From Flavobacteriales bacterium (GTDB lineage Bacteria > Bacteroidota > Bacteroidia > Flavobacteriales_C > GCA-002722245): a stretch of 64,000 nt of DNA. The notes under the pieces are model-generated. The model searched no databases and was not told where the DNA came from. It saw only the letters and a list, made by a program, of their open reading frames with translations. How positions within the stretch are numbered: position 1 is the first letter of the stretch; each line of letters opens with the position of its first letter. The position numbers and the translations under genes were made by a program. Positions 1-64,000 of the stretch are shown piece by piece. The stretch spans positions 1-64,000 of the forward strand of contig PBLA01000028.1 in assembly GCA_002722245.1 (NCBI GenBank), given 5' to 3'.

Positions 1-299
1 TCTCCAAGAAAATCAGCAACAGCCTCTACTTCCCTGGTACTTTTATTCTCCCTCCACCACATATACTTTGCGGAGTTAAACAAATAGGTTTTTAAGCTGC
101 CTTCGAATTCAAAATTTTGATCGGCTAATTTTTTATACACCACCAATATCGCTTCTTGAAAAATGTCTTCAGCCTGTTCTTTAGAACCGCCTTGACTTTT
201 TACATACCCCATGAATTGAGGCCATAGTGTATACAACAACTGAAAGGCTTTGTCCTTTTTATTGTTTTGAAATAGTGTAAGAATTTTAGATTCGTTCAT
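1..299 (-). CDS. ECF-type RNA polymerase sigma factor, N-terminal part (truncated by window edge)
   Basis: Minus-strand reading from ATG at 297-299 gives MNESKILTLFQNNKKDKAFQLLYTLWPQFMGYVKSQGGSKEQAEDIFQEAILVVYKKL..., with a sigma-70 region 2-like 'EDIFQEAILVVYKK' motif. Runs off the window start. Confidence 0.75.
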   Translation of the reverse strand, partial: MNESKILTLFQNNKKDKAFQLLYTLWPQFMGYVKSQGGSKEQAEDIFQEAILVVYKKLADQNFEFEGSLKTYLFNSAKYMWWRENKSTREVEAVADFLG

Positions 300-374
300 C
301 TCTAATTTTTCAACTAAGTGTCAAATGTAGAAAAAGGTCACCTATAAAAAGTTTTATTTTTTCATCAAAAAAAA

Positions 375-394
375 TGGCCGGTATTTACCGGCCA
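375..394 (-). terminator. Rho-independent terminator-like hairpin
   Basis: Perfect inverted repeat tggccggta/taccggcca flanked by A and T runs, just downstream of the SPFH gene. Confidence 0.7.
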
Positions 395-420
395 CATTTC
401 TTTTTATTTTAATCTTTCAT

Positions 421-1245
421 TTAGTTATTTCCTAATATCAAAGGCATTCCTTCACTACCTCCAACAACGACTACTTTTGAATTTGGAGACTTCGAGAGTT
501 CAAGGGTCGCTTCAATCCCTTTTTCTTTCAAAATTTTATCTGTTAAAGATGCACTTAAAATCCTATTGGCCTCAGCTTTTCCTTCTGCTTCAATTTTTAA
601 TCGTTCAGCTTCTTTCTTTTGTTTGTTGAGCTTAAACTCATACTCCAATGATTCTTGCTCTTGTTTCAACTTTTTTTCAATAGCTGATTTAATGGTTGGT
701 GGTAATGCAATATCTCTTACCAAGGCTCTTTCCATGATAATGTATTGACTTTCTAAAATAGATTTGGTTTCAATCATAATTTCTGATTGAATGGCATCTC
801 TTTTGGATGAATAAATTTCTTCGGGTGTATACCTTCCTACAACACTCCTCATGGCAGAACGCATGGCTGGTTTCAAAATAATATCTTTATATCGCTCACC
901 TTTTTCTTGGTGAAGTTGAGGAAGTTTGGAAACGTCTGGACGATACCAAATAGAGATATCAATGTCAATTTGTAGCCCATTGGACGAAAGCACTTGCATT
1001 TTTTCTTTTTCCTCCTGCTGTCTAACATCATACGTCACTACTTTGTTCCAAGGCATAATGATATGAAAACCTTCTCCTAGGGTTGTTTCTGTATCAACAC
1101 CTCCAGCAAATGGTTTAAATACAACTCCTGCTTCTCCCGCACCTAATGTGACCGCTGATTTATAAAGAACGACGAAAATGATTATTACGACAGCTATTGT
1201 TCCTATTAGTCCTTTGTTTATTCTGATTTCTGGTAATTCACTCAT
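421..1245 (-). CDS. SPFH/Band 7 (prohibitin-like) membrane protein
   Basis: N-terminal TM followed by prohibitin-type core (GEAGVVFKPFAGGVDTETTLGEGFHIIMPWNKVVTYDVRQQ) and C-terminal coiled coil. Confidence 0.9.
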   Translation of the reverse strand: MSELPEIRINKGLIGTIAVVIIIFVVLYKSAVTLGAGEAGVVFKPFAGGVDTETTLGEGFHIIMPWNKVVTYDVRQQEEKEKMQVLSSNGLQIDIDISIWYRPDVSKLPQLHQEKGERYKDIILKPAMRSAMRSVVGRYTPEEIYSSKRDAIQSEIMIETKSILESQYIIMERALVRDIALPPTIKSAIEKKLKQEQESLEYEFKLNKQKKEAERLKIEAEGKAEANRILSASLTDKILKEKGIEATLELSKSPNSKVVVVGGSEGMPLILGNN

Positions 1246-1408
1246 GATTTAATATTTTGATAGAACTAAGATAATGAGTTCATTGAAAAACCCAAGAACA
1301 AATTGACTAAAGGAAATATCTTCACAAAAAAGGTGAATGGAATGGATTGATCTTATTTTAGTTAGATCGTATAGGAATGGTACTTAAACGCTAAATTATT
1401 TTTGCACT

Positions 1409-2026
1409 TTATTTTAAGCAAAAATTCATATACACTAATTCTGCGCGCACATTTCCTTCCTCTTTTAGTTCAGTGACTTCTCCGCAGTCTAAATCAGAGT
1501 TTTGAACCATTCCCTGGGCAATGGCCATGTTGTAAAACGTTTTAGAATCTTCCGGATTTAATTGAATTGCAATGGAATAATCGTTTACAGCATTATAAAT
1601 ATCCCCCATGTTTGCATAGGCAAACCCTCGGCACATGTAGTATTGCATATCATTTGGGTCTCTCTCAATAGCGTAGGTGTAGTCATTTACGGCTCCAAAA
1701 ACACTTCCTAAATCAATTTGAAGATTACCTCGATAAAAATAGGCCTCTGCTCGATCTTTACCATATTTGATGGCTTGGTTATATTGACGAAGAGATTTTG
1801 CTAATTCGTTGGTTGTGTGATAGAGGTTGCCAAGGTACAAATGTGCTTCGTAGTGACTTGAGTCCTGAGCGATAGCTTGTTTGTATAAATCAACAGCTTC
1901 GTTATAATCACCGGCTACTTCACTTAATTTACCTCTTTTTAAAAGTGACAAGACACTGTCAGCATTAGTTCCAGCTCCAAAAACTGAAAAACTTATGAAT
2001 AAAAAAACCGAAATAATATTTTTCAT
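1409..2026 (-). CDS. Secreted tetratricopeptide repeat protein
   Basis: Signal peptide and several TPR units (AEAYFYRGNLQIDLGSVFGAVNDYTYAIERDPND). Confidence 0.85.
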   Translation of the reverse strand: MKNIISVFLFISFSVFGAGTNADSVLSLLKRGKLSEVAGDYNEAVDLYKQAIAQDSSHYEAHLYLGNLYHTTNELAKSLRQYNQAIKYGKDRAEAYFYRGNLQIDLGSVFGAVNDYTYAIERDPNDMQYYMCRGFAYANMGDIYNAVNDYSIAIQLNPEDSKTFYNMAIAQGMVQNSDLDCGEVTELKEEGNVRAELVYMNFCLK

Positions 2027-2092
2027 ACCCCTTTTGTTAAAGCATGCTCAAAATACGACATTTCTGTTTTTTCAAAAAAATATATGTTCGTT

Positions 2093-2695
2093 TTAGGGAT
2101 GTTTTTCGACTAAAGGCCTTTTTTCGCCTGCGAAAATTTTTATGTCTAATTGATTGGATAAGGGAGGTACAGGACAAATGTAATTTTTGGTGTATGCACA
2201 ATATGGATTGTAAGCAAGATTAAAGTCAATAATTGCCTCCTCTTTATTATTTAACGGCACATCCATAAAACGTCCCCCTCCATAGGTTTCATCCCCATTA
2301 GTGCGATCATAAAAAGGCACAAACACTTTTTTTACAGACTGTAATTCTGTACTATAACCAATAAGCTTACAAGAGGTCGTATCTATTTTAAAGTTAAATA
2401 TGACCACTGGAAAGTGAAGGCCAAAATCGTTGGAATCGGTGTATAATTTAACAGGTTTAGGATTTTTATTCCAACTAATTTTAGCCGAAATTAAAAATGC
2501 GGTATCTACCTTATAATAACTTAATCCTTTAAAATATGTTTTCTCGCTGTCATTAAGAATAGACTCTGCGCCCTTAAAACTGGATTCAAAAAACATTCTC
2601 TTTGCATTAATTTTTTCAGCATAACTCGCTTCATTTTTATCAAGACAGGATGTCAAAGAGAATATTATCCAAAAAACGGCTAAACTATTTTTCAT
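2093..2695 (-). CDS. DUF1684-family lipoprotein
   Basis: Lipobox-like LTSC near N-terminus; C-terminal GGGRFMDVPL...DFNLAYNPYCAYTKNYICPVPP...IFAGEK pattern typical of DUF1684. Confidence 0.8.
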   Translation of the reverse strand: MKNSLAVFWIIFSLTSCLDKNEASYAEKINAKRMFFESSFKGAESILNDSEKTYFKGLSYYKVDTAFLISAKISWNKNPKPVKLYTDSNDFGLHFPVVIFNFKIDTTSCKLIGYSTELQSVKKVFVPFYDRTNGDETYGGGRFMDVPLNNKEEAIIDFNLAYNPYCAYTKNYICPVPPLSNQLDIKIFAGEKRPLVEKHP

Positions 2696-2742
2696 TTTGT
2701 AAATTTAAGAAACTCGACATGAACTAACTGAATGAACTGCCT

Positions 2743-5116
2743 TTGAAATTGAATGACTTCACATCACATTTCTTCTTTTTAAAACACACTTTTCTTGTGT
2801 TTTTTGTATTCTTCTTTTCATCAGTAAAAGGGAGGGAAATACAAATCAACCAAAATTTTTCTTCAGTAAATTTACAGGATGAAAATATAGCACTGATTAC
2901 CGATAAAACACTAAGTTTTAATGATGTTACTCAAAATCCTTTCAACAACGTACTGGGTGATTTTGCTTCATTCACTAGTGACAAAGCGGTATGGATTTCT
3001 GTAAACGTAAACAATGTATTAAATGAAGATGTAAGTGTTTCTTTAAGGTCCAGTAAATACAATCAAATTTCTGTTTTTAATGCATCAGGGAAATTACTCT
3101 CAGAGGGCGGACTGAGCTTTCCTATTGAGAAAAGGAATCATCGAGTGTCAGCAATATCTCAGTTAGACTTTACGATTTACGGGAATAGCCGTGAAAAACT
3201 GTTCATTAAACTGGAACTTAAAAATCACAATCCCATTGAATACGAACCTTTTCCACTTACCATTCTTCGAACGAAGGAATTGAACAAACAACTTGAAACA
3301 AAAAACAATTACCTGTTTTTCTTTCTTGGTGGAATTGTCCTTATGATTATTTACAATTCTATCTTATATTTTCAAGTTCATCGAAGCCATTACTTGTATT
3401 TTGTTGTTTTAAATGTGATGATTTTACTTTTTGTTTTGGTACAAACAGGAAGGGTTGAACAATGGTTTTTCACAAATTATAATTACCATGAACGATTCAT
3501 TATGATTGTTGGTAATCTTAATCTTGTGGCCTATTTTTTTTTTTACGGATAAGCTCTTAAATTTTCAGCAACACCACCCTAGAGCTGCCCAATTAAACAA
3601 AATTTTTGTACCTGTTTTGATCGCCCTCAATATCCCTATTGCTTTTGGCTTGTTCTTACCTGTTTTTTTCGGGATTGGCTCTGTCATTACCCTACCGGTA
3701 TATGGATATGTCATGTATGCGGCCTTTAAAGCGGTTAAGCGGGGAGATTCAACAGTGTCTTTTTTCTTTTTTGGAAACTTATTTTTCTTCCTCGGAATAA
3801 TTATTTCTGTTTTAATGATAAATGGATTTTTACCTCGATCCTTTGGTTACTTAACAGCAATAGAAGTTGTTGAAATTGGTAATATTATTCAACTTTCGCT
3901 CTTTAGTTTATCAATGGGCTCTATTATAAAGGTAATCGAGGAAAAACTCAGAACCGTTAAAAGCGAGAAAGATTTAGCCTTTCAAACAGCTCATTTCAAA
4001 GATCAGTTTTTAGCAAACATGAGTCACGAAATCAGAACGCCTTTAAATGGAATCATTGGAATGCTTGATGTGTTCTTTTTAAGTCATGAATTGGATGATA
4101 AAATGAATGAACAATTAGCTGTGGTTAAAAATTCTTCTCACACATTATTAACTATTATAAACGATGTTTTAGACTTATCGAAACTACAAGCTGGGAAAAT
4201 GGTCATTTCATCCCAGAATGTAGCAATCAAACACCTTGTTAACTCAGCCCAAAAACTTTTTGAACCTCTCGCGAATGAAAAGAACTTAGACGTGCTTGTT
4301 TTCATTGAAGATCATGTTCCTGCATTGGTGAAAATTGACGAAGTAAGGGTTCAACAAGTTATCAATAACTTACTTTCGAATGCTATTAAATTTACAGAGT
4401 CGGGCTCCATTACCTTGAATGTTTCCGTAAAAAGTGATCAATTGTTGTTTCGTATTACCGATACAGGAATTGGAATTCCACTTTCTGATCAAGACAAAAT
4501 CTTTGAAAATTTTGAACAGGTGAATAGTTCAATGAACAGTGGAAAAAACGGAACAGGCCTAGGACTGGCAATATCCAGCAAGTTGATTCAATTAATGGGT
4601 GGTGAAATTGGTGTTGACAGCGAACCTGGCAAAGGATCATGCTTTTGGTTTACTCTTGACTTCGTGGTTGGAAAAAAAAATGAAAACACAGTAAATGAGC
4701 ACGATAAAAAAGGGATTGAAAACGGTCTCAACATCCTTTTGGCCGAGGACAAACCAATTAATCAAAAAGTAATGCAATTGATGTTAAATAAATTAGGGTG
4801 CAGTTGTGATATCGCTCAAGACGGCAATGAACTCATTGCGCTGTATCCCAGAAAAAAGTTTGATCTTCTGCTTGTTGATGTAAATATGCCAGGTCTCGGT
4901 GGTATTGAAGCGCTTCAATTATTAAAAAAGCAACACTCTAATATCCCACCAGTGATTGGTTTAAGTGCTAGTGCAATGGAAGGAGATGCTGAAAAATTTA
5001 TACAACTTGGTTTTGATGATTATCTGTCCAAGCCTGTAACCTTTGATGAATTAAAAGCAAAACTTAATAAGTTTGGAACTTTATCGAGAAACTCTTCAAA
5101 GTTTCTTTTAAATTAG
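2743..5116 (+). pseudogene. Hybrid sensor histidine kinase (7TMR-DISM sensor, HisKA, HATPase, REC), split into two frames at a T11 tract
   Basis: ORF 2743..3552 (7TMR-DISM extracellular and first TMs) and ORF 3506..5116 (remaining TMs, MSHEIRTPLNGIIGM H-box, NNLLSNAIKF N-box, DVNMPGLGG receiver) join seamlessly if one T of the 3534-3544 run is removed. May be functional (phase variation or sequencing error). Confidence 0.8.
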
Positions 5117-5146
5117 AGATGCCTATAAATTAACTTTTTTAGTGAT

Positions 5147-6340
5147 ATGCAATCCACGAAAAAAATGGAATGGAACGATGTATTTTTAAAGAAGAAAAGC
5201 ACTCTTACTGACCCACTTGCTGATGAATTGATTGAAAAAATCATGGTAAATCACGGGGTAATTGCGATTAAAGATCTTTTCATTCAATTAACTGACAATA
5301 ATGATATTATTGAAAATAAAGATGTTATTCCTGAGGTAAAAGATTATTTTAATCAAAATCATGAATTACCTGACTGGGCGGATTCCGAAAAAATTAAAAT
5401 GGGTCAGCAACTTTTTGCTTTGTATGGTCCTGAAATTGCGTTCTTGTTAAATTTTCGATCATTACCTCTTTGTTATTCCAGTAAAAGTGGTGCTAAAGTT
5501 TTATTTTCAACCGGCAGGTTGAGAGAGCAAGGGCAGAATACAAGCAAATTGCAACGAAGACTCATGGAAACCTCACAAATGGTCATTAATGTGATGTCTC
5601 CGGGTGGTTTTGATGGAAAAGGCTCAGGAATCATTACCATTAAGAAAGTGCGATTAATGCATGCTGCAATTCGTTTTTATTTGAAGCATCCTGACATTAA
5701 CCGCCACTCATGGGATGTGGAAGAATTTGGTGAACCAATCAACCAAGAAGAAATGGCAGGTACACTTATGGCGTTTGGCCCGCTTATTTTAAGAGGACTA
5801 CATGATTTAGGTGTTGAACTTACCCAAAAACAGCAAGATGCCTACACTCATTGTTGGAATATTGTTGGTTATTATATTGGTATTGAACCTGATCTTTATC
5901 CAAAAAACTACGAGGAAGGATGGAATTTAGGTCTTTCAATTTTAAGAAGAAATTATAAGGAATCAACAGAGGGCAAGGAATTGGCAAAAAGCTTAGTCCA
6001 GTTTGGTAAAAATATTTTTCCGGGATACTTTTTTGATGATATGCCTGCCTTTTTTATTAAGTATTTCACGAAGGATGTGAGTAATGATATAGGAATTGAC
6101 TTTGCCCACTTAATTGGAATTAACCCTAAACCTACCCTAAAACGAAGAATAGTAACAAAAATACTCACTTTTATATTTGACAAGGTCAGTGACTTTCAGC
6201 GAAATAATTGGGTATTCAGAAAAATGTCCAAGTGGATCAATAAAAAACTTCTTCAAGGAATGATTAATCATTACATGAAGGACCAAAAAGCTGAATTTTT
6301 CATCCCGCCTTCATTGAAGAAAAACTGGAACTTATCATGA
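5147..6340 (+). CDS. Oxygenase MpaB family protein (DUF2236, rubber-oxygenase/Lcp-like fold)
   Basis: Pattern LCYSSKSGAKVLFSTGRL...R...ETSQMVINVMSPGG...KVRLMHAAIRFYL...WDVEEFGEPINQEEMAGTLMAFG matches DUF2236/MpaB-type haem oxygenases. Confidence 0.8.
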   Translation: MQSTKKMEWNDVFLKKKSTLTDPLADELIEKIMVNHGVIAIKDLFIQLTDNNDIIENKDVIPEVKDYFNQNHELPDWADSEKIKMGQQLFALYGPEIAFLLNFRSLPLCYSSKSGAKVLFSTGRLREQGQNTSKLQRRLMETSQMVINVMSPGGFDGKGSGIITIKKVRLMHAAIRFYLKHPDINRHSWDVEEFGEPINQEEMAGTLMAFGPLILRGLHDLGVELTQKQQDAYTHCWNIVGYYIGIEPDLYPKNYEEGWNLGLSILRRNYKESTEGKELAKSLVQFGKNIFPGYFFDDMPAFFIKYFTKDVSNDIGIDFAHLIGINPKPTLKRRIVTKILTFIFDKVSDFQRNNWVFRKMSKWINKKLLQGMINHYMKDQKAEFFIPPSLKKNWNLS

Positions 6341-7041
6341 TGAATGAATTAATGCATTTTGGTGAAACCTGCGGGGATTACACAGCGTTTTGGATTAACA
6401 CAGAAAAATATGATTCCATTGGACTACTATTCAACGGAATTGGTTGTTTATTTTGGGTGATTTGTTACGCAGTGCTCGTGCGTACAATGGTAAAGAAAAA
6501 GTTTGTTGAAATGCCTTTTTTTATTGCTTGTGGGAATTTGGCATGGGAATTTATATGGAGTGTATTTTATCATCCCGATACTGGTTTTTTATTCTCTCTA
6601 TCTTATCAGGCAGCATTCTTACTAGACTGTTTTATTTTCTTTTACGTGGTAAAATACGGGGGAAACTTTATGCACATCCCAGAGATTAAAAAGCACTGGA
6701 AAGGTATTTGTATTGGTAGTTTACTTGGATGGATTCCTTTAAATTATTTTTTTGTCTACAATGGTTTCGATACTTGTATAGGGGCCAACTCGGGCTATAT
6801 TTTAAATATCATCATTGCTGTTTTGTATCCTTATACAATGATTCAAATTGGGGCGCAACATTACAGTAAACTTGTAGCTTGGTGTAAAATGTTGGGCACT
6901 GGACTCATTACGGTTTCTATGTTTATTTTCTATCCTACAAACTACTTTACCCAAACTTTAGGCGTTATGGTTCTTCTGTTGGATTGTTATTATATTTATT
7001 TACTTGGAAAAAGAAAGCGAGCACTTATCATTCAAGAATAA
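6337..7041 (+). CDS. Polytopic membrane protein resembling Pyr4/PaxB-type transmembrane terpene cyclases
   Basis: About 7 predicted TMs in 234 aa. 'MPFFIACGNLAWEFIWSVFYHP...LLDCFIFFYVVKYG' resembles the Pyr4/PaxB 'LPLxxNxAWEhhY...P' motif; a late-TM Asp is present (LLLDCYYIYLLGKR). ATGA overlap with the upstream oxygenase. Confidence 0.55.
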   Translation: MMNELMHFGETCGDYTAFWINTEKYDSIGLLFNGIGCLFWVICYAVLVRTMVKKKFVEMPFFIACGNLAWEFIWSVFYHPDTGFLFSLSYQAAFLLDCFIFFYVVKYGGNFMHIPEIKKHWKGICIGSLLGWIPLNYFFVYNGFDTCIGANSGYILNIIIAVLYPYTMIQIGAQHYSKLVAWCKMLGTGLITVSMFIFYPTNYFTQTLGVMVLLLDCYYIYLLGKRKRALIIQE

Positions 7042-7159
7042 AATAGTTTTAACAGGTATTTTCTAAAAAACGTTTTGATTATCAATTATCAGATTGATGT
7101 TTTTAAATGAGATGAAGAACAGATAGATGATATTTGCATGCTTGGTGAACGTGTAATAA

Positions 7160-7185
7160 AAAAGGGAGCTAAAGCTCCCTTTTTC
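7160..7185. terminator. Bidirectional terminator-like hairpin
   Basis: aaaagggagct/aaagctcccttttt inverted repeat between convergent genes. Confidence 0.75.
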
Positions 7186-7204
7186 TATTTAAAAATGCAT
7201 TTAT

Positions 7205-7669
7205 TTATTTCTCCGCTGGAGCTTGCTCTTTCTTTTCCTCAGCAACTGGTGCTTTTTCTTCCTCTTCACCTTCTTCTTTTAGAGATTCCTGTGTAAGTAT
7301 TTCGCTCTTGATTAAAATATTGTACCACGCAAAAAGCTTCTTAATATCGGACTCGTAAACTCTTTCCTGATCAATGGCAATAAATCCATTTAAAGCAGCT
7401 ATTAATTCCCCTTTTTTAGGAATTTCCATTTGCTCGAAACTATTTCCTTCGGCAATTTTGATTAGCACTTCTCTCAAGGGAATATCTTCTTCTTCTCCAT
7501 AAATACTAATATCCTCTAAGGAAGAGATTTTATAAGAGGAATATGCATTAAACCGTTTTCCATCGGTTAAAGATTCTACAATCACTCCGCTTGCAGATTT
7601 TGCAACGAGCTTTTGCAACCCTGGTTTCCCACCTATTGTAAAAATACTTGTTAAATCCATTTTATTCAT
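7205..7669 (-). CDS. DUF5606 domain-containing protein
   Basis: LTSIFTIGGKPGLQKLVAKSASGVIVESLTDGKRFNAYSSYKISSLEDISIYGEEEDIPL matches the conserved Bacteroidota DUF5606 N-terminus; acidic C-terminal tail. Confidence 0.75.
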   Translation of the reverse strand: MNKMDLTSIFTIGGKPGLQKLVAKSASGVIVESLTDGKRFNAYSSYKISSLEDISIYGEEEDIPLREVLIKIAEGNSFEQMEIPKKGELIAALNGFIAIDQERVYESDIKKLFAWYNILIKSEILTQESLKEEGEEEEKAPVAEEKKEQAPAEK

Positions 7670-7713
7670 TTGTTTGCTTAAAAATACAATTAATACGAAG
7701 CAGTATAAAATTA

Positions 7714-10700
7714 TTAGTGAATTACTTCAAATTGATAACTTGCCAAACCTTCAGAATTATAAATATTCATAAAATACACCCCTGATTTAAGTGGTTCCGT
7801 ATTGATTACTACTTTATATTTCCCCATAACAACACTACTTGTAAATACTTTTTGTTTAAGTTGTCCTCGGAAATCGACCACCGTTATATTTAAATCTTGT
7901 GCTGAAGGTGAATTGAATTCTGCGACGATGTATTCATTCGCCGGGTTAGGGAAAAATAAAAACTCAGACACTAGGTTATTATTTACACTTGTTCCTATTT
8001 CTTCCTGAGAATTTGGAGATCCAATGGTATAAGTATCAACATATTCACAACCATTAGCATCAATCACCTTTAGGTCATAGTCCCCACCACATAATCCCTC
8101 AAAGGTATTATCAGACTGCACAGGGCCGTCATTCCACGAATAGAAATAAGGATCTGTACCTCCCCATGCAATAACGGTAAACTCGCCTTCACATCTGTTG
8201 TGTAAATCATCTTTTTGAGAGCCGATATACATGTTTAATGTATCTGGTGAAGCTATTTCAATATCCAATTTTTCCTTACATCCCGTTAAATCGGAAACGG
8301 TTAATTGATATTCACCTGCTTTAAGTTTAGGATTGGGAATGGGTGGGATTGATGGGTCATCCCATTCATAATAATATCCACCTGTACCGCCCGAAACTTC
8401 CAGAGTAAGACTACCATCTTTTGAGGCATAACAAGAGGTGTTTTCAATCGAGATAACTTCTGCTTTTAATGCATTGGATGGGCCATTTACGGTTAATTTC
8501 ATTTTTTTATCAAACCCAAAACGATCCTTAATCTCTACGTTATAATCTCCCTCAGCTAAATTTTCAATACGAACGTCCTTTATTAGAGAGTCGTGCTGCC
8601 AAATCACTTCATAGGGAGGAAATCCGAGATCAACATCTAAATCAATACCCCCTGTTTTTTCATTTTTACACGTTACGTTCGTAATGGAATTCACACCAAT
8701 GGTTATACCACGCATTTTTTCATACATATTTTCTGCATACTGAGCAGTGGCCGTTAGACTTTCTAATTGATCACCTGCTACCAAGGCAAACGCAAGAACC
8801 AACGAATCTCCTCCTTTTATGGTAAATGGTCCTTGTGTTAAGATATTGGCTATATTACCCGATGCTACAGTATGGGTAATCCCGCCACTCATAGTTGAAT
8901 ATGCTTCATCATCTGTAAAACCATCAGAAATATTAACTCCATCAGTGCCTGATTGATCAAAAGCATAGTAATTCACTTTATTACTTCTTAACGCTTTAAT
9001 TCCTGCATATACGCCATTGGGTTCAAATGCGTAACCTAATTTTTTTATCACATTAAAGTCAGTTTGATTGTTTTGTTGATTCCCGATAGCCCAATCACTA
9101 AACAAGCCTAGGTAAACATCTTCTAAGGAGGTTTCTTTTTCGTTTACAATGGTATATTCATATATAATATAATCCGAGTGCTGAAGGGTATTCCACGCAT
9201 ATGCGGTTTGCCGTAATTTTATGGCTGTTCTATTTGTTGGATCAATGTTAGTTAGGGTCCCTGATACCGTTTGTTGGGCATCGGATAAACTCAACGAAGT
9301 AAGCGTATTTTCAACACCCTCTTTCTTTACAATTAACTCTTTGTCTTGATAGGATATGACCTGGTCGTTTTGAATTCCTATTAGAACACCCATATCATTC
9401 ACTAAGCTTTTTGCTCCTTTATATTCAAAACCTATTCCATCACCAGTAAATGAATATCCAATACCTCCATAGTGATCAAAACTAACGTTCAAATTATTTT
9501 GATTAATAGTTATGGTTGAGTTTGCTAATTTATGCTCCCCCTCAAGAACGTAAGTTGCTTGTGTATTACAGCCATTAACATCTGTAATAGTCACATGATA
9601 GGTCCCTCCACAAAGTCCCGAAAATTCATTCCCTTGATGTTCTTCTCCATTTTTCCACGTATATGAATATGGAGATGACCCTCCTTCAACATCTACAGTA
9701 AATGACCCCTCACAAATGTTTAAAGAGTCATTGAATTGTTTTCCTGGATTTACCTTTAAGCGATCAGGCTGTTGAATAGTAAAACTTAATTGATCTTCAC
9801 AACCATTTTCGTCATGAACAGTTAAGGTGTAATCTCCTGCTTTCAATTGAGGTGATATTTCTTCTGTTATCGTTGGGTCACTCCAGGTATAGTGATAATC
9901 TCCTGTTCCTCCAACAACATTTATGCTTACCTCACCATCACTAGATGATGCACATGAAGCGTGAGTAAGTGAGGTTAACTCGGCAGATAAAACCTCCTCA
10001 GGCTCTGTTACTGTGAATTCCATTGTTTTACTGAAATCATAGTTATCCACTACTTCAATACTATAATTTCCCTGCGGTAAATGATCAAGTATAATATCGC
10101 GGGTTAAAGAATCATGACTCCAATGGACAGAATAAGGGGAGAAGCCTGCATTTACTGTAAGATCAATCGATCCAGTTTGATCGCCCTTACAATGAATTGG
10201 CGTAATGGTATTGACATCAATTTTTATTCCTCGTAATTCTTCATATTGATTTTCTGCGTGTTGTGCATGTGATGCTAATGTCTCGATATTATCTCCAGCG
10301 ATAACTGCAAATGCCAAAACGATGGAATCACCTGATTGGATTGTAAAAGGGCCTTGAGCAACCATACTCGCAACGTCTCCGGTAACCTCTGTGTGCGTTA
10401 CACCATTTGTCATAGAATGATAATACTCACTGTCCTCAAAATTATCCGTAATATTAATCCCATCATTTCCAGATTGATCAAAGGCATAGTAATTCACCTT
10501 TTTACTTCTAAGAGGTTTTACTCCTGCATAAACACCCTGGGGTTCAAAAACATATCCTAAATCCAATTCGGGATCATACTGAGCATTATTGTTTGAACCA
10601 TCTCCAATGAACCAATCTGTAAAAATACCAAGGTAAACATCCTTAAGGTTTGTTTCATTTGTATTCAATAAAGTGTATTCATAAATAACGTAATCAGTAT

Positions 10701-13700
10701 GGTTTGGTGTACTCCATGCATAGGCGGTTTGCGTTAGCTTTATGTTCGCCTCCGATGAATTATGTTTTGTTTTTAGAGTACCTGTAACTGTTTTTTGTGC
10801 ATTGGAAAAATGAAGTGAAGAGGTTGTATTTTGATCAGCCGATTTGTCTATTATAAAATCTTTTTCCCTATATGAACGCACATCATTTTGATCAAATCCA
10901 ATAGAAACGCCCATTTCTTTTATTAAATGATTGTTGCTTTTATAGGTAATTCCTTCCCCTGCTCCTGTAAAAGAGTACCCAATACCCCCGTACTGATCAA
11001 AACTTAATTTTAAATTATTTTCATCAATATTAATTAGTGAATTTGCGAAGGTTGGATCTCCTTTCACCTCATAGGTATGCTCTTGCACACAACCATTCGC
11101 ATCGGTCACTTCAATGATATATTGCCCGCCACATAAATCCTCAAATAGTTCTTCTGTGTGATCCTCTCCCGATATACTTGTATACTGATAAGGTGTTGTT
11201 CCACCACTAACCGACACACTAATTTGACCTTCACAAAGATTGTAGACGTCGTCAATTACTCCGATATCTTCAATGGTAATTTGAGTAGGACTTTCAATCA
11301 TTACTTCCACTGTATCGGCACACGCATTTGAATCCGTTACAACAACAATGTAGTTACCCGGATCTAAATCAGGTTGATTTGTGGAAGGAATTTCAGGATT
11401 ATTCCAATTATAGGAATACGCTCCCTCACCGCCTGAAACTTCAATTTTTGCAGATCCTTTTCCTTGATTAGCACAGGTAAGATGATGAATATTTATTACC
11501 TCTGCACGAGGACGTTGAGGGGTATCTATTTGAAAATGATATGTTTTACGGATTCCATACTTATCTTCTATTTTCACTTGATAATCACCTCCTTTTAAAT
11601 CTTCTAAACGGGTACTTTTGATGTTTTCATCGTGTTCCCATGTAATTTGATAAGGCGGAAAACCTACATTGGGAGTAACATCAATCTCCCCTCCTTCTTC
11701 ATTTGAACAAGAAAGATGAGTGATACTATTTGTATCCAACGAGATTCCTCTCATCGATTCGTACATGGCCTCGGCATAATGAGCATGTTGTTTTAAGGTA
11801 TTTAAATCGCTTCCCCCTACAATGGCAAACGCTAAAACGAGAGAGTCTCCGGCATCAATCGTATATGGTCCATGAGAAATAAGATTCGCCACGTTACCCG
11901 ATACATCACTGTGCGTTATTCCATTTGTCATGGCCATGTATTCCTCAGAATCATCAAAATTATCCGTAATATTAATCCCATCATTTCCAGATTGATCAAA
12001 GGCGTAATAGTTTATTTTGTCATTCCGTAACGTTTTAACTCCCGCGTAAACACCATTTGGTTCATAAGCGTATCCTAAATGTTCTTCAAGATCGTATGAA
12101 GCCACATTATTATCCGGGTTACCGATTGCCCAATCTCCAAACATACCCAGGTAGATATCATTCATGGACTGATCGGTTGGATTTTTTATTTTGTATTCAT
12201 AAATAACAAAATCTTCGTTATTTTTTGAATCCCAAGCATACGCTGTTTGTTCCACTTTAACACCAATTGCAAACGGGGACCAGGCATCGTCTAATGTTCC
12301 TGTAACGGTCAACTGTGCATCAGAAACACTTAACGCATTGAGTGAATTAACAACAGCGGGCTTAAATGAAATCAGCTCGTATTCTTCGTAGGATAATACA
12401 TTGTTATCGCTCACGGCAAGTAATACTCCCATCTCATCAATAAGACTTTTGCTTTCCTTATATTCTATTCCTTTACCGGCTCCTGAATAGGTATAGCCAA
12501 TTCGTCCATAATTATTGAAACTCAATTGTAAATTATTGGTAGTGATGTCTACATAATCCCGATTAATTGGAATACCAAAAGTTTCCTCAAACTCATGAGT
12601 GCCGTCTGTAATCTGAAGCGAAAAAGAAGCAGCAGCATTAATACCTGAAGTCGCTTTCACAATAAATTTAAATGGTTGTTCTATACGTTTAATTTCATTT
12701 TGACCAATGGATGTTATGAACGAGTTTGATTCAAGTACACTTGTGTAATTATCCGAAGATGATAATGTGACTTGTACATTATTTGTAGCACCTAATTGAT
12801 TTTTTAATTCCACAATTAGCTCAACCGTATCACCAACAGCAAGATTTTGGTCATATCCATCATCCGTGCTATGCCCAACATAGGTAATATATGGCGTACT
12901 TACAGGCAACAACGCTTTGTAAGCATTTACCCTTCCTGTACCTAACTTGCCCGCGTAATTATTATTATCACCCTTATCGTAGATATCATCTGTTGTAGCT
13001 TGAAGAATAGCCCCTATTTTTTGAGGTGAAGCATCCGGATATTGTGCTTTAATCAATGCAGCTACTCCCGATACAATTGGACTTGCAAACGAAGTGCCTC
13101 TTCCGATCAATCCGCTTCCACCACCTTTCCATAAAGCAACTATATTATTTGCCGGCGCAACAAGATCTACCTTATCGTTATATTGTGAACCGTCATTGTT
13201 AGATGTTGTCCATTTTTCATCATGTTCATCGGTACCTCCTACTGAAATAACATTTGCATAGGAAGCCGGATAAAAATAATCTTCTCTATTGCTATTCCCT
13301 GCAGCGGCTACAACTAAGGCCCCTTTGTTGTTCGTAGCATAGTTTATGATATCTTGTTGATATTGACTGTATGTACCTTTTCCACCCCATGAACAATTAA
13401 TAATATCTGCACCATGATCGGCCGCGTAAACAATACCGTCATAGGCTGCCACCAAATACCCTCTATTGTTACAAATTTTAACAGGTAAAACCATGGTATT
13501 GAATCCAACAGCTGCGATGTGCGCTCCATTATCGGTATTTGCAACCGCACAACCAGTCACTTGGTTTCCATGATGTCCCCATACCTCTGGATCATTATCT
13601 TTGGAACCGCAATCCCACCCCGTAAAATTATCTATATACCCATCGTGATCATTATCAATCCCATCAATAGGATCGTTATAATTATGCTTTATTCTCCCCT

Positions 13701-14265
13701 CTAATTCTGGATGATCGGAATCAATACCTGTATCCGTAATTCCAATCACCACATTTGTATCTCCTTGTTGAATGTCCCAAGCTTCGAAAGCATGAATGAG
13801 TTCAAGATGGTACTGATCGTATGCCTTCGGATCATCTGGATCATACATCAGTTGAGGTACGATTTGTGCTTCAACATATTCAAACATACCGCTCATATAA
13901 AACATCTGAGCCGCAATATTCTCGTCGAGATCCTTTTTAAAAACAATGGTATAGATCCCCGTTAAATTAACGTAATACTCACCTGCACTGTTTTTAGGAG
14001 ATCGAGGCATCACTGCATTTTTATGCGTTCGCTCAATGGCCTCAACGTCCAAGTCATTCATCAGGTTGGCTAATGGCGTATTTGAAAAGTCTTTACGATA
14101 AAATAACCTACGGTATTCGGGTTTTATTTTTGCTACAAGCCTACCTTTTATAAGGGTATAGCCCGAACGCTCCACTACTTCTAATTGCTGTGAAAAACTT
14201 GAAAAAACTGATGTAAATAACAGCACTAAAGCAATAAAGATTCCTTTTAGCGTCATACCCTTCAT
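7714..14265 (-). CDS. Large S8 (subtilisin-like) secreted peptidase with three repeated modules, SprB-type repeats and a T9SS C-terminal sorting domain
   Basis: Catalytic motifs ITDTGIDSDHPEL, HGNQVTG, GTSFASPIVSGVAALIKA; three ~520-aa repeats (NLxLSFxxYGxIGYxxxGxGxGxxYK...); C-terminal FFPNPANEYI...VYFMNIYNSEG. Confidence 0.92.
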   Translation of the reverse strand: MKGMTLKGIFIALVLLFTSVFSSFSQQLEVVERSGYTLIKGRLVAKIKPEYRRLFYRKDFSNTPLANLMNDLDVEAIERTHKNAVMPRSPKNSAGEYYVNLTGIYTIVFKKDLDENIAAQMFYMSGMFEYVEAQIVPQLMYDPDDPKAYDQYHLELIHAFEAWDIQQGDTNVVIGITDTGIDSDHPELEGRIKHNYNDPIDGIDNDHDGYIDNFTGWDCGSKDNDPEVWGHHGNQVTGCAVANTDNGAHIAAVGFNTMVLPVKICNNRGYLVAAYDGIVYAADHGADIINCSWGGKGTYSQYQQDIINYATNNKGALVVAAAGNSNREDYFYPASYANVISVGGTDEHDEKWTTSNNDGSQYNDKVDLVAPANNIVALWKGGGSGLIGRGTSFASPIVSGVAALIKAQYPDASPQKIGAILQATTDDIYDKGDNNNYAGKLGTGRVNAYKALLPVSTPYITYVGHSTDDGYDQNLAVGDTVELIVELKNQLGATNNVQVTLSSSDNYTSVLESNSFITSIGQNEIKRIEQPFKFIVKATSGINAAASFSLQITDGTHEFEETFGIPINRDYVDITTNNLQLSFNNYGRIGYTYSGAGKGIEYKESKSLIDEMGVLLAVSDNNVLSYEEYELISFKPAVVNSLNALSVSDAQLTVTGTLDDAWSPFAIGVKVEQTAYAWDSKNNEDFVIYEYKIKNPTDQSMNDIYLGMFGDWAIGNPDNNVASYDLEEHLGYAYEPNGVYAGVKTLRNDKINYYAFDQSGNDGINITDNFDDSEEYMAMTNGITHSDVSGNVANLISHGPYTIDAGDSLVLAFAIVGGSDLNTLKQHAHYAEAMYESMRGISLDTNSITHLSCSNEEGGEIDVTPNVGFPPYQITWEHDENIKSTRLEDLKGGDYQVKIEDKYGIRKTYHFQIDTPQRPRAEVINIHHLTCANQGKGSAKIEVSGGEGAYSYNWNNPEIPSTNQPDLDPGNYIVVVTDSNACADTVEVMIESPTQITIEDIGVIDDVYNLCEGQISVSVSGGTTPYQYTSISGEDHTEELFEDLCGGQYIIEVTDANGCVQEHTYEVKGDPTFANSLINIDENNLKLSFDQYGGIGYSFTGAGEGITYKSNNHLIKEMGVSIGFDQNDVRSYREKDFIIDKSADQNTTSSLHFSNAQKTVTGTLKTKHNSSEANIKLTQTAYAWSTPNHTDYVIYEYTLLNTNETNLKDVYLGIFTDWFIGDGSNNNAQYDPELDLGYVFEPQGVYAGVKPLRSKKVNYYAFDQSGNDGINITDNFEDSEYYHSMTNGVTHTEVTGDVASMVAQGPFTIQSGDSIVLAFAVIAGDNIETLASHAQHAENQYEELRGIKIDVNTITPIHCKGDQTGSIDLTVNAGFSPYSVHWSHDSLTRDIILDHLPQGNYSIEVVDNYDFSKTMEFTVTEPEEVLSAELTSLTHASCASSSDGEVSINVVGGTGDYHYTWSDPTITEEISPQLKAGDYTLTVHDENGCEDQLSFTIQQPDRLKVNPGKQFNDSLNICEGSFTVDVEGGSSPYSYTWKNGEEHQGNEFSGLCGGTYHVTITDVNGCNTQATYVLEGEHKLANSTITINQNNLNVSFDHYGGIGYSFTGDGIGFEYKGAKSLVNDMGVLIGIQNDQVISYQDKELIVKKEGVENTLTSLSLSDAQQTVSGTLTNIDPTNRTAIKLRQTAYAWNTLQHSDYIIYEYTIVNEKETSLEDVYLGLFSDWAIGNQQNNQTDFNVIKKLGYAFEPNGVYAGIKALRSNKVNYYAFDQSGTDGVNISDGFTDDEAYSTMSGGITHTVASGNIANILTQGPFTIKGGDSLVLAFALVAGDQLESLTATAQYAENMYEKMRGITIGVNSITNVTCKNEKTGGIDLDVDLGFPPYEVIWQHDSLIKDVRIENLAEGDYNVEIKDRFGFDKKMKLTVNGPSNALKAEVISIENTSCYASKDGSLTLEVSGGTGGYYYEWDDPSIPPIPNPKLKAGEYQLTVSDLTGCKEKLDIEIASPDTLNMYIGSQKDDLHNRCEGEFTVIAWGGTDPYFYSWNDGPVQSDNTFEGLCGGDYDLKVIDANGCEYVDTYTIGSPNSQEEIGTSVNNNLVSEFLFFPNPANEYIVAEFNSPSAQDLNITVVDFRGQLKQKVFTSSVVMGKYKVVINTEPLKSGVYFMNIYNSEGLASYQFEVIH

Positions 14266-14362
14266 AGTCTTTAAAAAACCCTAAACACAATTTACGATTG
14301 TGCGATTCGTAAGTTACGTTTTTTTCACGTAAACATACGCGTTTTTACGCATAGATTCCAAT

Positions 14363-17300
14363 TTATTTTTTAAGAATGATTTTATGCGTTTTAATTTCCG
14401 ATCCGGAAGTTATTTGAATAAAGTAGTGTCCTGTATCCAATTCTGAAAAATCCAACACTCCTTGATTATTGGTCACATTATTTACTTCCATCCCAAGAAT
14501 ATTGGTGATTCTAAGGTCGTATGTTTCCGGTAAACCTTTTATTGTAATGAATCCCTCTGTAGGATTTGGGAATAATGAAAGTTTACTTAACTCGGCAACT
14601 TTTACAGAAACAGGCTTGTCTTGAATTTCTATAGTTTTACTTGAAACACATGTATTTGCATCTGTCACAGTTACTGTAAACGTATCAACACATAAATTAA
14701 TCGCATGCATAGAGTCTCTTAATAAATCATCCGACCATGAAATCGTGTAGGCAGGTTCACCACCTGAAATCACACCATTAATTTCTCCATTACATGCTAC
14801 TCCGTCACTATTAATAGTATCAGTAATAGTTATAGTAGGTAATTCATTGACTATTAACACGACTGAATCGGAGGCTGTACACCCATTCTCATCTGTTATT
14901 ACAACACTGTATTCACCACCAATGAAAGCATGTATAGTTTGACCAGTATCTAATGTATTCCACAAATAACTTGTTGCCGTTCCAGCATCAAAAACAGCAT
15001 AGGAATCCCCTTCACAAATGGCTGTATCATTTCCTAGGTCAACCGTTAATTCAGCTGGAGACATAATTATAATCTCAACTGTATCTTTTAACCCTTCCTC
15101 ATCAGAAACTTCACAATGGATCGTATCCGCACATAATCCCGGAACCGAGCTTGCAGTTGGAGTTCCTGCAACATCATACCAGTTAAACGACAAAGCGCCT
15201 ACTCCTCCTTTTGCTGTTACAGTTGCTGCTCCATCACACTGATCGTAACATGAAACAGCATCATTCTGAGTAACCTGCACGTTAATGTCATACAATTCAG
15301 CATATGCGGTATCAGCCTCCGCAGATGCAGTTGTAATCGTAGCTAAATCGTCTCCCATAACTAAAGCAAAAGCAACGGTTATAGAGTCACCAACAGGGAT
15401 GTTTAACCCTCGAACGCCAACTGTTTGAGAAACGTCTCCTAAACCTGCTATCGCCCTTGCATTACCACCAGTCATTGTTGTTCGCTGTTCAGCTGTTGTA
15501 AAATTGCCATCATGAATACTAATACTTCCTCCAGATCCATTATTATCTACTGCATAATGCTGAAAAGATGAGTCGCCCAGCAAATGAATTCCTGCATGAA
15601 TTCCACTTGGGTAATTGACGTACCCCGTTCGCATTGTAGAATCGTACTGAGCAATATTTTGATTGTATGCAACAACATCCCAATCCGCATAAATTCCAAA
15701 ACTCATATCAGAAATTGGGGCCCCAGAAGTATTTTTTATCGACATTTCCATAATCACAAAATCCTGTCTATCCGCATCATCCCAAGCCATTGTTTTCTGA
15801 CTAACCTCAATTCCTATTTTATTTGCTCCCATGGGTTCATCATTGTAACTGGAGTAAAAAGTTACATCAGATTCTCTATCCTCTTGAGACGATATAGTAT
15901 TGATGGATTCAAACCCATCTTGCACAGAGTATACTGTTTTACTGGCATCCAATGAAGCCATTACTCCTATCACGTAGGCTGATGATGCAGCTCCTTTATA
16001 TTTTACTCCTAAACCAACACTCTGATCTCCCTGAGCTCCATTGTACCCTAATTTTCCGGAGGCTCCAACAGACATCGAAATATTGTTTTCTCTTATATTC
16101 AGATAATCTTCGTTAAACAAAGTACTCACCATTCTCCAATTATAATAATTACCATCTTCCATGATCACTTTAAAGAATACCTGTTGATTTTTAGGCATTG
16201 ATTCCTTTACAATAAAACTTAATGGCAGTGGGGAAGTATTTAAACTTTGACCAGAAGGAATCGCAATGAGTGGCTGAACAGAATCTAATAATTCGATGTA
16301 TGGAGAATTGGTTTCCAATTTGTATTTGGTTGCAGCACTTGAATTATTTAAAAAATTAATTACTGCTCCATACAGTTGAATTGTATCTCCAGGCAAGAAT
16401 AACTGATCATCATTATCTGTAAATGTGGCACCATCAAATATTAAACCGGGAAGACTTGTATTGTTTACAGCCGCATTCGCGTCTACCAAACCTCTTCCTA
16501 ATTTTCCTGAAAAAGGCTCATTATAAGGTATTGTATCTATATTTCGTGCGGTTGCTTTAAGTTGCTCCAGTACTTGTAAGGCAGAATAACCAGAATGTTT
16601 ACTTTTGACTAACCCTGCTATACCAGATACAATAGGTGCAGAAAATGAGGTACCTATTCCCCCTCCTAAAATTGGTCCTCCGCCATTATTAACTCTATAT
16701 AATTCATTGGCCGGAGCCATAATATCAACAAAATCGTTATAAGTGGATCCATCAGAGGAGCCCTCACCCCATTTCTCACTGTCTCTATTTGTTCCTCCAA
16801 CCGACAATACCCAATCAAAACTTGCCGGGTACCAAATATTATCGCTGTTATCATTTCCAGCTGAGGCAATGACTAAACAGTTTTTATCGACGGTGGCATA
16901 TTTACAGATGTCCTGACCTGTTTGTGACCATGAATTTGGCGAACCCCATGAACAATTAATTACATCAAAACCATGATCAGCTGCGTAAACTATCGAATTA
17001 TAGGCCGCAGTAAGTAATCCTCCGCTTTCAATTTTTAATGGCACAATTTTACAATTGAAACCTGATCCCGCCAGCTGAATTCCATTATCAGCCGTTGCTC
17101 CAACAAAACTTGAAACATAGATACCATGCCAATTACTTCCAACTTGCGGATTGTTATCATTATCACCTAAATCCCACCCTCGAAAGTTATCGATGTAACC
17201 ATCACCGTCATTATCAACACCATCAATTGGATCATTGTAGTTATATTTTACACTATTTACCAAGTCTGGATGATCTATATCAAATCCTGTATCTGAAATA

Positions 17301-17782
17301 CCGATTACCACATTGGTATCCCCCATCGTGGAATCCCATGCTTGATACATATTAAGCATTTCCATAAAATATAAGGAGTCTATTTCTGGATCATTGGGTT
17401 TATATAAAGGTTGAAATTTATATGAAGGCTCTACATATTCAAATACTCCAGTACGCATTAATGATCCAATGAGGTCTTTTGGATCAATGTTTTCGGCATA
17501 ACGGAGTTCATGAATTAAAGTGATATCGGTGTAAGCGATCCCGTTGTCATGATATTTCTTTCTTGGCGCTGTACTAAAAGGAAACGAACGCTTCACTTCA
17601 GTCATTCCAATGGATTCGAATATTGGACCTAGCTTAGTCCCTTCAAAGTTTTGTTGATAAAATTGTGCCTTATAAGCCGGTTTTACTTTCACCATCAACA
17701 AATTAGACTCGTAATTTTTTTGGCCTTGGACAACAATCGCCAATAAAAAGAAGGCTCCTAGTAGAACTTTTCTCATACTCAA
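14363..17782 (-). CDS. S8 (subtilisin-like) secreted peptidase with T9SS C-terminal sorting domain, paralog of the neighbouring gene
   Basis: ISDTGFDIDHPDL, WHGIYVSS, GTSFSAPIVSGIAGLVKS; C-terminal LFPNPTEGFITIKG...HYFIQITSGSEIKTHKIILKK. Confidence 0.92.
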   Translation of the reverse strand: MSMRKVLLGAFFLLAIVVQGQKNYESNLLMVKVKPAYKAQFYQQNFEGTKLGPIFESIGMTEVKRSFPFSTAPRKKYHDNGIAYTDITLIHELRYAENIDPKDLIGSLMRTGVFEYVEPSYKFQPLYKPNDPEIDSLYFMEMLNMYQAWDSTMGDTNVVIGISDTGFDIDHPDLVNSVKYNYNDPIDGVDNDGDGYIDNFRGWDLGDNDNNPQVGSNWHGIYVSSFVGATADNGIQLAGSGFNCKIVPLKIESGGLLTAAYNSIVYAADHGFDVINCSWGSPNSWSQTGQDICKYATVDKNCLVIASAGNDNSDNIWYPASFDWVLSVGGTNRDSEKWGEGSSDGSTYNDFVDIMAPANELYRVNNGGGPILGGGIGTSFSAPIVSGIAGLVKSKHSGYSALQVLEQLKATARNIDTIPYNEPFSGKLGRGLVDANAAVNNTSLPGLIFDGATFTDNDDQLFLPGDTIQLYGAVINFLNNSSAATKYKLETNSPYIELLDSVQPLIAIPSGQSLNTSPLPLSFIVKESMPKNQQVFFKVIMEDGNYYNWRMVSTLFNEDYLNIRENNISMSVGASGKLGYNGAQGDQSVGLGVKYKGAASSAYVIGVMASLDASKTVYSVQDGFESINTISSQEDRESDVTFYSSYNDEPMGANKIGIEVSQKTMAWDDADRQDFVIMEMSIKNTSGAPISDMSFGIYADWDVVAYNQNIAQYDSTMRTGYVNYPSGIHAGIHLLGDSSFQHYAVDNNGSGGSISIHDGNFTTAEQRTTMTGGNARAIAGLGDVSQTVGVRGLNIPVGDSITVAFALVMGDDLATITTASAEADTAYAELYDINVQVTQNDAVSCYDQCDGAATVTAKGGVGALSFNWYDVAGTPTASSVPGLCADTIHCEVSDEEGLKDTVEIIIMSPAELTVDLGNDTAICEGDSYAVFDAGTATSYLWNTLDTGQTIHAFIGGEYSVVITDENGCTASDSVVLIVNELPTITITDTINSDGVACNGEINGVISGGEPAYTISWSDDLLRDSMHAINLCVDTFTVTVTDANTCVSSKTIEIQDKPVSVKVAELSKLSLFPNPTEGFITIKGLPETYDLRITNILGMEVNNVTNNQGVLDFSELDTGHYFIQITSGSEIKTHKIILKK

Positions 17783-17845
17783 AAGGTGTTTGTAGGTTTA
17801 GACCTTTTCTACGAACCAACGAAAGGAAGGTTCCGAAAATACACT

Positions 17846-18292
17846 TTAAAAATAAGACGGAAAATCATCATTTGGAACAACTACCTCTCCTTGTATGTGA
17901 AAACTAACATGTTGTATGCCGTTTGATAAAATTATATGAGGACAATGAAGCGTTAAATTGTAGTTCGAAGCTTGTTCAAAAACCTTCTCTGTGATATGGA
18001 CAGTTGGTGCTTTACATTCAATAAGTACAAAGGGAATACTGTTTTTGTATACCACTACATCCGATCGCTTTGTATTTTGATTTACACTTAATCCTGTTTC
18101 TATTTTAAACATAGAGGTTGGATAGCCCTTAGACTTCACCAGTTCCTGGATAATATTTTGTCTTACCCACTCTTCTGGAGTTAATACCAGCCATTTTTTT
18201 CGAATGCTATCGAAAATAAGGGGTTCCCCTGAAGATGACTTTTTGAATCGAAAGTTAAATTTGGAAAAATTTAAACGGGGTAATGTTTTCAA
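17846..18292 (-). CDS. Orphan HsdR N-terminal-like (type I restriction R-subunit nuclease-type) domain protein
   Basis: IFDSIRKKWLVLTPEEWVRQNIIQELV...RSDVVVYKNSIPFVLIECKAPTVHI (PD-(D/E)xK-like D...ECK). Start placed at TTG 18292, just downstream of the OmpA stop codon, rather than the ORF-track start at 18418 inside the OmpA gene. Confidence 0.75.
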   Translation of the reverse strand: MKTLPRLNFSKFNFRFKKSSSGEPLIFDSIRKKWLVLTPEEWVRQNIIQELVKSKGYPTSMFKIETGLSVNQNTKRSDVVVYKNSIPFVLIECKAPTVHITEKVFEQASNYNLTLHCPHIILSNGIQHVSFHIQGEVVVPNDDFPSYF

Positions 18293-18299
18293 AATAAAT

Positions 18300-20240
18300 T
18301 TATTTTCCGGTAATCTTAAATTCCGTTCTTCTGTTTTTGGCTTTTCCCTCTGTTGAATTATTATCTGCAATGGGTTGATTATCTGCGTACCCCTCATAGG
18401 ACAACCGATCTTTACCAATGTTATGCATGATTAACCATTCATATACAGCGCGCGCTCTGTTCTTAGACAAAGCTAAGTTATGTTCTTTCCCTCCTTGGTT
18501 ATCTGTATGCCCTCCTATTTCAATTTTCAAGGTTGGATTTTTATCGAGATATTCCTTTAATTTCATTAATTCAACTTCACTTTCTGTTTCTAAACTATAT
18601 TCGTCGATTGGAAAAAATATATTTTCAAGGACAACAGATTTTCCTATCTCTATAGGTTGTAATGGGACATCACGCTCAACAGGTTTTAAATTTGAGGCCT
18701 TCTGTAATTCAAAATTTTCAGAGTAAAACAAATACCCCTCGTGCGCTGCATTTAATGCGTATTGTTTCCCGTATGGCAAACAAACCAAAAACCGTCCTGC
18801 ACCATTGGCTGTTGATTCTACAACTTTTTCTCCTTTATCTAACTCTATAAGTTCAAAGTGTGCACTTAATGGAAGCGTGGTTTTTGCATCATAAACTTTT
18901 CCCTTCATGTATGTGACAGGCTTTGGCTTATAGTCTTCGGGTAATTCAAATTTATATATATCCCAATCTCCATAACCTCCCTCTCGATCGGAAGTCATGT
19001 AGGCATAATTCCCCATAGCATCAACTGTGAAATCAAACTCGTCTTTGGAGGTATTGATTGGGAAACCAAGATTAACGGGCTTACCCCATGTGCCATCAGA
19101 TTGCTTCTTACTCATAAAAATGTCATTGTCTCCAAGTCCTGGATGGCCATCTGATGAAAAGTACAAGGTTTGTCCATCAGGATGGATAAACACCCCCTCT
19201 TCTCTCCCTGGTGTATTGATTATACCACCAAGGTTTTGAGGCCTAGACCACCCTTTTCCTGTTAATTTTGACACGTAAATATCATTTTCACCATATCCGC
19301 CTGGACGAGTACTGGAAAAATACAGTGTGCGCCCATCGCTACTCATACTGGGTTGCGCATCGTGTGATCGATCGTTCAATTGCGGCCCTAAGTTTTTTGG
19401 GCTACTCCATTTCCCATTCCTTAAAAAGGAAACAAAAATATCACAGCTTCCATGTCCTACTCTCCCTTTACCATAAAATCCATACTGATCACAAATTGTA
19501 AAAAACATGGCATTACCATCAGGAGTAAGCGCGTGTCCTCCCTCATTAACCTCTGTATTTAAAGGTGCTCCAATATTGAATGATTTTCTCCAGTTATCTC
19601 CATACTTAAATGACGCATAAAAATCTTCTTGAAAACCATCATGGTTTCTGTCATCGGGAATTGTTCTTGTGTATATCAGGGTAGACATATCAACAGACAA
19701 AACAGGTAAATACTCGCGTAATTCAGAATTAATATTAGGACCTAGATTTAGTGGTTCAATTTTGTTTGGCTTTTTGAGGGCATTTAACGAAAACTTACAG
19801 GACTCTAAAACATAATTGGCTTTCCATCTAAGCTTTGATTTTGGATGATAATTTTTTAAATACTCTTCGGCTTTTTGCTTTCCTTTTTCATATTGCTGCG
19901 TTTTAAAATATAAATCAGCCAAGTCACAATGTAATCTTGGAATATGATGAGGATTTAAAGCTAAACCTGTCTCCAATACCGTAATTGCCTCGTTGTATTT
20001 AGCTTGTAAAGAAAAAATAACACTCTTTACTTCATATGCTTCAATGAATGAAGGCTCCTTTTTGATGGCTTTATTGAGTAAGGGAAGGGCTTGATCAAAG
20101 TACCTCAAATCAAATTTACTTACCGCTTCATTATAGAGTGAAATAATTTTTTTATTGGATGTTGAATGCTGAACTCGTTGCGAAAAAACAACGCTAGAGA
20201 TAAAAATCAACATACCTAACAATGTAATATTTAATTTCAT
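18300..20240 (-). CDS. PorE-like outer membrane protein: TPR + PD40 beta-propeller + carboxypeptidase-regulatory-like + OmpA C-terminal domain
   Basis: TPR N-terminus; PD40 repeats (ALTPDGNAMFFT, SMSSDGRTLYFSSTRPGGYGENDIYVS, FIHPDGQTLYFSSDGHPGLGDNDIF); MKGKVYDAKTTLPLSAHFEL; OmpA motif IEIGGHTDNQGGKEHNLALSKNRARAVYEWLI. Confidence 0.85.
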   Translation of the reverse strand: MKLNITLLGMLIFISSVVFSQRVQHSTSNKKIISLYNEAVSKFDLRYFDQALPLLNKAIKKEPSFIEAYEVKSVIFSLQAKYNEAITVLETGLALNPHHIPRLHCDLADLYFKTQQYEKGKQKAEEYLKNYHPKSKLRWKANYVLESCKFSLNALKKPNKIEPLNLGPNINSELREYLPVLSVDMSTLIYTRTIPDDRNHDGFQEDFYASFKYGDNWRKSFNIGAPLNTEVNEGGHALTPDGNAMFFTICDQYGFYGKGRVGHGSCDIFVSFLRNGKWSSPKNLGPQLNDRSHDAQPSMSSDGRTLYFSSTRPGGYGENDIYVSKLTGKGWSRPQNLGGIINTPGREEGVFIHPDGQTLYFSSDGHPGLGDNDIFMSKKQSDGTWGKPVNLGFPINTSKDEFDFTVDAMGNYAYMTSDREGGYGDWDIYKFELPEDYKPKPVTYMKGKVYDAKTTLPLSAHFELIELDKGEKVVESTANGAGRFLVCLPYGKQYALNAAHEGYLFYSENFELQKASNLKPVERDVPLQPIEIGKSVVLENIFFPIDEYSLETESEVELMKLKEYLDKNPTLKIEIGGHTDNQGGKEHNLALSKNRARAVYEWLIMHNIGKDRLSYEGYADNQPIADNNSTEGKAKNRRTEFKITGK

Positions 20241-20308
20241 TTTAATTCGTTTATAAAGTACTTACAATTCCCGTTCCTAACTATTAAATTAGGAAATCTA
20301 TTCTTAAA

Positions 20309-21298
20309 TCAGAGGTTGGACGAACATTTAAATGCTTTCCAACGATTTGAGTAAAGATCCATATCTACTACTAATTCTTTTCGAGAATATTGCTCTATTT
20401 CAAACACACCTTTTGTTCTTTCCTCTAAAACCTCATAACGTTCCAAGGTTAAAAAAGTAGCAGCTATTATGTAATTCACTGGAAATAGGAAGGCTTTTTT
20501 ATGAGATTCTTTGTAATTCGCAGACGCTAAAAGCTTCTTAAATAGAAGAACTTCTTTTTTAAAGCTTTTCTTCTTTTTATCAACTGCAACAATTGGATTA
20601 GCAAGCGTTTGCCTACCTTCTAAAAAATCTTCCCTTACATCAAAAAGATCATCAAGGTATTGGGCTACACCACCCAATTGATATAGAAAGACCTCCTCCT
20701 CTTTTGTTGGTTTTTTATTTAACATATTACACATGCAAAACACGGTAGAGGCTCCTTTTTCAAATCCAATTCGCTTAATTTCCCTCCATGGCAATGGTTT
20801 TGTTGACACTAATCTTTTGCTCTCTAATTGTGCTTCAAATACACGTTGAGCCTGCGTCAAATACAATGGAATATCTTGAACATATTTCTGGATCCTTGAT
20901 GAAAATTCGCTAAACAAACGTTCTATTTCAGTTTCTGCCACATACGTTAAGGGGTGATTAACAAGAGATTGTATTTTTTGTCCTGGCAAATTTACCTTAT
21001 CAAAAAAGTCATCATACAAAGGTGCCAATGCACTTATATTTACAATGGCTTTCAATTCATTATCTTGAATTCGATCTCCACGTAATAAACAAAATCCTGC
21101 CGTCCACATGGTTTGAATACGCACATAATCACGCATTCTCTTTTGATTCTCACTATCTATGAGTTGATTCCAATTTGGAAAAAATGGTTTTATCTCTTCA
21201 AGCAATTCAGAATAGTATCGCTCTGTTCTTCTGAAATCGTGAAAGAGTTTGTAATAAAAACGGAAATAGCGTAAAAGATTATAAATCGATTTAAGCAT
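20309..21298 (-). CDS. Class I isoprenoid synthase-like protein, paralog A
   Basis: All-alpha ~330 aa with two Asp-rich motifs (PLYDDFFDK and QYLDDLFDVREDFLEGRQTLAN) and conserved C-terminal RKELVVDM. Start overlaps the upstream paralog stop by 8 nt. Confidence 0.65.
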   Translation of the reverse strand: MLKSIYNLLRYFRFYYKLFHDFRRTERYYSELLEEIKPFFPNWNQLIDSENQKRMRDYVRIQTMWTAGFCLLRGDRIQDNELKAIVNISALAPLYDDFFDKVNLPGQKIQSLVNHPLTYVAETEIERLFSEFSSRIQKYVQDIPLYLTQAQRVFEAQLESKRLVSTKPLPWREIKRIGFEKGASTVFCMCNMLNKKPTKEEEVFLYQLGGVAQYLDDLFDVREDFLEGRQTLANPIVAVDKKKKSFKKEVLLFKKLLASANYKESHKKAFLFPVNYIIAATFLTLERYEVLEERTKGVFEIEQYSRKELVVDMDLYSNRWKAFKCSSNL

Positions 21299-22280
21299 TG
21301 GAAATTGAGAGCTTTACCATTTTATACCAATTTGATTTATCCTCCATATCACAAATTAATTGTTTTCGTTCTAATTTTTGGATATCAAACACTCCTCCAT
21401 TTTGTTTTTGAAGTTGAATATACTGTTGCCCACATAAGGTTCCTCCATTTACCATAAGCATCAATTCACGAATAAAAGTATGCTTATGAATAACATTATA
21501 GTTTAGGTTTAAAAACAAATCCTTAAGTTTCTTAACCTCAATTTCATACCTGTTAAAAACAACATTAAAATCAGAATCAAACTTTGTAGCTATGGTGTTT
21601 ACACCTTCTTCCAAATCATCCCATAGATCAAATAAATCATCCAACAATTGGCCAACGGCTCCAAGTTGATATAATGCCTCCTCTTCTCCTTCAATGAGTG
21701 GATGTTTTAAAATACTCCTGAATAGAAGTGCGCTGTACCCTCCTTTCTCAAAAGCAATTTTCTCTACCTCCTCAAAAGACAAGTTGGGGTTTAAAAGCTT
21801 TTTACTTTCCTCCTGTCCGTAATACAAGCCTTCAAAATATTGAGCAAACAAAGCGGGGTTTGGTAAATTTCTGTAGACCTCTTTAAGTAAATGAATAAAC
21901 AAACCTTCTAAAGGTGTTTTAGGGACAAAGTTCGAAGGAGCCTTCATCAGTGCTTTGATTTCATCTCCTGACAGGTTGTTTTTATCAAAGAAGTCATCAT
22001 ACAGAGGAAGGCATGCACAAAAATACACACAAGCTTTAAGTTCTTTCTCTGATATAGATCTTCCTGCTAAACCACAAAGGCTATAATCTAAGAGTGAATG
22101 GACTTGCACATATTGAGTCATGCGTAATTCAAAATCCTTTTTTTGTATAATCGCTTTCCATTTTGGGTCTTTGACAATTTCCTTTTTTAATTCAGATAAT
22201 GTACGATTAATGGCTTTCACTCGAATATAAGTTCGAGGAAGGATAATGAAATAATGTAAAAAATTAAAAAATGGTCGCAT
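21291..22280 (-). CDS. Class I isoprenoid synthase-like protein, paralog B
   Basis: Asp-rich motifs PLYDDFFDK and QLLDDLFDLWDDLEEGVNTIAT; conserved C-terminal RKQLICDM; same length as paralog A (329 aa). Confidence 0.65.
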   Translation of the reverse strand: MRPFFNFLHYFIILPRTYIRVKAINRTLSELKKEIVKDPKWKAIIQKKDFELRMTQYVQVHSLLDYSLCGLAGRSISEKELKACVYFCACLPLYDDFFDKNNLSGDEIKALMKAPSNFVPKTPLEGLFIHLLKEVYRNLPNPALFAQYFEGLYYGQEESKKLLNPNLSFEEVEKIAFEKGGYSALLFRSILKHPLIEGEEEALYQLGAVGQLLDDLFDLWDDLEEGVNTIATKFDSDFNVVFNRYEIEVKKLKDLFLNLNYNVIHKHTFIRELMLMVNGGTLCGQQYIQLQKQNGGVFDIQKLERKQLICDMEDKSNWYKMVKLSISNA

Positions 22281-22390
22281 ACATTAAACTCATCCCCAAA
22301 GTAACTGAATCTTCTTGGTTTTATAAACTTTGAGCCTATTATATTGCGAAACCTTTTCCACAATTAGCGTAGAAAGTGTAAAACATTTAC

Positions 22391-23080
22391 ATGAATTGTG
22401 TAATCATCGATGACGATCCCATACAGCACACTATTTTATCTCAATATATTGAAGAAATTGAAGATATTGAATGCATAGGTTTCTTTAAAAATCCGATTGA
22501 ATTTTTAAAAGTTCAAAACAAGCACTCGTTTGATTTCATTATTTTGGATGTAGAAATGCCAAAAATGAGCGGAGTTGATTTATTGGAATCCTTTACCTCA
22601 CCAATTAATGTTCTGGTGATGTCCTCCAAATCTCAGTATGCGATTGAAGTCATCAACCACAATGTTCTGGGGTATTTATTAAAGCCTGTAAAATTTGTTG
22701 ATTTTATGAAAATGATGAATAAAATAAAATCAAAGCTATCAATCTTAACACCGCATCATCTAGAGGAAAACAACACTCTTTTTATAAAGAGCAATGGTAT
22801 GCTCCACAAGCTTAATTATTCAGAAATCACACATATTGAAGCCGCTGTTGATTACATTGAAGTTTTTACCCTAGATAAAAAATATCTTGTACACTCATCC
22901 ATGAATAAAACGGAAGAAAAGTTACCAAGTGATATTTTCTTTCGTATTCATCGATCTACGATTATCAATGTTAATCACATCCAACGAATTGATAAGGAAT
23001 TTATTGAAATTGGTGAACACACTGTTAAAATTGCCCCCAGCAGAAAGGATTCATTTAAAACATTCATTAACAGCCTCTAA
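22391..23080 (+). CDS. LytTR-family response regulator (REC + LytTR DNA-binding)
   Basis: REC motif FDFIILDVEMPKMSGVDLL; LytTR core FIKSNGMLHKLNYSEITHIEAAVDYIEVFT...FFRIHRSTIINVNHI. Confidence 0.92.
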   Translation: MNCVIIDDDPIQHTILSQYIEEIEDIECIGFFKNPIEFLKVQNKHSFDFIILDVEMPKMSGVDLLESFTSPINVLVMSSKSQYAIEVINHNVLGYLLKPVKFVDFMKMMNKIKSKLSILTPHHLEENNTLFIKSNGMLHKLNYSEITHIEAAVDYIEVFTLDKKYLVHSSMNKTEEKLPSDIFFRIHRSTIINVNHIQRIDKEFIEIGEHTVKIAPSRKDSFKTFINSL

Positions 23081-23099
23081 CACTCAGACTTAAAGTGAC

Positions 23100-23714
23100 T
23101 TAAATAAAAATATAATCCCTAGAGTAACGGGTGATTAAATCTTTTGTGAATTCATATTCCTCTTTTATTCTTCCCAAAAGCGGCACCTTTGTAGCCTTTA
23201 ATATCACCTCTTCAGATGATGGATTGGGTTCTCCATTAAATATAATACCAAGGACATTTACTCCACTGCCTTCAAGGACCTTGAGCGTGAGAAGTGTATG
23301 ATTAATACTGCCTAAATAGTTTCTGGAAACAATAACGACCTCAGCACCCCAGTTTTTAGCTAAATCAAACATAGTTTCCCCTTTGTAGTTGAATGGAACA
23401 AGCAAACCTCCTGCTCCCTCAATTACTAATGTATTTTGGGTCTCTGGCACCTTTAAACGCCCCCAATGTATTTTAACGTCCTCTACCTCGGCCGCATGAT
23501 GTGGTGAAGCAGGTGTTTTTAAACGATAAGCCTCAGGGTGAAAAACTGTTTGTTTGGACTCTACTAGCCTTTTAACACGCTCCGTATCCGTTAAATCAAG
23601 ACTTCCGCACTGAATCGGCTTCCAATAGTCAGCCTGAAGAGCCTCGGTGAGAATAGCCGAAATGATTGTTTTCCCTACATCTGTCCCTATTCCTGTTACA
23701 AAAACCTTTCTCAT
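23100..23714 (-). CDS. bioD: ATP-dependent dethiobiotin synthetase
   Basis: FVTGIGTDVGKTIISAILTEAL...YWKPIQCG...VIEGAGGLLVPFN. Confidence 0.93.
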   Translation of the reverse strand: MRKVFVTGIGTDVGKTIISAILTEALQADYWKPIQCGSLDLTDTERVKRLVESKQTVFHPEAYRLKTPASPHHAAEVEDVKIHWGRLKVPETQNTLVIEGAGGLLVPFNYKGETMFDLAKNWGAEVVIVSRNYLGSINHTLLTLKVLEGSGVNVLGIIFNGEPNPSSEEVILKATKVPLLGRIKEEYEFTKDLITRYSRDYIFI

Positions 23715-23736
23715 ATAGACACTTAAAGTTAATACT

Positions 23737-24615
23737 TTAATTCACTTTTTTAAGCGATAACTCATAAACAATTGGTGTTCTTGGGGGAACAATACCTGTT
23801 GATGAACCCTGAACACCAAAACCAAGCCAAGAAGGAATGAGTAAGAGAACACGGTCACCCTCTCTCATCATGGATAATGCCTCTTCAATTCCTTTAATAA
23901 CTTGTAATTCGTTTCCTAAATAAAACTCTTGAACACCATTTTTGAGTTGAGAGGTGGAATTAAACTCTTCTCCAGATAAAAATCGACCTGTGTATTGTAA
24001 TTCCACTCTTTTCCCAAATCCTGCCTCCTCTCCTTTTCCTCTTTGTAAAAAACAATATCGTAGCCCTGTAATGGTTTCCTCTACTGAAATATTATGCTGG
24101 GACTGAAATTCATCCATAACCATCTCCTCTCTTAGAACATCAAAGTCTTTTGTTTCTGTTCTGTTAATCCATTCTACGAACTTTTTTCTAGCTGCCAAAA
24201 ACTCTTCAATATCATAGATACTATCAATTTGAATTTGCGCGAAGAGTAGCGCTGTATCGGGCATTCCTCGAATAGCAAGAATACCGTCCAACTCCTCTTT
24301 TAATTTTGAAACAGGGAATATAGCAGAGGCAATTTCTTTTTCATTAATTAAACTTAGAGCTTCTAATAATCCGCCGGATTCATAAACATCATTCACTTTC
24401 AATAATATTCGTGAAGCATCAACCTCCTCTCCCTTAAAGTTTTTTAGACTGTATTTGAATTGAAGGTAATTGTTTTTTTGAATTCTTTTTTTACCTTCTT
24501 CAATGGTTTCAAGCTTGAAAAATAGTCCGCTGCTTTGTTTGGAGTACCCTTTAAAAGGATGATCACACGCTGTTAGGACAACGATCAAAACCAAAATTTT
24601 AAAACCTCTTCTCAT
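23737..24615 (-). CDS. FKBP-type peptidyl-prolyl isomerase lipoprotein
   Basis: Lipobox LTAC; C-terminal FKBP domain (VELQYTGRFLSGEEFNSTSQ...VIKGIEEALSMMREGDRVLLLIPSWLGFG). Confidence 0.85.
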   Translation of the reverse strand: MRRGFKILVLIVVLTACDHPFKGYSKQSSGLFFKLETIEEGKKRIQKNNYLQFKYSLKNFKGEEVDASRILLKVNDVYESGGLLEALSLINEKEIASAIFPVSKLKEELDGILAIRGMPDTALLFAQIQIDSIYDIEEFLAARKKFVEWINRTETKDFDVLREEMVMDEFQSQHNISVEETITGLRYCFLQRGKGEEAGFGKRVELQYTGRFLSGEEFNSTSQLKNGVQEFYLGNELQVIKGIEEALSMMREGDRVLLLIPSWLGFGVQGSSTGIVPPRTPIVYELSLKKVN

Positions 24616-25145
24616 TCATTAACATTCTTTACAGTAAGATTATATATTACTGTGGATAAAGGAGGAATTTTTTCAGTATCGCCACTAATTCCGTGCGCTC
24701 TATGTGAGGGTAAAATTATAATTGCTTTTGATCCTGATTTCAGCAATTTAATCGCTTCATGTAAACCACTTTCTTTCTCTGAATTAGCCACTCTGAATTC
24801 ATCCAGTTTTTTTTGTGTGGTGTATAAGGTATCTCCATTAATCTTTGTTACAACATAATCAACAACAACATGCTGTCCATCTTGAATTTGCTCTCCTTTC
24901 CCTGATTGATAAATGTAATAGTAAACACCTGTTTCTGTTTGTTGAGCGGGTATTTGATGTCTTTTTAAATACCCCTTAATTTGAGCTTCTTCTTTTTGTG
25001 TAGAATTTATTAAGGCTTTTTCAATAATTTTATTTCGCTCTTCCTTTGACATCCCTTCTAAAGGATCAACATCATGAGACTCTCCTGAGGAATTATCGCA
25101 TCCGAAGACTACAACAATCAAACATATCCAGAAAGCTTTATGCAT
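24612..25145 (-). CDS. FKBP-type peptidyl-prolyl isomerase lipoprotein, GldI-like
   Basis: From ATG 25145: MHKAFWICLIVVVFGC lipobox, then FKBP domain (VVVDYVVTKINGDTLYTTQ...AIKLLKSGSKAIIILPSHRAHG). GldI is a known FKBP-like lipoprotein of gliding Bacteroidota; the specific assignment is inference. Confidence 0.75.
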   Translation of the reverse strand: MHKAFWICLIVVVFGCDNSSGESHDVDPLEGMSKEERNKIIEKALINSTQKEEAQIKGYLKRHQIPAQQTETGVYYYIYQSGKGEQIQDGQHVVVDYVVTKINGDTLYTTQKKLDEFRVANSEKESGLHEAIKLLKSGSKAIIILPSHRAHGISGDTEKIPPLSTVIYNLTVKNVNE

Positions 25146-26118
25146 GAATGTTTTTTTTGAATTTTTCAATCGCATCCTCAAGACTATCACTACTCATTCC
25201 ACCAGCGGCATTAATATGCCCTCCTCCATTAAAGTGTGTTCTCGCAAATTTATTCACATCGAAATCGTCTTTAGACCTAAACGAAATCTTAATGATATTC
25301 TTGTCTTCTCGAAAAAAAGCAGCGCATTTAATGTGAGGCATTGATAAACCATAGTTAACGATTCCTTCCGTATCTCCTTTTTGAATATTAAAGGTTTTAT
25401 GATCCTCTTTTGTGATTTTAAACAACGCTGTTTTTTGATTATCCAAAACTTCCATATTCATTAGGCAATGCCCGAGAAGTTTTAATCTTCTTTTTGTGTT
25501 GCTATCGTATATACGACGATGCACCATACTATGATCTGCCCCTTTTTTTATTAACTCCCCTGCCACTCTATGAGTATTTGGTGTGGTTGACGGAAATCGA
25601 AACGAACCTGTATCCGTCATTATTCCACAATATAAAGCCTCTCCTAGGTCTCCATCAATTAATTCCTCATCGCCTAAACGTTCGATAAATTCATACACCA
25701 TTTCAGCCGTAGAGCTAGCTGTGGTTTCACTAATCATAAGATCTGCGAAATCATCGGGTTGTTGATGATGATCGATCATTACTTTTTTACCTGAGGCATC
25801 TTGAACTAAATCGCCCACTTCCTCTATTCTATGAAGCGCATTAAAATCTAAACAAAATAACACTTCCGCCTCCTTTGCACGTGCTTTTATTGATTCATTG
25901 TCTTCCCCCCAGGTCAGTACCTCATCATTCCCTTTTATCCAACGTAAAAAAGCAGGATATTCTGTTGGTGCCACTACAGTAACTTTACAACCTTTCTTTT
26001 TCAGCACACCTGCTAAACCGAGAGAGGACCCCATTGCATCGCCATCGGGATTTTTATGCGTTACAATAAACACAGCGGGTTGACGGTTTAAAATAGATTT
26101 TAATTCCTGAAACTTCAT
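25138..26118 (-). CDS. nrnA: DHH/DHHA1 family bifunctional oligoribonuclease/PAP phosphatase NrnA
   Basis: VTHKNPDGDAMGSSLGLAGVL, MIDHHQQPDDFADL, C-terminal FNGGGHINAAGG. Confidence 0.92.
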   Translation of the reverse strand: MKFQELKSILNRQPAVFIVTHKNPDGDAMGSSLGLAGVLKKKGCKVTVVAPTEYPAFLRWIKGNDEVLTWGEDNESIKARAKEAEVLFCLDFNALHRIEEVGDLVQDASGKKVMIDHHQQPDDFADLMISETTASSTAEMVYEFIERLGDEELIDGDLGEALYCGIMTDTGSFRFPSTTPNTHRVAGELIKKGADHSMVHRRIYDSNTKRRLKLLGHCLMNMEVLDNQKTALFKITKEDHKTFNIQKGDTEGIVNYGLSMPHIKCAAFFREDKNIIKISFRSKDDFDVNKFARTHFNGGGHINAAGGMSSDSLEDAIEKFKKNIHA

Positions 26119-26250
26119 AGCACGAAAATAAGGATTTAAGAGGCTGGAAAAAGCGATGTTGAAAAATTGTTCTTCCTTCTGTTTTATAAGTTGCTCACCC
26201 CCTTTTCAATATAACTCCCTTATAAATCATAAGGTAAATACAATAAAAAA

Positions 26251-26272
26251 GCGCTATCGAAATCGATAGCGC
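26251..26272 (-). terminator. Terminator hairpin downstream of rpmB
   Basis: gcgctatcga/tcgatagcgc perfect stem with flanking A and T runs. Confidence 0.8.
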
Positions 26273-26297
26273 TTTTCATTTAAAACGTATATATCTC

Positions 26298-26534
26298 TTA
26301 TTTCAAGAACCCTGCTGCTTTTGCTTCTTTCATAGCAACTTCGATTCCTTTTTTATCAATCTCTCTTAAACCAGCCTTTGAGACTCTAAGTTTCACCCAC
26401 TCGCTCGTACTTGGTACGAAAAACTTCTTATCGAATAAGTTTGGTTCGAAAGTTCTTTTGGTTCTATTCAATGCATGCGATACATTGTTTCCAGTGATCA
26501 CTTTCTTTCCTGTAATTTGACAAACTTTAGACAT
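26298..26534 (-). CDS. rpmB: 50S ribosomal protein L28
   Basis: [33 protein letters not shown]...[14 protein letters not shown]. Confidence 0.97.
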
Positions 26535-26630
26535 GGCTAAATTTCTTTAAAAATAAATAGGAGTGCAAAAATATGTAATTATTTCTAATTGGTAAAGTTT
26601 TTTCTAAAAAAATTGACTGTATTGAGCAAA

Positions 26631-28700
26631 TTATGAATTTGCTGTATTGATCCCTATAAAGCAAACGTCATCTACCTGATCCTGCCCTGTTTTCCAATCG
26701 TGAAATGTTTCTTCAAGCATTTTTTTCTGATTGGTAATATCTTGTTGTGAAAGCTCAACGAGCAATCTTTTTAATCGCCTTATTTTGAACTTTTTTCCAC
26801 TTGCCCCACCAAATTGATCCTGAATTCCATCCGAACACATATAGATGTTATCTACCCCGCGCAATGACACAATGTGATTTGTAAATGGTTGACGATATTC
26901 ATACCTACCCACAGGTTGCTTATCGGGTTTATAAACAGCCAGTTCTGTGCCGCTAACAGTATACAACGGTATATTTGCTCCCGAATACTCAAGTTGACGT
27001 TGTTCAAAATCAATTAAACAGAGTGCTATATCCATTCCGTCTCGAACAGCATCTGCACTTTTATCAAACGTTTCTTCTACATATTTGGTGAGTGCATCCA
27101 AAATTTGAGCGGGTTTAGTTAAACCATATTCATTTATACAGGTATTTAACCCATTATTACCTATCATGCTTACAATGGCTCCTGGAACGCCATGTCCTGT
27201 TGAGTCTGCACAAGCAATAAGCACTTTCTCTCCCAAAGAAGCTACCCAATAAAAGTCACCACTTACAATATCTCGTGGCTCATAAAACACATAGGAAAAG
27301 GGTAAGCATATTTTCATCAATTCATTGGACGGCAAGATGGCTTTTTGAATTTTTTTAGCATACTCAATACTTGCTGTAATTTGATCTTTCTGATCCGCAA
27401 TTGTTTTATTCATCTTTAACAATTGCTTATTGCTCCTATTCTGTCGTTGAGAAAAGAGCAACAGCGATAATGCAATAATACCAACAGCAAAAATAGCAAT
27501 TATGAGATAGGCTACTTGCGCCTCTTGCCGCTCTTGATCTCGTTCTTGACGAACAATCTCTAATTCTTTTTCTGTATTTTCAAAATGAAGAGTGGCGATA
27601 TCCTTTGAAAAAACTTCATGTCGCTCTTGGGCTTGTTTATTCATTTCATCCATGAGTGCCCTATATTTTTCAGAAGCTTCAAATGCCTTTTGATATACTC
27701 CTGCTTTTTTATATGTCTGTAACATATGCTCGTAGAGGAACGCTTTATTAAAAGAGAAGTTTTTAGGGTTTTCTAGGATTTTCTCTGCAGATAAGAACAT
27801 CTCATCAGCAGCATTATAATTACCCAGCTCATAATAGAGTATTCCAAATCTTATTTTTGTAACATATTCCAAATCTTCATGATCTATACCACCTCGTTTT
27901 CTAAAGTCAACGATACTGTCTAAACAACGCTGAAAAAACTTTTCAGACTCCGACAAGGAATCTTCACTCAGGTATATGGAGCCTCGTAATTCTAAAAACC
28001 AAAAAGACCATTTAATATGTTGCTTTAAATCATGATGTAATTCATATTCTTGAATGATGTTATACCCTACTTTCGCAACACTATCTGCTGCCCTGTAGTC
28101 CTTTTGTTTGTTTAAAAGATCCGAGTAATCCAATAAATTAATCGCATATTCAACTGTATCTCCGTAGGCGAGCGAAATAGGCAGGGACAAATGATTAATT
28201 TCCAACGCCTCATGATCCTCATGGATATCCATGTAATAAAGAGAGAGACTTTTGTATAACTTAAGTAAAGAAAGCGTGTCTTCATCTGCGATGCATTGAT
28301 GAATTCCCATTTGATGATAAAAAACACATTGATCGCTTCTTTTTTGACGGGCGTGCTCACATAAATTCAAGTAAGCAAGATTTCTGTCTTTATAGGCTGG
28401 TGAAATTTCTAAATCATAACTGTCTCGCAGTTTAATTGCTCTATAGTAAATTTCTGATGCAAAATCCAATTTACCTGAAGCCGAAGCAAGAGCTCCTGCT
28501 TTCGTATATTCACAATAAGCTTTAATAAATTGCTTTTGTTGGCATAACTCATCTGCTTTAATGAGAATTTTTCGCAATTGATCCTTTTGCCCAACACTAT
28601 GATCGAATGTATATGCAGAATCCTGGGCGATTGTCCCCCAAATAGAAAACAGAATAATTCCTGTTGTTAAAACCAACCGCTGCATTGTTCGCCCCATCAA
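26631..28700 (-). CDS. Membrane TPR protein with SpoIIE-type PP2C phosphatase domain
   Basis: TPR N-terminus, single TM, then SpoIIE core (SYVFYEPRDIVSGDFYWVASLGEKVLIACADSTGHGVPGAIVSMIG). Confidence 0.9.
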   Translation of the reverse strand: MMGRTMQRLVLTTGIILFSIWGTIAQDSAYTFDHSVGQKDQLRKILIKADELCQQKQFIKAYCEYTKAGALASASGKLDFASEIYYRAIKLRDSYDLEISPAYKDRNLAYLNLCEHARQKRSDQCVFYHQMGIHQCIADEDTLSLLKLYKSLSLYYMDIHEDHEALEINHLSLPISLAYGDTVEYAINLLDYSDLLNKQKDYRAADSVAKVGYNIIQEYELHHDLKQHIKWSFWFLELRGSIYLSEDSLSESEKFFQRCLDSIVDFRKRGGIDHEDLEYVTKIRFGILYYELGNYNAADEMFLSAEKILENPKNFSFNKAFLYEHMLQTYKKAGVYQKAFEASEKYRALMDEMNKQAQERHEVFSKDIATLHFENTEKELEIVRQERDQERQEAQVAYLIIAIFAVGIIALSLLLFSQRQNRSNKQLLKMNKTIADQKDQITASIEYAKKIQKAILPSNELMKICLPFSYVFYEPRDIVSGDFYWVASLGEKVLIACADSTGHGVPGAIVSMIGNNGLNTCINEYGLTKPAQILDALTKYVEETFDKSADAVRDGMDIALCLIDFEQRQLEYSGANIPLYTVSGTELAVYKPDKQPVGRYEYRQPFTNHIVSLRGVDNIYMCSDGIQDQFGGASGKKFKIRRLKRLLVELSQQDITNQKKMLEETFHDWKTGQDQVDDVCFIGINTANS

Positions 28701-28839
28701 AATTAAAATTACCGAATAAAGTCAATTGTAACAAATATCATTGCAAATACTATTACCCTTTCAAGCATCTTTTTTTGCAGCAACCTTTAATCATAGATAA
28801 AAACCAATCACTTCATTAACCATTTTTTTGAAACAAAAA

Positions 28840-28861
28840 AACCCTTGATTTCTCAAGGGTT
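28840..28861 (-). terminator. Terminator-like hairpin
   Basis: aacccttga/tcaagggtt stem flanked by A and T runs. Confidence 0.7.
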
Positions 28862-28883
28862 TTTAATTTTTTACATTTATAAA

Positions 28884-29315
28884 TCAAGCATCTAAAATAG
28901 AGTCTCCATGATTAATTGAATCTTCATATTGGGCAGAACCAAAACCTAATATTGGCCAAAAAACAATTGGTAAAAAAATAAGTCCTGCTGTAAAACCACC
29001 ACCTTTACCAAAACGAACTGAAATTTGATGCGTGAGTTTAATTGCAAAAATGATATTTGCAATAGGAATAAAAAACATTAACAACCACCACAATGGTGCT
29101 TTTGCAACCTTAAAAAGAACAATAATGTTATAGATTGGTACCAGTATGGCCCAACCTGGTTGTCCCGCTTTCGCGAAAACTTTCCATCTCGCCGCAATTA
29201 AAACAACTGATAAAATAGATAAAAATACTACGGCTCCAATACCTATCCCCGCAAAGATAGATCCTGCATCACTGAGTTGATCTTGAGAGTACTGCAATTG
29301 ATTAATTTCTTCCAT
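28884..29315 (-). CDS. DUF5684-like membrane protein
   Basis: WKVFAKAGQPGWAILVPIYNIIVLFKVAKAPLWWLLMFFIPIANIIFAI, typical DUF5684 pattern. Confidence 0.8.
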   Translation of the reverse strand: MEEINQLQYSQDQLSDAGSIFAGIGIGAVVFLSILSVVLIAARWKVFAKAGQPGWAILVPIYNIIVLFKVAKAPLWWLLMFFIPIANIIFAIKLTHQISVRFGKGGGFTAGLIFLPIVFWPILGFGSAQYEDSINHGDSILDA

Positions 29316-29504
29316 AACTTAAAATATTTTGATTTTTGTTTACGCTAAATTAGAATAGAAAATTAACTAGGCAATAGTTAATTAATTTTATTCAAAAATT
29401 TCATGCCTAAAAAAAAACTTGTTTAAAAAGGTAATAAACATGTAAAATTATGAAGGTTAAAAAGTCTTCTTGATACCTTTACTCAAATATACCTTTTAAA
29501 AAAA

Positions 29505-29526
29505 AGCCCCAACATTTGTTGAGGCT
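29505..29526 (-). terminator. Terminator-like hairpin downstream of pnp
   Basis: agcccc(t/a)aaca...tgttgaggct imperfect stem after an A-run. Confidence 0.6.
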
Positions 29527-29549
29527 TTAGATTATATAACTACAGAAAA

Positions 29550-31718
29550 TTAAGCTTCCTCTTTCGATTCTTCTTTTTTCTCTTTTCTTTCTGGTTTTGG
29601 CAACAATGCTTTTCTTGAAAGCTTGAATTTCCCAGATCGCTTATCAATTTCAAGAATTTTTATTTCCAATTCTTGTCCTTCTTCCAGCTCATCCTTCACA
29701 TCCTTAATACGCTTATGGGCTATTTCTGAAATGTGTAACAAACCTTCTTTACCAGGTAAGAATTCGATAATTGCTCCAAAATCAAGGATTACTTTAACCT
29801 TTCCTTTGTATGTTTCTCCAGCTTCAGGAACAGTAGTTATTCCTTTAATAGTAGCAACCGCTTTATCAATTCCTTCTTTGTTGTTACCAGCAATAGCAAC
29901 TGAAGCAATCTTATCTGTTTTTTCTTCTAATACGATTGTTGTCTCAGTTTCTTTTTGAAGTTCTTGAATAACTTTTCCTCCAGGACCGATAACAGCACCC
30001 ATAAATTCAGTTGGGATAGTAAACCCAATAATTCTTGGAGCGTGAGCTTTGAAGTCTTCATTTGGTTTTTCAATGGTTTTAGCCATTTCATTTAAGATAT
30101 GTAATCTACCTTCTTTCGCCTGGTACAATGCTTTAACTAACACTTCGTATGAAAGACCATCGATTTTAATATCCATTTGTGTAGCTGTAATACCATCTTT
30201 AGTACCTGTTACTTTGAAATCCATATCTCCCAAGTGGTCCTCGTCTCCCAAGATATCTGAAAGCACAGCGTATTTTCCAGTTTCACTATCGTATATTAAT
30301 CCCATTGCGATTCCTGATACTGGCTTAGAAATTTGGATACCTGCATCCATTAATGCTAAAGTACCCGCACAAACAGAGGCCATTGACGAAGAACCATTAG
30401 ATTCTAAAATATCAGAAATAATTCTAATCGTATATGGAAAATCTTCACCTGATGGAACAACTGGCTTTAAACCTCTCCATGCTAAGTTTCCATGCCCTAT
30501 CTCTCTTCTTGATGTCCCTCTAATTGGACGAGCTTCACCAGTTGAGAATGGAGGGAAGTTATAGTGTAAGTAAAATTGGTCTTCTCTTTGAACAGAAACA
30601 CCATCGGACATTTGAGCATCTAACTTAGTTCCTAATGCTAATGAAGCTAGTGATTGAGTTTCACCTCTTGTAAAGATTGCTGAACCATGCGCTCCTGGTA
30701 AGTAATCAACTTCAGTCCAGATATCTCTGATTTTATCAGTCGCTCTACCATCTAAACGCGAACCTTCGTTTAATACGCAATCTCTAACAGCAGCTTTTTG
30801 AGCTTTTTTAAATCCTGTAGAAATGTGTCCTCCTAACTCTTCTAATTCCTCATCAGAGTATGTCGCTTTTAATTCTTCATACACTTCAGCAAAAGCAGCA
30901 GATCGTTCTTTTTTAGAAGATCCTTTCTTAGCAATATCATATATCTTTTGATAAACAGCTTCTTTAACTGATGCGTAAACCTCTTCATTTGATTCTGGTG
31001 CAGGATATTCTCTTTTAGTTTGGGCTTTCTCAACTTGAGCAGCTAAATCCAATTGAGCCTGACATTGAAGTTTAATTACTTCGTGAGCTGCTTTAATTGC
31101 TTCAATCATATCCTCTTCGGACACTTCACTCATCTCACCTTCAACCATCATAATGTTATCCATAGTTGCAGCGATAACCATATCCATATCAGCCTCAGCT
31201 AATTCTGCTTTATTAGGATTAACAATAAATTCACCATTTACTCTGGCTACTTGTGCTTCAGAAACTGGTCCCATAAAAGGGATATCAGAAACTGCTAGTG
31301 CAGCTGAAGCGGCTAAACCTGCTAGTGATTCTGGAGTTGAAGCTTCTTCATCATATGAGATTAATTGAAGCATAACCTGCGTTTCTAATCTATAATCGTC
31401 TGCAAATAAGGGTCGTAATGCTCTATCAACTAATCTACAGATTAAAATTTCTGTTTCAGTTGGACGAGCTTCTCTTTTAATATACCCTCCTGGAAATTTA
31501 CCAGCAGCCGTCCATTTTTCGCGGTAGTCTACTGATAACGGGAAGAAATCAATCCCATCTCTTAACTCTGTAGATGAAACTACAGTAGCCAGTAACATTG
31601 TTCCTCCTTGTTTTACTACTACAGACCCGTCAGCTTGCTTAGCTAACTTTCCTGTTTCGATGGTAATCGTTTTACCACCTGCCAACTCAATTGTTTGGCT
31701 TTTTGCTTGAATACTCAT
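29550..31718 (-). CDS. pnp: Polyribonucleotide nucleotidyltransferase
   Basis: Two RNase PH domains, KH ([24 protein letters not shown]) and S1 ([28 protein letters not shown]) domains. Confidence 0.97.
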
Positions 31719-31888
31719 TTATAATCTAATTTATTTGAGCACAAAGATAGGGTTATTTGGGAGATATCGGAAGTTATCAAGAGATATCAGAAGACATCGG
31801 AATACTTTTTTTCAATTTTATATTTCGCTTTAATCCTATATCACCGAAAAAATAGTGACAATCCTCCTGTATATTTCAGACAAACAAA

Positions 31889-31913
31889 AAAGGGCATCCA
31901 ACTGGATACCCTT
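31889..31913 (-). terminator. Terminator-like hairpin downstream of rpsO
   Basis: aaagggcatcc/ggatacccttt with flanking A and T runs. Confidence 0.65.
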
Positions 31914-31934
31914 TTAATGTCTCGTGAATGAGAT

Positions 31935-32210
31935 TTATTTTCTTAATCCTAATTCGTTAATTAACGATCTATATTTTTCAATATCTTTCGCCTTTAAATA
32001 ATCAAGAAGTGAACGTCTTTTTCCTACAGCTTTAATCAACGATCTTTTTGTAACAAAATCTTTTTTGTTGTTTTTAAGATGGTCTGTTAAATGCGTAATC
32101 CTAGCAGTAAATAAGGCGATTTGCCCTTCAGTAGAACCTGTATCTGTTTCTCCTTTACCAAATTTAGCAAAGATTTCTTTTTTCTTATCCGTAGTAACAG
32201 CTAATGACAT
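31935..32210 (-). CDS. rpsO: 30S ribosomal protein S15
   Basis: FGKGETDTGSTEGQIALFTARITHLTDHLKNNKKDFVTKRSLIKAVGKRRSLLDYL. Confidence 0.97.
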   Translation of the reverse strand: MSLAVTTDKKKEIFAKFGKGETDTGSTEGQIALFTARITHLTDHLKNNKKDFVTKRSLIKAVGKRRSLLDYLKAKDIEKYRSLINELGLRK

Positions 32211-32301
32211 AACTATATTTTTTCAAAAAATTGGAGTGCAAAGATAGTTAATCTTTCGAATTAAGCAACCCTTAATCAAATATTTTTTAACCTGAGTTCG
32301 T

Positions 32302-32309
32302 TATATTTG
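32302..32309 (+). promoter_or_regulatory. Putative Bacteroidota -7 promoter element TATATTTG
   Basis: TAnnTTTG consensus 13 nt upstream of ATG 32322; the ORF-track TTG start (32307) lies inside it. Confidence 0.5.
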
Positions 32310-32321
32310 AGGCTATATTCT

Positions 32322-34316
32322 ATGAATTTGAGCTTAACGTTTCTATATCCTTCTATTCTATGGGCACTTCTTTTTGCGGTTATCCCAGTTATACTTCATC
32401 TTTTGAATTTAAGGAAATTCAAAACAGTTTATTTCTCTAATGTTGATTTACTTCAATCAATTAAGGAGGAGACAAATAAAACCCGAAACATTAAAAACTG
32501 GCTTATTTTACTCTTCAGGGTGCTGTTTCTTGTTTTTTTGGTTTTTGCTTTTGCTTTCCCTGTTTGGAAGGAACAAAAGATCAAACAAGAAGAGGTTGTG
32601 AGCCTTTATATTGACAATTCATTAAGTATGGATGCAAATGGCATAGAAGGCAATAAACTAGAAAACGCGAAAGCTTTTGCAGATCAAATTATAAAATCAT
32701 TATCCCCAAACGGAAAGGTTCATCTCATTACGAATGACTTTGACGGCAATCATCAAATTGAACTAAACAAATTCAAAGCGCAAGAAGAAGTTTCAAAAAT
32801 CCAACCCTCTGCCATTAGTCGTTCTTTTGACAATATTCTTGATCGACAATCTCTTTTCTTTCAAAATAAGAATTATCAACCTCAGATTTTCTGGATTTCC
32901 GATTTTCAACAGTTGGCACATAATAAAATGCATAACCCCGATAGTTTTGATATTAACTTAAGTTTACTTCGAAGTGTTACTGCTGCAAACATTTCTATTG
33001 ATAGTGTTTGGTTTGAATCACCAGTTAGAAAAAAAAGAGGAACGGAAGCCTTACAATTTAAAATCACGAATCATGGTGAAGAGCTTATTAAAAACATCAA
33101 GGTATCCTTAAAAATAAACAATAGAATAAACGCGATTTCAATTGATCAGCTTAGTCACGGAACGCACAAAAAAGTATTTGAATACCAAGTCCCTAACGAC
33201 ACCTTAATTGAAGGTGAAATAAGCATCCAAGATGAAAATTTACTTTTTGATAATAAGATGCTTTTTTCTTACATCATTCCAAAACAGCAAAAGGTCTACT
33301 TAATTACCTCTAAGCAAAATAATATAAAAGCTATTGTTCAAAAAGTTTTTGGAGCAGATAGTAGTGTGGTTCTTACAACAAGTAGTCCTGCCAACATTGA
33401 TTTTAATGAACTAAATTACCAAGACCTTATTATTTTAGGTGAATTAAACGAAGTGTCACAAAGTTTAATTGTAGAGCTAGAGAAACTCACCAAATCAGGA
33501 AAGGTAGTAGCCGTTTTCCCTGGAAACAATATAAATATTGACAACTACCAAAATGCCAGTGTTTTTTGGGGGGGCTCTAAGTTTGAAACAAAGGATACAA
33601 GCCGCGTTGAAATTGGAAGTATTCTTAAAGAGCACTCTTTTTTCGCTGGTGTTTTTGAACCAAAAGAGATTCGAGAAAATAAGAAAGAGGCTTTCCCTTC
33701 TCTATCATTACACTATTCGATTGCACCTTCTGAAAGGGCTGAATCTATAATCTTTAAAGAGAATGGCACTCCTTTCCTCGTTGCATCAAACAACTTTTAT
33801 TTGTTTGCAAGTGGGCTGTCAAAAGAGCATTCCAATTTCGCTCAAAAAGCACTGATTGTACCGTTATTGTACCAAATGCTTTTTAAGGCTATCCATACTA
33901 CTCCAATACAATATTTCATTTCCCCAGGCTCTCAAATACATACACCAAATCAAGTGCGTAAATCTGCGTTTCTTCTTTATGGTCAACAGCAGTTTAAGGT
34001 GAGAATACAACATAATCATTGTGCTCTCCCTCCTGAAGCGAACGAAGGACACTATAAACTAATGGTGAATAATGCTGCGGTAAGTGCGTTTTCATTAAAC
34101 CAGACAAGAGAAGAAAGCAAAACAATACAGAATCAAATAAACCTTCTGAATGAGTTAGAGAAATCCCCCCATTTTTCAAGTTTAGAAATTTCAGGTAATC
34201 AAAGTAGCAATTCGAGTTCAATTGCTAATCAAAATGGGTCGCTCTGGTTAAATTGTTTGATTTTTGCGTTAATCTTTCTTTTTTTAGAAATGATTTTTAT
34301 TCGAATTAAATTTTGA
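32322..34316 (+). CDS. BatA-domain/VWA-like membrane protein
   Basis: MNLSLTFLYPSILWALLFAVIPVILHLLNLRKFKTVYFSNVDLLQ (BatA N-terminus), VWA-like YIDNSLSMDANG, C-terminal TM. Start corrected to ATG 32322. Confidence 0.88.
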   Translation: MNLSLTFLYPSILWALLFAVIPVILHLLNLRKFKTVYFSNVDLLQSIKEETNKTRNIKNWLILLFRVLFLVFLVFAFAFPVWKEQKIKQEEVVSLYIDNSLSMDANGIEGNKLENAKAFADQIIKSLSPNGKVHLITNDFDGNHQIELNKFKAQEEVSKIQPSAISRSFDNILDRQSLFFQNKNYQPQIFWISDFQQLAHNKMHNPDSFDINLSLLRSVTAANISIDSVWFESPVRKKRGTEALQFKITNHGEELIKNIKVSLKINNRINAISIDQLSHGTHKKVFEYQVPNDTLIEGEISIQDENLLFDNKMLFSYIIPKQQKVYLITSKQNNIKAIVQKVFGADSSVVLTTSSPANIDFNELNYQDLIILGELNEVSQSLIVELEKLTKSGKVVAVFPGNNINIDNYQNASVFWGGSKFETKDTSRVEIGSILKEHSFFAGVFEPKEIRENKKEAFPSLSLHYSIAPSERAESIIFKENGTPFLVASNNFYLFASGLSKEHSNFAQKALIVPLLYQMLFKAIHTTPIQYFISPGSQIHTPNQVRKSAFLLYGQQQFKVRIQHNHCALPPEANEGHYKLMVNNAAVSAFSLNQTREESKTIQNQINLLNELEKSPHFSSLEISGNQSSNSSSIANQNGSLWLNCLIFALIFLFLEMIFIRIKF

Positions 34317-34371
34317 ATTCTTTTTGCAGAACAAACGTTAAATTGGCTATTTTTACTCAAATCATTTCTCT

Positions 34372-35631
34372 ATGGATGCACTGATCAAATCGGCAAAAAT
34401 CTTTAGTCCAAAATCACCTTTTCACTTGCAAACTAAGGATATTTTAATTCAAAATGGTTCTATTGTTCAAATAGGTGATGATTTGAATGGTGCAGAACAA
34501 ATTATTGAGGGAGATGATCTCTGTGTTTCAGATGGTTGGGTTGATTTATTCAGTGTAATTAGAGAACCTGGAAATGAACATCAAGACGATATTGAATCAC
34601 TTTTGAAAAGTGCAGCGAAAGGAGGATTTACTTCAATTTTAGGGGTTTCAGGGTCTGTTCCTCCAATTGATAATAAAGCGCAGCTTAAGTTTGTACAAAA
34701 CAGCAGCATGAATAACATTGTAAATTTATTGCCCGCTGGTACGATTACCGAAAAACAGAATGGAAAAGAAATCACTGAGATGTATGATATGCACCTCTCT
34801 GGTGCTGTTGCATTTACTGATGGTAAAAAAACATTAAAAAATCCAGAACTGTTAAAAAGAGCGTTGTTGTACACAAAACCATTTGGTGGTAAAATAATTT
34901 GTTATTGTGAAGATGAAACAGTTGCCAACAACGGGATGATTAATGAAGGTGAAATCGCAGTTGGTTTGGGAATGAAAGTGCGTCCTGCATTAGCCGAGGA
35001 ATTAGCGATCACACGTGATTTATATATTGCAGAATATACTGAAACACCGATACACATTACTGGGGTTTCGGCACAAAAAAGTGTTTCCATTATAAAGGAA
35101 GCCAAGGAAAAAGGAATTAAGGTAACTTGTGACGTAAATATTGCTAATTTATATTTTACAGATGAAGCACTGACTTCTTTCGACTCTAATTTTAAACTAC
35201 TCCCTCCTCTCCGATCGGAATCGGACAGACAGGCTTTAATGAAAGGTATTCAAGATGGAACCATTGATGCTGTTTCAAGTGGCCATTCGCCAAAGGATAT
35301 TGAGTCAAAATTTTGTGAATTTGATAATGCGGATTTCGGGGGAATTAGTTTAGAAGCAACTTTTGGCGCGTTGAATAAACTTGCGGATGGTGTTTTTAGT
35401 GATGAGCAAATCATAAATCTTTTAACCACCAAACCAGCAGATATTTTAGGACTGTCTCAAAAAATTGACATTAACAAACCGGCTAACTTAACATTGTTTA
35501 CCCTTTCAGGGGAGGGCACATTTGAGAAAGATCAAATTGAATGTGTGTCAAAAAACTCTCCATTTTTAGGTACCAAGCAAAAAGGATGCGTCATTGGAAT
35601 TATCAACAACAATCAAATTAAATTAAACTGA
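34372..35631 (+). CDS. Dihydroorotase-like amidohydrolase homolog lacking canonical metal ligands (probably non-catalytic)
   Basis: Colinear with class I dihydroorotase (REPGNEHQDDIESLLKSAAKGGFTS, GAVAFTDG, LPPLRSESDRQALMKGIQDGTIDAVSSGHSPK), but HxH, H.ED, HVS, PHHL and TDHAPH motifs are substituted. Confidence 0.85.
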   Translation: MDALIKSAKIFSPKSPFHLQTKDILIQNGSIVQIGDDLNGAEQIIEGDDLCVSDGWVDLFSVIREPGNEHQDDIESLLKSAAKGGFTSILGVSGSVPPIDNKAQLKFVQNSSMNNIVNLLPAGTITEKQNGKEITEMYDMHLSGAVAFTDGKKTLKNPELLKRALLYTKPFGGKIICYCEDETVANNGMINEGEIAVGLGMKVRPALAEELAITRDLYIAEYTETPIHITGVSAQKSVSIIKEAKEKGIKVTCDVNIANLYFTDEALTSFDSNFKLLPPLRSESDRQALMKGIQDGTIDAVSSGHSPKDIESKFCEFDNADFGGISLEATFGALNKLADGVFSDEQIINLLTTKPADILGLSQKIDINKPANLTLFTLSGEGTFEKDQIECVSKNSPFLGTKQKGCVIGIINNNQIKLN

Positions 35632-35645
35632 TACGATCCAACCGC

Positions 35646-36635
35646 ATGGGTTTTATTAAAAATCTATTCATTTTTCCGCATAGAATTAATTCGGTTAGGC
35701 AACAAATAAAAACTCAAAAGGTCTTTATTCATTCTTATTTACACCCTTTCCTTTCTAAATACCACGTTCAAAATGATGGCTCATTAACGGCATACGACTT
35801 TGAAAAAATCACGAATTATTATGGGATTGGATCGCCTGTACTAGCTGGTGAAGGGATTGCTCAACTTTTGAATACGCGTGTTGGGACAAAGGAACGAAAG
35901 TTATTAACCCTTATGGCAGCGATTACAGGGTTATTTGATGATTTTTTTGATCGCTCTTCATTATCATTAGAGCATATAAAAGGGTTAATGCATTTGTCCA
36001 ACGAAACTCCTCCTCAAACGGCTCATGAAAAACTATTTGTTGACTTGGTGCGTGAAATCCTTGATATTTCAAAGGATGAAAAGCGCTTATACGAACATGC
36101 CGAACGCGTTTTTAATGCGCAAGTAATGAGCTTACAACAAAAACAATTTAATTCATCTTGGCGGGATTTATTGGATATTACCTATCAAAAAGGTGGAGAA
36201 TCATTATTATTTTATCGTTGTGCTTTTTCAAAAGAAATCTCTGATCAGGAGCAGGAATGTTTGTTGAAAGTAGGAGGACTAATCCAGGTTTGCAATGACA
36301 TTTTTGATGTAAATAAAGATATTAAAGAAGGGATTAGAACATTTGTTTCTGAATCTTTGGATATTGCTCAATTAAAAATTGAGGTTCAAAAATTATATTC
36401 TGACACTTTTGATTATTGCCGTTTGGCGATTCCGCATGCCAATATGGATGGTTTTCTACAGCAAATGAAAATTATTGTTGCTCAAAGCTTTGTAGCATTG
36501 GACTTCTATTTAAGAACTCAGCATCAAAATGGCCGTTCTTTTACCCCTCAACAATATCCAAGAGAGTCATTGATTTGTGATATGGGCAAGAGAAAGCATT
36601 TACTCAAGGCTTCATATTACTGGATTTTCAATTAA
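35646..36635 (+). CDS. Class I isoprenoid synthase-like protein, paralog C
   Basis: LFDDFFDRSSLSLEHIKGLM first motif, QVCNDIFDVNKDIKEGIRTF second motif, C-terminal RESLICDMGKRK; 329 aa, same architecture as paralogs A and B. Confidence 0.65.
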   Translation: MGFIKNLFIFPHRINSVRQQIKTQKVFIHSYLHPFLSKYHVQNDGSLTAYDFEKITNYYGIGSPVLAGEGIAQLLNTRVGTKERKLLTLMAAITGLFDDFFDRSSLSLEHIKGLMHLSNETPPQTAHEKLFVDLVREILDISKDEKRLYEHAERVFNAQVMSLQQKQFNSSWRDLLDITYQKGGESLLFYRCAFSKEISDQEQECLLKVGGLIQVCNDIFDVNKDIKEGIRTFVSESLDIAQLKIEVQKLYSDTFDYCRLAIPHANMDGFLQQMKIIVAQSFVALDFYLRTQHQNGRSFTPQQYPRESLICDMGKRKHLLKASYYWIFN

Positions 36636-36669
36636 AATTTCTCATTAATTAAGTATGATTGGATACAAA

Positions 36670-36695
36670 AAAAGCAACCATTGGCTGCTTTTTTA
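36670..36695. terminator. Terminator-like hairpin between convergent genes
   Basis: aaaaaagcaaccattggctgctttttt stem-loop. Confidence 0.65.
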
Positions 36696-36697
36696 TA

Positions 36698-38260
36698 TTA
36701 TTCGTACTCCTCCTCGGGCTCACGCTCCCTGAGTATTTTTTTAATCTCAATTTTAAGCCTTCTTTGATAGGTGTCGTAAATGTAATTTAAATAGGATTTA
36801 GTAGATTTCGTGATACAGGTTGTGTATATCTTCAATCGGTGTCGAATACTGTCGTCTAATTTGAGTATTAAAAGTTCAGCTTCATCATAATTTTGACAAT
36901 TATCAGATATAACCTTTGCATGATTTGAAATACATATATCCAATGAGTTACTCGCTTTTTCTCCACGATCTATACATCCTTCATAAATATCTTCTACGTC
37001 CAGAAACAAATCCTCTGTATTGGTAGGAAATAATTCAATAATATCGTCAGGTATAGTATAATTAAGCTCGCGCTGCTTTTCTAATTCATCAAAATAATTT
37101 TGATCTAAAAATTTATCAGGATTGTTAAATACATCGTGCCAATCTAATGGGGCCTCCCATAAACCAAAACGATGGATATTGTTACCTAAATCAATAATGT
37201 TAAACTGCTTTTTTGTAGGAGTTACTCGAGAACCTCTACCAATCATTTGATGATATAAGGTTAATGATCGAGTTGCGCGATTCAACACAATTGTTTCCAC
37301 AGAGGGCTCATCAAAACCTGTGGTGAGTATACCTACCGAAGTTAAAACTGCTCCCGGGGTATTTCTGAACCAGTCTAACGTATAACGCCTTTCTTGATCT
37401 GAAAAAGTAGAATCCAGATGCTTTACGTTTTCAATGCCGTTTTCCTTAAACATGTCGTAAACCATCCAGCTCACTCGAATACCAGGGTTGAATATTAATG
37501 TTTTTTTACCTTGAGCTCGTTCGCGATAAGCTGTTATGAGCTTTTCTTGCATATCAAACCCTCCATACAAGCGTTCTGAAGAACTTACAGTGTAATCGCC
37601 ATTAATCCCAACGCGTAAAGCGCCCAAATTAACATCATAAGTATATGAAGTTGGTTCACAAAGAAAACGACCATCTACTAATTCAGAGATAGAAGAACCA
37701 ATTACCAGCTCATCATAATTCTTATTTAGAGGTAAATTTCGATTACTACTCAAAGGAGTAGCTGTTACCCCCAGCATGTTTACATTTTTGAAATATTGGA
37801 AAATTTTACGAAAGGAGTTATTATGCGCTTCATCAACAATAACCAACCCCACGTTTTCAATAAAATCTTCATCATCCTGCAAACGGTTGTTCAAGGTTTC
37901 CACCATGGCTATAAAACAACCATATTGATCGGGATTCTCAACTGTTTTAACTTCACTACTTACTACAAAGTTTTCTACCCCAATTCCACTTAAACAACTC
38001 GAAGTTTGGTGTAAAAGCTCTATTCTATGGGTTAGAATAAGAACTTTTTTATTGGTCTCTTTGATATACTCTTTTGCTATATGCGAAAAAATAATCGTTT
38101 TACCTCCTCCAGTTGGTAATTGGAAAAGTATATTGTTGTTGTGCGGCCCTTTATTTAGTCGCTCAACAATGCGCTCAATTGAGGTTTTTTGATAAGGATA
38201 AAGCTCCTTAACAATAAAATTATGCTCAACTACCGTTTTTTCTTCACTCATATAGTACAA
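36698..38260 (-). CDS. DEAD/DEAH-box superfamily 2 helicase (SSL2-like)
   Basis: LPTGGGKTIIF (Walker A), DEAH, motif VI QMIGRGSR; likely start MSEEKTVV at 38251. Confidence 0.9.
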   Translation of the reverse strand: MYYMSEEKTVVEHNFIVKELYPYQKTSIERIVERLNKGPHNNNILFQLPTGGGKTIIFSHIAKEYIKETNKKVLILTHRIELLHQTSSCLSGIGVENFVVSSEVKTVENPDQYGCFIAMVETLNNRLQDDEDFIENVGLVIVDEAHNNSFRKIFQYFKNVNMLGVTATPLSSNRNLPLNKNYDELVIGSSISELVDGRFLCEPTSYTYDVNLGALRVGINGDYTVSSSERLYGGFDMQEKLITAYRERAQGKKTLIFNPGIRVSWMVYDMFKENGIENVKHLDSTFSDQERRYTLDWFRNTPGAVLTSVGILTTGFDEPSVETIVLNRATRSLTLYHQMIGRGSRVTPTKKQFNIIDLGNNIHRFGLWEAPLDWHDVFNNPDKFLDQNYFDELEKQRELNYTIPDDIIELFPTNTEDLFLDVEDIYEGCIDRGEKASNSLDICISNHAKVISDNCQNYDEAELLILKLDDSIRHRLKIYTTCITKSTKSYLNYIYDTYQRRLKIEIKKILREREPEEEYE

Positions 38261-38356
38261 AAAATAGGCAACAAAAGTACGCTTAAAGAAAGGTAAAACC
38301 TAGTCTTTGGCGTAGAAATAAGAAGAAAGATCAATTTTCCTTCTTTTGGACCGTGC

Positions 38357-39202
38357 CTAATACGCCTCTAATAAGGCATTTTCAAGATGCGCTTGAAAGT
38401 TTATCGTATAGGTATCACGGAGTCTTTTTCCTTGAAATTCGGTTACACCTTGAACGCCTGACATGACATTGGTCAAAAATATTTCATCAGCAGTTGATAA
38501 ATCCTCTAGGGTAACCTCTGATTCTTCAAAAGAGAGGCCTTTTTGATGAATGGCTTTGATAATTTGCTTTCGCATTACACCATCTAGACATCCTTCGGAA
38601 AGTTTTGGTGTATAAATGGTGTCGTCTTTGACAACAAATACATTAGAAGAAACCGATTCACAAACTCTTCCATGTGTATTCAGTACAATCACATCATCCA
38701 AACCTTGTTCTTTTTTATATTTTCCAGCAAGTACAAAAAGAAGAGCACTTGTTGTTTTTATATTATTGAGCGGTGATATCCCTTTTTGATCACGTGTAAA
38801 AACACCTAATTTAATTCCTTTTGAATTAAATGAATACTCAGGCTTGTCAAATCGAGTGCCCTCAATAAGAAAGCTCAATCGATTTCCCATTGGGGTGTAT
38901 AAACCTGGAGAATCTCTGTACACAATGACGCGAATCCGAGCATTTTTATAGTAATTTTTTACAATAACCTTTTCAACCTCTTTTTTCCAAAACGCTACAT
39001 CTTTTCCTGAAATCTCCATCCCAAGGTATTCTGCGTCTTTGTTTAACCGATTAAAGTGGTCTTCCCAAAACATGAGTTTGCCATTGGCAAGCTTAATGGT
39101 TTCGAAAATACCATCTCCATATTTTAACACGCGGTTTGAGGTATCAAATAACTTATCTCCTTTTCCACATAAAAAACCATCCAAATTGTCAAACTCCATC
39201 AT
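38357..39202 (-). CDS. Aminotransferase class IV (PLP, branched-chain aminotransferase/ADC-lyase-like)
   Basis: KYGDGIFETIKLANGKLMFWEDHFNRL...KTTSALLFVLAGKYKKEQGLDDVIVLNTHGRVCESVSSNVF. Confidence 0.88.
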   Translation of the reverse strand: MMEFDNLDGFLCGKGDKLFDTSNRVLKYGDGIFETIKLANGKLMFWEDHFNRLNKDAEYLGMEISGKDVAFWKKEVEKVIVKNYYKNARIRVIVYRDSPGLYTPMGNRLSFLIEGTRFDKPEYSFNSKGIKLGVFTRDQKGISPLNNIKTTSALLFVLAGKYKKEQGLDDVIVLNTHGRVCESVSSNVFVVKDDTIYTPKLSEGCLDGVMRKQIIKAIHQKGLSFEESEVTLEDLSTADEIFLTNVMSGVQGVTEFQGKRLRDTYTINFQAHLENALLEAY

Positions 39203-39212
39203 AACTTTTCAA

Positions 39213-39695
39213 CTATGCTATTAAATTTATTAAGGAATCACTAATGACATTGACATCAATTTTGATTCCCTTTACTCCTGCTTTCTCCCCACACTCTATA
39301 TCTCTCCATTTATCCCCAATAAAATAGGATGTTTTTGGGTCAATATTGTATTTATACAAACCTCGTTCAATCAAAAGAGAATCCGGTTTTCGACACAAGC
39401 ATTTTTGGATCGCATTGTGATGAGGGCAATAGAAAAACTCTTCAATGTCCACCCCTACTTTATTAAATTCACCTTGAATAAAATTATTCACGGCATGCAC
39501 ATGATCATGGGTATACCTTCCTTTATTAATACCTCCCTGGTTGGTAATGACTATAATTAAATAGCCTTTTTGCTTTACTTTCTGAGCAAACTCCAAAATA
39601 CCGGGAAGAAGGGTAGTTTCTTCTAATAAGTAGGTATAGTCATCAGGATCATGATTAATCACTCCGTCTCTATCCAAAAATATTGCTTTATTCAT
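39213..39695 (-). CDS. HAD-IIIA family phosphatase (GmhB-like)
   Basis: AIFLDRDGVINHDPDDY, VITNQGGINKGRY, zinc-loop CPHH...CLCRKPD, YFIGDKWRDIECGEKAGVKGI. Confidence 0.85.
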   Translation of the reverse strand: MNKAIFLDRDGVINHDPDDYTYLLEETTLLPGILEFAQKVKQKGYLIIVITNQGGINKGRYTHDHVHAVNNFIQGEFNKVGVDIEEFFYCPHHNAIQKCLCRKPDSLLIERGLYKYNIDPKTSYFIGDKWRDIECGEKAGVKGIKIDVNVISDSLINLIA

Positions 39696-40327
39696 CCTAT
39701 TGAATACATGATTTTATGTACAAACGCTTTTAGTAAACTTGGCTCAAATACAAAAGTAATTACAAATCCGAAAACAGCCCCCCAAAAATGTGCATCATGT
39801 CCGATATTATCAACTTGTTTTTTCGCCATATATTGTGAATAAATGAGATAAAGTGCACCAAAAAGAAAACCTGGAATAAATAGTTCTTCAGGAAGAAATA
39901 AAAAACCTATTTTACTCATTGGGTCGATCGCAATTGAAGCAAAAACAATTGCTGATACTGCGCCTGAGGCACCAAGTGAATTATAATTTGAATTATTCTG
40001 ATGTTTAACTACATTGTAAAATGAACTAACAGCTAAAGCTGCTACATAAATCAAAATGAAATTAACACTTCCTTTTATATTTCCGAATAGCGCTTTATAG
40101 GTGTACTCCACCCTTGGTCCAAAAAAATACAGGGCAAACATATTAAATCCAAGATGCATCCAATCGGCATGGATTAAACCGCTACTAAAAAGGCGGTACC
40201 ACTCCTTTCGATGTTTAACTTGATAAGCATTAAACATCATTTTCCATTTTAAGCTACTGTCATTAAACGCTTGATAGGAAGTGTATGCTGTTAATCCAAT
40301 TATTAAATAGGTAATGTATGGTGTCAT
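39692..40327 (-). CDS. Rhomboid family intramembrane serine protease
   Basis: GLIHADWMHLGFNMFALYFFG, GASGAVSAIVFASIAIDP (catalytic GxSG), DAHFWGAVFGFV. Confidence 0.9.
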   Translation of the reverse strand: MTPYITYLIIGLTAYTSYQAFNDSSLKWKMMFNAYQVKHRKEWYRLFSSGLIHADWMHLGFNMFALYFFGPRVEYTYKALFGNIKGSVNFILIYVAALAVSSFYNVVKHQNNSNYNSLGASGAVSAIVFASIAIDPMSKIGFLFLPEELFIPGFLFGALYLIYSQYMAKKQVDNIGHDAHFWGAVFGFVITFVFEPSLLKAFVHKIMYSIG

Positions 40328-41368
40328 TTATTCTTCTTTTTCGTCAAATTCTAAATCCTTTTGCGATTGTTTATGTGTCCACCCCGTAGAGTATCCCGCT
40401 TCACTGTGACCTTGACCATAAGACCCTCCTTGGCCAAAACCAGCAATTGTCCATGATGATCTTCCTTGGATATAGTACAAATCTTTCCAAAAAACGCCAC
40501 CAAAGGCACCATAAAATTGAGCCATTATTATTCGCATTCCAACTCCATTGCCATTTTTTATCGCTTGTCTTGATGCTTTTTTTAAATTCTGGTTGAAAAT
40601 CAAATGACAGATTAACCAAGTTGGGGCTGCGACAACATTCCCTGCTAAACCGCCACCTATTACCGCCATAAACCATGAGGTGTCCAAACTAAAATAACAT
40701 ATTGACGCATAGATTATGGATAGATAAATCATCCAATCCCAAACAAAAACTAACTTTGAATACCACTCCATACGTTGAAATGCTGTTCGAACCATATCAT
40801 TACCGAAGGCTTTAATAAGTAAAATATCATGAATTTTACGTTTAAATATTTTGATAGATTGCCCACCTTTTTGCGCAACATTGTAAAGCTTTTCAATCTC
40901 TTTTCGCTCTTTAATTAATGGGACTTTATACAGTTGCTCTAATTGATCTATCCACAGCAAAACAGCAAAATAGGTAAATTTCCCTTCTACATTGTAAAAT
41001 AGAACTTCGTTTGATCCTGATTGTTTTTTTGCCCAACGAATAAAAAAAGGAACGTTGATTAAAAATGAAAGCACAACTAGTATAGCAAACAATCGTGCAT
41101 TTAGATAGGCCCGTTTATTTGCTGTGTTTTTGACATCTTCCTCTGCTAGCGGAGATAATGAAGATTTTATGAATAAATCAGGCGAAAGAGCAAATCTGTG
41201 AACAGTAGGTTGAGAAAGGTGATAATTCATTCCTTCTTCTGGAATACTCCCCCAATTTTCGAATCGAAAACCTAGAAAAAAAAAGAACAACAAAAGAAAA
41301 CCTATGAGCCACTGTGTTTTAGTAAAATATTTCTTCCTCAATAGAGCCATTCTCTTTTTAAAATACAA
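40328..41368 (-). CDS. Uncharacterised multi-TM membrane protein with Gly-rich/acidic tail
   Basis: Several TM segments; stop codon abuts the rhomboid start codon (same operon); no family recognised. Confidence 0.7.
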   Translation of the reverse strand: MYFKKRMALLRKKYFTKTQWLIGFLLLFFFFLGFRFENWGSIPEEGMNYHLSQPTVHRFALSPDLFIKSSLSPLAEEDVKNTANKRAYLNARLFAILVVLSFLINVPFFIRWAKKQSGSNEVLFYNVEGKFTYFAVLLWIDQLEQLYKVPLIKERKEIEKLYNVAQKGGQSIKIFKRKIHDILLIKAFGNDMVRTAFQRMEWYSKLVFVWDWMIYLSIIYASICYFSLDTSWFMAVIGGGLAGNVVAAPTWLICHLIFNQNLKKASRQAIKNGNGVGMRIIMAQFYGAFGGVFWKDLYYIQGRSSWTIAGFGQGGSYGQGHSEAGYSTGWTHKQSQKDLEFDEKEE

Positions 41369-41377
41369 AATAAAAAA

Positions 41378-41399
41378 AGGCAGGATAACTCCTGCCTTC
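41378..41399 (-). terminator. Terminator-like hairpin downstream of htpG
   Basis: aaggcagga/tcctgcctt stem preceded by an A-run. Confidence 0.65.
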
Positions 41400-41422
41400 T
41401 GAGATTTTATTAACGTCTATGT

Positions 41423-43309
41423 TTATTCAATAATCTCTATGGATCTATTCACAAACTCTGTTAAATCTTTTCCTTTAAGGAGTCCTACCGATAACAATGC
41501 CAAATCCGCAGCTTGTTTTGCAAGTTTTTGCTTAGTATCCTCATCTCCCTCATTGAGTATTTTACCAACCAGTGAGTGATTGGAGTTCACCACTAAGTTG
41601 TATGACTCTGGGAAGTTCCCCATCATTCCTCCTTGTCCTCCTACTCGTTGCATTTCAACCATTCTTCGCATAAACTCACTTTGCGTTACCTGAATTGGTG
41701 CGTCTTTTTCACTCAAACTTTCAAATTGAACAGTATAGGTTTGAGTATTAACCACGCCTTCAATTACAGGCTTTAACTTCTCCTCATCCTCTTTGGAAAG
41801 TTTACTTGGCACTTCCTCATCCTTTGCGATTAATTTGTCAATCGTATCCGAGTCTATTCTTGCAAAAGTCACATCGCTTAGATCTTGTTCTAATTTATTC
41901 ACAAGGTGAGAACTTAACGCTGTATCGAGTACTAAAACATCATATCCTCTTTCTTCGGCTTTAGCTATTGCTGAGTGATGTGCTTCAGGATCGTGGGTAT
42001 ACAAAACAACTGTTTTTTTATCCTTGTTTTCCTGATTGACTTTAATTTTTTCAAGATACTCATCAATTAAGAAAAATTCTTCTTTCACGTTTTTGTAAAG
42101 CATGAATTTCTTTGCTTTATCTGCAAATTTTTCGTCACTCAATAACCCAAATTCAATGAATACTTTAATATCATCCCATTTCTTCTCAAACTCTTCTCTA
42201 TCCTTGGTAACGAGCTGCTTTAATTTATCAGCTACTTTTTTGGTAATGTGTGAAGATATTTTCTTTACGTTTTGATCAGCTTGTAAATAAGACCTTGATA
42301 CATTTAACGGAATATCTGGCGAATCAATTACACCATGCAATAACGTTAGGAAGTCTGGAACAATACCTTCAACTTGATCTGTGACAAAAACTTGATTGCA
42401 ATATAACTGAATCTTGTTTTTTTGCATCTCCATATTATGACTCAATTTAGGGAAATATAAAACTCCCGTTAAATTGAATGGATAATCTACATTCAAATGA
42501 ATATGAAACAAAGGTTCTTCAAACGACATTGGATACAATTCTCTGTAGAAACTTTTGTAATCCTCATCGGTTAAATCAGCTGGAGCTTTTGTCCATGCTG
42601 GTGTTGGGTTGTTTATAATATTATCAACGGTGATTTTTTCAGGCTCTGGTGCCTCCTCACCTTCTTTAACTTCTGGTACAGGTAATGTTTCCTCTTTTGT
42701 TCCAAATTTAACTTGAACTGGTAAAAACTTACAATATTTTGTAAGCAACTCCTGAAGTTTATATTCTTCAAGATAGTCCTTCGCATCATCCGATATGTGA
42801 AGAATAATATCGGTACCTCTCGATTCCTTATCTTCATCGTTTAATTCATAGGTTGTACTTCCTTCGCAGATCCATCGAGCACCAGTACTTTCTTCTTTAT
42901 ACGACTTGGAGTACACCTCTACTTTATCCGAAACCATAAATGCAGAAAAGAATCCCAAACCAAAATGCCCAATGATTCCATCTGCTTTATCTTTGTACTT
43001 CTGAACAAACTCCTCCGCTCCTGAAAAAGCGATTTGCGCAATATATTTTTCAATTTCCTCACCAGTCATTCCCAATCCGTTATCACGAATGGTAAGTGTT
43101 TTTGCCTCCTTATCTGTTATAACCTCTACTAACGGTTCCCCTAAATCACCTTTAGCCTCTCCTATGGATGATAATGCTTGAAGTTTTCTACATGCATCAA
43201 CTGCATTAGAAACTAATTCTCTTAAAAAGATTTCTTGATCAGAGTATAAAAACTGTTTGATTATCGGAAAAATATTTTCCGCCTGAACATTAATATTTCC
43301 TTTTGCCAT
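41423..43309 (-). CDS. htpG: Molecular chaperone HtpG (Hsp90)
   Basis: FLRELVSNAVDACRK, IRDNGLGMTGEEI, GIIGHFGLGFFSAFMV. Confidence 0.97.
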   Translation of the reverse strand: MAKGNINVQAENIFPIIKQFLYSDQEIFLRELVSNAVDACRKLQALSSIGEAKGDLGEPLVEVITDKEAKTLTIRDNGLGMTGEEIEKYIAQIAFSGAEEFVQKYKDKADGIIGHFGLGFFSAFMVSDKVEVYSKSYKEESTGARWICEGSTTYELNDEDKESRGTDIILHISDDAKDYLEEYKLQELLTKYCKFLPVQVKFGTKEETLPVPEVKEGEEAPEPEKITVDNIINNPTPAWTKAPADLTDEDYKSFYRELYPMSFEEPLFHIHLNVDYPFNLTGVLYFPKLSHNMEMQKNKIQLYCNQVFVTDQVEGIVPDFLTLLHGVIDSPDIPLNVSRSYLQADQNVKKISSHITKKVADKLKQLVTKDREEFEKKWDDIKVFIEFGLLSDEKFADKAKKFMLYKNVKEEFFLIDEYLEKIKVNQENKDKKTVVLYTHDPEAHHSAIAKAEERGYDVLVLDTALSSHLVNKLEQDLSDVTFARIDSDTIDKLIAKDEEVPSKLSKEDEEKLKPVIEGVVNTQTYTVQFESLSEKDAPIQVTQSEFMRRMVEMQRVGGQGGMMGNFPESYNLVVNSNHSLVGKILNEGDEDTKQKLAKQAADLALLSVGLLKGKDLTEFVNRSIEIIE

Positions 43310-43563
43310 TTTTGTTTTAAATTATTTCGTTGGCCTATATCAAGTTAAATGCCATTAGATCAGAACTGACATTATGTACAAAATATGCTTAAATGAGACT
43401 GCCAACACAACATTTTGACACAATTTACTGCCAAATGCATCATTTCAACTAACAGGATGATCAATTCACTAGTAAAAATCATCAATTAAAATAATTTATT
43501 GTTTAGCATTGAATATTTTATATTCGTTTATTTAAATTAGGGAGTTATTAAATTTCGAATGAA

Positions 43564-44628
43564 ATGGGAAAGATAGATATTCAGATAAACAGGATTGAAA
43601 CCTCCAGATTAGGTGATGTTGACTTTGAAAACATTCAATTTGGACGTGTGTTTTCTGACCATATGTTTGTGGCTGATTATGAAAACGGAAAGTGGGGCAA
43701 TTTCGAAATTTTACCTTTTCAGGACTTAAACTACAATCCAGCCTTTAATTCACTGCATTATGGTCAAGCGGTGTTTGAAGGTATGAAGGCACATTTAGAT
43801 GCTGAAAACAATGTAGTTTTATTCCGACCACGTGATAACTTTGCCCGATTAAATCGATCTTGCGAACGTCTTTGCATGGCGACGATTGATCCTGAAATTA
43901 TGTTGGAAGGACTATCAGAGCTTGTTAAAATTGATAAGGAGTGGATACCTAAAACAGATGATGGTGCACTTTATATTCGGCCGTTAATGTTTGCTACTGA
44001 TCAATATATAGGTGTGGCACCCTCTGAAACCTATAAATTAGTCATTTTTACATGTCCTGTTAATAAATATTATGATGCTGCTGTAAAGGTAAAGGTTGAG
44101 GATGTTTACTCAAGAGCTGCAGCTGGTGGAATTGGTTTTGCTAAAGCCGCAGGGAATTATGCAGCCTCGCTCTTACCTGCAAAAATTGCCAACGAGGAAG
44201 GGTATGATCAATTGATTTGGACGGATGCCAAAGAACATAAATTTATTGAGGAAAGTGGAACAATGAATTTAATGGTCATTATTGATGGTAAAATTATTAC
44301 TCCACCCGCTGGTGAAACGATATTAAGCGGAATAACACGTATGTCGGTACTTCAAATAGCAAGAGATTTGGGGTATTCTGTAGAAGAACGTCAACTCTCG
44401 GTAGATGAAATCATTGAGGCTCAGAAAGCGGGATTACTTGAAGATATGTTTGGTACCGGAACAGCCGTTACTATTACCCATGTTTCTGCGTTTGGTCGAA
44501 ATGGAACAAATTATACTCTACCTCCATTATCCGAAAGAAAAGTTTCAAAACAACTCAAATCTGAGTTAGAGGCAATTAAAAGGAATCAGAAAGAGGGTTA
44601 TGAACAATGGATAATTGTTGTTCGTTAA
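43564..44628 (+). CDS. ilvE: Branched-chain amino acid aminotransferase
   Basis: HYGQAVFEGMKAHLDAENNVVLFRPRDNFARLNRSCERLCM...AAGNYAASLLPAKIANEEGYDQLIWTDAKEHKFIEESGTMN. Confidence 0.95.
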   Translation: MGKIDIQINRIETSRLGDVDFENIQFGRVFSDHMFVADYENGKWGNFEILPFQDLNYNPAFNSLHYGQAVFEGMKAHLDAENNVVLFRPRDNFARLNRSCERLCMATIDPEIMLEGLSELVKIDKEWIPKTDDGALYIRPLMFATDQYIGVAPSETYKLVIFTCPVNKYYDAAVKVKVEDVYSRAAAGGIGFAKAAGNYAASLLPAKIANEEGYDQLIWTDAKEHKFIEESGTMNLMVIIDGKIITPPAGETILSGITRMSVLQIARDLGYSVEERQLSVDEIIEAQKAGLLEDMFGTGTAVTITHVSAFGRNGTNYTLPPLSERKVSKQLKSELEAIKRNQKEGYEQWIIVVR

Positions 44629-44758
44629 TTGTTTACATAAATTTAGCGCTTTCTTCAGGGAGGCGCTCCCTTACTTTTAAATACAATCTTGTTCAATCTA
44701 TTTATTCTTAAAAATTTTTCTCTGTTTAATTTCAGTCAATCCGATTATTGCTTTTCAT

Positions 44759-44766
44759 TATCTTTG
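44759..44766 (+). promoter_or_regulatory. Putative -7 promoter element TATCTTTG
   Basis: TAnnTTTG 20 nt upstream of ATG 44787. Confidence 0.5.
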
Positions 44767-44786
44767 TAGGCCATGCCAAAAGACCA

Positions 44787-46208
44787 ATGAATAGAAAAAT
44801 TGAAGTTTTAAAATATATAGCTAGTGACTATTTAACAAGTGCTTTAGCGTGGTTCCTTTTTTTTGCATTCAGAAAAAAAGTGATTGAATGGCCTTACGAG
44901 CTAACGCTTGAGCAAATTAGCAGCAACTCCAAATTTTGGTTCGGAATTATATTTATTCCCTTTGGTTGGGTTATTCTTTATGCTGTTCAAGGGTTGTATC
45001 ACAACGTTTTTCGAAAATCACGACTTAAAGAATTTGCACAAGTTTTTATTTCTTGTTTATTAGGAAGCTTAGTCATTTTCTTTTTATTTGTTCTAGATGA
45101 TAGAACGGACAATAATTATAAATCGTACTACAAGAGTTTTTTATTTTTATTGAGCGCTCAGTTTGTGTTAAATGGTGTGTTTCGATACATCATAACTACA
45201 TTATCCGCCAGAAAAATCCACAAAAGAATCATCGGTTTCAATACATTAATTATTGGATCGAATGAAAAAGCAGCAAAATTGTACCAAGAACTTGAAAACG
45301 CAAAGCGATCAGCAGGGTATAAAATTGTTGGATTTGTTAATGTTGATGAGGGAAAGGAAAACTATGTGCTATCAAATTTCACAACCTATTTAGGCTCCTT
45401 CAAAGAAGCTCAAAAAATTATCTCTGAGCACCAAGTGGAAGAGGTAATTATTGCATTGGAATCCAAAGAGCATGAAATGATTCAGAATATTTTAACTAAT
45501 CTTCAGGAATCTGACGTGAAAGTGAAAATTATCCCTGACTTGTATAATATTCTAACTGGTCAAGTAAAAATGAATTCCATTCTCCATACTGCTCTTATTG
45601 AAATTACAATTGGCAATATGGCTAGTTGGCAAATTGTAAGTAAGCGACTACTGGATATTTTCATTTCTGTTTTTGTACTTCTAATTGGGGCTCCTTTTTA
45701 TTTTTTAGTTGCTTTGTTGGTTAAAATGAGTTCAAAAGGACCTATTTTTTTTACGCAAGAGCGAATTGGACTTCGAGGAAAACCTTTTAAAATTATTAAG
45801 TTTCGGTCTATGTATACCGATGCTGAAAAGGACGGCCCTGCACTTTCTACAGATAAAGATTCACGTATAACACCTATTGGTCGATTTTTAAGAAAGACAA
45901 GAATTGATGAAACACCTCAATTTTGGAATGTACTAACAGGTGATATGAGTATTGTTGGACCCCGTCCTGAACGTCAATTTTTCATTGATCAAATTATTCA
46001 AAAAGCGCCCCAATATAAATATTTACATCGGGTTAAACCAGGTATTACCTCATGGGGACAAGTAAAGTACGGTTATGCGGAAAACGTAAATGAAATGGTT
46101 GATCGTTTGGAATATGATCTCATTTACATGGAAAACCGATCACTTCTTGTTGACTTCAAAATTATGATTCATACAATTCTTGTTATCTTTCAAGGAAGGG
46201 GGAAGTAA
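44787..46208 (+). CDS. Polyprenyl-phosphate sugar phosphotransferase (initiating exopolysaccharide glycosyltransferase, WbaP/WcaJ type)
   Basis: N-terminal TMs, CoA-binding-like domain, C-terminal catalytic domain KRLLDIFISVFVLLIGAP...GPIFFTQERIGLRGKPFKIIKFRSMY...DETPQFWNVLTGDMSIVGPRPER. Start corrected to MNRKIEV at 44787. Confidence 0.92.
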   Translation: MNRKIEVLKYIASDYLTSALAWFLFFAFRKKVIEWPYELTLEQISSNSKFWFGIIFIPFGWVILYAVQGLYHNVFRKSRLKEFAQVFISCLLGSLVIFFLFVLDDRTDNNYKSYYKSFLFLLSAQFVLNGVFRYIITTLSARKIHKRIIGFNTLIIGSNEKAAKLYQELENAKRSAGYKIVGFVNVDEGKENYVLSNFTTYLGSFKEAQKIISEHQVEEVIIALESKEHEMIQNILTNLQESDVKVKIIPDLYNILTGQVKMNSILHTALIEITIGNMASWQIVSKRLLDIFISVFVLLIGAPFYFLVALLVKMSSKGPIFFTQERIGLRGKPFKIIKFRSMYTDAEKDGPALSTDKDSRITPIGRFLRKTRIDETPQFWNVLTGDMSIVGPRPERQFFIDQIIQKAPQYKYLHRVKPGITSWGQVKYGYAENVNEMVDRLEYDLIYMENRSLLVDFKIMIHTILVIFQGRGK

Positions 46209-46317
46209 TTGTATTGAATCCAATACTCATATACTTAAAGTACTCTCCGACCGCTAAAGTCAATTCCATTTTTGATTAAAAAAAGGAACTTTATAAAGAA
46301 AGGTAAAATTTAGTAGT

Positions 46318-46325
46318 TACTTTTG
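46318..46325 (+). promoter_or_regulatory. Putative -7 promoter element TACTTTTG
   Basis: TAnnTTTG upstream of the MBOAT start at 46358. Confidence 0.4.
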
Positions 46326-46357
46326 CTTTTAATTATTCATGTTGGAAATCATCTATT

Positions 46358-47782
46358 ATGTTATTTGGAAGTCTTACGTTTTTATTTGTTTTCCTTCCTA
46401 TACTGATCTTCCTCTATTATATTGCGGATAAAAGATATCGCAACGCTATATTACTCCTATCAAGTATACTATTTTACGCCTGGGGAGGAGTTAGTTATGC
46501 ATTAATCCTGCTAGCGTCTCTTGGTTTTAATTTTACAATGGTAAAACTAATTGAGAAAAACAATGCTTTGAAGCGGTTTTATCTATTTGTTGGACTAACA
46601 TTAAATATTTTATTAATTGCGGTATTTAAGTACTTAGACTTCTTAATCGAAAACCTTAATCTGATTAAAAGTCTTTTCTCCGATTCACCGGATAACACTT
46701 CTTTAATGGGTATTGCTCTACCACTAGGAATCTCTTTTTTTACTTTTCAACAAATGTCAATGCTATGGGATGTCTATCGCGACCCTAATCACCCGAAGGC
46801 AACAATCATAAATACGTCTTTATACATTAGTCTTTTTCCTCAATTAATTGCTGGACCAATTGTGAGGTATAAGGATATTATTGAGCAGATTAATCAAAGA
46901 AAAGAGTCCATTAAAAAAATTAACTCTGGTGTTCAACGATTCATTATTGGTTTATTCAAAAAAATAATGATTGCAAACACCTTTGGTTTGGTTGCAGATA
47001 CAATTATTGAAAGTGATTTAAATACGATTGACACGCCTACCGCTTGGTTAGGTATAATTGCTTACACATTTCAGATATTTTTCGATTTTTCTGGATATTC
47101 AGATATGGCTATTGGATTGGGTAAAATATTTGGATTTGATATACTAGAAAATTTCAATCTACCTTACACCGCGACCAGTATTCGAGACTTTTGGAGAAAA
47201 TGGCATATTTCTCTATCAACCTGGTTTAGAGATTATGTATATATTCCACTTGGAGGAAGTAGAACCGGAAAATTTAAAACGTACAGAAATTTGTTTATTG
47301 TTTTCTTTTTAACTGGACTTTGGCACGGAGCTACTTGGACTTTTATATTATGGGGACTATTTCATGGCATATTTCTTATTCTTGAAAATATAGGGTTACA
47401 AAAGGCACTAGATAAAATCCCTAAACTTTTTCAATGGATGTACGCTATGCTCGTTGTAATTATTGGGTGGGTATTATTTAGAATTGAAAACCTTTCGGAA
47501 GCTATTCATTACATCAAAAAATTATTTGGAGTTGGTATTAATACCATTAATCATGGTGTTCTCTCTCATATTAATCTTGAAATTCTTTGGATGGCGTCAT
47601 TTGCTATTTTCTTAAGTTTAGGATTGCACCGTAGGTTACTTAACATTTTAACAAAAGTTTTACCAAAAGAGCATGCCATTTTTCTTTTGGTAAAAAACAC
47701 CTTATTAATTTTTATGTTTTTAATTACCATTACTTACATAAACTCAGGTTCATATAATCCTTTTATCTACTTTCGATTTTAA
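46358..47782 (+). CDS. MBOAT family O-acyltransferase (AlgI-like)
   Basis: Multi-TM; ISFFTFQQMSMLWDVYR, QLIAGPIVRYKDI, DFSGYSDMAIGLGKIFGF, FWRKWHISLSTWFRDYVYIPLGGSR, GLWHGATWTFILWG. Confidence 0.95.
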   Translation: MLFGSLTFLFVFLPILIFLYYIADKRYRNAILLLSSILFYAWGGVSYALILLASLGFNFTMVKLIEKNNALKRFYLFVGLTLNILLIAVFKYLDFLIENLNLIKSLFSDSPDNTSLMGIALPLGISFFTFQQMSMLWDVYRDPNHPKATIINTSLYISLFPQLIAGPIVRYKDIIEQINQRKESIKKINSGVQRFIIGLFKKIMIANTFGLVADTIIESDLNTIDTPTAWLGIIAYTFQIFFDFSGYSDMAIGLGKIFGFDILENFNLPYTATSIRDFWRKWHISLSTWFRDYVYIPLGGSRTGKFKTYRNLFIVFFLTGLWHGATWTFILWGLFHGIFLILENIGLQKALDKIPKLFQWMYAMLVVIIGWVLFRIENLSEAIHYIKKLFGVGINTINHGVLSHINLEILWMASFAIFLSLGLHRRLLNILTKVLPKEHAIFLLVKNTLLIFMFLITITYINSGSYNPFIYFRF

Positions 47783-47785
47783 CCA

Positions 47786-48913
47786 ATGAAAGCAAAATCT
47801 ATTCTCCTATATATGTTGCCTATCGCTTTTTTAGCCATTCTTTATCTTCCATTAATTAACGGAGGTTTAAATATTTGGCAATTTGAGCGGAAAAACGAAA
47901 ATAGAGTATACAGAGACAGTGTTGAGGTGGACCTTAATCATCTTGACGCTTTCCCAAATGATTTTGACACTTATTTTGCAGATAATATATCCTTTAGAAC
48001 TCCCCTTCTTGATGCTTTTCATAACATTAAATTTTCTTACTTTAAAATCTCTCCTCATCCCGATAGAATGTTTGTAGGCTACGACAATTGGTGTTTTCTA
48101 TCAACCGATGAGAAAAAGATTTATTCAGGAGAGTTAGATTTTTCATTAAATGATTTGGAAAAGCTAAAAATAGAATGGACACGAAGAAAGCATTTCCTTG
48201 ACTCTCTTAAAATCCCATTTTATTGGTTAATATCACCCTGTAAGCATAATGTGTATGATAACAAAATTCCGTTTAACATCCTTAAGTCAGACACAAGTAG
48301 AACACGTAAAATAATCCAACACCTTAAACCTGTCCTAAATGATCAAATTATAGATCCTACTCAAACTTTTATTGAAAACAGGGAAAACACTGATTTATTT
48401 TATCGATTAGATAACCACTGGAATTATGAAGGAGGGCATTTAGCTTCTAAAATTCTTCATGACCGTATAAATCAAGACTTTGGTAGTCATACGGCTCAAT
48501 TTCCTGAAATTACTTGGAAAGACTCTGTAAGAACGATAGGGATACATTTATCACTGATTGGGATTGACGGTTTGGGAGATCCATTCAAATACCCACTTAT
48601 TCAAAATGAAACGGCTACAGAAGCTCCTAAGTTTAACTTTCCTCCTACACCAGGTTTTGCCTATCCCTGGGAGTATGAATTTAGATTCATCAAAAAAGAG
48701 CCCATTAAAAATGGATTGCGAGTATTATTTATACGAGATTCTTTTTCAGGACAAATGATGCCTTTTACCAAAGAAATGTTTAATGAAACACTCTATATTT
48801 TTGATGCATGGCAATATTTATTGAACGAGGATATTATATTAAAATACAAACCTGATTTGGTTGTTTTTCAAGGTCTTGAAACGCACATAAAAGCGATAAT
48901 TAAAGATAAATAA
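47786..48913 (+). CDS. AlgJ/AlgX-like (SGNH-type) exopolysaccharide O-acetylation protein
   Basis: Single N-terminal TM; DNISFRTPLLDAF, FYRLDNHWNYEGGHLASKIL, VLFIRDSFSGQMMPF; directly follows AlgI-like MBOAT. Confidence 0.85.
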   Translation: MKAKSILLYMLPIAFLAILYLPLINGGLNIWQFERKNENRVYRDSVEVDLNHLDAFPNDFDTYFADNISFRTPLLDAFHNIKFSYFKISPHPDRMFVGYDNWCFLSTDEKKIYSGELDFSLNDLEKLKIEWTRRKHFLDSLKIPFYWLISPCKHNVYDNKIPFNILKSDTSRTRKIIQHLKPVLNDQIIDPTQTFIENRENTDLFYRLDNHWNYEGGHLASKILHDRINQDFGSHTAQFPEITWKDSVRTIGIHLSLIGIDGLGDPFKYPLIQNETATEAPKFNFPPTPGFAYPWEYEFRFIKKEPIKNGLRVLFIRDSFSGQMMPFTKEMFNETLYIFDAWQYLLNEDIILKYKPDLVVFQGLETHIKAIIKDK

Positions 48914-51900
48914 TTATTCAACTAATTTGAGTGCTTCACGTATTGGGATTCTTTTCCCATCTACAAGAGCAACAACAAAAGAATCTGTACCTCCTGCATT
49001 AACCACAATTTGTCTAAGATCATCTGCCTCTTGCTTTGTTTTACAAGTTCCTACCGTATAAATTAACATTCCGTTTGAGGCAGTTAAACTCGCAATTTCA
49101 TAATTGGTAAGTTCTTTAAAAACGGGTGTAGTCTCCACATTAATGGGCGCTCTATATGCCCCCACTTGCACTTTAAATACCACCTCTACATTCTCCGATG
49201 AGTTTTCCTCCTGCTGATTTGTACCTGAGTTTTCAGGAGCATCGTTTATCTCTCCTTCCTCTTTTCGTGCTTCAGCGGCTGATATTCGTTTATTGTTTTT
49301 GTATGCTGTTACATAAGCATCTTTTATCCCTTGAACTCTTACATCATCCTTTCGCTCGTCTGCAGTTCCAAAATCTCTGTATACTCCGGTAGTGTACCTC
49401 AAAAATCCATTGGATAATTTTTCGGTATATAAGGGAGTCACACCTTTTAAATCAGCACTGATCCTTGGGGTTCTGTACACACCTACCTGAACTGTGTAAA
49501 AAAGACCATCAATGGCTAACAAATCATTATTTAATCCATTGTCATTAACACCTTGAGTCGCATCATTTATAGCCTCAGCATTAAGTACAAGAGGTATTTT
49601 AGACGCCTCAACGGCAGGCTCATACTCCGCATCTTCCTCTGTAATACCTAATGACTTTAAACTTTCTAACTCATCTTCAATGAGATTCTCGTACACGAAT
49701 TTTTCTCCATCATCTGCAGCGTTAAATATTTCATCTGCTTGTTCAACCGATATTCTATTGCCATTATAAAATACAACTACAAAAGCATCATTAAATCCTA
49801 ATTTTCGGATTCTTCCTTTAGCCATATTTGCAGATGTAAACCCTCTAAAGTACCCTACCTTATAACGAACGATTCCAGAGGTTGTTTTTTCGCCAACCAA
49901 AGGACTCAAGCCGTTAAATATTGTAGGATCTATTTTTTGCCTAAATGCACCAACTTGAACTTGATAAATAATTCCATTAGGCATTTGAGGATCAACGGGT
50001 ATTTTAGCATTTGGTGTATAGTTCTTCGCTACATCAACAACAAAATCAATATCCATATCTTTTTCTACTGCTTCCACATTTAACAGTGCCATTTCTCCTT
50101 CCTGAATATCAACCGCCTTATTATCATTTAAATCAACAGGAATTAAAGGTCCATCCCCTTCAGAACCAACCTCCTCTTCTCTACTGTCTTCACTAACATA
50201 CACCTCTTCCTTATTCTCTAACTCATTATTTTCCACACCATCAACTAAGGAGGTTTTCATTGTCGTTTCGCTCGATATTACGTCCGGTGTGACGTTCTTT
50301 TCTGACTCCACCTTTTCTTTTGTTCCATCATCCTTCAAATAGGCTATCACTTTTTCCCTATTTACATCGTTAGTAGAAACCTTTTCGGAGATTGCAGACT
50401 GTTCTCCTTCACTCATTTCAGATAAGATCATTTGTGCCTCTTTTCTTTTTTGCTGAGCTTCGTTCACGTTATTTTTTAAAATTAATTCTTGATTTTTCGC
50501 CTCAACTTCTTTTTCTTCAGCTTTAGCTCTAAAAGTATTCGCCTCATTAATCTTCTTGGTGATTTCTTCTTCATCTGTCAATTCATCCACTTGAGCCAAT
50601 AATGATTCTGACTTTGTTCGATCATCTGCGGCATCCATTTTTAATTGAATTATTTTTTCTACTCGATCTGCTTCTGATGCCTCTGTTTCATCTGCTTCAG
50701 CGATTAATGATTGATAAACCTCAGCAGGTGATTTTGAGGTTTCAATTTGTAGAATAACGGTTTCTTCAGATTCATCCTGAGTATTATATTGCGCACTATT
50801 TTCTTGATCTGAGTTCAATCGTTCAGATGCAGAAACTAATGAAGGGTCTTGTAATTTTTCATCACGAGTAGCATCAACTTCATTTGATATACTTTGATCT
50901 TCATTAACAAAAACATCATCTTTAGGTGGCGTGTCATCCTGATCTTCTGAAACAGAATTAATATCCGATAAATTCGTGAACGCATTATCCGAGTCGATAT
51001 CAGAATTATCTACTGAAAGTTTGGATTCTCCAGGATTTGTTTCTGTTGAATTATTAACAACGAATACGTCAACACCCGCTTTATCGTCATTTCGTTCAAA
51101 TAACATGTCAATTCCTTCTTTATCTGGAGAAGACTTACTCTCTTGGTATTTAGAGATTGCTAAAGACTGCATCTCTTTAGCCTCACCCATTATCTCATTG
51201 ACCCGATCAATTTGGTCTAATCGTTCAATCGCGTTGCTATTTTGTTCAGCGTTATTCTTTAATTCGTTAGCCACGGCGAATAAACTATCGGCTTTTTGCT
51301 CATAGCCCCATGCTTTATTAGCAGACAAATTATTATTAGACTGCTCTCGAAAACCGATGACCACCTTTTGATTATTTTCAAAGGCTGATTTCTCTGTAGT
51401 AAGACGCGCAAGCATTTTCTCATTTCTTGAAGTATTACCCGCTTTTTGATATTTACTTGCTTCTTCAAATAAAGCTCTTTTTTTAGCTGGATCTTTTTCA
51501 GCATCGGCAGTTAATCTTAATTCAGCAGCTTTTCGGGTATACTCGTTATCCTCATTTTTGGGTGTAACAACAGGACTCTCAACCACTACTTCTTCTTCAT
51601 AATTCTCAGCATCCAGATTTCCAGAAATCACATAATTTTGTTTTCGTATTGCTTCTATTTCTTTTGCATACGCCTGGTTGATTAACTTGGATCGTTCTTG
51701 TTTTGGAGCTTTATCCGCTTGTTTTCTTATTGATTCAGCTTCTTGAATTAATGCATTCGATGCCGATAAAATAAGTTGAGCAGAATCTTTTTGTTTTATC
51801 TCATCATACTCTAGCATGAATTCTATTTCCTTTTTATTGTAGTTTAACTCCTCTTTATTGAGCTCTCCATAAGCAACATTTGCTTTCGCTTGTGCTTTTT

Positions 51901-54900
51901 GGCCTTTAGCCATCATTTTGTCGGCAGACTTTAGTAATTTTTTAGATTGAGACGGACTATCCTCCGCATTCTGCTTTAGTGTTTGTGCCTTGTAGAAGTA
52001 ATCCAACGCGAGTTCCTCTAGATTTTCGGCCTTATTTTTTGCCTCTACAATACCTTCTGTTCCACTGTATCCAAAATTATGCTCTCTCTTGATACCATAC
52101 CCTTGTTGATTGGCGTATTTAACTGCTTCTTCACTCGGATCATTAAGGTTAAAATCCTCAGGATTTACAACAGCTAAAATGCCTTCAATAGTGGAAGAAT
52201 TAGCTAAATTATCTTTCACAACTTCATTTCCCTCATTTAATGAAGAGGATTTTTTTGAAGACAAATCATTGAATTGCCCTTCCTTTTCAACTGATCCTAA
52301 CATCACTTCATTTTCATTAGAGGATATATCCACAGATTCGTCGGTTATTTCTGGGGTAAACTCCACCTCTTTTTGATTAGCTGCATCCCGCGCTATTTCC
52401 ATTTCCCCGGAATCTGTATTCGTGTTTTCATTCGCGTTTTCTGTGGTGAGTATAGTTTTGTTTTCTGTACTTGCGGAAACAATAGGTTCTGAGGTCATTG
52501 TTTCATCTTTTATGATTTCTTCTTTTTTTGTTTGGATTAATTTGAGAAGATCTCCTTGAAGCGCTAATGCTTGTTTTTCTATTTGAGTTGCTTCATTCAG
52601 TAAACCTATTTGCTCTTTTGTATCCAAAGCTGAGTTTACCAAATTCCTTTTCGATTGAGCATTTTCCCATGTTTTTTTGATTGATCTCGCTATTTCATCA
52701 GCCTCATCGGTCATTACAGCAGGAAACTCATTTACGATTTCAGAAACACGTTGAGTTTTTGTTTCAAATATTTTTTCGGTAGTTTGCTGAATTAATTGCG
52801 TTTGCTCAAATTGCTTTGCTTGCGCGTTTTCCTGGAGTTTTTTTGCTTCCGGAGCCTCGCCTATTCCTCCATCAATTTCAAACTGTATCTGCGCTTTATT
52901 CGCAAGGATTAAATCGTTCACTGCATCTTTTTTAAGTGCAATCAACTGATCATTTATGTTTCCATTATTTGAAAAATCATCCTCGGATGGCAACACATCA
53001 TACTGCACAACATTTAATTTGTCTGCGATTAATGCATCCATCTCTGAATCTGTTATTGTTGCAATATCATACGTTAAAGGTTGCGTTTTAGGAAGAGATG
53101 AAGAATTCTTTGCTTGCTCTTCATAAGATGATATTTGATTAGACAAATCTGATAAAACCTCGATGGATTCGCTTGATGCTAACTTTGCATTACGTGGAAG
53201 GCTTTGCGCTTTGTCTTGTGCCCTCTCCACATATTTTTTTAAATCCTCGAGTGTATTTTCTTCTTGTTTTTTTAATTCTTCCAACTTGTCATTTAACTCT
53301 TGAATTTGCTTTTTATCAAGTGCACCTGCCCGAGCAGATTGTAGCATCACAATTTCACTTTGAATGGACTCCAGTGTTTCTTGCTCCAATTTTGCTTTGG
53401 CTATTTCTGCACTGTATTCCTCTTGTGGTGAGACTTTGGCTTTCTCATCCATAACCTGGAAAACTTCCTTTATTTCCTCAGCCTCATTGTTCGTTTTTTC
53501 TTCAGGACTTTCTTTCACACCAAGAAGCTCCTCACTTTTCATATTTTCACGTTCAACATCTTGTTGAATAGTTCGAATCTGATCCGCCGATTTCAAATCA
53601 CCAGACTCAATTTCTGCCTGTGCGTATACTTCATCGTAAATATTTTGGGTAGAAGACAATACTTCATATTCAGACTGAGCGGCTACTAGCTCAGCTTGAT
53701 TTACATTTGATTCAATTTTAATTTCGGCTAATTCATCGTTAAGCTCCTGAATTTGAAGGGCAAACTCCTCTTTCATTCCTTTATTTCTTGTCGCATCAGA
53801 TTGTTCTTGAAGGTTTTTTTGTTGATTTTTAACATCCGATAAATCTTTTTCAAGCACCTGCTTTTTCAATTCAAGATCCGCTACTTTTTTCTTAGCTGCG
53901 TCTGCCTTTGCAAATGTTATTGCAGAACCATCGTTCTCCTTTACTTTTTTAATCTCCTCTTGAATTTGTTCAAGCTCTTCACGAACACGCTCCAACTCTT
54001 TTATGGCGGCCATACTATTATTTGATGCCCTTGCCTTTTTTATTGCGTTTACATAGGTTTTTGATAATTCCTCTTGCTTTTCAACCACAAGCAACTCTCT
54101 TTCTTTTGCCTTTGCGAGCTCAATAGAGGCCGTTGCAGAAGCTGCATTGGATTTGAGCTCTGTTTTTTTCTTTTCTAAATTGGCTTGAGCCGTCTCTTTT
54201 TCCGAAAGTGAATTTGCTTTCTCTATTTCTTCTGAAATTTGTTCAATTTCATATCGATTCACATTGGCCTTCGCTTTTTTCTTATTTGCTACAGTATATG
54301 AAGCATTCACCTGCTTTTCTAAATTTTCTTTTTGGGCAATAATTTCATTCATTTCAGCCTCTGCCTCTGCCAAAATACCATCCTCAATATTTTCATATGT
54401 ATCGCTCTCATTGGATGTTAAGGAAGGAGCGCTATTTTCAGATGCAGCGGTAGATTTTTTCTTTTTGGAAGACTCTGGTCGTTCAATTGCACTGTTAAAA
54501 TCAACATCTTTTCCCTGATTCACATCAAGTAATGCACTCTTTCTGAGTAATTCATTAATGGCTTCATCCGATGCTAGAGCTTCACCTTCATCAATGACAA
54601 TTTTTCCAGATCCAACTACAAATTTTTTACTCAACATGGAAGCCGATGTTTTAGGAGGAACAACCAATTTTGTTTTAGATTCTCCTCTACCAGGAGCAGA
54701 AACTCCAACTGTATATGAGACGTCTTCTTCAAGGGTCATAATAAATGATCCAGCCTGATGAGAGTGATATTCAGCTAGCTCCTCGCCCATAGAATTATAT
54801 ACCGTTATTTTTGCAGTATGATTGCGGCTTCCTTCAATTTCTACTTGTCCTTTTACAATCACAACAGGTGTTTCACTGGTATTAGGGAGAATTTTATATA

Positions 54901-55921
54901 CCGTCATATTACCTGAAGCATCTGAACGATTGGAGGCGAAATAGGCTATATTCTCTTGCATATCGCTCACATAGAGTATATCATCTGCTGGTGAATTAAC
55001 CGAAAAGCCTATGTTTTTTGCTGGACCCCATAAATTCGTAATGGTATCTAACTGACTGCGAAAAATATCATATCCACCAATGCTATTATGCCCTTTTGAT
55101 GCAAAATATAAAACGCGCCCATTGGGATGTAGGTAAGGATAATCTTCGTCTAGAGGTGTATTTACAAGAGGGCCTAAATTAATTGGTTCACTAAACGTCC
55201 CATCGGGCATTTTTTGGATTTTAAAAATATCTTTACCCCCAATACTTCCTGATGTATTGTAACTTGAAAGGTAAATGGTTTCATTCATTGGATGATGAAC
55301 AATCAGTGAGTATTCATCCGCCTTTTTATCTGCTGCCACTAAAAACTCTTCAGGTGTTACAATAATATTTCTTTTCATCGAACCAAGTCTGTACGACCTG
55401 AAAAACTCTGTTTCACCTACAGATTTTTTTGAGACAACATCCATCTTTTTAAAGTTTGATATCAAACTCATTGCTGTTGCACACTGCCGAATAAGAGCAC
55501 TAATTTGAAGGGATTTTACGTCTTTACCCTTTCCAATTTTTTGGAACTTTTTGTATTGCTTTGTAGCTGACTCAAAATCATAATTCATTTGAAGAGCCTT
55601 CCCATAAAAGTAAAAAGCAACAGGGTCAACTTGACCATCTTTTTGTGTAGCAAAGTTTAGATACGACAGGGCTTTTGCTTTATCTTCAGTGGCAATTAAT
55701 AAACAGGCTCCATACTTGTAATTAAAGTTAGGATCCTGCGGATGATTGGCAACCAATGTAGAGTAAAGCTCTAAACATTGTTTATAACGCTCCGACTTAA
55801 AATGTTTATCGGCAGTTTTGATGAGATCTTTCTCATCGTCGAAATCCCCCATAAAGGCAGACAACGATACTAAAACCACGAATAAAGCAACAAGCTTATA
55901 TGCCCATGTGCTTTTATGCAT
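48914..55921 (-). CDS. Giant secreted TPR + PD40 + long Ala/Glu/Lys coiled-coil protein with three C-terminal SPOR-like domains
   Basis: 2335 aa: signal peptide; TPR; PD40 (YLHPNGRVLYFASKGHNSIGGYDIFRS); ~1400 aa charged helical region; three SPOR-like units (YQVQVGAFRQ, YTVQVGVYRT, FKVQVGAYRA). Confidence 0.85.
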   Translation of the reverse strand: MHKSTWAYKLVALFVVLVSLSAFMGDFDDEKDLIKTADKHFKSERYKQCLELYSTLVANHPQDPNFNYKYGACLLIATEDKAKALSYLNFATQKDGQVDPVAFYFYGKALQMNYDFESATKQYKKFQKIGKGKDVKSLQISALIRQCATAMSLISNFKKMDVVSKKSVGETEFFRSYRLGSMKRNIIVTPEEFLVAADKKADEYSLIVHHPMNETIYLSSYNTSGSIGGKDIFKIQKMPDGTFSEPINLGPLVNTPLDEDYPYLHPNGRVLYFASKGHNSIGGYDIFRSQLDTITNLWGPAKNIGFSVNSPADDILYVSDMQENIAYFASNRSDASGNMTVYKILPNTSETPVVIVKGQVEIEGSRNHTAKITVYNSMGEELAEYHSHQAGSFIMTLEEDVSYTVGVSAPGRGESKTKLVVPPKTSASMLSKKFVVGSGKIVIDEGEALASDEAINELLRKSALLDVNQGKDVDFNSAIERPESSKKKKSTAASENSAPSLTSNESDTYENIEDGILAEAEAEMNEIIAQKENLEKQVNASYTVANKKKAKANVNRYEIEQISEEIEKANSLSEKETAQANLEKKKTELKSNAASATASIELAKAKERELLVVEKQEELSKTYVNAIKKARASNNSMAAIKELERVREELEQIQEEIKKVKENDGSAITFAKADAAKKKVADLELKKQVLEKDLSDVKNQQKNLQEQSDATRNKGMKEEFALQIQELNDELAEIKIESNVNQAELVAAQSEYEVLSSTQNIYDEVYAQAEIESGDLKSADQIRTIQQDVERENMKSEELLGVKESPEEKTNNEAEEIKEVFQVMDEKAKVSPQEEYSAEIAKAKLEQETLESIQSEIVMLQSARAGALDKKQIQELNDKLEELKKQEENTLEDLKKYVERAQDKAQSLPRNAKLASSESIEVLSDLSNQISSYEEQAKNSSSLPKTQPLTYDIATITDSEMDALIADKLNVVQYDVLPSEDDFSNNGNINDQLIALKKDAVNDLILANKAQIQFEIDGGIGEAPEAKKLQENAQAKQFEQTQLIQQTTEKIFETKTQRVSEIVNEFPAVMTDEADEIARSIKKTWENAQSKRNLVNSALDTKEQIGLLNEATQIEKQALALQGDLLKLIQTKKEEIIKDETMTSEPIVSASTENKTILTTENANENTNTDSGEMEIARDAANQKEVEFTPEITDESVDISSNENEVMLGSVEKEGQFNDLSSKKSSSLNEGNEVVKDNLANSSTIEGILAVVNPEDFNLNDPSEEAVKYANQQGYGIKREHNFGYSGTEGIVEAKNKAENLEELALDYFYKAQTLKQNAEDSPSQSKKLLKSADKMMAKGQKAQAKANVAYGELNKEELNYNKKEIEFMLEYDEIKQKDSAQLILSASNALIQEAESIRKQADKAPKQERSKLINQAYAKEIEAIRKQNYVISGNLDAENYEEEVVVESPVVTPKNEDNEYTRKAAELRLTADAEKDPAKKRALFEEASKYQKAGNTSRNEKMLARLTTEKSAFENNQKVVIGFREQSNNNLSANKAWGYEQKADSLFAVANELKNNAEQNSNAIERLDQIDRVNEIMGEAKEMQSLAISKYQESKSSPDKEGIDMLFERNDDKAGVDVFVVNNSTETNPGESKLSVDNSDIDSDNAFTNLSDINSVSEDQDDTPPKDDVFVNEDQSISNEVDATRDEKLQDPSLVSASERLNSDQENSAQYNTQDESEETVILQIETSKSPAEVYQSLIAEADETEASEADRVEKIIQLKMDAADDRTKSESLLAQVDELTDEEEITKKINEANTFRAKAEEKEVEAKNQELILKNNVNEAQQKRKEAQMILSEMSEGEQSAISEKVSTNDVNREKVIAYLKDDGTKEKVESEKNVTPDVISSETTMKTSLVDGVENNELENKEEVYVSEDSREEEVGSEGDGPLIPVDLNDNKAVDIQEGEMALLNVEAVEKDMDIDFVVDVAKNYTPNAKIPVDPQMPNGIIYQVQVGAFRQKIDPTIFNGLSPLVGEKTTSGIVRYKVGYFRGFTSANMAKGRIRKLGFNDAFVVVFYNGNRISVEQADEIFNAADDGEKFVYENLIEDELESLKSLGITEEDAEYEPAVEASKIPLVLNAEAINDATQGVNDNGLNNDLLAIDGLFYTVQVGVYRTPRISADLKGVTPLYTEKLSNGFLRYTTGVYRDFGTADERKDDVRVQGIKDAYVTAYKNNKRISAAEARKEEGEINDAPENSGTNQQEENSSENVEVVFKVQVGAYRAPINVETTPVFKELTNYEIASLTASNGMLIYTVGTCKTKQEADDLRQIVVNAGGTDSFVVALVDGKRIPIREALKLVE

Positions 55922-56109
55922 TGATTCAATTCAAATTCAGGTTCAAAAATAGAACGCTAATATACGATTAATGTTATTGATGACTAATATCTGTTTAGGT
56001 CATTCATACCTATATTTTACATATTTATTTCAGTGTTCATGAAAATTAAATAAACCCACTGAATCAATGTATCTATTTTAACTCTCAAACATTCTATTAT
56101 TATATTGAT

Positions 56110-56117
56110 TACCTTTG
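56110..56117 (+). promoter_or_regulatory. Putative -7 promoter element TACCTTTG
   Basis: TAnnTTTG motif; the ORF-track TTG start at 56115 lies inside it. Confidence 0.5.
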
Positions 56118-56135
56118 TATAAAATTGTTACCAAA

Positions 56136-57014
56136 TTGGAAATTAAGTTTATCAATAGAGCGACAGGTCAAATTCAAATGGAAGCTCCTCCAGCGGAGAG
56201 GTTGCTTAAATTTTTATACGACAACCCATTTGGAAAAACTGCCTTTCTAACTATTGCTAGGCGAAAATTCATATCTGAGTTCTATGGTAGAAAAATGAAT
56301 AAACCATCATCTACCAAGAAAATTAAAGACTTTGTGAAAAAATTAGGTATTGATATGACTGAGTCGATCAAATCGATTTCTGAATTTTCAAACTTTAATG
56401 ATTTCTTTTATAGAGAACTTAAACCTAATGCGCGACCAATTGGACAAGGCTTTGTTTCTCCTGGTGATGGCCGATTGTTAGCGTTTGAAAATATTGAAGA
56501 TGTCAACACCTTTTTTGTAAAGGGAAGGGCATTCAACCTAGAAGAGTTTTTAGGTGATCGAGAGCTCGCTGAAAAGAAAAAAAATTCCTCGCTATTTATT
56601 TTAAGATTAGCTCCTAACGATTATCATCGATACCATTTCCCTTACTCAGGTGAGGTTTCAAAAACCACAAAAATTAAAGGAAAATATTTTTCTGTTTCTC
56701 CGTACGCTTTAGCTAAAAACTTTGCAAAAGTATTCTGTGAAAACAAACGCGAATATTGTACAATATCATCCAGTGATAAAGGGGAAATTTTAATTGCTCC
56801 TGTAGGTGCGACAATGGTTGGAAGTATCATTGAGACATTTAAACCATTCACTGCAATAAACAAAGGGGATGAAATGGGGTATTTTGCTTTTGGAGGTTCT
56901 ACTGTTGTCCTTTTAGTAGACAAGGATAAAATTTCAATTGATCAAGATATTTTAACGAATACTAGGAATAAAATTGAAACTTACGTTAAAATGGGTGAAA
57001 CAATTGGGGTATAA
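56136..57014 (+). CDS. psd: Phosphatidylserine decarboxylase
   Basis: PSD core SPGDGRLLAFENI, LAPNDYHRYHFPYSGEV, PVGATMVGSI, GGSTVV pyruvoyl site. Start moved to TTG 56136 (MEIKFINRATGQIQ). Confidence 0.92.
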   Translation: MEIKFINRATGQIQMEAPPAERLLKFLYDNPFGKTAFLTIARRKFISEFYGRKMNKPSSTKKIKDFVKKLGIDMTESIKSISEFSNFNDFFYRELKPNARPIGQGFVSPGDGRLLAFENIEDVNTFFVKGRAFNLEEFLGDRELAEKKKNSSLFILRLAPNDYHRYHFPYSGEVSKTTKIKGKYFSVSPYALAKNFAKVFCENKREYCTISSSDKGEILIAPVGATMVGSIIETFKPFTAINKGDEMGYFAFGGSTVVLLVDKDKISIDQDILTNTRNKIETYVKMGETIGV

Positions 57015-57021
57015 AAAGAAA

Positions 57022-57297
57022 TTATCCATACGTACAAGTATACGTAGAATCTAATTTTGCCTCCAAAATAATTTGCTCTCCTACCTCAATTACAACAGCT
57101 GGAGTATCTGATTTACATAAAACGCCATTAATTAGCATCTCACCTGAGGTACATTTCATTGTTTCTTTTGGATTGGCTTTGCCAAAATCATAAAGCCCTT
57201 TTTTAATCAAACCTGCAGTGATTTCTGTTTTACCATCATGAACAAATCCTAAACTTTGAACATTCCCTTCGAAATAATCATTTTTCTTGATTTCCAT
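57022..57297 (-). CDS. ppnP: Pyrimidine/purine nucleoside phosphorylase PpnP-like (DUF1255)
   Basis: NDYFEGNVQSLGFVHDGKTEITAGLIKKGLYDFGKANPKETMKCTSGEMLI resembles the YaiE/PpnP fold. Confidence 0.8.
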   Translation of the reverse strand: MEIKKNDYFEGNVQSLGFVHDGKTEITAGLIKKGLYDFGKANPKETMKCTSGEMLINGVLCKSDTPAVVIEVGEQIILEAKLDSTYTCTYG

Positions 57298-57378
57298 AGT
57301 CGTATTGTTTGATTTTTTGGAGGATATTTAAATATCCAATAAATAGAAATAAATAATCACCCTAAGGTAAAAGGTGAG

Positions 57379-57519
57379 TTAATAGTTCAATGATGAAGAA
57401 GATTGAGCCTTGGTGTAGGCTGGACATACATCGTGTGTAGGTCTACATGATGCTAAAAATCCACATAACACAATAGCAATCAATCCAATTCCAATATACT
57501 TTCTCATTTTATTTTGCAT
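57379..57519 (-). CDS. 46-aa predicted lipoprotein (not in supplied ORF track)
   Basis: Manual translation: MQNKMRKYIGIGLIAIVLCGFLASCRPTHDVCPAYTKAQSSSSLNY*, with N-terminal hydrophobic segment and LASC lipobox. Confidence 0.65.
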   Translation of the reverse strand: MQNKMRKYIGIGLIAIVLCGFLASCRPTHDVCPAYTKAQSSSSLNY

Positions 57520-57636
57520 CATTCCAACTTTCAAAGGTTAAAATTACCGTTTAACAACGGAAGTATTTACAAATATATTAAAAGGTTATTAACAGCATGT
57601 TGAAAACAAAAAGACAACACCTAAATTCACAAGATC

Positions 57637-58215
57637 CTACACAAGGGATAATATTGAATTATATAGGTTAAAAATCTTCGGTATTATTTTTTCATTTTCA
57701 TTTCGAATAATAAAATCAGAGCGTTTCTCTTTCTTATTATCTGGCCATTGATTCCCTATAATTTTTTTGACTTCTTCTAACGAACGTTGATCTCTTTTGG
57801 TTACTCTTTTGATGCGAATAATTTCTGAACACGAAACATGCAAAATCCAATCACATTTTTTGTCACCCCCTGTTTCAAATAGAATAGCCGCCTCTTTAAT
57901 TACAAATGGCGCACTTTGGTGTATTTTCCATTGATTGAATGCTTCATCAACTTTAGGGTGGAGGATTGTATTTAGCGTATTTAAACGTTCTTTATCCGAA
58001 AAAACAATTGCCGCTAATTTCACACGATCCAACACACCATTTGTTACTATCTGGTTACCGAATAAATCAACAACCTCTTGTGATACATGACTCGAAAATA
58101 AAATTTCCTTGGATACTTGATCAGCACTAAACACAGGAATACCCATTGTTGTGAAAACATTGCATACCGTAGATTTTCCACTTCCAATCCCTCCAGTAAC
58201 ACCCAATACTTTCAT
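57637..58215 (-). CDS. coaE: Dephospho-CoA kinase
   Basis: MKVLGVTGGIGSGKSTVCNVFTTMGIPVFSADQVSKEI; start set to M9 of the ORF-track protein. Confidence 0.93.
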   Translation of the reverse strand: MKVLGVTGGIGSGKSTVCNVFTTMGIPVFSADQVSKEILFSSHVSQEVVDLFGNQIVTNGVLDRVKLAAIVFSDKERLNTLNTILHPKVDEAFNQWKIHQSAPFVIKEAAILFETGGDKKCDWILHVSCSEIIRIKRVTKRDQRSLEEVKKIIGNQWPDNKKEKRSDFIIRNENEKIIPKIFNLYNSILSLV

Positions 58216-59198
58216 TAGTCCTTTAGTTTGGTTATGCATTCAACGCTCGCAGGCTCTACTTTTACTTCACGAACAATATCAGGGTACTTATTTAATTTCA
58301 CCGTTAATTTTTTAAAATTTAATTTGATTTCATTAAAATCAACCTCTGCTACAAAGTCTTTCGGATAAATTTGCGACAGCTCACTAGTGGCACAAATAAA
58401 AGATACTACAACCTCATTGGGGAAAAGTTTAAATTCAAGCGAGTCTGGCGCGTTTTGAATAGTAATTGGAACGTCAAATTGATGTTCTTTTAAAGCATCA
58501 ACTCCTAAAAAGACTCGAACGCTGTCTTGATATAACGAGTCCACGCCAAAGGGAGTAGCTAATTTATAATCGTTATCTAAATTTGTTTCTAATACATCTA
58601 TAATTATTGGTTCTGTTGTTATCGTATCCAAACGATTCAATACAGATTTTGCGCCTCGCACAGTTACTTTATATGGAGAGATTAACGGTTCTTTTAATAA
58701 AAAATGCTCTCGTGCATTCACCACTTCAAAATTGAATTTAGTGATAAGGGACTTTGTAACAATTTCTGAAAACTCAATTTTTATGGTGTCTACTGGGAAA
58801 AGAGAGGATTTAATATTCGTTCCAATTGATCTTATAATTTTTTTCGCATTTAACTTAGGAATCCATATATATTGCTTTCGATCACCTTTTAAAACATGCT
58901 TAGTTTTTGACAAATCGATTTCGATTTGAGGTTGATTAAATCCAAAACTTCTTGATAATAAATCGAAACCTTGAGCCCTAACTTTTACAGGCATGGTACT
59001 CGGAAGCTCACTAATTAACAATTCATCTTCCGGGAAATTTTTATACGAGAAAGCTATTTGTAACTCATCCTCGCGTTCTTCAGAAAAACGTAAAAGCCCC
59101 CATAAAATAGTGGATATTGCAATACAAGCAAGAAAAACCTGCACTTGTTTTTTATCTTGTGGCAATAAACCACCTACTATTTTTTTTAACCTAGCCAA
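58215..59198 (-). CDS. YbbR-like domain-containing membrane protein
   Basis: N-terminal TM, YbbR-like repeats (MPVKVRAQGFDLLSRSF, KVTVRGAKSVLNRLDTITTEPIII). TTG start at 59198 preferred because the ORF-track ATG (59222) lies inside a terminator-like hairpin. Confidence 0.78.
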   Translation of the reverse strand: MARLKKIVGGLLPQDKKQVQVFLACIAISTILWGLLRFSEEREDELQIAFSYKNFPEDELLISELPSTMPVKVRAQGFDLLSRSFGFNQPQIEIDLSKTKHVLKGDRKQYIWIPKLNAKKIIRSIGTNIKSSLFPVDTIKIEFSEIVTKSLITKFNFEVVNAREHFLLKEPLISPYKVTVRGAKSVLNRLDTITTEPIIIDVLETNLDNDYKLATPFGVDSLYQDSVRVFLGVDALKEHQFDVPITIQNAPDSLEFKLFPNEVVVSFICATSELSQIYPKDFVAEVDFNEIKLNFKKLTVKLNKYPDIVREVKVEPASVECITKLKD

Positions 59199-59212
59199 AA
59201 TTGGACATAAAA

Positions 59213-59232
59213 AATCCCGCATTGCGGGATTT
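59213..59232 (-). terminator. Terminator-like hairpin
   Basis: aaatcccgca/ttgcgggattt stem with A and T runs, just downstream of the 59248..59820 gene. Confidence 0.65.
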
Positions 59233-59247
59233 ATTTTTCATTCAACT

Positions 59248-59820
59248 TTACTCTTTGGAGGAATCTTGATCATCTCCAAGTACTGATTGCTCAATCGATG
59301 CTGGATTCATGATTAATTGAACACTTGTTCTGGCGTTCATTCCCCACACGGATGTTCCATATTGCCGCGCTAACTTTTTATACGCCTCTTTTGCTCCCTC
59401 AATATCCTCAAGCACTACCTCTTTGGTACGCCCTATAAAATACATTGATTTAGGAACGATTGAATGGGTAGGAAAAGAATCTACCACATAGTTTAAATAC
59501 TCCAATGCTTTTTTACTGTTTTTTACATTTAGTGATGATATCCCTGCATTACACAAAACCTCAGGAAGTTCTGCTGACTTAGGAAAATCTGCTATTAATG
59601 CATCTACATAGTAAACCAAACTGTCATTTAGTGGTTTTAGACCTGCCTGATCATAATCTTTGGGGTTTTCAAATATTTTATTGAATTCTTCTCTCACCCA
59701 TTCAAATCCAGCAATCAATTCTTTTTCAGAAAGACCTGTCTTTTCAGTGACTTTTGAACCTGACCCACCGCAAGCAATAAGTAAAAAAATTCCTAAAACT
59801 GATACTATTTTGTTTCTCAT
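59248..59820 (-). CDS. TPR-type lipoprotein (uncharacterised)
   Basis: Lipobox LIACG; TPR-like segments (KKALEYLNYVVDSFPTHSIVPKSMYFIGRTKEVVLEDIEGAKEAYKKLARQYG). Confidence 0.8.
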   Translation of the reverse strand: MRNKIVSVLGIFLLIACGGSGSKVTEKTGLSEKELIAGFEWVREEFNKIFENPKDYDQAGLKPLNDSLVYYVDALIADFPKSAELPEVLCNAGISSLNVKNSKKALEYLNYVVDSFPTHSIVPKSMYFIGRTKEVVLEDIEGAKEAYKKLARQYGTSVWGMNARTSVQLIMNPASIEQSVLGDDQDSSKE

Positions 59821-59833
59821 GATTCTTATTTAA

Positions 59834-60388
59834 TTAATTAGGAAACCGCATACGGTAACCTGCATGTACATTTCCTTTTGAAATATCGGTTAATTTACGC
59901 TTTATCATTTGTTTTTTCAAAGGATTTATTTTATCTGTGAATAAAATCCCATCAATATGATCATATTCATGTTGAATAATTCTTGCTGCAAGACCTGAAA
60001 ACTCCTCAACATGCTCATTAAATTCCTCATCAAAATATTTTACTTTAACCGTTGAGTTTCTTTTCACATTTTCTCGTATTCCAGGAATGCTTAAACAACC
60101 TTCCTTAAAGGGCCATTCCTCCCCTTTTTCCTCAATGATTTCGGCATTAATGAACACTTTTTTAAACCCATTTAGCTCGGGTTCCTCATCTGAAAAAGGA
60201 CTGGCATCCACCAAAAACAAGCGAATCGCTTTTCCAATTTGAGGAGCGGCTAAACGAACACCTTCAGCACCATACATAGTTTCCCACATATTGGCAATCA
60301 ATTCAGAAAGACCCTCATAATCTTGAGTAATATTTTCCCCCTTTTTTCGCAAAACAGGATCTCCAAATGCAACAATTGGTAATATCAT
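59834..60388 (-). CDS. def: Peptide deformylase
   Basis: GVRLAAPQIG, EGCLSIPGI, QHEYDHIDGILFTDKI. Confidence 0.96.
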   Translation of the reverse strand: MILPIVAFGDPVLRKKGENITQDYEGLSELIANMWETMYGAEGVRLAAPQIGKAIRLFLVDASPFSDEEPELNGFKKVFINAEIIEEKGEEWPFKEGCLSIPGIRENVKRNSTVKVKYFDEEFNEHVEEFSGLAARIIQHEYDHIDGILFTDKINPLKKQMIKRKLTDISKGNVHAGYRMRFPN

Positions 60389-60426
60389 TCTATAAAAATA
60401 GTTTTTTTTACGTCTTTTATCGAATT

Positions 60427-60846
60427 TTAGGTTCTAGACAATTTATCTAAATAAGATTGAAGAATGATTGCAGCACTTACTTTGTCTAAATTTCCTTTTT
60501 CCTGACGTTTACTCTTTTTCAACCCACTTTCCATAAGCGATTGAGCTGCAATTTTACTTGTAAATCGTTCGTCCTCGCGAATGATTTTAATTCCCTTTAT
60601 ACTACGTGATAAACGAGTGATAAACTGATCAACAAATTCAGAGGCATCTGTTTTTTGATTGTTAAGACCTTTAGGTTCCCCCACAACAACAGCCTCTAAT
60701 TCATATTGCTCCGCATAGTTTTTTATAAATGTGACAACATCCTTGGCGTGTATTGTAGTAAGCGGACTCGCTATTAATTTGAAATCATCTGTTTCAGCAA
60801 CACCAACCCTTTTTGTTCCGTAATCTATACCGAGTATTCTCCCCAT
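60427..60846 (-). CDS. ruvX: Holliday junction resolvase-like RuvX/YqgF
   Basis: MGRILGIDYGTKRVGVAETDDFKLIASPLTTI...VVVGEPKGLN...EDERFTSKIA. Confidence 0.95.
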   Translation of the reverse strand: MGRILGIDYGTKRVGVAETDDFKLIASPLTTIHAKDVVTFIKNYAEQYELEAVVVGEPKGLNNQKTDASEFVDQFITRLSRSIKGIKIIREDERFTSKIAAQSLMESGLKKSKRQEKGNLDKVSAAIILQSYLDKLSRT

Positions 60847-60848
60847 GT

Positions 60849-61217
60849 TTAGTTTGCAATGAAGGTACCAGAGATAATAATCTTATTCGTTCCATCCAGA
60901 GGTTCGAATTCACTTTTTTCATCAATCAATTCTTCATCAATAAACACTTTGATCGTAACATCTGCATTGATATCTGAATGCTCTACTTCAAATTTATACT
61001 CCAGTTCACTTCCGTAAACCTCATGTTTAATTTCTAAAGGAATGCGCACGGTGTCATTTGCTCGCCAGTCCAAGCCCGGGCCCATGATAGTATGCATGTC
61101 TTCAACGTATTCTGCCGACCCTTCAATGGTATATTCAAATACATGCCTCTCATCCAGATTGGAACAACCAACAAGAAAAAAAACAGCAAAAAATATGGTT
61201 ATAATTCTAAATATCAC
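60849..61217 (-). CDS. Uncharacterised lipoprotein
   Basis: Lipobox FFLVGC; small beta-rich domain; abuts ruvX. Confidence 0.75.
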   Translation of the reverse strand: MIFRIITIFFAVFFLVGCSNLDERHVFEYTIEGSAEYVEDMHTIMGPGLDWRANDTVRIPLEIKHEVYGSELEYKFEVEHSDINADVTIKVFIDEELIDEKSEFEPLDGTNKIIISGTFIAN

Positions 61218-61402
61218 AGTGCTAAATTATAAAATTTAGTAGAAAAGAATTGTTGTTTTGGATTAAAATAGTATGAATTTCATTCAATAAAAATTACAAT
61301 TAAATAACATTACAATACCCTAAAAATCAAACAAATAATAAATTATCGCTTTCTTCGTTTTAATTATACATTAAAAAACTGGACAACACAGGTTAAAAGC
61401 GC

Positions 61403-61410
61403 TATCTTTG
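61403..61410 (+). promoter_or_regulatory. Putative -7 promoter element TATCTTTG for the sigma factor gene
   Basis: TAnnTTTG 32 nt upstream of ATG 61442. Confidence 0.55.
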
Positions 61411-61441
61411 TGCGCTAATTGATTAATTATATATAAAGTCT

Positions 61442-62305
61442 ATGAGACAGCTGAAAATTACCCAGTCGATCACGAAGAGAGACAGTATTACATTAGACAA
61501 GTATTTACAAGAAATTGGTAAAGAAGATTTAATCACAGCTGAAGAAGAGGTAGAGTTAGCAAAAAAAATCAAAGCAGGCGATCAGGTTGCTCTTGAACGA
61601 CTAACAAAAGCCAACTTAAGATTCGTAGTATCCGTTGCAAAACAGTATCAAGGTCAAGGACTTACTCTTCCTGATTTAATCAACGAAGGAAACCTTGGAT
61701 TAATTAAAGCAGCTAAACGTTTTGACGAAACTCGAGGATTTAAGTTTATTTCTTATGCAGTATGGTGGATTCGTCAATCGATTATCCAAGCCATTTCTGA
61801 GCAATCTAGAATGGTAAGACTACCACTGAATAAAATTGGAGCGATCAGTAAAATTAACAAGGGTACTTCTCAGTTAGAACAGCAACTTGAGCGAGAGCCG
61901 AATGCTAAAGAAATTTCTGAATTCTTAGATATTTCAGAAAATGAAGTATCCAATGTGATGAATATGAACAGTCGTCATGTGTCTGTAGATGCTCCTTTCG
62001 CAGAAGGTGAAGATCACGGACTATTGGATGTGATGGTAAATAATGATTCTCCGGATGCTGACAACGGGTTACTAAAGGAATCTCTAAACCGAGAAATTAA
62101 GCGATCACTTGCTACACTTACGGAAAGAGAAGCTGAAGTACTGAAATTATTTTATGGTATTGATGGAAATAGAGAAATTTCGTTAGAAGAAATTGGATCT
62201 AAATTTGATTTAACGCGCGAAAGAGTGCGGCAAATTAAAGAAAAAGCCATTAAGAGATTAAAGCATAATTCGAGAAGTAAATTACTACGTGCTTATTTAG
62301 GATAA
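61442..62305 (+). CDS. rpoD: Primary-type sigma-70 factor (RpoD/SigA, short Bacteroidota form)
   Basis: [34 protein letters not shown]...[42 protein letters not shown]...[19 protein letters not shown]. Confidence 0.96.
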
Positions 62306-62329
62306 ACATTGCTTTTAGATATTTACAGA

Positions 62330-62353
62330 GCCGCTCAATCGAGCGGCTTTTTT
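62330..62353 (+). terminator. Rho-independent terminator downstream of rpoD
   Basis: gccgctc-aatc-gagcggc stem followed by a T-run. Confidence 0.85.
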
Positions 62354-62474
62354 ATTTGCTGAAAACTTTTAAATTGATGTTAAAAGCAACATGACATAAA
62401 CTTTAGCTTATTGGTCATCAAAGAATACTTTTCTTGAATGACGCGGTTTATAGATGATTTAATAAATTAGAAAG

Positions 62475-64000
62475 ATGGATTTTGAATTAGTGTCAGCCTT
62501 TAGTCCGACTGGTGATCAACCCAAAGCAATTGCAGAAATAGTACAAGGGTTTAAATCGGGAGTACCTGCACAAACCTTGCAAGGCGTCACGGGATCGGGC
62601 AAAACATTTACCATGGCAAATGTCATAAAGGAGTTAAATCGTCCTACACTAATTTTATCGCATAACAAAACCCTTGCCGCGCAGCTTTATGGAGAATTTA
62701 AAAAGTTTTTCCCTAATAATAAAGTGGAGTATTTTGTTTCATATTACGATTACTATCAACCTGAAGCCTTTCTTCCCGTAACAGGTACATACATTGAAAA
62801 GGACTTATCCATCAATGACGAAATTGAAAAACTAAGACTCTCTGCCACTACAGCACTATTATCAGGAAGAAGTGATGTTATTGTTGTTTCTTCAGTATCT
62901 TGTATTTATGGTATGGGAAACCCTACGGATTTTTATGATAATTCCGTAACGATACAAGTTGGACAAAATCTAAGCAGAATACGTTTTCTTAAAAACTTAG
63001 TCACTGCACTTTATTCAAGAAATGATATTGAATTTGAACGAGGTACTTTTAGAGTGAAAGGCGACACTGTTGATATATACCCTGGTTACCTTGATTTTGC
63101 TTACAGAGTGTCTTTTTGGGGAGATGAAATTGAAACCATTGAACATATTGACCCCACCTCTAATCGCTCATTAATTCAAGTTGATGAGGTCAAAATATAT
63201 CCTGCAAATCTTTTTGTAACAAGTCCTGGAAGTTTACAAAATGCAATTGAGCAAATCCAAGATGATTTGGTGAAACAAGTTGAGTTTTTTCAATCGGAGG
63301 GAAAAGAATTTGAAGCAAAAAGGTTACTTGAAAGAACAGAATACGATTTAGAAATGATGCGTGAATTAGGATATTGTTCAGGTATTGAAAATTACTCACG
63401 ATATCTTGATGGCAGAGCACCTGGTACACGTCCCTATTGTCTTTTAGATTATTTTCCAGAAGACTACATCATGATGATTGATGAGAGCCATGTCACCCGA
63501 CCACAAATAAAAGCCATGTACGGTGGTGATCGATCCCGAAAACTAAACTTGGTAGACTACGGATTTAGATTACCAGCTGCACTGGATAACCGTCCTTTAC
63601 AATACGATGAATTTGAAGCCCTTCAAAATCAAACGCTCTATGTTTCTGCTACACCTGCCGATTATGAATTAGAAGCCTCTGAAGGTGTTGTAGTTGAGCA
63701 GATTATACGCCCAACAGGACTCCTGGATCCACGTATAGAAGTACGCCCGTCAAAAAATCAAATTGATGATTTACTGGAAGAAATTGACAACCGAGTGAAA
63801 AGAAATGAACGGGTTCTATGTACTACGCTAACTAAAAGAATGGCAGAGGAACTCTCTAAATACATCCTCAACTTAAAAATAAAATGTCAATACATTCATT
63901 CGGAGATTGATACACTTGAACGGGTAGAAATTTTGAGGTCGTTGAGGCTTGGAGAAATCGATGTATTAGTGGGAGTTAATCTTTTAAGAGAAGGATTGGA
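62475..64000 (+). CDS. uvrB: Excinuclease ABC subunit B (3' truncated by window edge)
   Basis: MDFELVSAFSPTGDQPKAIAEIVQGFKSG...LQGVTGSGKTFTMANVI...YYDYYQPEAFLPVTGTYIEKD. Open to the window end, so absent from the ORF track. Confidence 0.96.
   Translation, partial: MDFELVSAFSPTGDQPKAIAEIVQGFKSGVPAQTLQGVTGSGKTFTMANVIKELNRPTLILSHNKTLAAQLYGEFKKFFPNNKVEYFVSYYDYYQPEAFLPVTGTYIEKDLSINDEIEKLRLSATTALLSGRSDVIVVSSVSCIYGMGNPTDFYDNSVTIQVGQNLSRIRFLKNLVTALYSRNDIEFERGTFRVKGDTVDIYPGYLDFAYRVSFWGDEIETIEHIDPTSNRSLIQVDEVKIYPANLFVTSPGSLQNAIEQIQDDLVKQVEFFQSEGKEFEAKRLLERTEYDLEMMRELGYCSGIENYSRYLDGRAPGTRPYCLLDYFPEDYIMMIDESHVTRPQIKAMYGGDRSRKLNLVDYGFRLPAALDNRPLQYDEFEALQNQTLYVSATPADYELEASEGVVVEQIIRPTGLLDPRIEVRPSKNQIDDLLEEIDNRVKRNERVLCTTLTKRMAEELSKYILNLKIKCQYIHSEIDTLERVEILRSLRLGEIDVLVGVNLLREGL

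Follow-up and report, generated by a model that had tools for sequence, protein, structure and literature searches.

The closest described systems are the canonical bacterial class I terpene synthases (PF19086/PF03936; Sat1646, 7e4n), the trans-isoprenyl diphosphate synthases (trans-IPPS; PF00348), the squalene/phytoene/dehydrosqualene synthases (SQS_PSY; PF00494, CrtM, HpnC) and the non-canonical class I terpene synthases. Stand-alone members of the latter have already been found by structure-guided mining (PMC11234867). Here, we compare these systems with three proteins encoded in the window, i.e. the whole stretch of 64,000 nucleotides that was analysed, which comes from a marine member of the Bacteroidota. 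Their family resembles the non-canonical classes ID, IE and IF (PeuTPS, SalTPS, NpsTPS; PMC11234867) and IB (BalTS, 5yo8) in having a predicted class I-like fold, no recognisable sequence family and a frequent location outside gene clusters. Our preferred reading, which we hold to be probable but far from settled, is that all three act as non-canonical class I terpene synthases on FPP or GGPP, a candidate activity. We found no family member with a known product and, in the literature searched, no description of the family, which makes a good candidate group of new terpene synthases.

Three paralogous genes

The three genes each encode 329 aa from an ATG start. Two are in tandem on the reverse strand: the stop of the upstream gene (21291..22280) overlaps the start of the downstream one (20309..21298) by 8 nt (21291..21298). 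This −8 overlap is kept in three other loci (L004, L005 and L006), and translational coupling of the pair is probable. The third gene (35646..36635, forward strand) forms a separate locus 13.4 kb from the pair. It starts 14 bp past a dihydroorotase-like gene (34372..35631, forward strand), which is also found in loci L050 and L069. These observations agree with the sequence-only reading, which had reported the three proteins and the tandem overlap, and had placed the third gene about 14 kb away behind a degenerate dihydroorotase. Catalytic dihydroorotases typically carry an HxH metal-ligand motif; the neighbour reads VDLFSVIREPG at this position and lacks these ligands, and it scores above the NCBIfam pyrC_multi cut-off (302 vs 279 bits). 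Its position next to the third gene is, in the genomes compared, synteny common to the genus rather than demonstrated pathway membership.

Their alignment, in which 46 columns are invariant and the other two proteins share 34% and 23% identity with the first, identifies the three as true paralogues, and the downstream protein of the tandem pair matches the family profile with an E value of about 1e-98. Between the window genes and their genus orthologues, pN (0.20–0.30) is far below a near-saturated pS (0.69–0.83), which argues for selection at the protein level. By this measure, all three are intact genes under purifying selection. No RNA elements were found near them, and a promoter and terminator scan gave nothing above chance.

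Conserved motifs

All three proteins carry DDFFD, Q..[ND]D..FD...D..EG..T and R..L..DM, so that both the paired Asp-rich motifs and the C-terminal signature described from the sequence were recovered. The first motif reads [YF]DDFFD. The second reads, in gene order, DDLFDVREDFLEG, DDLFDLWDDLEEG and NDIFDVNKDIKEG, and the C-terminal one RKELVVDM, RKQLICDM and RESLICDM. For example, the downstream protein of the pair has DDFFD at residues 96-100, Q213..DDLFD...D, and RKELVVDM at residues 306-313. Across 77 relatives, the consensus of the second motif is [N71/D29]-D-[I/L/V]-F-D-x-x-[K65]-D, and the C-terminal motif has R in 92% (K in 5%), D in 99% and M in 99%.

Eight residues are invariant in the 77 rows: D98, D102, K182, Q214, D218, D221, D225 and T232. 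They fit Mg-diphosphate chemistry, and the active site of this type that had been proposed remains consistent with them at the level of the alignment. Since the 79 loci were gathered by searching for DNA patterns that encode the two Asp motifs, the 100% conservation of these motifs is partly a matter of construction, while K182, T232, D225 and R..L..DM fall outside the search patterns. Relatives found by profile only have a more variable first motif (DSWFD, DDLID).

Relative to canonical terpene synthases, the family has DDxxD and a second motif that includes ND and follows the i, i+4, i+8 spacing of NDxxSxxKE, but the residues of this motif ([ND]DxFDxxxD) differ from the canonical NSE/DTE: D replaces the S/T of NSE, and D replaces E. 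The family also adds R..L..DM and an invariant KG(G). The active site can be described as a hybrid, because the i+4 residue is D rather than S/T and the sensor K lies within KG(G) as in prenyltransferases. Motifs also set the family apart from the non-canonical classes ID and IB, the two that the comparison covered. Class ID has D(N/D), ND and RXXKD, where the family has D[DN]xxD, [ND]DxFDxxxD and R..L..DM; the columns corresponding to the class IB motifs DYLDNLXD and DY(F,L,W)IDXXED differ.

Predicted fold and relation to known enzymes

The sequence-only reading had staked the class I assignment on an isoprenoid-synthase fold, and an all-alpha fold of this type was indeed predicted for the protein at 35646-36635. 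The AlphaFold2 model is confident (pLDDT 96.1, pTM 0.93); in it, the ends of helices 81-102 and 200-220 carry the Asp motifs. Its leading PDB fold matches are all class I isoprenoid enzymes. The top one is the geranyltransferase 3lom (E 8.5e-4); others are the beta-prene synthase 5yo8 (TM 0.51), the dehydrosqualene synthase 3vjd and HpnC. The best TM among the matches listed is that of the diterpene synthase Sat1646, 7e4n (0.56/0.62). These matches are distant, with TM of 0.43-0.56 and rmsd of 5-9 Å for the better ones. The tandem proteins probably share the fold by homology; for the downstream one, an AlphaFold model from the single sequence has a pLDDT of 40.

Scans of Pfam, NCBIfam and PHROGs with the three window proteins revealed no family above cut-off. 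The protein of the separate locus reaches 12 and 15.2 bits against PF19086 and PF03936, below the cut-offs of 23.7 and 26.3, and the tandem proteins match neither. None of the three matches PF00348 even at E 10, or PF00494, which is also not among the families listed for the 77 relatives. A PDB sequence search with the protein of the separate locus returned nothing meaningful. Weak sequence matches appear among the 77 relatives, to Terpene_synth_C (10 members) and to polyprenyl_synt (8 members; PF00348 best E 1.6e-4).

Part of this evidence points to an offshoot of trans-prenyltransferases, whose prenyl donor would be an allylic diphosphate and whose acceptor would not be IPP but a head group, a sugar, an aromatic or another isoprenoid. 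The family profile shows weak similarity to trans-IPPS from mid-protein onward (hhalign P=3.7e-4 over 133 columns covering both motifs), with profile-level PDB links to 3lom, 1rtr and 3q1o. The top fold match is again 3lom, and Q..[ND]D..D together with the invariant K of KGG, which precedes a Gly-rich helix turn, recalls Q..DD..D and KTG of prenyltransferases. However, the IPP-site motifs GGKR(xRP) and DDxxD..RRG occur in 0/77 relatives, whereas control trans-IPPS of the same clade have RRG in 19/20 and the strict GGKRxRP pattern in 9/20. The absence of GGKR and RRG from all 77, with RRG in almost all controls, argues against chain elongation. Given in addition that the best TM among the matches listed belongs to a diterpene synthase and that no consistent acceptor-pathway neighbour was found, we regard such an offshoot as rather unlikely, if the most serious of the alternatives.

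The earlier suggestion of head-to-head synthases fared worse. The tandem, overlapping genes could act in sequence like HpnC/HpnD, the fold matches include CrtM and HpnC, and a rough Q..N...D...D spacing is also present in 25/30 SQS_PSY proteins. But these lack a D directly after N, none of the 30 shows Q..[ND]D..D...D in its exact form, and comparing the family profile with that of SQS_PSY gave no significant match (P=0.22). The source genome encodes, besides two trans-prenyltransferases, a separate SQS_PSY gene of its own, and most relatives have a single family member instead of a pair. Hence, we consider squalene- or phytoene-type activity improbable.

Distribution and gene neighbourhood

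The family is present in 9/218 genomes of the phylum. It is lineage-restricted, as had been proposed, but wider than one lineage: its distribution is patchy in Bacteroidota and extends to one MAG labelled Chlorobiota and one labelled Acidobacteriota. Named strains with members are Acidiluteibacter ferrifornacis S-15 and Paraflavisolibacter caeni LB-8. All three copies co-occur in 3/3 near-complete genomes of the window's genus; elsewhere most members stand alone as single copies. No homologue was found in the plasmid collection.

A conserved gene cluster was considered and rejected. Most neighbours of family genes are generic and follow the lineage (tatC/queA, ftsY/gmhA, a GMC oxidoreductase, sucC), which is why shared synteny was not taken as a pathway, and the three genes of the window are flanked by neither a P450 nor a biosynthetic cluster. 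The three proteins had also been suggested to feed an MpaB/Pyr4-like pair at 5147-7041. The two genes of this pair do exist (PF09995 E 2.4e-14, PF25129 E 2.2e-14, both over cut-off) and lie within the same 64 kb. Yet the family occurs without Pyr4 in two genomes of the same genus (G001, G003) and one of a sister genus (G008), and Pyr4 occurs with MpaB and without the family in G005, G006, G007 and G009. This mutual absence contradicts the link, which we reject; presence and absence in these relatives bring it close to refuted for the clade, and we give it hardly any credence.

A SAM-dependent methyltransferase adjoins a family gene in seven loci, in three arrangements and at three positions of the tree. 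By analogy with the 2-methylisoborneol and sodorifen pathways, the two could together make methylated (homo)terpenes, with the window's genus, from which the methyltransferase is absent, acting on unmethylated substrates. This would refine our preferred reading for the relatives without excluding it, and we rate it as unlikely. Excluding the seven genomes with adjacent genes, the methyltransferase is found in 9/26 family-bearing genomes and 6/148 phylum genomes (Fisher p=2.7e-5, a value that ignores shared ancestry and compares genomes unmatched by taxonomy). A matched within-family control offered no contrast, as all four genomes of that family carry the synthase. The methyltransferase also adjoins an MpaB/rubber-oxygenase-like gene in two genomes that lack the synthase family. 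Its weaker relatives include a geranyl diphosphate C-methyltransferase, but the best solved ones comprise MitM, a sugar O-methyltransferase and generic N-methyltransferases rather than enzymes that methylate prenyl diphosphates. The adjacency in the seven relatives is a hint of methylated terpenes there.

Proposed mechanism and significance

For terpene synthases, our preferred reading, we infer Mg and diphosphate binding, cyclisation, substrate and product of the three proteins. Against it stand the hybrid active site, the remoteness of the fold matches and surroundings free of P450 and cluster genes. As soluble all-helical enzymes, the three proteins would take up FPP or GGPP, the prenyl diphosphate being supplied by the two trans-prenyltransferases of the genome. 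Mg ions would be held by D98 and D102 of DDFFD on one helix and by [N/D]217-D221-D225 on the facing helix, and the diphosphate gripped by K182 and probably R306. Its departure would lead to carbocation cyclisation or elimination, with release of a terpene alcohol or a hydrocarbon. Between them, the pair and the separate gene would make two or three products, or use different chain lengths. A broader version is speculative and has, in our view, a low probability: a further non-canonical class, specific to Bacteroidota and neighbours and missed by cluster- and Pfam-based mining, would in several lineages be coupled to a dedicated prenyl-diphosphate methyltransferase yielding methylated terpenes, and would have expanded to three enzymes in the window's genus, where the tandem pair would be coupled in translation and might form a heterodimer.

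The family lends itself to testing, since it combines a confidently predicted fold with eight invariant residues, includes a tandem pair and has members in named strains. Even if its chemistry proved ordinary, it provides a profile for proteins that the searched libraries miss. Canonical terpene synthases are almost absent from the Bacteroidota genomes sampled (PF19086 in 1/198), and hence this unnamed class I family, present in about 4% of sampled Bacteroidota, would be one of the terpene routes of the phylum and, if our reading is true, a ready source of new skeletons.

The three genes and their family

We found the three genes where the sequence-only reading had placed them: P0002 (20309-21298) and P0003 (21291-22280) in tandem on the minus strand, and P0001 (35646-36635) on the plus strand, each encoding 329 aa. 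Aligned over their full length, the three proteins agree in 46 columns, among them DDFFD, Q..[ND]D..FD...D..EG..T and R..L..DM. Scans with Pfam, NCBIfam and PHROGs assigned none of them to any family. Against same-genus orthologues, pN was 0.20-0.30 and pS nearly saturated, hence all three genes are functional. The two tandem genes overlap by 8 nt, and three other genomes share this overlap. Downstream of this pair lies an HSDR_N-like restriction-type nuclease domain (PF13588; 17846-18418, minus strand), whose gene adjoins an OmpA/PD40 gene (18300-20240); the same neighbour occurs at three loci of relatives (L004, L005 and L006). Just upstream of P0001, a dihydroorotase-like protein (34372-35631, plus strand) lacks the HxH metal ligands (VDLFSVIREPG) and, judging by its sequence, is probably a non-catalytic PyrC'. 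Its gene sits behind a BatA-like gene, in the same order as in loci L050 and L069.

Patterns built from the Asp motifs were used to scan 84,980 species genomes and retrieved 79 loci, nearly all from Bacteroidota MAGs, plus named strains. The family occurs in 9 genomes, the window's own counted, of an even sample of 218 from the phylum. Two members carry labels outside Bacteroidota: L029 (Chlorobiota MAG) and L078 (Acidobacteriota MAG). The former may be mislabelled, since it is very close to the Bacteroidota locus L030, with identical gene order. In the profile of 77 aligned members, eight residues are invariant (D98, D102, K182, Q214, D218, D221, D225 and T232), the invariance of the Asp motifs being partly built in because the same motifs defined the search patterns; K182, D225, T232 and the C-terminal motif lie outside these patterns. 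Nearly invariant positions include Y58, E83, G183, G210, F220, R306, D312 and M313. Relatives found by the profile alone have the same motif layout, with a more variable first motif. A much more divergent protein (L102, G129:C10:6428-6784) carries KGGTS and QLLDDIRDVEED, and its sequence suggests a wider superfamily that extends past the family defined here.

Co-occurrence of the three copies holds within the genus (3/3 near-complete genomes) and not beyond it: the genomes found elsewhere by profile search carry a single copy each. Among less complete genomes of the genus, one (77% complete) has the tandem pair and another (74%) no copy. The P0001-type gene forms a separate clade, far from the tandem pair, and the family tree contains orthologous trios within the genus, so the three lineages are older than its species.

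Fold and putative chemistry

The AlphaFold2 model of P0001, built with the 77-member alignment, is all helical (pLDDT 96.1). As the sequence-only reading had anticipated, its Foldseek matches in the PDB are class I isoprenoid enzymes, and they are of every type. None is close (E 8.5e-4 to about 1e-2, 10-16% identity), and most of the better soluble matches have a query TM of 0.43-0.56. This argues that P0001, as modelled, is a member of the superfamily outside any close known branch.

Profile-profile alignment revealed weak but real similarity to same-clade trans-prenyltransferases, which spans both motifs (P=3.7e-4). Squalene/phytoene synthases showed no such similarity, so the suggested head-to-head identity is not supported. 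Both IPP-site motifs were absent from all members (0/77), which makes chain elongation unlikely; prenyl transfer to a non-IPP acceptor is the main rival explanation. The residues of the second motif, [N/D]-D-[I/L/V]-F-D-x-x-[K]-D, are spaced as in the NSE motif of terpene synthases, with Asp replacing both its Ser/Thr and its Glu. Taken together, the likeness to trans-prenyltransferases, the loss of IPP-site motifs and the NSE-like spacing favour a putative single-substrate activity: a prenyl diphosphate would be ionised, then cyclised or undergo elimination. The organism's own genome encodes two trans-prenyltransferases, one SQS_PSY gene and one Pyr4-like gene, and no PF19086 terpene synthase was found in it. 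This gene content makes FPP and GGPP plausible candidate substrates.

Associations with other genes

The synthases had been proposed to feed an MpaB/Pyr4-like pair. Both of its genes are real: an MpaB/rubber-oxygenase-like protein (5147-6340, plus strand) and a Pyr4-like membrane terpene cyclase (6337-7041, plus strand), overlapping by 4 nt. The pair is conserved in five genomes of the taxonomic family (G000, G005, G006, G007 and G009) and appears to be a small Bacteroidota unit of the meroterpenoid type. Yet the synthases occur without Pyr4 in G001 and G003 (the window's genus) and G008 (its sister genus), while Pyr4 occurs without synthases in G005, G006, G007 and G009. This contradicts the proposed pathway; the two systems are independent in the clade.

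In the METHYLTRANSFERASE lead, a SAM methyltransferase adjoins the synthase in seven loci spread over three parts of the synthase tree (32-91% identity between copies). It precedes the synthase gene on the same strand in L029, L030 and L048, is convergent with it in L034, L038 and L053, and is divergent from it in L018. When the seven genomes with adjacent loci are left out, the methyltransferase occurs in 9/26 family-bearing genomes versus 6/148 phylum genomes, counts that ignore shared ancestry, and the association is hence a lead. In two synthase-free genomes it adjoins an MpaB/rubber-oxygenase-like gene, which points to isoprenoid substrates. These loci (L176, 4402-6608; L177, 4480-12001) come from distant Bacteroidota in which a synthase search found none, and also encode an adjacent, very large protein (over 1450 aa). 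The best PDB relatives of the methyltransferase are MitM and other small-molecule methyltransferases; geranyl diphosphate C-methyltransferase is a weaker match. Methyltransferases and terpene synthases are an established pairing, e.g. in sodorifen (PMC9440906).

Probable place among terpene synthases

We found no published account of the family in the open literature searched; one may exist elsewhere. Class ID identity is excluded by the motifs of that class. Terpene synthases of classes ID, IE and IF, uncovered by structure-guided mining, lack sequence resemblance to classical ones and are often outside gene clusters (PMC11234867). The synthase family would be another such non-classical case.
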